Part shown: positions 1 through 34,053 of the stretch, in pieces
Layout of the letters: every line of letters starts with the position of its first letter
Numbering within the stretch: position 1 is the first letter of the stretch
DNA from: Actinomycetota bacterium
Lineage (GTDB): Bacteria; Actinomycetota; Coriobacteriia; Anaerosomatales; JAUXNU01
NCBI GenBank assembly: GCA_030682655.1
Contig: JAUXNU010000123.1
Coordinates: 1-34,053 of the forward strand
DNA length: 34,053 nt
Reading direction: 5' to 3'
Notes under the pieces: model-generated
The model's database searches: none
Seen by the model: only the letters and a program-made list of their open reading frames with translations
What the model was told of the DNA's origin: nothing
Made by a program: the position numbers and the translations under genes

Positions 1-291
1 GGCATCGAGTAGGCACAGCCACGTGCCGGACGCCATCTTCGCAGCTGCGTTTCGTGCCGAGGACGTGCCGCCGTTGTCCTTTCTCGCCGACTTGATGCGT
101 CTATCCTGCTCCGCCCACTCAAGCGCGACCTCGAAGGTCGCGTCTGTCGAGCCGTCGTCGACAACGCATGCCTCCCATTCCGGGAGTTCCTGCGTCACAA
201 GGCTCGCGAGTGTTCGCCCGAGAATGTGCTCGGCGTTGTACGCGGGCACGAGGATCGAGAACTTGGCCGAGGAAGGCGTGGTTTCGTTCAC
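1..291 (-). CDS. GT2 family glycosyltransferase, N-terminal part (cut by window edge)
   Basis: Ninety-seven codons are visible before the left edge. The start is a GTG whose last two bases overlap the TGA of the upstream GT4 gene (GTGA at 288-291), with GGAAGG about 13 bases upstream, so translation is probably coupled. The protein has the GT-A beginning of family 2 transferases: FSILVPAYNA at residues 11-20, the nucleotide-sugar-binding VVDDGSTD at 43-50 and NGGTSSARN at 73-81. It stops in LLDA, exactly where the metal-binding DXD would follow outside the window. It is the third gene of a minus-strand glycosyltransferase operon and probably adds one sugar to a lipid-linked repeat unit at the inner membrane face. 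Donor and acceptor cannot be told from this fragment. Other frames here are shadows. Confidence 0.85.
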   Translation of the reverse strand, partial: MNETTPSSAKFSILVPAYNAEHILGRTLASLVTQELPEWEACVVDDGSTDATFEVALEWAEQDRRIKSARKDNGGTSSARNAAAKMASGTWLCLLDA

Positions 292-1568
292 GCGCGTTGC
301 ACCGCCTTCCAAGCACGTGCCCACACGGCTCGAGGAACTCGACGTGCCAACTTCGCCCATCCGGATCTCCTGGTGGACCTGATCGCTGCCGCGCGTGCCG
401 CATGCGCGGGTTCCCATCGCTGACGCTGCTCGTAGAACGTCTTCAGCTTGTCGAGGGATTCTGCTGCTTCGTACTGCGCTCTCACAATGCGCATCTCGCG
501 GGCAGCCCGCTCGCCAAGAGAGGCGCGCAACTCCGGCTCCTCGGACAGTCGGCGCATCCAGTCCGCGGCGGCGTCCACGTCCGGCTCGGCCCACTCGGGC
601 TGACGAGAGAAGCCTTCCGACCGGTAGGCGTCGTGCGTGGCGGTGACCGGCACCAGTGTGTACGGCACAAGGCACGAGTTCTCCTCGGAGGTGAAATCCA
701 TGTTGCCGGACCAGCCCGTGCAGATTACCGGCTTGCCGAGCGACATTGCCTCCATGAGGACGAGACCGAGTCCTTCGGCGCGGTGCAGCGAGATGAGCGC
801 GTCGCAGCTTGCATAGAGCTCCAGGAGTCCGCGGTACGGTAGCTGCTCTTCGATGATGGAGACGTCGGCCCGGCGCGACACCAGATCCCGCAGTCGGTTC
901 AGCAGCGGTTGATGCTCGGGTCCAGCGTCGCGAGAGTTGAGTTTGATCACGAGCTGTGGTCCGCTGTCTGGCTCGAAGGCTCGCTCGAATGCCTCGATCG
1001 CTCCCCAGGGGTTCTTGCGCTCGATATCGCTCGTCACGTCGAACGCGCACAGGAACACGACGCTGTCCGGCGCGAAGCCCCATCGCCCGCGGTCAGCCGC
1101 AATGTCGTCGGGCAAGAATACCGCCTGCGGGAAGCGGATAATCGGGACCTCGGGAGCCTCTGCCGCAATCGTTTGGGCGATGAACTCGCTCGGGGCGAGC
1201 ACCACGTCCATCATCCGCAGGCCGCGCTTCCAATCCTCGGGTAGGACGGGCAGTTCCCAGAAGGGGAGGATGGCGTTGAATCGCTTCTCCGGTCTCAGAG
1301 TGGCCCACTGGATGCACATCCTGAGCATGCACGCCGGCGGGTTGGCCGAGAACAGGTTGACGGCGTACGGCATCTCCCGTCCTCGGCACTCTCGATCTGG
1401 ATATTCCGGGTCTGTAGTAGCACGAGAGTCGTAGACGCTCATGTCGCGATAGCACATCGGCACGTCGCGCGCGTCCATCACGCGCATGAGCGTGCGCGTC
1501 ACCCACGCCTGACCGAACGTCCCGGTCACATAGCCGAAGATGTTGAACCCCCATGGAACCTCGCGCAT
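288..1568 (-). CDS. GT4 family glycosyltransferase (paralogue of the gene at 7074-8378)
   Basis: This is a 426-residue GT-B transferase. The ATG overlaps the TGA of the preceding GT2 gene (TGATG) and has GGAAGGA seven bases upstream. Longer in-frame starts up to 1946 would run through that GT2 gene and give a low-complexity Arg/Ser leader, so they are rejected. The start MREVPWGFNIFGYVTG leads the N-terminal domain. The C-terminal nucleotide-binding domain contains DIERKNPWGAIEAF (181-194), LYASCDALISLHRAEG (251-266) and the GT4 EX7E pair at E265 and E273. SGNMDFTSEENSCLV (287-301) is almost identical in the paralogue. It probably transfers a sugar from a nucleotide donor to a growing lipid-linked oligosaccharide at the cytoplasmic membrane. 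Donor is unknown; mannose, rhamnose or glucose are possible. The C-terminus is basic (about residues 397-426) and may bind membrane. Confidence 0.88.
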   Translation of the reverse strand: MREVPWGFNIFGYVTGTFGQAWVTRTLMRVMDARDVPMCYRDMSVYDSRATTDPEYPDRECRGREMPYAVNLFSANPPACMLRMCIQWATLRPEKRFNAILPFWELPVLPEDWKRGLRMMDVVLAPSEFIAQTIAAEAPEVPIIRFPQAVFLPDDIAADRGRWGFAPDSVVFLCAFDVTSDIERKNPWGAIEAFERAFEPDSGPQLVIKLNSRDAGPEHQPLLNRLRDLVSRRADVSIIEEQLPYRGLLELYASCDALISLHRAEGLGLVLMEAMSLGKPVICTGWSGNMDFTSEENSCLVPYTLVPVTATHDAYRSEGFSRQPEWAEPDVDAAADWMRRLSEEPELRASLGERAAREMRIVRAQYEAAESLDKLKTFYEQRQRWEPAHAARAAAIRSTRRSGWAKLARRVPRAVWARAWKAVQRA

Positions 1569-2464
1569 CAGCCGATCCTTCCGAAGCGCCCACGCAGGAA
1601 GTCGATGATACCGCCTCCGATGCCGCGAACTTCGCCGAAGTGTCCTCGGACGGCGTAGTAGGCGACTCGGGCGACACCGTGGCGCATCACGCGCCCAAGA
1701 CGATCTCGCCGATGGCGCTTGTGGAACAGCAGGCGGTTGCGCATCTCGTAGCGCAGCTGTAGCTGGCGGTTGCCGGAGAAGGAAGACGATACCTTGTGCC
1801 ACACGCGCGACCCGGGGACGTAGAGCAGCTTCCACCCGGCTTCCGCGGCTCGAGCGCACCAGTCGACTTCCTCCCAGTACAGGAAGAAGTCGTCGCTCAT
1901 CCCGCCGATCTGGTCGATGACCTCGGTTCGAGCGAGAATGCTGCAACCGGTGATGTACTCGGTCTCCCGCACTGCGTCGAACTGCCCGCAGTCGACCTCT
2001 CCCTCGCCGATGTGGTAAGAGTGTCCATCGATCGGATCGATGCCCGCCCCGGCGAACCAGATTGTGGTAGGGCGGTCGAAGAAGTAGATCTTCGAGCCAA
2101 GAAGACCCGCTTCCGGATGAGCCTCGGCAGCCTCAATCAGCGCGGACAGCGCCCCCGGGTCGACCTCGGTGTCGTTGTTGAGCAACCACACGAATCCGGC
2201 GTCGGCCTCGCGTGCGTAGCGCATGCCGAGGTTGTTGCCCTCGGCGAAACCGAGGTTCCTGCCGACCTCGATTAGGTGCACGCAGGGCTCCTGGGCGAAC
2301 GCATCGCGAAGGGCTGAGACGGAGTCAGCGGCGGACCCGTTGTCGACGATCACGATGTGGAAGCGGGGGTAGTCGAGCGCCAGACACGACCTGACGCACT
2401 CGAGCGTGACGTCCAGGCCGTTCCAGTTCACGAGGATGATCGAAACGAGCGAGCGGGTGTCCAC
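1568..2464 (-). CDS. GT2 family glycosyltransferase, rhamnosyltransferase-like
   Basis: The 298-residue protein begins at a GTG with only a weak ribosome site and is first in the minus-strand glycosyltransferase operon. GT-A fold motifs are clear: VSIILVNWNG (7-16), IVDNGS (39-44), GFAEGNN (72-78) and LLNNDTEVDPGAL (94-106), which carries the metal-binding acidic pair. Further on, a WEEVDWCARAAEAG segment supplies the acidic residues usual for the catalytic base region of this subgroup. Proteins with the NWNG start are often annotated as rhamnosyltransferases, which would suit the dTDP-rhamnose genes next door; that substrate is an inference. It is transcribed divergently from the GT2 gene at 2565 and resembles it in layout. 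Confidence 0.88.
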   Translation of the reverse strand: MDTRSLVSIILVNWNGLDVTLECVRSCLALDYPRFHIVIVDNGSAADSVSALRDAFAQEPCVHLIEVGRNLGFAEGNNLGMRYAREADAGFVWLLNNDTEVDPGALSALIEAAEAHPEAGLLGSKIYFFDRPTTIWFAGAGIDPIDGHSYHIGEGEVDCGQFDAVRETEYITGCSILARTEVIDQIGGMSDDFFLYWEEVDWCARAAEAGWKLLYVPGSRVWHKVSSSFSGNRQLQLRYEMRNRLLFHKRHRRDRLGRVMRHGVARVAYYAVRGHFGEVRGIGGGIIDFLRGRFGRIG

Positions 2465-2564
2465 AGGCGAGACAATCGACGTTTCCGCAGCTTAAAGGGC
2501 TGATGCACGCACAGTGTAACATCTATTCGACGCGGGAAGCGGCAGAGGCGACTGAGGAGAATAC

Positions 2565-3548
2565 GTGGAAGCCCGGGCGACGATCATCATCCCGAACTGG
2601 AACGGCATGGCACATCTCGAGGAATGCCTTTCCACGATTCGCTCTCAGTCGATGCAGGACTTCCGGTTGCTCATCATCGACAACAGCTCCGAGGATGGAA
2701 GCCCCGAGTGGGTGGAGCAACATCATCCATGGGCAGAGGTGTTGCGTCTTGGTTCAAACACGGGATTCGCAGGTGCCGTCAACGCGGGAATCAAGGCATC
2801 GGACACCCCGTTCGTTGCGCTACTGAACAACGACACGGCTCTGGATTCGCATTGGCTTGAGGCGCTCGTGGACGCATTGACCGAACTCTCCGACTACGAT
2901 TTCGCAGCCTCCCGCATGGTGTTCTACTCCGACCCAGATGTACTCAATTCCGCTGGAGACGTGTATGACGTCGCGCATTTGGTGGGGCGCAACCGGGGGT
3001 TTGGCCAGGTTGCCGCCAACTATGCGACTCCCGAGCGCGTGTTCGGGGCATGCGCCGGCGCCGCGCTGTACAGGTCGTCGTTCTTTCGCGATGTCGGGCT
3101 ATTCGACGAGCGCTTCTTCCTCATGCATGAGGACACGGACATCAACGTGCGTGCGCTTATCGCCGGCAAGCGCTGCGTCTATGTCCCGGATGCCATCGTT
3201 CGTCACAAGGTTCGTGCCACAATCGACACGCAGGCCCGTCCTGAGATGGATTCGCTTGAGATCAGGAATCGGGCACTCGTGGCTGCAAAGGACCTTCCGT
3301 GGAGCGCCGCGCTTGTTGGTCTTCTCCGCTCCGGGGTGCTTTGGCAACCTGTGCGCTCGACCTTTCCACTGCGACCCAGCAACTGGAGGAAGATACCGGG
3401 GCTTGTTCGAAGCTTCGGAGCCCGACACGAGCCGGCAGTGACGGGGTTGAAGATGGGTCTGGCGATTCGCGGTGACGTGTGGTCCAGGCGGGTGATCGGC
3501 CGCAGGGAGATTGCGCGCTGGTTGCGTGAGGGCGCGGGGCCTCTTTAG
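2565..3548 (+). CDS. GT2 family glycosyltransferase, rhamnosyltransferase-like
   Basis: The 327-residue GT-A transferase starts at GTG 2565 with GAGGAGA a few bases upstream. Visible motifs are ATIIIPNWNG (5-14), IIDNSSEDGS (37-46), NTGFAGAVNAG (65-75), ALLNNDTALDS (85-95) and HEDTDINVRA (188-197), the HEDXD-type acidic cluster of family 2 enzymes, followed by IVRHK (211-215). About 110 residues follow with basic, partly hydrophobic character that may associate with the membrane. It is divergent from the GT2 at 2464 (100-base gap) and lies 64 bases before rfbA, which has its own promoter-like element. It most likely uses the dTDP-rhamnose made by the following genes, but no residue proves the donor. 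Confidence 0.88.
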   Translation: MEARATIIIPNWNGMAHLEECLSTIRSQSMQDFRLLIIDNSSEDGSPEWVEQHHPWAEVLRLGSNTGFAGAVNAGIKASDTPFVALLNNDTALDSHWLEALVDALTELSDYDFAASRMVFYSDPDVLNSAGDVYDVAHLVGRNRGFGQVAANYATPERVFGACAGAALYRSSFFRDVGLFDERFFLMHEDTDINVRALIAGKRCVYVPDAIVRHKVRATIDTQARPEMDSLEIRNRALVAAKDLPWSAALVGLLRSGVLWQPVRSTFPLRPSNWRKIPGLVRSFGARHEPAVTGLKMGLAIRGDVWSRRVIGRREIARWLREGAGPL

Positions 3549-3571
3549 GCAGCGGTGCATCCGGCGCGTAA

Positions 3572-3580
3572 TGGTAGAAT
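3572..3580 (+). promoter_or_regulatory. Extended -10 promoter for the rfbA-C-B-D genes
   Basis: TGGTAGAAT combines a TGn extension with a hexamer matching TATAAT at five of six positions. No convincing -35 lies 16-18 bases upstream, which is usual for extended -10 promoters. Predicted initiation near 3587 gives a leader of about 26 nt carrying the strong AGGAGG at 3603-3608. Confidence 0.45.
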
Positions 3581-3612
3581 CCTCCCGTTGCGCACCTTCG
3601 GCAGGAGGTCTG

Positions 3613-4680
3613 ATGAAAGCGCTCATTCTCGCTGGCGGCAAAGGCACCCGCTTGCGCCCCATCACGTTCACCCGCGCCAAGCAGCTCGTGCCGGTCGCGA
3701 ACAAGCCGATTCTCTTCTACGCCATCGAGGCGATTCGCGACGCGGGCATCACCGAGATCGGTGTCATCGTCGGCGATACGGCGGCCGAGGTCATGGATGC
3801 GCTCGGCGACGGCTCGCGCTGGGGAGTCAAGATCACCTACATCCCGCAGGAAGCACCGCTCGGTCTTGCGCACGCGGTCAAGATCTCGAAGAGTTTCATG
3901 GGCAACGACCAGTTCGTGATGTACCTCGGTGACAACCTCATCAAGGACGGCATAACGCGCTTTGTCGCCGAGTTCGAAGAGAACGGCGGGGATGCCCAGA
4001 TCCTTCTTGCACACGTTCCCAACGCGTCGCAGTTCGGCGTGGCCGAACTTGCCGAGGACGGCTCCGTCAAGCGGCTGGTCGAGAAGCCCGCAGATCCGCC
4101 GAGTGATCTCGCCCTTGTCGGCGTCTACCTCTTCGGGCCGAGCGTCTTTGAGGCAGTCGCCGCTATCAAGCCGTCCGCGCGCGGCGAGCTCGAGATCACG
4201 GACGCGATCCAGTGGCTCGTCGATAACGGCCGAGTTGTCCGACCGCATGTCATCGGCGGATGGTGGAAGGACACCGGCAAGCTTGAGGACATGCTCGAGG
4301 CGAACCGCATCATGCTCGACATGATCGAGTCCGATGTGCGCGGCGTGGTCGATGAGAAATCGCAGGTCCACGGTCGCGTGAAGCTGGGAGAGGGCAGCAA
4401 GCTCGTGAACTCCGTCGTACGCGGGCCGGTCGCCATCGGCGAGAGCTGTGAGATCGTGGATGCCTACATCGGTCCGTACTCGTCGGTGGGCGATGGCTGT
4501 GTCATCACCGGCAGCGAGATCGAGCACTCGATTCTTCTTGCCGGCGCTCGCGTGGAGAACACGCACGGGCGTCTCGCCGACAGCCTTATGGGCTGCAACG
4601 CTGTCGTCCGCAGGGGCAATGGCATGCCCTCGGCCTACCACGTAATGCTCGGCGACAACTCCGAAGTCGAGATTGTCTAG
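3613..4680 (+). CDS. rfbA: Glucose-1-phosphate thymidylyltransferase, long form (RmlA)
   Basis: This enzyme makes dTDP-glucose from dTTP and glucose-1-phosphate, the first step to dTDP-L-rhamnose in the cytoplasm. ATG 3613 is chosen because AGGAGG lies five bases upstream and the family's N-terminus starts there; an in-frame extension to 3511 lies inside the previous gene. The 355-residue product has the pyrophosphorylase signature LAGGKGTRLRPIT (6-18), QLVPVANKP (24-32), the catalytic-site GDN at 106-108 and VEKP at 156-159. After about residue 240 the chain becomes hexapeptide-like (VHGRVKLGEGSKLVNSVV), a left-handed beta-helix typical of the long RmlA subgroup of actinobacteria and archaea; short RmlA is about 290 residues. 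The order rfbA-rfbC-rfbB-rfbD supports rhamnose rather than another dTDP-sugar. Confidence 0.93.
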   Translation: MKALILAGGKGTRLRPITFTRAKQLVPVANKPILFYAIEAIRDAGITEIGVIVGDTAAEVMDALGDGSRWGVKITYIPQEAPLGLAHAVKISKSFMGNDQFVMYLGDNLIKDGITRFVAEFEENGGDAQILLAHVPNASQFGVAELAEDGSVKRLVEKPADPPSDLALVGVYLFGPSVFEAVAAIKPSARGELEITDAIQWLVDNGRVVRPHVIGGWWKDTGKLEDMLEANRIMLDMIESDVRGVVDEKSQVHGRVKLGEGSKLVNSVVRGPVAIGESCEIVDAYIGPYSSVGDGCVITGSEIEHSILLAGARVENTHGRLADSLMGCNAVVRRGNGMPSAYHVMLGDNSEVEIV

Positions 4681-4720
4681 TAGGATGGGCTCGTCCGCGC
4701 CATCACGGGAGGGGTAACCC

Positions 4721-5176
4721 ATGATCGACGGCGTCAAGCTCAAGGACCTGCGTGTCATGCCGGATGACCGCGGCATGCTCATGGAGATGTGGCGTTCCGA
4801 CGATCCTGACTTCCAGGGCTTCGGACAGGTCTACATCACCTGGGTCTACCCGGGCGTGGTCAAGGCGTGGCACTACCACAAGAAGCAGACCGACCATTTC
4901 GTATGTGTCTTCGGTATGGCCAAGGTCGGCCTCTACGACTCGCGCGAGGACTCGCCGACCAAGGGCGAGACCAACACGTTCGTCATCGGCTGGCAGCGCC
5001 AGCGGCTGCTGATCATCCCGAACGGCGTCTACCATGGCTTCACCGCCGTGGGCACCGAGCCGGCGGGCATCATCAACATCCCGACTGAGCTCTACAACTA
5101 CGACGACCCCGATGAGTTCCGCCGTCCCTTCGACGACCCGGAGATCGACTACGACTGGGGCGTGGAGAACGGATGA
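4721..5176 (+). CDS. rfbC: dTDP-4-dehydrorhamnose 3,5-epimerase family protein (RmlC-like)
   Basis: A 151-residue cupin starting at ATG 4721 behind GGGAGGGG, 40 bases after rfbA and overlapping rfbB by ATGA. It would epimerise dTDP-4-keto-6-deoxyglucose at C3 and C5. The segment AWHYHKKQTDHF (49-60) sits where classical RmlC has the RG-H-Q catalytic region, with H51 the likely base. PNGVYHGF (100-107) matches the family pattern before the last strands. The protein is shorter than usual RmlC (about 180 residues) and lacks the classical RGLHYQ and AQAKLV words, so it belongs to a divergent branch. Its position between rfbA and rfbB is the strongest evidence for the role. A related 3- or 5-epimerase or 3,4-ketoisomerase remains possible. 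Confidence 0.8.
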   Translation: MIDGVKLKDLRVMPDDRGMLMEMWRSDDPDFQGFGQVYITWVYPGVVKAWHYHKKQTDHFVCVFGMAKVGLYDSREDSPTKGETNTFVIGWQRQRLLIIPNGVYHGFTAVGTEPAGIINIPTELYNYDDPDEFRRPFDDPEIDYDWGVENG

Positions 5177-6189
5177 GACTTCTTGTCAGCGGCGGCGCCG
5201 GCTTCATCGGCTCGAACTTCGTACGGCGCATGCTCGCGACACGCGACGACCTCGAGATCGTCTGCTTCGACAAGCTCACCTACGCGGGTAACCTCGACAA
5301 CCTGAAATCCGCCGAGGACGACCCTCGCTACTCCTTCGTTCGCGGCGACATCTGCGACCGCGCGGCGGTGGACGCGGCCATCGACGGCGCCGGGGGCGTG
5401 GATGCGATCGTGAACTTCGCGGCGGAAACGCACGTCGACCGTTCGATCGCCGAGCCGGAGGCTTTCCTCCACACCGACATCCTTGGCACGCACACTCTGC
5501 TGGAGGTCGTGCGCGAGCGCGGGATCGGGCGCATGGTGCAGGTCTCGACAGACGAGGTCTATGGCTCCATCGACGAGGGTTCGTTCACCGAGACCGATCG
5601 GCTGCAGCCGTCGAGCCCGTACTCGGCGAGCAAGGCCGGGGGCGACCTGCAGGTGCTCGCGTACCACGTCACGTACGGCACGCCCGTCATGATCACGCGC
5701 GGGAGCAACACCTACGGCTCCTACCAGTACCCGGAGAAGCTCATCCCTCTGTTCGTGACCAACGCTCTCGAGGGTCGTAAGCTGCCGCTGTACGGCGACG
5801 GCATGAACGTGCGCGACTGGCTGCACGTCGATGATCACTGCGATGGGATCGCGGCCGTCCTCGACGCCGGCGAGCCGGGGCAGGTCTACAACGTCGGCGG
5901 TGGCAACGAGCGCACCAACCGCGAGATCACGTCGATCATCCTCGACGAGCTGGGGCCAGGGGAGGACACTATCGAGTGGGTCGCAGACCGCCCCGGCCAC
6001 GACAGACGCTACTCGATCGCGTGCGACAAGCTGCGCGGTCTCGGCTGGGACACGCAGGTCGAGTTCGAGCAGGGCCTGCGCGACACCATTCGCTGGTATC
6101 GCGACAACGAGTGGTGGTGGCACAAGATCAAGCACGGCGAGGGTGAGTTCGCCGATTGGCAGAAGCGCTGGTACGAGGAGCGTTCGTGA
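5173..6189 (+). CDS. rfbB: dTDP-glucose 4,6-dehydratase (RmlB)
   Basis: The 338-residue extended short-chain dehydrogenase/reductase converts dTDP-glucose to dTDP-4-keto-6-deoxyglucose using bound NAD+. The Rossmann motif GGAGFIG is at 7-13 and FDKLTYAGN at 32-40 is the family's nucleotide-sugar and NAD contact. ETHVDRS spans 85-91. The catalytic TDE triad is at 126-128 and the YXXXK pair is Y150/K154. RGSNTYGSYQYPEKLIP further on is diagnostic of RmlB. Length is normal. The start overlaps the rfbC stop (ATGA) and the stop overlaps the rfbD start (GTGA), so the three genes are likely coupled. Confidence 0.95.
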   Translation: MRLLVSGGAGFIGSNFVRRMLATRDDLEIVCFDKLTYAGNLDNLKSAEDDPRYSFVRGDICDRAAVDAAIDGAGGVDAIVNFAAETHVDRSIAEPEAFLHTDILGTHTLLEVVRERGIGRMVQVSTDEVYGSIDEGSFTETDRLQPSSPYSASKAGGDLQVLAYHVTYGTPVMITRGSNTYGSYQYPEKLIPLFVTNALEGRKLPLYGDGMNVRDWLHVDDHCDGIAAVLDAGEPGQVYNVGGGNERTNREITSIILDELGPGEDTIEWVADRPGHDRRYSIACDKLRGLGWDTQVEFEQGLRDTIRWYRDNEWWWHKIKHGEGEFADWQKRWYEERS

Positions 6190-7067
6190 CACGTCGCTAT
6201 CTGATCGCAGGGGCACGCGGGATGCTCGGCACGGCGATGCAGCGCGTGCTGACCGAGCGCGACGAGTGGTTCCTCGCGCCCGACGAGTCCGACTTCGACA
6301 TCACCGATGACGTTCGCGTCCGCGCTGTCGTAGCCGACTTCGTGGACGCGACTGCCGGGAAGCCTTCGGTACTCGTCAACGCGGCCGCCTACACCAACGT
6401 CGAGCGTGCCGAGGACGAGCCGGGGCTCGCCTATCACGTGAACGAGAAGGGCGCGCGCAACCTCGCGCTCGCCGCCGTTGAGTACGGCCTCGATTTCGTG
6501 CACGTCTCGACCGACTACGTCTTCGACGGCGAGAAGGACGGCCCCTACGTCGAGGGAGATCCCGTCAACCCGCTCTCCGTCTACGGCATGTCGAAGCTTG
6601 CAGGCGAGCGCGCGGTGGCCGAGGCGTACCCTGGGGCCATCATCGCCCGCACCGCCTGGGTCTTCGGCCCGTCCGGCGTGAACTTCCCGGTCAAGATGCT
6701 TCAGCTCGCGCGCGACCACGACACGCTCCCGGTCGTCACTGACGAGGTCGGCTCGCCGACCTTCACCGTCGACCTTGCGACCGGTCTCCTTGGCCTGCTC
6801 GATGCGGGAGCGACCGGCCTCTACCACCTCACCGGAAGCGGTTCGTGTTCCCGCTTCGAGCTAGCCGAGGAGATCTTCCGGCTTGCGAACATCGACGTGA
6901 AGCTCGAACCCACGACCGCCGACCAGTTCCCGACGAAGGCGCATCGGCCGCACAACTCGATGCTCGACTGCAGCAAGGCGGCGGCGCTCGGCGTGATGAT
7001 GCCCGACTGGCGCGATGCACTCGCGCGTTTCATCCCGGAGCTGCTCGAGTCGCAGCAGGACGCGTAG
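6186..7067 (+). CDS. rfbD: dTDP-4-dehydrorhamnose reductase (RmlD)
   Basis: The final step to dTDP-L-rhamnose is reduction of the 4-keto group with NAD(P)H. GTG 6186 overlaps the rfbB stop and has GAGGAG five bases upstream; an in-frame start at 6156 would lie inside rfbB with no ribosome site. The 293-residue product shows the Rossmann motif GARGMLG (9-15), VNAAAYTNV, the STDYVFDG word (108-115) with the catalytic Thr/Ser, and Y133/K137 in YGMSK. It is the last gene of the rhamnose set and ends six bases before the convergent GT4 gene, which leaves no room for a terminator between them. Confidence 0.94.
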   Translation: MTRRYLIAGARGMLGTAMQRVLTERDEWFLAPDESDFDITDDVRVRAVVADFVDATAGKPSVLVNAAAYTNVERAEDEPGLAYHVNEKGARNLALAAVEYGLDFVHVSTDYVFDGEKDGPYVEGDPVNPLSVYGMSKLAGERAVAEAYPGAIIARTAWVFGPSGVNFPVKMLQLARDHDTLPVVTDEVGSPTFTVDLATGLLGLLDAGATGLYHLTGSGSCSRFELAEEIFRLANIDVKLEPTTADQFPTKAHRPHNSMLDCSKAAALGVMMPDWRDALARFIPELLESQQDA

Positions 7068-7073
7068 GCTGCG

Positions 7074-8378
7074 CTAGGCTCCAAGCCGCGTCTTGAGCCG
7101 GTGCCAGGCGGCGCGTACGATGCGTCTGCCCATGTTGAGCGGATAGCGACGCGCGAGCCGCGACATGCGCTGCTGCGCTACGGTCGATTCGCCCGCGACG
7201 AGTTCCTGTGCGGCAGTGAGCACCGGTTCGAACGCGCGGCCCGAGCGGTGCTCTGCCTGCGTGCGCTGCGCCGTTTCGCTGGCGTGGGCGCCGATGCGCG
7301 CACGCAGCGCCGGGTCGTCCGCCAGCGCACGCATCCAGCGGACCGCCTCCGACAGGCGCGGTTCAGCCCACATCTGCTCGCCACTGATCGCTCTTCCGTA
7401 GGCCGGCTGGGTGCTCGAGGAGACTTCGACAGGGTCATAGCCCACAAGGCAGGAGTTCTCCTCGGTCATGAAGTCCATGTTTCCGGAGAACGCGGTGCCG
7501 ATCACCGGCAGTCCGAGCGCCATGCCTTCGAGCAGGCTGAGTCCCAGTCCTTCGGCGCGGTGCAGGGACACCAATACGTCGCAGCTCGCGTAGAGTGACA
7601 GCACCTCGGCGTAGGGCATAGAACGATCGATCACCGTGATGCGCTCGTCGGCGGCGGTCTCGCGAAGGCGAGTGACGTGCCGCTCGAGCCCAGGAAGCGT
7701 GTCGACGTTGTTCACCTTGATGATGAGGCGCACGTCGCTGCGATCGGGGAAGGCCTCGGAGAATGCGCGCACTACCACCCACGGGTTCTTGCGCTCCATG
7801 TCGCTGCGCATGTCGAAGCTCATCACGAACACGACCTCGTCGGCGGCGAGGTCGAATGCGGGGCGGTCGGGGCGGATCCCCTCGGGCAGGTGCACCGTCT
7901 GCGGGAAGGGCACGATGCGTGCGTCGGGGATGTCGGCGCGGACCGCGTCGGCCACATAGCGCGTCGGCGCCATGATGATGTCCATCGCGTGCAGTGGTTC
8001 GATCCACGACGCAGGGACGCGGGGAAGCTCCCAGAACGGCACGCACACCTGGAGCGTGTCGGCAACGCGGACACGCTCCGACCCAGGCCCCAGCAGATAC
8101 AGTGCCTGGTCCGGATTGATGTGGAAGAGGTTCACCGCGAACGGACCCGCATCGCGGGTGCGTGCGATCTCCTTGGCGAAGGAGACGTCGCGTCCCTGCA
8201 TGCCGCCGCCGGGGTCGACGTCGTCGAGGCGCACCGCGTGTCCGGCGTCGACAAGCATCCGCGCGGTCGTGCGCGCGGCAACACCGAGGCCGAGATTCGA
8301 GGTCAGATAGCCAAAGACGTTGAAGCCGCAGGGGAGTGCCCCGCAGGCGTCGGATGGTTGCCTTGAGATGGGTGTCAT
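7074..8378 (-). CDS. GT4 family glycosyltransferase (paralogue of the gene at 288-1568)
   Basis: A 434-residue GT-B transferase. Shared words with the left-hand GT4 run the whole length: CGFNVFGYLTSN (17-28), AVNLFHINPD (81-90), PFWELPRVP (114-122), SDMERKNPW (192-200), LYASCDVLVSLHRAEGLG (262-279) and SGNMDFMTEENSCLV (298-312). The EX7E pair is E276/E284. It is monocistronic on the minus strand, convergent with rfbD and divergent from the GT4 at 8430. No Shine-Dalgarno precedes ATG 8378. A TAGCAT element at 8393-8388 lies nine bases upstream, which would suit a leaderless mRNA, though this is weak. Acceptor and donor are not deducible; the duplicate suggests two similar linkages in one polymer or in two alternative polymers. 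Confidence 0.88.
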   Translation of the reverse strand: MTPISRQPSDACGALPCGFNVFGYLTSNLGLGVAARTTARMLVDAGHAVRLDDVDPGGGMQGRDVSFAKEIARTRDAGPFAVNLFHINPDQALYLLGPGSERVRVADTLQVCVPFWELPRVPASWIEPLHAMDIIMAPTRYVADAVRADIPDARIVPFPQTVHLPEGIRPDRPAFDLAADEVVFVMSFDMRSDMERKNPWVVVRAFSEAFPDRSDVRLIIKVNNVDTLPGLERHVTRLRETAADERITVIDRSMPYAEVLSLYASCDVLVSLHRAEGLGLSLLEGMALGLPVIGTAFSGNMDFMTEENSCLVGYDPVEVSSSTQPAYGRAISGEQMWAEPRLSEAVRWMRALADDPALRARIGAHASETAQRTQAEHRSGRAFEPVLTAAQELVAGESTVAQQRMSRLARRYPLNMGRRIVRAAWHRLKTRLGA

Positions 8379-8389
8379 GGGGCTACAAT
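8363..8389 (+). promoter_or_regulatory. Putative sigma70-type promoter for the GT4 pair at 8430-10618
   Basis: TTGAGA at 8363-8368 and TACAAT at 8384-8389 (five of six to consensus) are separated by 15 bases, slightly short. Initiation would fall near 8396. That leaves only about seven bases before GTG 8403 and about 34 before GTG 8430, so it favours the later start for the downstream gene. The element overlaps the 5' end of the divergent GT4. Confidence 0.4.
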
Positions 8390-8429
8390 GCTAGTCTAGG
8401 CCGTGCACGTTGTCGACGAATGGAGAGTC

Positions 8430-9506
8430 GTGACCCGCGTTCTTCTCGACTGCCGCATGGCCGAATGGACGGGTGTGGGTCGCTACACGAAAGGCCTCGT
8501 CCGGGCGCTGGCACGCACGTCGGGCATCGAGGTCGTCCAGGCTGTCGACACCGGGCCCGCTCCCGAGCCCGACGCCGAGACCGTGCACGCCGGTGGCATC
8601 CCGCTAGCCCCGCGCGGCTGGTGGTCGCTCGGGAGCGCGGCGCGTCACGTCCGCCCCGATGTCGTTCACTCGCCGCACTTCCCGGTCCCGATGCCGGCAC
8701 CGCACCCGCTCGTCGCGACCCTGCACGACCTCACCCCGCTGCGCGTCCCCGGCGTCATGCCGTCAGCCGTGCAGCGCGCCATCTTCGCCCGCATGGTCGG
8801 TCGTGCCGCACGTGTGTCCGACGCGCTGATCACCGGCTCGCACCACGCCGCCGACGACATCGCGCGCTCGTTCCCGGCCGCCCGCGGGAAGCTGCGCGTC
8901 ATCGCCCACGGGGTCGACGACTTCGCCTCCGGCGCGGTGGGGACGCTGCCGGCGGAACTCGCCGGGGCCGGGCCGTACATCCTCGGCTTCGCGAACACTC
9001 GGCCGCACAAGGGGCTCGACGTGCTCCTGCGAGCATTCGCCGAGCTTGTGGCCGACGATCCCGCTCCCGTCCTCGCGCTCGTCGGACCGCCGGCACCCGA
9101 CGCCATAGCCCGGGCGATCGCAGACCCCGGCGTCCGCGAGCGTGTGCGGGTCCTCGGCCGGGCGGACGATGACACTTTGCGGGCGCTATACAAGGGCGCC
9201 CTGGTTTTCGCCTTCCCCTCGCTGTACGAAGGATTCGGCCTGCCGCCACTGGAGGCTATGTCATTCGGAACTCCAGCTGTATGCTCGGATGCGACAGCGA
9301 TTCCCGAGGTGGTGGGGGATACTGCGCTGCTGTTCGCGGCGGGTGATGCACATGCACTTGCCGCCCGGCTGCGCGAGATCATCCACAACGAGCCGCTCCG
9401 GGAACGTCTGCGGCAGGCAGGCACCGCTCGGGTCTCGGCGTTCACCTGGGACGCGGCGGCCGCCGCGACGGTTCGAGTCTACGAGGAGGTCGTCTCCGCC
9501 CGGTGA
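8430..9506 (+). CDS. GT4 family glycosyltransferase
   Basis: A 358-residue GT-B protein. GTG 8430 is preferred because GGAGAG (8422-8427) is just upstream and the family N-terminus (RVLLDCRMAEWTGVGRYTKG) begins there; GTG 8403, nine codons earlier, would lie almost at the predicted transcription start. WTGVGRYTKGL is the GXGRYT loop of many mannosyl- and rhamnosyltransferases of family 4. The C-terminal domain has RPHKGLDVLLRAF, and YEGFGLPPLEAMSFGTP provides the EX7E motif. It overlaps the next GT4 by GTGA, so the two probably act in succession on the same glycan. Donor unknown. Confidence 0.87.
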   Translation: MTRVLLDCRMAEWTGVGRYTKGLVRALARTSGIEVVQAVDTGPAPEPDAETVHAGGIPLAPRGWWSLGSAARHVRPDVVHSPHFPVPMPAPHPLVATLHDLTPLRVPGVMPSAVQRAIFARMVGRAARVSDALITGSHHAADDIARSFPAARGKLRVIAHGVDDFASGAVGTLPAELAGAGPYILGFANTRPHKGLDVLLRAFAELVADDPAPVLALVGPPAPDAIARAIADPGVRERVRVLGRADDDTLRALYKGALVFAFPSLYEGFGLPPLEAMSFGTPAVCSDATAIPEVVGDTALLFAAGDAHALAARLREIIHNEPLRERLRQAGTARVSAFTWDAAAAATVRVYEEVVSAR

Positions 9507-10618
9507 AGGACGTCTCGCAATCGACATTCGTCTTCGCGTCCAGCCGTCCCGGCTCGGTAATGGGCCGCGTCGAACGTCGCCTCCTGCGCGTGATGGCGGC
9601 GCTTCGCGCACGCGGCGCCACCGTGTTGCTCATATGCGCGCCGCGCAGCCCCATGGCCGCCGAGGCCCGCGAGCATGGGATAGAGGTCGCCTTCTACGCG
9701 CTCGACCGCGTGAACTTCATCCGCACGCGTTCGCGCATGCGCAAGTACTTCAAGCGCTTCGGTCCGGACGTCGCGCATTCGACTGGCGTGGGAGCCGATC
9801 TACTCGTGCGGCATGCGGCATCGGGAGTCCCCACGCGTGTCGTCAACACCCTGCTGTGTTCGGACTGGCCACGCGGAAGCTCCAGCCTCTTCTCGCGGCT
9901 TGTCACGCGCAAGCTTGACGCCCGCTCCCTGGACGGCGCGGACATGCTCGTGTGCGACTGTGCCCGCCTCGCCACCCGTCTGGCCGACAGCGGCGTCGAG
10001 CGGGGGCACATCCTCGTCGACCCGCCCAGCATCGACATCGCCGAGGTGATGGCGCAGTCAGGCCAGACCATCGACCTGCCAAGGACTAGCGTCCCGCTCG
10101 TGGGATACGGGGGCAGGATCGAGGAGAGCAGGGGACTCGAAACGCTCGTTGCGGCGTCGGCGATCCTAGAGGCGTCCGGTGTGCTCGCGCAGGTGGTTGT
10201 CGCGGGCGAGGGCCCGCTCCTGCGCACGTTGCGAGATGACGTGCGCTCGAGCCATGTGCGCTACATCGGCTGGGTCGACAGCGTGCCGGCCGTGCTGCGA
10301 GAACTCACGGTGGCTGTGTTCCCTTCCACGCGACCCGGCGTTCCCACGTCGCTGCTTGAAGCCGCCGCTCTTGGCAAGCCGATCGTGGCGTCGCGAGTCG
10401 AAGGCATCGACGAGCTGTTCGAGGACGGGCGGGAGATCAGGCTGGTACCGCCCGGAGACCCGAAGGCCCTGTCCGCCGCGATCGCCGACCTGATGTCCGA
10501 TCCCGAGGAGGCGGCCGACATGGGTGAGCGTGCGCGTCACCGCACCATCGACGAGTACTCCTCGGATGCGTCTATCGATCGCCACCTGTCGCTCTACCGC
10601 GAGCTGATGTCGCGGTAG
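9503..10618 (+). CDS. GT4 family glycosyltransferase
   Basis: A 371-residue GT-B transferase that starts at the GTG overlapping the previous stop. The N-terminal domain contains RVERRLLRVMAALRARGA, a substrate-binding helix region, and FGPDVAHSTGVGADLLVRHA. The C-terminal domain has GYGGRIEESRGLETLVAAS, GEGPLLRTLRDD, and PTSLLEAAALGKPIVASRVEG. The glutamate of SLLEAA is the second residue of the usual EX7E pair, while the first is replaced by the STRPGVP stretch, a common variation in this family. It probably adds a later sugar in the same chain as its upstream partner. About 280 bases without a gene follow. Confidence 0.85.
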   Translation: MKDVSQSTFVFASSRPGSVMGRVERRLLRVMAALRARGATVLLICAPRSPMAAEAREHGIEVAFYALDRVNFIRTRSRMRKYFKRFGPDVAHSTGVGADLLVRHAASGVPTRVVNTLLCSDWPRGSSSLFSRLVTRKLDARSLDGADMLVCDCARLATRLADSGVERGHILVDPPSIDIAEVMAQSGQTIDLPRTSVPLVGYGGRIEESRGLETLVAASAILEASGVLAQVVVAGEGPLLRTLRDDVRSSHVRYIGWVDSVPAVLRELTVAVFPSTRPGVPTSLLEAAALGKPIVASRVEGIDELFEDGREIRLVPPGDPKALSAAIADLMSDPEEAADMGERARHRTIDEYSSDASIDRHLSLYRELMSR

Positions 10619-10733
10619 CCAGGCGAAACGGGGGACACGGGTGCCCGCCGGAAGTCGGCTTCCAGCATGCGCTCGTCGTGCACATCGTCACGCAGTATCC
10701 AGACGCGGCAACGGGACCGAGAGTCCGCCTGCC

Positions 10734-10742
10734 TGATATGAT
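10734..10742 (+). promoter_or_regulatory. Extended -10 promoter and 150-nt leader for the CPBP-like gene
   Basis: TGATATGAT gives a TGn extension plus TATGAT (five of six to consensus). Initiation is expected near 10749. The leader to 10900 holds a small hairpin GGCGG-CGATT-CCGCC at 10777-10791 and no recognisable riboswitch. Between 10619 and 10733 only a weak hairpin around 10650-10663 is seen. Confidence 0.4.
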
Positions 10743-10900
10743 AAGAGCCTAGCTAGCAGCGCGGCTGAGGTATGTCGGCGGCGATTCCGCCAATTCAGAC
10801 GCATGCTCAGAATGAAGACTCGATTGCGAGGCAGGGCGTGACGAAGACCCCGGCTCCAAATCGCTGTGTTGGCGACCCAGGCTCGACATAGGAGTGACGC

Positions 10901-11593
10901 GTGACGCAACCTGGTTCGGCCCGCCCGAAGAGACCGTGGTACCTGCACCTCGCATGGGTGCCAGCCGGGGCCTTCCTCGAGTTCGCCGTCGCGCTGGTGT
11001 TCTCCAGTTGGCTGCACTGGCCGCGCCGGTTCTTCCTCATCCCGTATGTCGGCCTCGGGGTGGCCCTCAGCTACGCCTTCTTCCGCTGGAACCGTCTCAG
11101 CATCCGCAGACTGCTGCGGCACAGCTGGCGCATGGGTCTCGTGGGTGCCCTCGTGGCCGGTCTCGCGGCCGTCGGTGTCGTGATCCGGCAGCCCGCTTCG
11201 GCGCTCGCTGTCGGCTGGCGCCTGCCTGTCGACGTGCTCTGGTCGGGAACCGCATACGCCGCGGTCGACGCTGTGACGCTCTCGGTAATCCCTGTGCTCG
11301 CAGTGTGGCAAGCGTTCTCGGCTGTGGGCTGGGTGAGCAAGCCCGCCGGCAGGCTCGCCGCGCGTGCTGCGGGGTTCGCCGCCAGTCTCGCTGTCGCAGC
11401 CGTCTATCACGCCGGCTTCGCGCAGTACCGCGGACCCCAGGTCATGGGTGCTGTTGTGGGAAACGCGATCTTCACGGCTAGCTATGTTCTCACCGGCAGC
11501 CCGCTGTCGCCAGTGCTCAGCCACATCGCCATGCATGTGGCGGTGGTTCTCCGCAACCCCGGAACGGCGATCCAGCTCCCGCCTCACTACTGA
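10901..11593 (+). CDS. CPBP-family-like membrane protein with degenerate active-site motifs
   Basis: A 230-residue integral membrane protein with about six hydrophobic segments. GTG 10901 has AGGAG at 10890-10894. The last two thirds align by eye with CPBP (CAAX-protease and bacteriocin-processing, PF02517-type) membrane proteins: AVYHAGF (167-173) sits at the FXXXH position with H170, and VLTGSPLSPVLSHIAMH (196-212) matches the TGSLWPXIXXHAXXN segment with H208. The expected EEXXXR of motif 1 is instead AVDAVTL around D123, and the last Asn is His212. It may therefore be an inactive or altered protease, or a family member with another role. It stands alone among glycan genes; its link to polymer processing is unknown. 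Confidence 0.6.
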   Translation: MTQPGSARPKRPWYLHLAWVPAGAFLEFAVALVFSSWLHWPRRFFLIPYVGLGVALSYAFFRWNRLSIRRLLRHSWRMGLVGALVAGLAAVGVVIRQPASALAVGWRLPVDVLWSGTAYAAVDAVTLSVIPVLAVWQAFSAVGWVSKPAGRLAARAAGFAASLAVAAVYHAGFAQYRGPQVMGAVVGNAIFTASYVLTGSPLSPVLSHIAMHVAVVLRNPGTAIQLPPHY

Positions 11594-11603
11594 GACGCAA
11601 TCC

Positions 11604-11644
11604 AGCCCCGGCGCCCTGTGTCACTTGGCGCAGGGGCGTGGGCT
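11604..11644. terminator. Imperfect hairpin between convergent genes
   Basis: Arms at 11604-11618 and 11631-11644 (AGCCC...CGCCCTG with CAGGGGCG...GGGCT) form a GC-rich imperfect stem of about 12 pairs with a 12-base loop. It ends two bases past the gmd stop and 11 bases past the CPBP-like stop. There is no T tract on either strand, so efficiency is doubtful. Confidence 0.35.
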
Positions 11645-11645
11645 T

Positions 11646-14107
<2,462 letters not shown>

Positions 14108-14309
14108 GTGCTGCTCCTTCGGGGTGTTCGAATGCCCGCACATTGTCGCATATCTGTCGCGCCACGGCCGCCGCGAGCTGGCGTCGCGTGCGCCCTACGC
14201 CTGAGCAACGCCACCGCGTCTGCGGTTCCACCCCGCCAAGGGATGCGGCACAATGAACGGGATGCCCCGCGTCCGTGGCGCGCCACCTCTTGAAGGAGTG
14301 ATCCAGCGC

Positions 14310-15710
14310 ATGTCCCCAAACGCTGACATTCGATTCGGGACCGACGGCTGGCGTGCCGTTATCGCCGATGACTTCACCTACGAGAACCTGCGCCGCGCCG
14401 CCGATGCCGCTGGTCGTGTCTGGGCCGAGGATAGCCCCGGTGGCACGATCATCGTCGGACACGACACACGCTTCGAGGCCGGCAGCTTCGCGCGTGCGGC
14501 GGCCGAGGTTCTTGCAACCCATGGCCTGCGCGTGAAGGTCACCGATCGCTACTGCCCGACTCCCGCGCTGTGCTGGTCGGTCGCGCACGACGACAACGCG
14601 ATCGGCGGCGTCATGCTCACCGCGAGCCACAATCCCGCACCCTACCTGGGCTTCAAGGTCCGCATGTGCGATGGCGGCGCCAGTCCCGTGTCATTCACGC
14701 AGCGCATCGAGGCCGAACTCGTCCCCGAACCACCGGCCGCCCGCGGGGACTACGAGGTCGTCGACCTCATGGCCCCATATCTCGCGGCCTTGCGCGAGTT
14801 CGTGGACGCCGACGCCATCTCCTCGGCGAGCTTGAATGTGGCCGTCGATCCGCTCTACGGCGCCGGCCAGAGCTACCTCGCGGACATGCTGCGCAGCTTT
14901 GGCGTGCACGTGACCGAGATCCACCACGAGCTCAACCCCGGCTTCGGCGGTCTGCACCCGGAGCCGATTCCGCCGCACATCGACGAGCTGCGCGCGCTCG
15001 TACTCGAGCAGGCTCTCGACGCCGGCTTCATCACCGACGGCGACGCCGATCGCATCGGGGCCGCCGACGCGTATGGCAACTTCGTCAACCCGCACCGCAT
15101 CATCTGTCTGGTCGCGCGCCACCTCGTCGAGGACAAAGGCATGCGCGGGCGCATCGTGAAGACGCTGTCGACGTCGGTGCTCGTCGACCGGCTCGCCTCG
15201 CACCTCGGACTCCAGGTCGTCACGACGCCGGTCGGCTTCAAGTGGATCTACGAAGAGATGGTCAAGGGCGACGTCCTCATCGGCGGGGAAGAGTCGGGAG
15301 GCATCGGTATCCCGAGTCACGTGCGCGAGCGCGACGGGCTGCTCATGGCGCTCATGCTTGCGGAGATGATGGGCCAGCGCGGCAAGGGGCTTGCCGAGCT
15401 TGTCGAGGAGCTCTTCGAGGTCACCGGCCCCATGGAGTACATGCGTGCCGATCTGCGTCTCGACCCCGCCGTGATGGAGGTCTTCCTCGGCCGCATCCCG
15501 GAGATGGCGCCCGCTCAGATCGCCGGATTCGACGTGCACGACATCGCGCGCGCCGACGGCATCAAGTTCTTCCTGCCCGACGATGCGTGGTTGCTCCTGC
15601 GCCCCTCGGGCACCGAGCCGCTCGTGCGCGTGTATGCCGAGGCATCGAACATGGGAGTGGTCGACGAGCTCATCGCCGCAGGCAAAGACCTCGTGACGGA
15701 AGGTGCCTGA
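14310..15710 (+). CDS. Phosphoglucomutase / phosphomannomutase
   Basis: A 466-residue alpha-D-phosphohexomutase that interconverts hexose-6- and hexose-1-phosphates. ATG 14310 follows AAGGAG at 14293-14298 with an 11-base spacer; an upstream ATG at 14253 has no ribosome site. All four family loops are present: the phosphoserine loop TASHNP with Ser106, the metal-binding DGDAD (243-247), the sugar-specificity GEESGG (326-331) and the phosphate-binding RPSGTEP (431-437). The GEESGG form occurs in enzymes acting on both glucose and mannose phosphates. The position between manC and the rest of the glycan genes suggests it feeds both rfbA (glucose-1-P) and manC (mannose-1-P). The 202-base gap to manC should hold both divergent promoters, but none is convincing. 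Confidence 0.9.
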   Translation: MSPNADIRFGTDGWRAVIADDFTYENLRRAADAAGRVWAEDSPGGTIIVGHDTRFEAGSFARAAAEVLATHGLRVKVTDRYCPTPALCWSVAHDDNAIGGVMLTASHNPAPYLGFKVRMCDGGASPVSFTQRIEAELVPEPPAARGDYEVVDLMAPYLAALREFVDADAISSASLNVAVDPLYGAGQSYLADMLRSFGVHVTEIHHELNPGFGGLHPEPIPPHIDELRALVLEQALDAGFITDGDADRIGAADAYGNFVNPHRIICLVARHLVEDKGMRGRIVKTLSTSVLVDRLASHLGLQVVTTPVGFKWIYEEMVKGDVLIGGEESGGIGIPSHVRERDGLLMALMLAEMMGQRGKGLAELVEELFEVTGPMEYMRADLRLDPAVMEVFLGRIPEMAPAQIAGFDVHDIARADGIKFFLPDDAWLLLRPSGTEPLVRVYAEASNMGVVDELIAAGKDLVTEGA

Positions 15711-15714
15711 TCGC

Positions 15715-16851
15715 GTGCGTGTGACGATGGTCAACAAGTACTACCATCCGCACATCGGCGGCATCGAGAACCACATGCGTGCGCTGGCGGGCGGTCTGCA
15801 CGACCGCGGAATCGATGTCCGCGTGCTCGTCGCCAACGAAGGCCGGATGGGCCGGGTCGACACCGTCGACGGCATTGCGGTCACGCGCCTGCCAAGGAGA
15901 TTCGCGTACGCTTCCACCCCGGTCGCGCCGGGCATGACCCACGCGATCGCGTCCCTCGCGTCGGGCGACGACGCGTCCGATATCGTGCACCTTCACGCGC
16001 CGTATCCGTGGGGCGAGTGGTCGTGGCTCAGAGCCCGCCCGGACATCCCGACAGTGCTCTCGTACCACAGCGACATCGTGCGCCAGCGTTTCCTTGGCGC
16101 TGCATACCGGCCGGTCCTCGAGCGTATCCTCGACCGGGCGGACCTCATCGTCGCCGGCTCGCCGAACATGGTCGAGCACAGCGCGCTGCTCGCTCCGCGT
16201 GCCGACAAGTGCCGCGTGGTGACCTACGGCATCGACACCGACCGTTTCGCGGATCGACCCTCGGTGCTCGATCGTGCCGCAGAACTCCGCTCCATCCACG
16301 AGCGGCCGATCGTGCTCTTCGTAGGACGCCTTGTGTACTACAAGGGCGCCGACATCCTCGTGCGCGCGATGGAGTCTGTCGACGCCGACCTCGTCGTGCT
16401 CGGTACCGGCCCGCTGGAGGCCGAGCTGCGCGAGCGAGCGGTCGCGACCGGCACCATCGACCGGATCTCCTTTCTGCCACCGCAGGACGACGACGAGCTC
16501 GCAGCCTGGTATCACGCCGCGGACGCCCTCTGCCTGCCGAGCGTCGAGCGCAGCGAGGCCTTCGGACTTGTTCAGATCGAGGCACACGCGGCGGGCACGC
16601 CGGTCGTCTCGACCGATCTGCCCACGGGCGTTCCTTTCGCGAACAAGGACGGCGTGACGGGGCTCACCGTGCCTGTCGGGGAGGTCGCGGCTCTCGCCGA
16701 AGCGCTCTGCAAGCTCCTCGGCGACGATGAGCTACGCGCGCGCTTTGGCGAGCAGGCACGAGATCGGGCGAGGGCGGAGTTCACGATCCCGCGCATGGCC
16801 GAGGAGATGGAAGCCGTGTACGCCGAGGCGATCGCAAGGAGAGCGTCGTGA
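15715..16851 (+). CDS. GT4 family glycosyltransferase
   Basis: A 378-residue GT-B protein. GTG 15715 gives the canonical start VRVTMVNKYYHPHIGGIE; GTG 15703, which would overlap the mutase stop, is the alternative. HPHIGGIENHMRALA is the N-terminal GG loop of family 4 transferases. The C-terminal domain has LFVGRLVYYKGADILVRAM, LGTGPLEAELRERA, and SEAFGLVQIEAHAAGTPVV with the EX7E pair. It ends at the GTGA overlap with the sugar-phosphate transferase gene, so it likely adds the second or a later sugar onto the lipid-linked primer made by that enzyme. Many relatives with this layout are mannosyl- or glucosyltransferases; that is inference. Confidence 0.88.
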   Translation: MRVTMVNKYYHPHIGGIENHMRALAGGLHDRGIDVRVLVANEGRMGRVDTVDGIAVTRLPRRFAYASTPVAPGMTHAIASLASGDDASDIVHLHAPYPWGEWSWLRARPDIPTVLSYHSDIVRQRFLGAAYRPVLERILDRADLIVAGSPNMVEHSALLAPRADKCRVVTYGIDTDRFADRPSVLDRAAELRSIHERPIVLFVGRLVYYKGADILVRAMESVDADLVVLGTGPLEAELRERAVATGTIDRISFLPPQDDDELAAWYHAADALCLPSVERSEAFGLVQIEAHAAGTPVVSTDLPTGVPFANKDGVTGLTVPVGEVAALAEALCKLLGDDELRARFGEQARDRARAEFTIPRMAEEMEAVYAEAIARRAS

Positions 16852-18224
16852 GGCGCGGCCGCTTCATAGCTCTCTCGGTCTTGCTGGATGCGGTGTTCAT
16901 CAACGCCGGCCTCGTGCTCGCGTTCTTCGTGCGATTCGGTGGGCAACTTCCGGCATTCAACTTCAACGCCTATCTCTCGACCGCACCGCTGATCACCGTG
17001 ATCTACCTGGTCGGCGGCTACATCTACGGCGTGTACGAGCCCGAGCGCACCGAGAACCCATGGGCGGTCGTTCGCGCCGTGCTCTCCGCCGTCACGCTCG
17101 GCGCGGCCTTGACTGCGGCCGTACTGTTCTTCGGCGGCCTGCGTTTCGCTTCGTTCTCGCGTCTCGCGATCGTCATCAGCTGGTTCATCCACATCGGTCT
17201 TCTCGTTGGGTGGAGACTCAGCTTCTTGCGCATCTCGGCTGTGACCTGGCCGGAGCAGCACGTGCTCCTTGTGGGCACGGGGCCGCTTGCTCGCGAGCTT
17301 GCGGGCGAGCTCCGTGCGCGAGGCAGGTGGGGCTACCGCGTGGTCGGCTTCCTGTCGGACACGGAGGTCGAACCCGGCGCTCCGCCTGCCGGGTCCATCG
17401 ACGGCCTTCCGGTCTTCGGCGGCCCGCACGAAGCGTCTCGCATCGTCTCCGAGCAGCGCGTCGACAGGGTCATCATCGTGTCGCCGATCGCGCTTCGCGA
17501 GCTGATCGAGTCCCTCGTCATCGCCGAGGAGGCATCGGTTCGCGTCGATGTCGTGCCCGAGCTTTACGAGGTCTTCATCGGAACCGTTGACAGTATGGTC
17601 GCCGACATCCCGCTCATGGAAATCACCCGCCAGACGGTGCCGCCGTGGTTCGCAGCGGCCAAGCGGCTGCTCGACCTGTCCTTCGCGCTGCTCCTGCTCG
17701 TCGTCCTCAGTCCGGTCGTGCTCGTCGCCGGGTTCGTCGTGCTCATGACCATGGGGAGGCCGGTGTTCTTCGTCCAGGAGCGTGTGGGCAAGGACATGAG
17801 GCCTTTCAAGATCATCAAGTTTCGCACGATGGTTCGCGATGCCGAGCGCGAGACGGGCCCGGTGCTCGCGGCCGATTCCGATGCGCGCATCACGCCCCTT
17901 GGTGGCTTGCTACGCCGATACCGCATCGACGAGCTCCCACAGCTGCTGAACATCGTTCGCGGCGAAATGAGTTTCGTCGGCCCGCGTCCCGAGCGTGGAT
18001 ATTTCGTGGAACAATTCGCAGCGGTAATCCCCGGCTATCGCGAGCGGTTTAAGGTGAAGCCTGGTGTGACAGGACTCGCGCAGGTCAGTGGCGGGTACGC
18101 AACGACTCCCGAACGCAAACTGAAGTACGACCTCATCTACATGTATCATCAGAACCTGCCAATGGACGCGCAGATCGTGATTGAGACACTCAGGGTCGTT
18201 CTCACCGGGCGCGGAGCGAGATAG
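16848..18224 (+). CDS. Polyprenyl-phosphate sugar-1-phosphate transferase (repeat-unit initiating enzyme)
   Basis: A 458-residue membrane enzyme that transfers a sugar-1-phosphate from a nucleotide sugar to undecaprenyl phosphate, starting polysaccharide repeat synthesis. GTG 16848 follows AAGGAGAG closely and overlaps the previous stop. Four hydrophobic segments lie in residues 7-125. A Rossmann-like segment follows (HVLLVGTGPLARELAGELRA and RVDRVIIVSP, about 140-235). The catalytic part starts with AAAKRLLDLSFALLLLVVLS (269-288), a membrane-inserted helix, then the bacterial sugar transferase motifs IIKFRTM (322-328), DELPQLLNIVRGEMSFVGPR and KPGVTGLAQVSG. This is the full-length polyisoprenyl-phosphate hexose-1-phosphate transferase layout (WbaP/CpsE type). 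The sugar is unknown; galactose or glucose are common. Confidence 0.93.
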   Translation: MRRGRFIALSVLLDAVFINAGLVLAFFVRFGGQLPAFNFNAYLSTAPLITVIYLVGGYIYGVYEPERTENPWAVVRAVLSAVTLGAALTAAVLFFGGLRFASFSRLAIVISWFIHIGLLVGWRLSFLRISAVTWPEQHVLLVGTGPLARELAGELRARGRWGYRVVGFLSDTEVEPGAPPAGSIDGLPVFGGPHEASRIVSEQRVDRVIIVSPIALRELIESLVIAEEASVRVDVVPELYEVFIGTVDSMVADIPLMEITRQTVPPWFAAAKRLLDLSFALLLLVVLSPVVLVAGFVVLMTMGRPVFFVQERVGKDMRPFKIIKFRTMVRDAERETGPVLAADSDARITPLGGLLRRYRIDELPQLLNIVRGEMSFVGPRPERGYFVEQFAAVIPGYRERFKVKPGVTGLAQVSGGYATTPERKLKYDLIYMYHQNLPMDAQIVIETLRVVLTGRGAR

Positions 18225-18232
18225 GAGCAAGA

Positions 18233-20374
18233 GTGGCCAAGAAGCGAGCGGCAGGCCCTGCGGCGAAGACTGCGGCGCCTACCCCCGCACCGCGCCAGCA
18301 GATGACGGCCACAGAACGCATCGCCTGGTACTGTCTGCATGCGATGCTCTTCGCAGTCCCGCTCGGCATGAGCAACTGGACCTGGCTCGGGTTCCAGCTC
18401 CCGTTCACGTTCGACCAGTTCGACATAATCAAAGTCGCCCTACTGCGCGGGTTCACGATCATCGCCCTGGCGGCATGGATTTGGCATATCGCCGTCGAAG
18501 GGGGACGACTCCGCCGCACCAAAGTCGACTACCTCATCCTTGCGCTGCTTGCGTGGATCGTGCTCACTACCTTCACCTCCATCCATCCGCCGACGGCCTT
18601 CTTCGGGAAGTACCGGCGCTTCGAAGGGCTCGTGTCCTTCGTCAACTACGCCGCGATCTTCTGGCTCACCACGCAATTCACCGACCGTGCGTCCCGCATC
18701 AAGTCCCTCGCGCGGACGTTCTTCTTCTCGGGTTCCATCGTGAGTCTCTACGGCATCATGCAGTACGTTGGGCTCGACCCGATCAGGTGGGGCTCGCTGC
18801 CTTTCGAACCGAACCGCGCGTTCTCCACCTACGGCAACCCCGACCTTCTTGGCGGGTTCCTCGTGTTCTCGCTCGTGATCAGCTTCGCTCTCGCTATGGC
18901 CGAGGAGGACTCGACATGGCGTGCGGTGTTTTGGGTCGGAACGATCATCAATTCGATCGCCTGGATCGTCGCGTTCACGCGGGGTGCCTGGATCGGAGGC
19001 GCAGTCGGCCTCGCGATCGTCGTGTTCGCGATGGTTCGTCAGAAGAGCAAGCTGACAACGGTCGATAGTTGGTTCGTGGCAGCGATGGCGGTGCTCAGCT
19101 CCATCATCACGGTGCGAAGCTTGACCGCGGCCTCCGAAGTCATGAACGTCTGGAAGCGCTTCTCGTCGATCCTGAACGTGAGAGATCAGAGCGCCGTGAC
19201 CCGCTTCCAGATCTGGCAGGCGGCCATTGACGCCATCAAGGAACGTCCGATCCTCGGCTACGGCGCCGATACCTTCCGACTCGTCTTCCCGCGCTTCAAG
19301 CCAGAAGGCTATGTCGAGAAGGCCGGCTACCTGTCCGTGGCCGACAACGTGCACAACTACCCGCTGCAGACTATGTCCGCCCTCGGTATCCCGGGCTTCC
19401 TCCTCCTGTACGGCGTCTTCGCAGTCGTTCTGTGGCTTTCCGCCCCTATCGTGTTCGCCAAGGAGAACAGCCGGGACCGTCTTCTCATGGTGGGATTCTG
19501 GGCAGCGGCCGTGGGATACCTGGTGCAGCTGTTCTTCGGCATCGCGGTAACGGGATCGGGCTTCCTGCTGTGGGTGTCGATGGCGATCGTGCTATCTCCG
19601 CTCGCCAAGACGATCCAGGTCAAGGCGCCTTCCTGGGGGATCGCTGCCGCCGCTACCACCGTTGTTCTCGCGTGTGCGCTGCTGGTGGGCAACGTTGTCT
19701 ATGTCGTCGCCGACAACCACTACCTCCAGGCGAGGGTCTTCGCGCAGGAGGCGAGTCGCGTTGCGGAGGTTCGTGCGGCGATTGCGCTCAACCCGTACAA
19801 CGACCAGTACCGTGCCGAGCTTGGCGTGGCGTACGCGGATCTCGCTGTCGCGTACCTGGGCCAGGTCGACACCTTGTCGGAACCGGGGCAGGACCCGAAG
19901 GCCTTGGAGTCGGCCAGGAACACAGCCGAGATCTACCTGAAGGAAGCGGAAGCCGCCTTCAACGACGTCATTGAGTTTGTCCCGTCCGAGTACGACAACT
20001 ACGTCTTTCTCTCCAATCTCTACAACATGGCCGGTGACTACTTCGGCGAGGACTACTACGCCAAGGCTGTGGAAGTAGCCAAGCGCGGCACCGAGGTCGA
20101 ACCCTACGGGCCGGCGGTGCGCCTGCAACTTGCGCGCGGGCTGGTTGGAACAGGAGACTTGGCCGGCGCGCAGAAAGAACTGGAGTACGCAGTCGGTCTC
20201 GATTCGCGCTATGTGGAGGGATGGTCACTCCTTGGCCAGGTTCGGTTGACGCTGGGAGACACCGCCGGAGCCAAGGAGGCCTTCGGGCAGGTTTCCCGGC
20301 TCAGGCCGGAGGACACGAGGGTCAGCGATTTCCTGCAGCAGCTCGATTCGAGCCAGACGACCACTCCCGAGTAG
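18233..20374 (+). CDS. O-antigen ligase/polymerase-family membrane protein with C-terminal TPRs
   Basis: A 713-residue protein starting at GTG 18233 with AGGAG overlapping the previous stop codon. After a basic Ala/Pro-rich cytoplasmic leader, about ten to twelve membrane segments span residues 35-500. The central external loop contains VTRFQIWQAAIDAIKERPIL then GYGADTFRLVFPRFKPEGY, the hallmark of Wzy_C/WaaL-like ligases and polymerases. From about residue 510 the chain is helical with TPR pairs (PYNDQYRAELGVAYADLAVAY; PYGPAVRLQLARGLVGTGDL; GWSLLGQVRLTLGDTAGAKE). In a monoderm-type cell it would polymerise or ligate a surface polysaccharide or glycosylate proteins rather than act on LPS. It is 28 bases before rex. 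Confidence 0.85.
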   Translation: MAKKRAAGPAAKTAAPTPAPRQQMTATERIAWYCLHAMLFAVPLGMSNWTWLGFQLPFTFDQFDIIKVALLRGFTIIALAAWIWHIAVEGGRLRRTKVDYLILALLAWIVLTTFTSIHPPTAFFGKYRRFEGLVSFVNYAAIFWLTTQFTDRASRIKSLARTFFFSGSIVSLYGIMQYVGLDPIRWGSLPFEPNRAFSTYGNPDLLGGFLVFSLVISFALAMAEEDSTWRAVFWVGTIINSIAWIVAFTRGAWIGGAVGLAIVVFAMVRQKSKLTTVDSWFVAAMAVLSSIITVRSLTAASEVMNVWKRFSSILNVRDQSAVTRFQIWQAAIDAIKERPILGYGADTFRLVFPRFKPEGYVEKAGYLSVADNVHNYPLQTMSALGIPGFLLLYGVFAVVLWLSAPIVFAKENSRDRLLMVGFWAAAVGYLVQLFFGIAVTGSGFLLWVSMAIVLSPLAKTIQVKAPSWGIAAAATTVVLACALLVGNVVYVVADNHYLQARVFAQEASRVAEVRAAIALNPYNDQYRAELGVAYADLAVAYLGQVDTLSEPGQDPKALESARNTAEIYLKEAEAAFNDVIEFVPSEYDNYVFLSNLYNMAGDYFGEDYYAKAVEVAKRGTEVEPYGPAVRLQLARGLVGTGDLAGAQKELEYAVGLDSRYVEGWSLLGQVRLTLGDTAGAKEAFGQVSRLRPEDTRVSDFLQQLDSSQTTTPE

Positions 20375-20402
20375 TGCACGCCAGTCGAAGAAGGAAGCCT
20401 GC

Positions 20403-21047
20403 ATGAGTCAACTACCGGTACCACCTACTACTGTCGCGAGACTGCCCCTGTATCTGCGTTGCATGCTGCAGGCACAGAGCCAGCGTGTTGCTGTGATCAA
20501 CTCCGTGGGCATCGCAGAGATGGCCGGCACGAATGCCGCACAGGTGCGCAAGGACCTGTCATACCTGGGTGAATACGGGACTCGCGGAATCGGCTACGAC
20601 GTCGAGGAGCTGGCGGCGCACCTCATGCGCTGGCTTGGCATCACAGAGCATCGTCGTGCGGCGATCGTGGGATTCGGCCGGCTGGGCAGCGCACTGCAGA
20701 GCTACGGTGGATTCGGGGAACGCGGCTTCAAGTTCGTGGCGGTCCTCGACACCGACCCGGAGAAGATCGGTGTCGAAGCAGGTGAGCTCACGGTCGAGGC
20801 GCTCGACGACATCGACGCCGTGTTCGAAAGGGAGGGCGTCGAGGTCGTCATCATGACGGTGCCCGCGAGTTCGGCGCAGGTCGTGGCCGATGCGGTCGTT
20901 CGTGCGGGCGTGAAGGCGATCTTGAACTTCGCACCGGTTCGCCTGGAAGTGCCCGAGGACGTTATCGTGCGGCAGGCTGATGTAGCTGCCGAACTGCAGA
21001 TACTCTCCTTCCACCTCAACACGTCGAGACTCGGAGCAGCTGACTAG
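20403..21047 (+). CDS. rex: Redox-sensing transcriptional repressor Rex
   Basis: A 214-residue cytoplasmic repressor that binds DNA when NADH/NAD+ is low and leaves it when NADH rises. ATG 20403 has AAGGA seven bases upstream. The N-terminal winged helix includes LPLYLRCMLQ (14-23), INSVGIAEMAGTNAAQVRKD (32-51) with the recognition helix, and LSYLGEYGTRGIGYDV (52-67), the highly conserved Rex wing. The Rossmann motif GFGRLG is at 90-95, followed by VLDTDPEKIG (114-123). NFAPVRLEVPEDV and the C-terminal helix complete the normal length. It sits between a glycan ligase and genes for surface electron transfer, and two TGTGA-N6-TCACA palindromes downstream (24220-24235, 30486-30501) match the outer bases of actinobacterial Rex operators. 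Confidence 0.95.
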   Translation: MSQLPVPPTTVARLPLYLRCMLQAQSQRVAVINSVGIAEMAGTNAAQVRKDLSYLGEYGTRGIGYDVEELAAHLMRWLGITEHRRAAIVGFGRLGSALQSYGGFGERGFKFVAVLDTDPEKIGVEAGELTVEALDDIDAVFEREGVEVVIMTVPASSAQVVADAVVRAGVKAILNFAPVRLEVPEDVIVRQADVAAELQILSFHLNTSRLGAAD

Positions 21048-21761
21048 ATGAACTCGCAAGACGACTCGCAGCTCGATCCAGACGCTCCGGATGGCGATAT
21101 CGCCGCAGACTCGCAGGCGGCAAGCCAGTACGATGATCGCCAACTCGTTCCAGGATGGCTGGCGGTTCTTGTCGTGGTCCTGCTCCTTGCTGTCATGGGT
21201 GTCGGCGGGTATCTCGTTCGTGGTCTCGTCACCACACCTCGCTACGAGACTCCCGAGGAGGCGGAGATCTCCAAGTGGCAGGAGGCGGTTGACGAAGACC
21301 CATCAGACGATGGCGCGCGACTCTCCCTCGGCTTCGCGTACCAGCAGGCCGAGCGCTACGACGACGCGATCGCGGAATACGATCGCGTGCTGTCCTCGGA
21401 GCCGTCGGACACCGCCGCGCTGTACAACAAGGGAATGTCGCTCTTCGTGCTGGGACGCGACGAGGATGCCGAGGAAGTGCTTTGGAAGGTCATGGAGGTG
21501 GACGATACTCATGTGCTCGCCGCCAAAGCGCTTGGCGAGTACTACGCGGAGCGGGGGCAGTATCGCTCTCTCGTCAGGGCGGTTCGACCTGCGGTTCAGA
21601 TGACCGAGTCGGCCGCGGATCTCCAGTACCTCATGGGGCTAGCGTACGAGAAGCTCGGCCGCGCTGACTGGTCCGAGGCGCGCTACCGCCTCGCCTTGCG
21701 CTACTATCCCGACATGCCCGAGGCCAAGGAAGGTCTCGCTCGCCTTGGAGTGAAACCGTGA
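21048..21761 (+). CDS. Membrane-anchored TPR protein
   Basis: A 237-residue protein whose ATG directly follows the rex stop; GGAG lies 11 bases upstream. Residues 1-35 are acidic and polar, then LAVLVVVLLLAVMGVGGYLV (38-57) is a single membrane helix, and the rest is outside or inside as a TPR domain: ARLSLGFAYQQAERYDDAIA, ALYNKGMSLFVLGRDEDAEE and LQYLMGLAYEKLGRADWSEA. The layout resembles the TPR halves of cytochrome c maturation proteins (CcmH/NrfG-like), which bind apocytochromes. With multiheme cytochromes nearby, a chaperone or assembly scaffold role is plausible but unproven. It overlaps the NHL gene by GTGA. Confidence 0.8.
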   Translation: MNSQDDSQLDPDAPDGDIAADSQAASQYDDRQLVPGWLAVLVVVLLLAVMGVGGYLVRGLVTTPRYETPEEAEISKWQEAVDEDPSDDGARLSLGFAYQQAERYDDAIAEYDRVLSSEPSDTAALYNKGMSLFVLGRDEDAEEVLWKVMEVDDTHVLAAKALGEYYAERGQYRSLVRAVRPAVQMTESAADLQYLMGLAYEKLGRADWSEARYRLALRYYPDMPEAKEGLARLGVKP

Positions 21762-22852
21762 CGGACAATCTGATTCCCCCGCAGAAGCCGCGCGGCTTTC
21801 ACCTGACCCCGCGCCAGTCGTTCTTGCTCCTAGCCGGCGTGTTGGCCACCATGCTCGTTGGCCTCATCGTCTACCTGCTCATGTTCCTGTCGCCCGCGGG
21901 TTTCACCCGGTCCGGCGGTGACGTGAAGAACGGCATCAAGCCATTGCTCACCATCAACGGCCCTGGCCGAGGAGAGAAGCCCGACTTCGACCGGCCGCTT
22001 GGGGTCGCGTTCGGTTCCGGTGGCCGCATCTATGTGGTCGACACCGGCAACAACCGCGTCTGCGTGTTCTCCAAGGGGGGCCGATTCCTCTTCGAGTTCG
22101 GCGGTTTCGGCGTCGCCAAGCCCCTACCGGGGGCCAAGGAGACCTGGACCGAGGGCTCGATGAACTTCCCGATAGGAATCGACGTCGATTCCGACGGCGA
22201 CGTCTACGTTGCCAACTTCCGAAACGACCAGATCGACGTGTACGACGAGGATGGGAAATGGCTCAGGCGCTTCCCTGATCCCAAGCTTTCCGTTGGCAGG
22301 GGCGCGTCCGGGCAGGACGGTCTCGGGGTCGCGTGCACAGATGTCGCCGTCCGCGGCGATGAGGTGTACGTGACAGACACGTATCAGGTCATCGTGTTCA
22401 AGCGCGACGGAACGTTCCTCCGCCAGTTCGGCATGCCGGGTTCCGGTCCGACCGGGCTCGATCACCCCAACGGTATCGACGTGGGGTCGGACGGGACTGT
22501 CTATGTCTCGGACTCGAATCACAACCGGGTCATGGCGTTCGAGAAGAACGGCAAACCCATGTGGCAGCTCGGCGAGCAGGTCAGCGACACCACGACCGAG
22601 ACCACGGACTATGATTTTGGGCTCCCACGAGGACTCACCGTGCTCGACAGCGGGGCGATTGTAGTCGTCGATGCGTTCGAGTTCGCCCTGGCCACCGTGA
22701 GCAGTGAGGGGAAGCTCCTCGGCAGGTACGGGACCAGGGGCGTTGAGCCAGGCCAGTTCAACTTCCCGAACGGTATCGATGACCTTGGGAAGAGGCTCGC
22801 TGTTGCCGACAAAGAGAACAACCGCGTGGCAATCCTTGAGATTCGCGACTAG
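21758..22852 (+). CDS. Membrane-anchored NHL-repeat six-bladed beta-propeller protein
   Basis: A 364-residue protein starting at the GTG that overlaps the TPR gene stop. One signal-anchor helix is at about 22-44 (SFLLLAGVLATMLVGLIVYL), so the propeller is probably extracytoplasmic. Six NHL-type blades can be counted from about residue 78 to 362, with words such as RPLGVAFGSGGRIYVVDTGN, FPIGIDVDSDGDVYVANFRN, HPNGIDVGSDGTVYVSDSNH and FPNGIDDLGKRLAVADKENN. There are no heme motifs. NHL propellers occur often next to multiheme cytochrome genes, where they are thought to be scaffolds or partners. It probably belongs to one transcript from the ligase through rex and the TPR gene. Confidence 0.88.
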   Translation: MTDNLIPPQKPRGFHLTPRQSFLLLAGVLATMLVGLIVYLLMFLSPAGFTRSGGDVKNGIKPLLTINGPGRGEKPDFDRPLGVAFGSGGRIYVVDTGNNRVCVFSKGGRFLFEFGGFGVAKPLPGAKETWTEGSMNFPIGIDVDSDGDVYVANFRNDQIDVYDEDGKWLRRFPDPKLSVGRGASGQDGLGVACTDVAVRGDEVYVTDTYQVIVFKRDGTFLRQFGMPGSGPTGLDHPNGIDVGSDGTVYVSDSNHNRVMAFEKNGKPMWQLGEQVSDTTTETTDYDFGLPRGLTVLDSGAIVVVDAFEFALATVSSEGKLLGRYGTRGVEPGQFNFPNGIDDLGKRLAVADKENNRVAILEIRD

Positions 22853-22887
22853 GTCGGAGCTTGTTGCGGGGGAGAGCCGCAGCGGTG

Positions 22888-22911
22888 TATCATGAACATT
22901 GCTTATCATGA
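22888..22911 (+). repeat. Direct repeat of TATCATGA before the seven-heme cytochrome gene
   Basis: TATCATGA occurs at 22888-22895 and 22904-22911, 16 bases apart, about one and a half helical turns. Each copy contains TATCAT, five of six to a -10 consensus. The first, with TTGCGG at 22864-22869 and an 18-base spacer, is the more likely promoter. It would start transcription near 22900, a few bases before ATG 22908. The repeat could also bind a regulator. Confidence 0.4.
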
Positions 22912-24050
22912 CTGATCCGCGGTTCGTCCGAACGGTGGTGCGCTTGAAGCTTAGAGTCTGGCTTCGGGTCTGCATGGTCGCGCTCACGGCCCTGTGCGCG
23001 GCTTCGCCGGTGTTCGCCTATGACGAGCTGACCCCGTCCACCGGCAAGAACTGCCCTGAATGCCACGGTCTGGAGTCGGGTGTCGCGTCGCCGACGGTCG
23101 CTCCGACGCGCACCGGCCCACACGGCGGCTACTCCACCGGCACGCGCAAGTGCCAGACCTGCCATACCATTCACAAGGCCGCGAGCGGCGGTACCAAGCT
23201 GCTGCCGGCCGCCACGATCAAGGCGACCTGTGAGTCATGTCACGACGGTAGCGGAGGGAATGGCGTCTACGGCGTTCTCGTCGCGCGAAGCGTGACGCCG
23301 GCTGCCAGGCATCGGATCGGAGCTACCAACGTCGTCCCGGGAGGCGATGCAGTCGGAGGCGGCAGCGCGACCCGGACATTCTCCGACAAAGTCACCGATC
23401 CTGCGGGATACCTCACGTGCAGCGATTGTCACAGTCCGCACGCGGCGAACACCGTAGCCACGTTCACCGGCGACCGGTGGCGGCGAGCTGGCGACAATCC
23501 CACGAGCGTGCTGACGAACCGCTTGCTCAAGAAGCGGCCGACAAGCGCCCCCGCCGATGTTGCCACGTACGGCGCGGGCTGGTGCGCGGGATGCCACCAG
23601 GGCCGAAAGTACGTGTCTGGAGGCAGCGTCGTGAACCACCCGGTTGAAGTGGAGACTGGCACACCCGGTGTGGACTACTTCAACTATGAGAACGTCGTAC
23701 GCGTCACGGGTCCAAACACGTCGACGACCGAGACGACGCTCAAGACACTCGGCTACAACAACCTCGGCTACGTAATGCCGTTGCCGCGCAGCGCGAAGCA
23801 GACCGGGCACTATCCCATCTGCCAGCAGTGTCACGAGGATGCCCGCAGCGTAGGCAACGATCCCGCGCAGAAGCAGCGCATCTCGACTCTGAACGGATTC
23901 AATGAGGTCTTCACCATCACGCAGGCGGACGGCAACGCGTCCACCAACAACCCGCGCTTCCAGACATTTCCCCACGAATCGGCGAACGCTCGCTTCCTGA
24001 TCGAGACGGACGACAGTCTGTGTCTCAACTGCCACACACCTCCGGGCTAG
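22908..24050 (+). CDS. Secreted seven-heme c-type cytochrome
   Basis: A 380-residue exported protein with seven CXXCH heme-attachment motifs: CPECH, CQTCH, CESCH, CSDCH, CAGCH, CQQCH and CLNCH. The first is at residue 49 and the last eight residues before the C-terminus. The signal peptide is basic then hydrophobic (VCMVALTALCAASPVFA) with probable cleavage after Ala37. No Shine-Dalgarno is seen. ATG 22908 is close to a predicted transcription start, while GTG 22935 or 22938 would give a more usual 27-28 residue signal. Spacing is irregular, with long heme-free stretches between hemes 5 and 6. The family (cytochrome c3-like or doubled-CXXCH) typically moves electrons outside the membrane. It follows the NHL gene and precedes the 1363-residue cytochrome. 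Confidence 0.9.
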   Translation: MTDPRFVRTVVRLKLRVWLRVCMVALTALCAASPVFAYDELTPSTGKNCPECHGLESGVASPTVAPTRTGPHGGYSTGTRKCQTCHTIHKAASGGTKLLPAATIKATCESCHDGSGGNGVYGVLVARSVTPAARHRIGATNVVPGGDAVGGGSATRTFSDKVTDPAGYLTCSDCHSPHAANTVATFTGDRWRRAGDNPTSVLTNRLLKKRPTSAPADVATYGAGWCAGCHQGRKYVSGGSVVNHPVEVETGTPGVDYFNYENVVRVTGPNTSTTETTLKTLGYNNLGYVMPLPRSAKQTGHYPICQQCHEDARSVGNDPAQKQRISTLNGFNEVFTITQADGNASTNNPRFQTFPHESANARFLIETDDSLCLNCHTPPG

Positions 24051-24074
24051 CCTCGCCAGGTGTGTGCGAGCGTT

Positions 24075-24096
24075 GCACCGCGGGCGTCCGCGGTGC
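24075..24096 (+). terminator. Perfect GC-rich hairpin after the seven-heme gene
   Basis: GCACCGCGG (24075-24083) and CCGCGGTGC (24088-24096) pair over nine bases around a GCGT loop. It lies 24 bases past the stop. No T tract follows, so it may slow polymerase or protect the mRNA end rather than terminate by itself. Confidence 0.45.
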
Positions 24097-24116
24097 GTGC
24101 GTGCCAGGTTCTGACA

Positions 24117-24143
24117 AGAGGGGGCGCCCCAGGGCGTCCCTTT
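24117..24143 (+). terminator. Second hairpin with short T run
   Basis: GGGGCGCC (24121-24128) pairs with GGCGTCCC (24133-24140) including one G-U pair, around a CCAG loop. Flanking G-U and A-U pairs reach TTT at 24141-24143. Together with the hairpin at 24075 it forms a tandem terminator candidate separating the two cytochrome genes. Confidence 0.5.
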
Positions 24144-24217
24144 CCACGCACGACGACGGCCAGTGTACGAGTTCACTTGTGCGAACGCCCGGGAAGATAC
24201 AAGGAGAGTGTCGAGAA

Positions 24218-24262
24218 AGTGTGACCGCTGTCACACTGACCCTTGATAAGAGGGACGATAAC
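24218..24262 (+). promoter_or_regulatory. Rex/CRP-type operator and promoter of the 1363-residue cytochrome gene
   Basis: AGTGTGACCGCTGTCACACT (24218-24237) is a perfect inverted repeat of eight bases with a four-base centre. Its inner form TGTGA-N6-TCACA matches the outer half-sites of actinobacterial Rex operators (13 of 16 bases to TGTGAACGCGTTCACA, as recalled) and of CRP/FNR sites. GATAAC at 24257-24262 is a possible -10. Initiation near 24269 would put the palindrome at -41.5, the class II activator position. TTGATA at 24243-24248 is an alternative -35. The palindrome is certain; the binding protein is inferred. Confidence 0.7.
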
Positions 24263-24324
24263 GAGGATGAAGAGGTGTATCGTGCCTCGTTCTGGCGTAC
24301 GTGTTCTCGGGGAGGTCGAGTAGG

Positions 24325-27300
24325 GTGAAGCGGAAGACATGGTGGAGGATCGCAGCGGTTGCGGTCCTGGTCTCCGTCACATGTGTGGCGGTGGCAGCGG
24401 CAGGGATTGCGGGTGCTGGAAGTGCTCCGGTCACGATCGACACGCGCAAACCGACTGCTCCCGCGATAGCCGGTGACCGCGTTGTATGGTCGGACTATGT
24501 CGACGATTCCTACGAGATCTTCCTCTACGATGGTGCAAGTGGTGTCACGAGCAGGCTGACCTCCACCCCCGAGAACGAGGTCCAACCCGCGACTGACGGC
24601 AAGACCGTCGTATGGGCGCAATACGGCGCCAAGGACGCGGACATCATCGCCTACGACATCGCCTCCCGGTCGTATGTGACGGTGACCAACGCCTCCGGCA
24701 ACCAGCTCAACCCCGACGTGAACGGCGGCTTCGTGGTGTGGGAGGAGCGCGGTCGCTCCTATGTGCCACAGGTCTATGCCCGCAGTCTCAGTGGCGGCGA
24801 TCCGTTCAAGATCGACGGCCTGTCGCAATCGGCTGCCCGTCGCCCCCGCATGGGTGGCGACTGGGTCGTCTACGAGTACCTCCCGATGAACCTGAGCGAC
24901 GACGGCGACATTCGGGCGTACAACTTCGTGACGAAGGCGATCACGACGATCGCCAACACCGACGCGCAGGAAATTCTGCCTGTCACCGACGGCCGCTACG
25001 TCATCTGGGCCGATGGCTCCGGCGCAGACCGCGACATCCAGGGCTACGACTTGCTGGCGGGATCCGCATTCCCGGTCCGCGTGCAAGCGGGCAACCAGAC
25101 GTACCCGGTCATCGACGGTGGAGTCGCCTACTGGGTTCACAACCAGCCTGGCAAGCGCCTGCACCTCGACGGCTACGACATCGCGGGCGCTCAGGCGTTC
25201 GCGTTCAACGATGCCGGCTCTTCTGACGTCAACGCTGTCAGTGCGCGTGGCGGCGGTATCGCATGGCTGGAGCCTCGCGCAGACGGGCAGTGGCGCCTCC
25301 GGGCGATCCTTGGCCCGACGGCCGGTGCAACGTCCTCGCTGGCTTCGCTACTGCCGGTTTCGCCGGCGTGGCTGCCCTTCCGTCTGGCCCAGCTGTCAAC
25401 GGCCGGAGATACGACCGCCCCCGCGATCGTGTCCACGTCAGTCAAACCGGGTGCGACCAATGTCGATGCAAACACGGATGTGACGGTGTACTTCTCGGAG
25501 GCGCTCGACGCCTCGACCGTCGACGCCGAATCGATGCAGCTCGTCGCAGCTTCCATGGGCGAGCCCGTCGACGCTGCGGTGCGATACTCGGCTCGCGCGA
25601 AGGCCGTCACCGTCTCACCCGACGAGCCTCTCGCCGAGGACTCGTACACCCTGTCCGTGGCCGCCGGGGTCTCTGACCGGGTCGGCAACGCCATCGGCAC
25701 GCCGCTCGCAGTCTCCTTCGCAACGGACAGCATCATGGCGGACACTCTGGCGCCGACCAAGCCCGGCAACCCGACGGCACGCGTGTCCGGTCTCACCCAG
25801 GTCGCGCTGACCTGGACGGCATCTGTCGACGATGTCGGCGTGACCGGATACGACATCTACCGGGACACCGTGTCGTTCATCACAATCGGCTCCCGCACGC
25901 CGATCGCAAGCGTTGGTGCGGGCGCGACCTCCGCGCTCGTCAACATCGACAGCACAGTGCCGAGCGAGCGCACCAAGAAGTACACCCTGTACTACGTCAT
26001 CGTGGCCAAGGACGCCGCAGGCAACACCGCGTTGTCCGGCAACGCCGTGCCCGACCCGCATGGGACGACCGCGATCGGCACGAACACGTGTCTCGGTTGC
26101 CACTCTGTTCACGGCGGTGGGAGTCGTCCGTCGAGCTGGGGTGCCCTTGGTGCCAAGGGTGCCGAGGCGTGCTACCTGTGTCACGGCAACACCGCGGCGG
26201 CCACTGCGTTCGGCTATGGGTCGAGCCTCAACACGCAGGCGCGGTTCTTCGACTACGTGGCGAGCCCGCTTCCCAGCGGGGGCACCCGTCACCGGAACAC
26301 CTACATGGCGGTTACGTCGGGAAACCAGAACTCGTGCGACATGTGTCACACGTCGCATCGCAAGCCGTACGACACCGATTCCACGAAGGGCTACACCCGG
26401 ATGGTGCGCTACTGGGACACCGGTTCGGGTGGGCGCTTCCTGTACTACCGCAGCGACGGCAACGTCGTGGATGTGAACGGCGTCGTTGTGCAAGCAGGGC
26501 TCGGCAAGGAATACTGCGCGTCGTGCCACGGCGCAAGCCTCGAGCGCATCGAGAACATCGACGTCGGCGGCCCGGGCGCATGGGCGAGCAGCTCCGGTGA
26601 CCATCTGACCGGTTTCGACGCGGGAGCCCACGGTTCGGCGACTGTGAGGTGGGACCCGGCTCGACCGACTGCAGACGGCCCCAAGATCTCGTGCGAAGCG
26701 TGCCACAACAAGCATGCGTCGCCCATTGGCGGCCTCGTGGACTACCGGGTCTCCAACACGCAGACATCTGAGTACGAGCAGTCGGGCGTGTGCTTCGCGT
26801 GCCATGTCGACAATTACGTTGCCGAGCAGGAGAGCGGCATGAGCGTGAGCACGAACGCCTTCTCTGCATGGAACGGCCGCAACGTGCGGACCGAGTTCGC
26901 TCGCGTTTCCAGTCACCCCTACTCCGCCCAGACGGGCTCGCTCACATGCTACAATTGCCACAACACGCACATGGTCCAGAAGGGCACCGCCGGGGCGGCA
27001 TGGCAGACGAGCCGGGTAAGCAACCCGGCCAACACAAAGCAAAACTACTCTGGGACTGGATTCGCAAGCTTCTGTCTGGCGTGCCACAAGCAGTCGAGCG
27101 GGACCGTGCTGTCTGCGGTTACTAACTCCTCGACTACGCTGGTGCCATACAGGGTCGTTCTCCGGGACATGGGTGCGTACTCGTTCTTCCCCGGCTGGAA
27201 CAAGACCACGACCAGCGTCGACTGGGCTGGCTCGCGTCATGCGGCAGTCGGTGCCGTGCCCGGTTGCGAGACGTGTCATGATCCGCATGGGTCGAACTTC

Positions 27301-28416
27301 CCGCGTCTTACCGCACTCACGCAGGGCGCCAACGTCCGCGCGAACACGAACGCCGCGGTCTCGAAGGAACAGAACCTCTGTTCGAGCTCGGACGGTTGCC
27401 ACAGCAGTACCGCGGCTGGCAGCAAGAACACAGGCACTGCGTTTGCCCAGACCTACAAGCATCCGATCGCCACCGACGACGTCCACACCGACCTCGAAGA
27501 CCAGTCGAACTTCGGTTCGGAGAAGCGGCACTCCGAGTGCGTGGACTGTCACGACCCGCACGCCGCGCGCGCCGGGATCCACACCGCCGGCAGCGCGACG
27601 GCGGGCGGCGCCGTTCGCGGGTCTTTCGGCGTGAAGCCGAGCTGGAGCGGCGAGTGGACGGTCGCCACCGGCTACACCATTGTTCGCAACACGGGGCAGG
27701 CGACCGATTACGAGGCATATCTTTGCTTCAAGTGTCACTCGAGCTACTCCGGCCAGCCGTACAGCGTCACGAGTAACGGGCGCACGTACACCTCGACCGA
27801 CGTCGCCCTCGAGTTCAACGAGAACAACGAGTCCGGCCACAACGTCATCGGCAAGTCGACCGACGGCAGCTCCATCTGGCCAAAGACGAGCGGCGTCGGC
27901 GCGGCGGACAACCGCACGTGGTCGTTGCCGACGACAGCGAACTGGCTCAAGACCGGGTGGACCCCGACATCGAAGGTCACCTGCTCTGACTGCCACACGT
28001 GGGGCGGGACGGGCGCGGCCGGTCCGCACGGTTCGAGCGTGAAGTACATGCTCGACTCGGGATTCCCGACCGACTGCGAGACCGCGTACCTGGACATGAG
28101 TCAAGCCAGTCGAGACGCCCTCATCTGCTCCAAGTGCCACAACAGCAACTACCGCGGCATGAACAACGTGCATGCGCGCGGTGACCACGCCGGGGTGGTC
28201 GACGCGCGCTGCATCGGCTGCCACGTCAAGATCCCGCACGGGTGGAAGCGTCCAAGACTCCTCGGATACCGGAGCGATCCCGAGCCCTACCGGGCGCTGT
28301 ATCTGACCGGTATCACCGACAAGAACTACACGGCAACTGGCTGGAACAAGAGCGACTGCGGGCAGAGCGGGTGCGGCGGGCACAGCGCGAACCCGGCGGG
28401 CACCAGGTGGCCGTAG
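24325..28416 (+). CDS. Giant multidomain multiheme cytochrome (beta-propeller, Ig-like, FN3, 14 hemes)
   Basis: A 1363-residue exported cytochrome. GTG 24325 follows GGGGAGG with a nine-base gap and starts a clear signal sequence (MKRKTWWRIAAVAVLVSVTC). Residues about 36-340 are TolB-like propeller repeats (DRVVWSDYVDDSYEIFLYDG; GKTVVWAQYGAKDADIIAYD). Residues 365-468 form an Ig-like Big_5 domain (TTAPAIVSTSVKPGATNVDA). Residues 477-575 are a fibronectin type III domain (LAPTKPGNPTARVSGLTQVA). From Cys589 to Cys1296 there are 14 CXXCH motifs, many followed by H or PH (CHSVHG, CHTSH, CHDPHG), plus one CX5CH at Cys1019. A CGQSGCGGH near the end lacks the CH. It is probably a surface electron conduit with adhesive domains. 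A terminator follows. Confidence 0.92.
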   Translation: MKRKTWWRIAAVAVLVSVTCVAVAAAGIAGAGSAPVTIDTRKPTAPAIAGDRVVWSDYVDDSYEIFLYDGASGVTSRLTSTPENEVQPATDGKTVVWAQYGAKDADIIAYDIASRSYVTVTNASGNQLNPDVNGGFVVWEERGRSYVPQVYARSLSGGDPFKIDGLSQSAARRPRMGGDWVVYEYLPMNLSDDGDIRAYNFVTKAITTIANTDAQEILPVTDGRYVIWADGSGADRDIQGYDLLAGSAFPVRVQAGNQTYPVIDGGVAYWVHNQPGKRLHLDGYDIAGAQAFAFNDAGSSDVNAVSARGGGIAWLEPRADGQWRLRAILGPTAGATSSLASLLPVSPAWLPFRLAQLSTAGDTTAPAIVSTSVKPGATNVDANTDVTVYFSEALDASTVDAESMQLVAASMGEPVDAAVRYSARAKAVTVSPDEPLAEDSYTLSVAAGVSDRVGNAIGTPLAVSFATDSIMADTLAPTKPGNPTARVSGLTQVALTWTASVDDVGVTGYDIYRDTVSFITIGSRTPIASVGAGATSALVNIDSTVPSERTKKYTLYYVIVAKDAAGNTALSGNAVPDPHGTTAIGTNTCLGCHSVHGGGSRPSSWGALGAKGAEACYLCHGNTAAATAFGYGSSLNTQARFFDYVASPLPSGGTRHRNTYMAVTSGNQNSCDMCHTSHRKPYDTDSTKGYTRMVRYWDTGSGGRFLYYRSDGNVVDVNGVVVQAGLGKEYCASCHGASLERIENIDVGGPGAWASSSGDHLTGFDAGAHGSATVRWDPARPTADGPKISCEACHNKHASPIGGLVDYRVSNTQTSEYEQSGVCFACHVDNYVAEQESGMSVSTNAFSAWNGRNVRTEFARVSSHPYSAQTGSLTCYNCHNTHMVQKGTAGAAWQTSRVSNPANTKQNYSGTGFASFCLACHKQSSGTVLSAVTNSSTTLVPYRVVLRDMGAYSFFPGWNKTTTSVDWAGSRHAAVGAVPGCETCHDPHGSNFPRLTALTQGANVRANTNAAVSKEQNLCSSSDGCHSSTAAGSKNTGTAFAQTYKHPIATDDVHTDLEDQSNFGSEKRHSECVDCHDPHAARAGIHTAGSATAGGAVRGSFGVKPSWSGEWTVATGYTIVRNTGQATDYEAYLCFKCHSSYSGQPYSVTSNGRTYTSTDVALEFNENNESGHNVIGKSTDGSSIWPKTSGVGAADNRTWSLPTTANWLKTGWTPTSKVTCSDCHTWGGTGAAGPHGSSVKYMLDSGFPTDCETAYLDMSQASRDALICSKCHNSNYRGMNNVHARGDHAGVVDARCIGCHVKIPHGWKRPRLLGYRSDPEPYRALYLTGITDKNYTATGWNKSDCGQSGCGGHSANPAGTRWP

Positions 28417-28439
28417 ACCGCATCGCGACATCGCTGACG

Positions 28440-28469
28440 GAGGGGCGGGCCAGGGCGGCCCGCCCCTTT
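28440..28469 (+). terminator. Rho-independent-type terminator
   Basis: GGGGCGGGCC (28442-28451) pairs perfectly with GGCCCGCCCC (28457-28466) around AGGGC, extended by A-T and G-T pairs and followed by TTTC. It lies 24 bases after the giant cytochrome stop and isolates it from the lipoprotein-resB pair. Confidence 0.8.
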
Positions 28470-28502
28470 CGCGCGCAGTCGGCAACCACTACGATTGCTC
28501 GT

Positions 28503-29027
28503 ATGACCTCGCGCCGTTGCATACTCCTTGGATTCGCGCTTGCCTCAGCGCTCGTCGTCGCGCTTGCGACCGGCTGTTCGCCCGAGACCCCTGCGACCAC
28601 CGAGAACCCGGGTCCTCCGCCTGCGGCTCCTACGGCGGAGCTCACATCACCCGAGTCCTCGGTCCGCTCCTACATCGACGCTATCGGCTACGCGTACCGC
28701 ACGGCGCGCTCCGAGGAGGCGACCCACGCGATGACCCTTTCGGAGTGGGTTCGGGTCGACTCCTACATCGAGCTCAACCGCATCGACGGGCGCGCGCTCG
28801 AGCAGACGCTGACGGCATTCACGATCCGCGCGCAGTCCCAGGAGGGCACGCAGGCCGTGCTCGCCGCCGCCGAGCAGTGGAAGTACCGCTACATCACGAT
28901 GAAGACCGGCGTGTATGACGGTCCTTGGAGCCAGGCCTCCTACGAGACCACCTACACGCTGGTCAACCAGGCACAGGGTTGGCTCGTCGACCGGGTCGAG
29001 GCGAAAGCCCTGACCTCTGTGGAGTAG
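28503..29027 (+). CDS. Lipoprotein of unknown function
   Basis: A 174-residue protein with a lipoprotein signal: basic start MTSRRC, hydrophobic core, and ALATGC with the lipidated Cys at 25. A Pro/Ala/Thr-rich linker (about 26-48) leads to a 120-residue domain containing SSVRSYIDAIGYAYRTA, WKYRYITMKTGVYDG and YETTYTLVNQAQGWLVDRVE. That last pattern looks like an NTF2-like or ARC6-IMS-like alpha/beta cone, a guess by eye. No ribosome site precedes ATG 28503. TACGAT at 28490-28495 would place the transcript start at or beside the ATG, so the mRNA may be leaderless. It is three bases from resB, so it may help cytochrome assembly on the outer face of the membrane. Confidence 0.75.
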   Translation: MTSRRCILLGFALASALVVALATGCSPETPATTENPGPPPAAPTAELTSPESSVRSYIDAIGYAYRTARSEEATHAMTLSEWVRVDSYIELNRIDGRALEQTLTAFTIRAQSQEGTQAVLAAAEQWKYRYITMKTGVYDGPWSQASYETTYTLVNQAQGWLVDRVEAKALTSVE

Positions 29028-29030
29028 CGC

Positions 29031-30464
29031 ATGGCGAGCCGCATCCGGCGATTGCTCACGTCGCGCCGCCTCGCCGTGGGGCTGCTCGCGACGATGGCCG
29101 CTTGGTCGGCGGTCGCGATGTCAGTACCGCAGGCATCCCTCGACGCGGCTGCAGCCTCGGCGTGGACGGCCTCACACCCGACACTCAGCGCCGTCGCGCG
29201 GCTGTTGGGGCTGGATAGCGCGTTCTCATCACCGCTCTTCGGTCTGGCGTTGGGAATCCTGCTCGTCAGCACGCTCACGTGCGCATGGGAGCGCACGCGA
29301 ATCTCGCTTCGCGGTTGGCGTAGCGCCGGCACACTCTCTCCTGGTGGACTGAAGCGCCTGCAGCGGAACCCCGAGCTTGTCGTCACCATAGCTCCCGGTA
29401 CCACCGTCGAGCAGGCTCTCAGCTCCGCCGAGGACGTGGCGCGCACTCTGCGCCTCAGGGTGCGCCGCGGCCCGACCCTGCTCGAAGGCTCGGCGGGCCG
29501 GGTGGGGCTCCTTGGCAGTCCGGTGTTTCACTGGTCGCTTGCGCTGCTGATCGCCGTGATCGTCGCAGGGCGGCTGACCAGGGCCGAGGGCATGGTCGGT
29601 GTGCCCGTAGGGGAGCGCGTGTTGGATGCGGCTTCGTCGTACCGCTCGCTCGACGCAGGGCCGCTCTACCCGGGGCATTCGGGGCTCGGGATCACCGTCG
29701 ACGAAGTGCAGGAGTCGTACAGCCCCGATGGGCTGAACCTCGGGGTTGCCGTCGAAGTGGCGCTGTGGGACGGAGAGCGGGAGGTTGCGCGCCAACTTGT
29801 CTACGCCAACCACCCGCTCAGGTACGGCACTCTCATGGTGCATGCGAGCGACTGGGGGCTGGCACCGTCGTTCTCTCTCGAGGACTCGCGCGGAATCGAG
29901 ACGGCGAGATCGTCCGCACTGGTCGACTTCCTGCCGGGTGACTCCGTCCGCACCGATGTGAGCGGCTTCGACATAACCGACAGTTCGGGGGAGTCGCGGT
30001 TTGGCGTCGACGTGAGCGTGCCGCTCGACGCCGAGGAGCCCTCGGTCGAGATCACGGTCACGGATCTGGTCACCTCCGATGTGCCGGGTGCGGCGACGCT
30101 GGGCGTGGGGGAGGCCTTCGAGCTGCCGGACGGCGAGAAGTTGCGGCTCGCTGCGGTGCCTCGCTACGGGCGGCTATCCGTCGCCGACGACTGGAGCGTG
30201 GTGCCGATCTACGCGTTGTTCGCGTTCGCCACGGTCGGGCTCTCCTTGGCGATTCTCACGCCGCATAGGCGGGTGCGGATTCTGGCTGTGGAGGCCGAGG
30301 GGCGGGTCTCGCTCCATGTCGTTGTGCAGCACGATCGGGGGAGCGCGGTCTTTCGCGAGGAGGCGCTTGATGCGTTCGGGAGGGTGGGTGCGAATGGGGG
30401 GCGAATCAGGCCCAGCGGCGGGGTCACCCAGTCGGATGAGCGACGAAATCAGCCGAAAGGGTGA
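29031..30464 (+). CDS. resB: ResB/CcsB-type cytochrome c biogenesis protein
   Basis: A 477-residue protein of system II cytochrome c maturation, which with ResC/CcsA carries heme across the membrane and attaches it to CXXCH. ATG 29031 follows the lipoprotein stop by three bases, with GGAG upstream. Membrane helices are at about 14-34, 67-86, 165-184 and 386-408. SPVFHWSLALLIAVIVAGRL carries the conserved His of the third helix. The large external domain between helices 3 and 4 includes YANHPLRYGTLMVHASDWGL, a ResB signature. A basic 60-residue tail follows the last helix. No resC/ccsA is in the window. Its place among multiheme genes fits the heavy demand for heme attachment. Confidence 0.88.
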   Translation: MASRIRRLLTSRRLAVGLLATMAAWSAVAMSVPQASLDAAAASAWTASHPTLSAVARLLGLDSAFSSPLFGLALGILLVSTLTCAWERTRISLRGWRSAGTLSPGGLKRLQRNPELVVTIAPGTTVEQALSSAEDVARTLRLRVRRGPTLLEGSAGRVGLLGSPVFHWSLALLIAVIVAGRLTRAEGMVGVPVGERVLDAASSYRSLDAGPLYPGHSGLGITVDEVQESYSPDGLNLGVAVEVALWDGEREVARQLVYANHPLRYGTLMVHASDWGLAPSFSLEDSRGIETARSSALVDFLPGDSVRTDVSGFDITDSSGESRFGVDVSVPLDAEEPSVEITVTDLVTSDVPGAATLGVGEAFELPDGEKLRLAAVPRYGRLSVADDWSVVPIYALFAFATVGLSLAILTPHRRVRILAVEAEGRVSLHVVVQHDRGSAVFREEALDAFGRVGANGGRIRPSGGVTQSDERRNQPKG

Positions 30465-30475
30465 GCCGTCATGGG

Positions 30476-30505
30476 TTGACTACCATGTGACTCCCATCAC
30501 ATAAT
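30476..30505 (+). promoter_or_regulatory. Sigma70-type promoter with Rex/CRP-type operator in its spacer
   Basis: TTGACT (30476-30481, five of six) and CATAAT (30500-30505, five of six) are 18 bases apart, one of the best promoters in the window. Between them, ATGTGACTCCCATCACAT (30485-30502) is a perfect inverted repeat of ATGTGA with a six-base centre and overlaps the -10. A protein bound here would block polymerase, so repression is expected. The outer bases are the same as in the palindrome at 24220-24235. Initiation is predicted near 30512. Confidence 0.7.
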
Positions 30506-30511
30506 GTGTCT

Positions 30512-30753
30512 TAACCCATGTCCGTGGTGACGTGAAGTCGCCAAGGGGCCGGACGTGAGCGAACGGAAGCTATGATGCATCATCCGGAAAACTGGGCACC
30601 TGGATGATGTGGAGCCAGTGGTGCAACCGGCCGTACGCTGCGGTCGGTTTTGTGTTCTCCGGGGACTGCCCAGAACCCGGCTTCCAGGACTCCGGCCGCA
30701 AAGCCCAGGCGGACATGACGGGTGGAGTACGAGCGAAGCGGGGGAGTTCAGTG
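30512..30753 (+). ncRNA. Structured 5' leader with attenuator-like terminator, unidentified
   Basis: The leader to the start codon is about 240 nt. GTCCGTGGTGAC (30520-30531) pairs with GTCGCCA and CGGAC (30537-30543, 30550-30554) around GTGAA with a six-base bulge. CATCATCC (30578-30585) can pair with GGATGATG (30602-30609), or GCACCTGG (30596-30603) with CCAG-TG-GTGC (30615-30624); these exclude each other. AACCGGCCG (30625-30633) and CGGTCGGTT (30641-30649) then form a nine-pair stem followed by a T-rich run (30648-30656), like an intrinsic terminator about 100 bases before the ATG. No known riboswitch class is recognised. The pairing is read from sequence; the regulatory role is inferred. 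Confidence 0.5.
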
Positions 30754-33700
30754 ATGAAGAGCAGACTACTGCTGTTTGCGCTGCTTGTCGGGGTGGTAGT
30801 CGCGATTCCAGTCGCGGCATCCGCGATCCCAGTGCCGCCCTTCGAGACGAACACATCGTGTCTCGAGTGTCACGACGTGGCGGCCGGAGGTCCGGTGATA
30901 AGCACCGTGGACTTCTCGGCGGCGTCCGTGGACCTGACGAAATGCAATGCGTGCCACTGGGTTCAGAACCACTACCCGCATGGCAGCTTCGTGCAGTGCA
31001 ACTCGTGCCACTACTCGATGCCCACGCGCACGGACTTCTTCAACTCGAGCGTTTCGACACCCTACGGCTTCTTCGCGTCCGCGGTCTCCCCCTCGCTCGA
31101 CCCGGCGCTCATCCACGAGGCCCATGCGAACGGCTCGTGGCCAAAGGGCGTCACGACTCACCCGACCAAGGGCCAACCCGTGTACTGCGCGTCCTGTCAT
31201 GCCCCCGCAGCGTGCGATGCATGTCACGGCACCGTTCCACACGGAAACCACACCGCTGCGGCTCCCGGTGATCCCTACCCCGGCGTCACTCGCACCGTCG
31301 CTCGCGGTGCGACTCCGGCACAGTACTCCACGACCAACACCACGGTCAGCGAGACCAGCCGTTGCATCAACCCGTCCTGCCACGACGTGGCGGGCGTTCC
31401 TGGCGCGATCGTCCGCGCCCAGTTTGAAGAGAACAGCCCCTTGGTCACCTACGCTCCTCTTTGGGACACAGAGCTTTCCCTGTTCTACTCAGGTGGACAG
31501 CTGTTCTACACCGGCCGCGCAGGATACAAGGCGAACATCACGGTCAGCGGGCCCGGCATCGTGCGCGTGTACGGACTCCGTGACGCTTTCGGAGGACTCG
31601 CTGATGTCACCGTGGATGGCGGATCCCCGACACGTGTCGACTTCTTCAGCAACGCGACACAGTACAACGCGCTCGTGTTCCAGACCGATGATCTGTCCGT
31701 CGGCCTTCACACCATCACCATCACTGCGCTCGGACGGCGTACTCTTGGCTCGGGGGGCAACAGCGTGTACCTGGATGTGGTCCGCGTCCTGAACCTGACC
31801 GGAGCGAGCTTCAAGCCGGACTGCACCGACTGCCATGCCGACCGCAAGGTCACTCACGGCTACGATTCTGTCGACCACGTTGCAGATGTAGGCGCTTCGT
31901 CCAACCCGGGCGAGCCCGCGTGCGGCACTTGCCACGAGATGGACGTGCTCACCGAGCACGAGAGGAGCTCGTCATCCTCGGCGGGTGGGACGTGCGGTAC
32001 ATGTCATCCTGCGCCCCGGGATACCTATGGCGACTGGGATCAGTCGTGCGAGCAGGGCGGCTGTCATGCCGCCGGAAGCGCCACCGGCAAGCACGCCGAC
32101 ATGGCGAGTGACCACACTCCGCCTTCGGCGGGCGCCGTTTGCGCCGAGTGCCATGCGGGCGACCTGGGCGCCGTGCATGTTGATGCGTCCGTCACCGATG
32201 GCGCGGGCACGCGTACGACGTGCAACGTCTGCCACACTACGACCACAGTGCCGACCACCAACGACTGCACCGTCTGCCACTTCACATTCGACGGTCACTA
32301 CGACGCCGCCGTTCACACGAGCACCTGGACCCTTGCTGGCTGTGACAGCGCCGGGTGCCATCCGACCCGCGACTTGATGGACGCGCATACGGACAAGAAC
32401 GCCGCGTTCACCTGCTTCGGCTGTCACTCGAGTTCCGACCCGATCGTAGTAGCCGCCATCGACGACGGCGACACCGCGTGCGGGACGTGTCACACATCCG
32501 TCTCGCAGACGGACAGTCATCGCGCGGTGCACTGGGCGAACCCGCCGCTTGTCGGCGGTGTCACTCCCACGCCGTTCTACTCGTACTACACGGGCTCTGC
32601 GGGCACGTCTCCCACGAAGGACTGTGCGGGATGCCACGTCAGCAACCTCGTCGACGAGCACATTGGCGTCTTCGAGAACGGCCAGTGGACGCGCGTGCCG
32701 AGGACGGACTCCGCCGGCGCGGCTCTCACGTGTGCGACATGCCACGCATCCCTCGACTCAGCGACTATGACTGCGATCGCGCTCGGCCAGACCAAGTGCG
32801 ATGCGTGCCATGTCGTCCACGGACCGATCGGAAAGGTCCACAAGTCGACTTATGTCGCGAATCCCGACATAGACTGCTCCGGTTGCCACAGCGTGGACCT
32901 GACCGTGGTCCACAACGGCTACATGACGACCACGACGCCGAGCGGAAGGGTTCTGTCGGGGTGCGAGCTCTGCCACGCATACACCGAAGGCGATCTCGGC
33001 CAGCGGGTCCAGGATGCCATCGCGGTCACGAACGACACGAAGTGCGATGCGTGTCACCTGGCCTACCACGAGGGCTCCACCTCTCATGGGGCATCGGCTC
33101 CCGAGAGTGTCGATGACTGCGGCACGTGCCACGGAACCGTCGAGGCCGGCGTGCTCGATGTCGTTTCAATCCATGCTGGCGTCACTTCTCCCGGGCCGTG
33201 CAAGGTCTGTCACAACAACCCGACGCGCGTGGTCGATCTGACGACCAAGAGCGCTGAGTGCGCCTCGTGTCATGCGACGGTTGGGACCGACTACCACCGC
33301 AACATGGACGTCCATGTCTCGCCGGACGCGGCGCTCTGCAGCGGTCAGTGTCACCACCGAAACCCAGACGTTACCGTTGTCCATACTGCGGGGTGTACGA
33401 CCTGTCACACCACCGTGAACACCGAGGGCATCACCACGGCCTGCACGAACTGTCACTTGGTCCAAGGCGAGGACTATCACGAGAATATCGACGCCGCCCA
33501 TACCACGAGCGACGCGCCGAGCACGGACTGCATACGGTGCCACGGAGACACGCCTGACGTTCGCAAGATCCACACGACGTTGCAGTGTGCGACATGCCAC
33601 AACAGCCTGTGTGTGGATTGTCACACGGTTCATTCCCCCGCGCCGGGCAGTGCGCTCCTGAAAGTCATGGCGTGCTCCACGTGCCACGCCGTCTCCGGGA

Positions 33701-34053
33701 CCGAGTACCACCGCACCATGAACGACAAGCACACCTTCGGCGCCATGGACCCGGGCTGCGTGAGCGCCGGCTGTCATGCCGCCAACACGCTGCCGGAGGC
33801 TCATGCGCCATATCTCGACCGCTACCCGCAGTACACCGACACGTGCGCGCTTTGCCACCTGAACACGGGCGACACGCGCGTCGCCAACGGCTACCCGCCG
33901 ATCGACTGGGCTACGGCGAGCGCGGACTGCTCGACGTGCCACACGGTCCACGGCGACATCACGACGATCCACACCGCTCCGGCAAGCCAGGAGTGCGTCG
34001 ACTGCCACGAGACGGCCGACGTCCGCACCATCCACGGCGCGACCCAGGCCGCC
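30754..34053 (+). CDS. Giant multiheme c-type cytochrome with embedded CBM-like domain (runs off window)
   Basis: The frame stays open for 1100 codons to the window end. ATG 30754 has GGGGAG seven bases upstream; GTG 30751 is an adjacent alternative. The signal peptide is MKSRLLLFALLVGVVVAIPV, cut near ASA-IPV. Hemes begin at Cys36 with five CXXCH and one CX4CH (Cys204). Residues about 225-349 have no heme and look like a carbohydrate-binding beta-sandwich (GPGIVRVYGLRDAFGGLADV; LSVGLHTITITALGRRTL). The remainder is dense heme sequence. In total 31 CXXCH, four CX4CH (Cys204, 432, 530, 1002) and one CX3CH (Cys862) are visible, with many extra histidines for axial ligation. It is probably extracellular and carries electrons over long distance. 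The C-terminus and any anchor lie outside the window. Confidence 0.92.
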   Translation, partial: MKSRLLLFALLVGVVVAIPVAASAIPVPPFETNTSCLECHDVAAGGPVISTVDFSAASVDLTKCNACHWVQNHYPHGSFVQCNSCHYSMPTRTDFFNSSVSTPYGFFASAVSPSLDPALIHEAHANGSWPKGVTTHPTKGQPVYCASCHAPAACDACHGTVPHGNHTAAAPGDPYPGVTRTVARGATPAQYSTTNTTVSETSRCINPSCHDVAGVPGAIVRAQFEENSPLVTYAPLWDTELSLFYSGGQLFYTGRAGYKANITVSGPGIVRVYGLRDAFGGLADVTVDGGSPTRVDFFSNATQYNALVFQTDDLSVGLHTITITALGRRTLGSGGNSVYLDVVRVLNLTGASFKPDCTDCHADRKVTHGYDSVDHVADVGASSNPGEPACGTCHEMDVLTEHERSSSSSAGGTCGTCHPAPRDTYGDWDQSCEQGGCHAAGSATGKHADMASDHTPPSAGAVCAECHAGDLGAVHVDASVTDGAGTRTTCNVCHTTTTVPTTNDCTVCHFTFDGHYDAAVHTSTWTLAGCDSAGCHPTRDLMDAHTDKNAAFTCFGCHSSSDPIVVAAIDDGDTACGTCHTSVSQTDSHRAVHWANPPLVGGVTPTPFYSYYTGSAGTSPTKDCAGCHVSNLVDEHIGVFENGQWTRVPRTDSAGAALTCATCHASLDSATMTAIALGQTKCDACHVVHGPIGKVHKSTYVANPDIDCSGCHSVDLTVVHNGYMTTTTPSGRVLSGCELCHAYTEGDLGQRVQDAIAVTNDTKCDACHLAYHEGSTSHGASAPESVDDCGTCHGTVEAGVLDVVSIHAGVTSPGPCKVCHNNPTRVVDLTTKSAECASCHATVGTDYHRNMDVHVSPDAALCSGQCHHRNPDVTVVHTAGCTTCHTTVNTEGITTACTNCHLVQGEDYHENIDAAHTTSDAPSTDCIRCHGDTPDVRKIHTTLQCATCHNSLCVDCHTVHSPAPGSALLKVMACSTCHAVSGTEYHRTMNDKHTFGAMDPGCVSAGCHAANTLPEAHAPYLDRYPQYTDTCALCHLNTGDTRVANGYPPIDWATASADCSTCHTVHGDITTIHTAPASQECVDCHETADVRTIHGATQAA

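Follow-up and report, generated by a model that had tools for sequence, protein, structure and literature searches.

A giant secreted multiheme cytochrome with which an uncultured actinobacterium probably passes respiratory electrons through its wall

It has been reported that giant multiheme cytochromes carry up to 86 heme sites in ANME (PMC9012536) and 30-53 in bacteria, and that one Coriobacteriales genome found in an anode biofilm encodes 37 multiheme cytochromes (PMC7399161). How electrons pass through a Gram-positive wall, which is 20-80 nm thick (PMC7911101), is an open question, and the model put forward for Thermincola requires small cytochromes to be stacked. Here we describe a conserved giant cytochrome family from the actinobacterial order Anaerosomatales (Coriobacteriia) that has enough hemes per chain, a probable wall anchor and evidence of heme-module gain, and that makes this question testable in cultured Anaerosoma and Parvivirga. 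In the literature we found no description of this family, its CBM32-type tail or its expansion hot spot; giant cytochromes are a known class, and this build, probably wall-anchored, is unusual within it.

The window, that is, the whole stretch of 34,053 nucleotides that was analyzed, is one entire contig (C123) of a genome of 2.94 Mb. The gene of interest runs off its 3' end and continues in a second contig (C137):

30754..34053, plus strand: giant multiheme cytochrome gene, residues 1-1100 of 1750 (supported by its heme motifs, a unique overlap of 97 bases and a frame that stays open across the joint)
30754..30825, plus strand: signal peptide MKSRLLLFALLVGVVVAIPVAASA, cleavage site judged by eye
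L003:98-2050 (contig C137): 3' remainder of the gene, ending at a stop

From the ATG at 30754, the 1100 codons up to the window end encode 31 CXXCH, four CX4CH (residues 204, 432, 530 and 1002) and one CX3CH (residue 862), exactly the numbers that the original prediction had counted by eye; in 2000 composition shuffles of the same 1100 residues, CXXCH averaged 0.30 and never exceeded 3, and CX4CH averaged 0.33. The prediction had also left the frame open at the edge and named a frameshift or stop just beyond it as grounds for doubt. The first is true of the window, and the second, which we looked for in C137, is ruled out: the final 97 bases of C123 are bases 1-97 of C137 and occur nowhere else in the genome, and the frame crosses the joint without a stop and stays open for 650 further codons, terminating at C137:2050. 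Orthologues are colinear through the position of the joint. On single contigs in L034, L035 and L036, ResB and a small lipoprotein lie upstream of the orthologue, and 14-CXXCH and NapC-like genes lie downstream; this is the gene order across C123 and C137, so the join is supported by synteny, and an assembly artefact is ruled out because these contigs span the joint. By overlap and synteny, the join is sound.

The joined protein has 1750 amino acids and 50 heme sites (43 CXXCH, six CX4CH and one CX3CH). Residues 1-1500 contain 100 cysteines, every one of them within the 50 motifs, leaving no orphan cysteine, together with 57 histidines outside the motifs. Beyond the signal peptide there is no other hydrophobic or transmembrane stretch. 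With C-X2-4-C-H motifs far above chance, a signal for export and conservation in orthologues, the protein is by its sequence a secreted giant multiheme c-type cytochrome, and the very high heme density in a secreted protein that had been predicted was right. The adjoining ResB gene and the absence of orphan cysteines are indirect signs that the 50 predicted sites may carry covalently attached heme.

CX4CH is a known heme spacing in class III cytochromes, for example cytochrome c3, and so represents no new motif. The following sites lie in the window:

31363..31383, plus strand: CX4CH site 204 (CINPSCH), spacing kept in 15 of 17 orthologues having the region
32047..32067, plus strand: CX4CH site 432 (CEQGGCH), spacing kept in 11 of 12 orthologues having the region
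32341..32361, plus strand: CX4CH site 530 (CDSAGCH), spacing kept in 17 of 17 orthologues having the region
33757-33777, plus strand: CX4CH site 1002 (CVSAGCH), spacing kept in 16 of 18 orthologues

Another of the six sites keeps its spacing in 17 of 18 orthologues, and the remaining one is CX4CH in six and CXXCH in 11. Preservation at five of six positions, in nearly all orthologues, marks these as inherited heme sites, rules out chance cysteines and histidines and corrects the label "non-canonical" that they had been given. CX4CH has been counted in other surveys as well (PMC7399161, PMC10734462); counting CXXCH alone overlooks a conserved set of hemes. Across orthologues, motif cysteines and histidines are 99% conserved and non-motif histidines 93% on average, with 85% of non-motif histidine columns conserved at 90% or more, as compared to about 30-60% for most other residue types. 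Such conservation is expected of distal heme ligands and suggests that the hemes are bis-His, probably for the most part. In the heme part, which in its core has about one heme per 25 residues, we found Pfam matches to PF14522 (84 bits), PF14537 (51 bits) and PF02085 (35 bits), and to an MtrC/MtrF domain. Cytochrome_C7 and Cytochrom_c3 matches above cut-off, with conserved candidate distal histidines, place it among c7/c3-type (class III-like) modules, the ligation itself being predicted, and the protein would be built mainly of such modules.

Of the 69 genomes examined from the order, 21 had core relatives (E ≤ 1e-30), while outside it only one genome in a phylum sample of 396 matched, weakly (3.5e-16). 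The named full-length relatives are Coriobacteriia or Actinomycetota MAGs, one of them labelled Anaerosomatales, and relatives outside Actinomycetota are 22-28% identical over heme-rich stretches only. Heme sites number 37 to 58 in those orthologues whose start is complete, and at least 60 in one that is truncated at its 5' end. The nearest solved heme relatives are 3ov0, MtrF, 6r2q, STC, NrfB and cytochrome c3, and, for the heme part, the solved structure that the family profile matches best is 3ov0 (GSU1996; E 9.7e-11). Other giant cytochromes were seen in the order: a frame at L106:3677-16591 (minus strand; G024:C40), cut at its 5' end by the contig, has at least 4305 codons, an fn3 domain and 88 sites (68 CXXCH, one CX3CH and 19 CX4CH), more than the 86 of the largest ANME cytochrome (PMC9012536); L108:1180-9990 (minus strand) has 2937 codons and 71 sites; and two adjoining genes at L107:1813-10272 and 10638-20000 (plus strand) have 53 and at least 57.

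The range of heme numbers is accompanied by a local expansion between residues 835 and 1030:

33256..33441, plus strand: first copy of the tandem module (residues 835-896), in which the second heme is CX3CH, namely CSGQCH at 33337-33354
33442..33669, plus strand: second copy of the tandem module (about residues 897-972), in which the second heme is CX2CH, namely CIRCH
33670..33849, plus strand: third copy of the tandem module (residues 973-1032), in which the second heme is CX4CH, namely CVSAGCH

The three related copies read ECASCHATVGTDYHRNMD..., ACTNCHLVQGEDYHENID... and ACSTCHAVSGTEYHRTMN..., and as their second hemes are CX3CH, CX2CH and CX4CH, respectively, motif spacing changed after duplication. 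The interval from heme 836 to heme 1031 is 67 residues, a single module, in most orthologues; it is about 204 in our protein and L034, 201 in L048, 294 in L040 and about 547 in L042 and L104. About three copies where most orthologues have one is direct evidence of tandem expansion, and heme number would change by tandem insertion of such small modules. Over the whole protein, self-BLAST found no repeats, and a heme-anchored profile comparison gave a weak triplet periodicity, whose value of 19.4 lay just above the highest of 300 permutations, 15.9, and which fits c7-like triheme units and GSU1996 as the top solved heme match. Growth by module duplication, as originally proposed, thus holds at residues 835-1030; over the whole protein, the weak triplet signal is all that was found beyond the motifs themselves, and the suggested CXXCH-CX4CH frame is not clearly repeated.

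After the hemes, Pfam identified a CarboxypepD_reg domain (residues 1535-1611) followed by an F5/8 type C domain (1625-1735). Profile (PF00754, 69 bits) and fold (Foldseek match to 4zxe, TM-score 0.91 of the target, 36% identity) agree on a CBM32/F5_F8_type_C module, closest to the chitosan-binding CBM32 modules 4zxe and 4zz5, the former from a Paenibacillus chitosanase. AlphaFold2 modelled these C-terminal domains confidently (pLDDT mostly 83-96), whereas in the heme regions both of its models, which contain no hemes, are poor (mean pLDDT 50 and 62). F5/8C matches occur in 12 of 14 family members; L036 has no C-terminal F5/8C domain. A further domain interrupts the hemes:

31384..31821, plus strand: beta-rich insert without hemes (residues 211-356), which only three of the family members compared possess

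This insert has no Pfam match, and a fold search with the low-confidence N-terminal model returned as its sole outcome a weak resemblance to CBM35/CBM6-like jelly rolls. The Pfam scan found no S-layer domain of the kind that ANME cytochromes have fused to their heme domains, and found CarboxypepD_reg and F5/8C instead. Together, these two domains probably hold the protein to glucosamine-containing wall or matrix polymers. It is the modelled fold that points to the sugar ligand, and binding of minerals, EPS or another cell would be equally possible. The cytochrome could be a contact or terminal one that attaches through its sugar domains to partner cells or to polysaccharide outside the cell, for interspecies electron transfer or for electron uptake from electrodes and minerals. 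The CBM32-like tail and the CBM35/6-like insert of three members are compatible with such a role, and partner recognition has been proposed for the pectin-lyase-like domain of giant ANME cytochromes (PMC9012536); however, a CBM32 that binds glucosamine polymers fits the cell's own wall equally, and for the source genome there is no evidence of a partner organism.

An orthologue in EMTCatB1, from an electromethanogenic biocathode, bears on the same possibility; it lies at BDLO01000001:1037919-1041878 on the minus strand and has 37 heme sites. There, the gene order is Wzy_C-like, Rex, TPR, NHL, 14-CXXCH, giant, lipoprotein, ResB and CcsA. It has been reported that a multiheme gene, 1c0363, lies within the top 10% of transcripts, that nuoC is 1c0337 and formate dehydrogenase 1c0406-0408, and that genes up in closed circuit include 1d0898 and 1c0642, neither of which is 1c0363 (PMC7943316). 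We numbered the orthologue by counting complement-strand genes from nuoC, with a check at formate dehydrogenase. The giant orthologue fell at 363-364 (364 when counted from nuoC), and the formate dehydrogenase cytochrome at 405, or at 407 when two genes missed in calling were added, which puts the error of the count at about one gene. As the only multiheme genes near that position are the giant orthologue and its 14-CXXCH neighbour, 1c0363 is probably the former; by gene counting we hold this with good confidence, the neighbour being the other candidate. Probable high transcription on a biocathode where a methanogen also lives (PMC7943316) favours the contact role, which on all the evidence we nevertheless consider unlikely. 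Elsewhere in EMTCatB1, two genes that by eye are glycosyltransferase- and methyltransferase-like (L114:2550-4285; G011:C1:1062550-1064285) have lower third-position G+C within a G+C-rich stretch.

The neighbourhood of the giant gene contains the following, in plus-strand order up to the giant gene itself:

20403..21047, plus strand: Rex-type redox-sensing repressor (Put_DNA-bind_N and CoA_binding); its start may be 20463
21048..21761, plus strand: TPR protein with an N-terminal hydrophobic segment
21758..22852, plus strand: NHL-repeat protein with an N-terminal hydrophobic segment
22908..24050, plus strand: 7-heme cytochrome
24325..28416, plus strand: secreted cytochrome of 14 hemes that also contains beta-propeller repeats and an Ig-like domain (Big_5)
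28503..29027, plus strand: small putative lipoprotein, 174 aa, a conserved neighbour with no Pfam match
29031..30464, plus strand: ResB, system II cytochrome c biogenesis, 477 aa (Pfam PF05140, 3.5e-32)

Past the giant gene, the plus strand encodes a 15-site protein anchored by a single hydrophobic segment at its N-terminus, then a 12-site NapC/NrfH-like protein, TPR and NHL proteins, a protein with six hemes and two membrane proteins with 12 hemes each. The cluster totals eight cytochromes and 128 heme sites. ResB adjoins orthologues of the giant gene in L034-L036, L043, L044, L047 and L103, and Rex adjoins cytochrome genes in the last four of these; ResB, the 15-site membrane protein, the NapC/NrfH-like protein and Rex are conserved neighbours between families of the order. 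In several genera, however, the giant gene lies by itself among ilv/leu genes and the membrane cytochromes are not there, which counts against the wall route proposed below. The 14-heme protein shares 42% identity, over about its last 190 residues, with residues 1328-1513 of the giant protein (198-residue alignment); its propeller repeats are of the Methanosarcina type, and its cytochrome end is common to the giant protein. TPR and NHL membrane-protein pairs flank the giant gene on both sides (window 21048-22852 and L003:5030-6918). At 18302-20374 of the window lies an O-antigen-ligase-like protein with Wzy_C and TPR matches in Pfam, which rule out an FtsK-like protein; it adjoins Rex in EMTCatB1, L043 and L044, and upstream of it in the window are nucleotide-sugar and glycosyltransferase-like genes.

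In the route that we propose, menaquinol would pass electrons to the NapC/NrfH-like 12-site membrane protein, which would hand them by way of the membrane-anchored 15-site protein to the giant cytochrome and from there to surface cytochromes, minerals, electrodes or partner cells; on a cathode the direction may reverse. We infer the location and partners of the giant cytochrome, as well as this route and its direction, from sequence. The 50 hemes might instead mainly store charge in the wall while an outside acceptor is lacking, as their number would allow and as has been proposed for large multiheme cytochromes (PMC7399161), but the conserved order with quinol-dehydrogenase-like and membrane multiheme proteins suggests throughput. 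Storing and carrying charge are not mutually exclusive, and storage as the main role seems to us quite unlikely.

It has been previously reported that the Fe-Fe distance between neighbouring hemes is about 0.9-1.2 nm (PMC10454114). Fifty hemes would therefore reach at most about 50 nm, which suffices for many walls and not for micrometres, and the micrometre-scale conduit of the original prediction is unsupported; none of our tests pointed to polymerization either. Micrometre conductive filaments could still arise if the protein polymerized or joined end to end like OmcS, OmcE or OmcZ. Such an arrangement would suit the very high heme density, and an OmcS homologue has been reported in an anode-biofilm Coriobacteriales genome (PMC7399161). 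The comparison with these nanowire cytochromes that had been called for gave no family-level match: OmcS and OmcZ were unmatched at E ≤ 1 in the profile search, and OmcE (7tfs), although among the weak matches, gave only a short local one (E 0.0016). A regular helical subunit is not what one would expect of a protein of 1750 amino acids whose C-terminal sugar-binding domains vary and whose length differs between orthologues (37 to at least 60 sites). Wall binding is the simpler role, and we regard filaments as very unlikely.

On balance, we favour as reasonably likely the reading in which this 50-site secreted cytochrome, probably held by its sugar-binding module, is a single-polypeptide electron conduit through the monoderm wall, by which the uncultured actinobacterium would probably pass its respiratory electrons outward. 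A more tentative proposal, which we put forward as possible and somewhat doubtful, is that one covalent wire, held by its sugar-binding modules, spans the whole wall in place of the stacked small cytochromes proposed for Thermincola, that lineages tune how far it reaches through heme modules inserted at a single hot spot (37 to at least 60 hemes), and that within duplicated modules the same site shifts among CX2CH, CX3CH and CX4CH. The gene may serve as a marker for electroactivity in subsurface actinobacteria.

Several known systems resemble this one in part. The giant ANME cytochromes (MHC types A, B and C; 20-86 sites) are likewise very large and secreted, with dozens of sites and fused non-heme domains that possibly hold them in or on the envelope; they differ in the kind of these domains (S-layer, peptidase M6-like or pectin-lyase-like) and, for types A and B, in having C-terminal transmembrane helices (PMC9012536), whereas the protein described here is bacterial, carries CarboxypepD_reg and CBM32-like domains and has no transmembrane helix, a comparison by description and not by homology. 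The cytochromes of 30-53 hemes from Geobacter, Burkholderiales and Ignavibacteria share heme number, secretion and a proposed role as wire or capacitor (PMC7399161), although the sequence families differ as far as seen, consistent with the low identity outside Actinomycetota. GSU1996 of Geobacter sulfurreducens, a c7 string, is alike in its c7-type triheme units and heme density, but has 12 hemes rather than 50 and no sugar-binding tail. Parvivirga hydrogeniphila, an obligate Fe(III) reducer of the same order, has a cluster of multiheme, biogenesis and Rex genes (MCL4079323-32; PMC9686372); that report names MtrA and OmcH homologues and a quinol-oxidizing multiheme protein and mentions neither heme numbers nor the protein described here, so the likeness is one of description, not of sequence. 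The ImdcA-PdcA-CwcA-OcwA route of Thermincola also leads in a Gram-positive cell from membrane through peptidoglycan to surface (PMC7911101); there, several proteins of 6-10 hemes are used and CwcA is proposed to stack 4-16 copies, whereas here one chain would carry hemes for about 50 nm.
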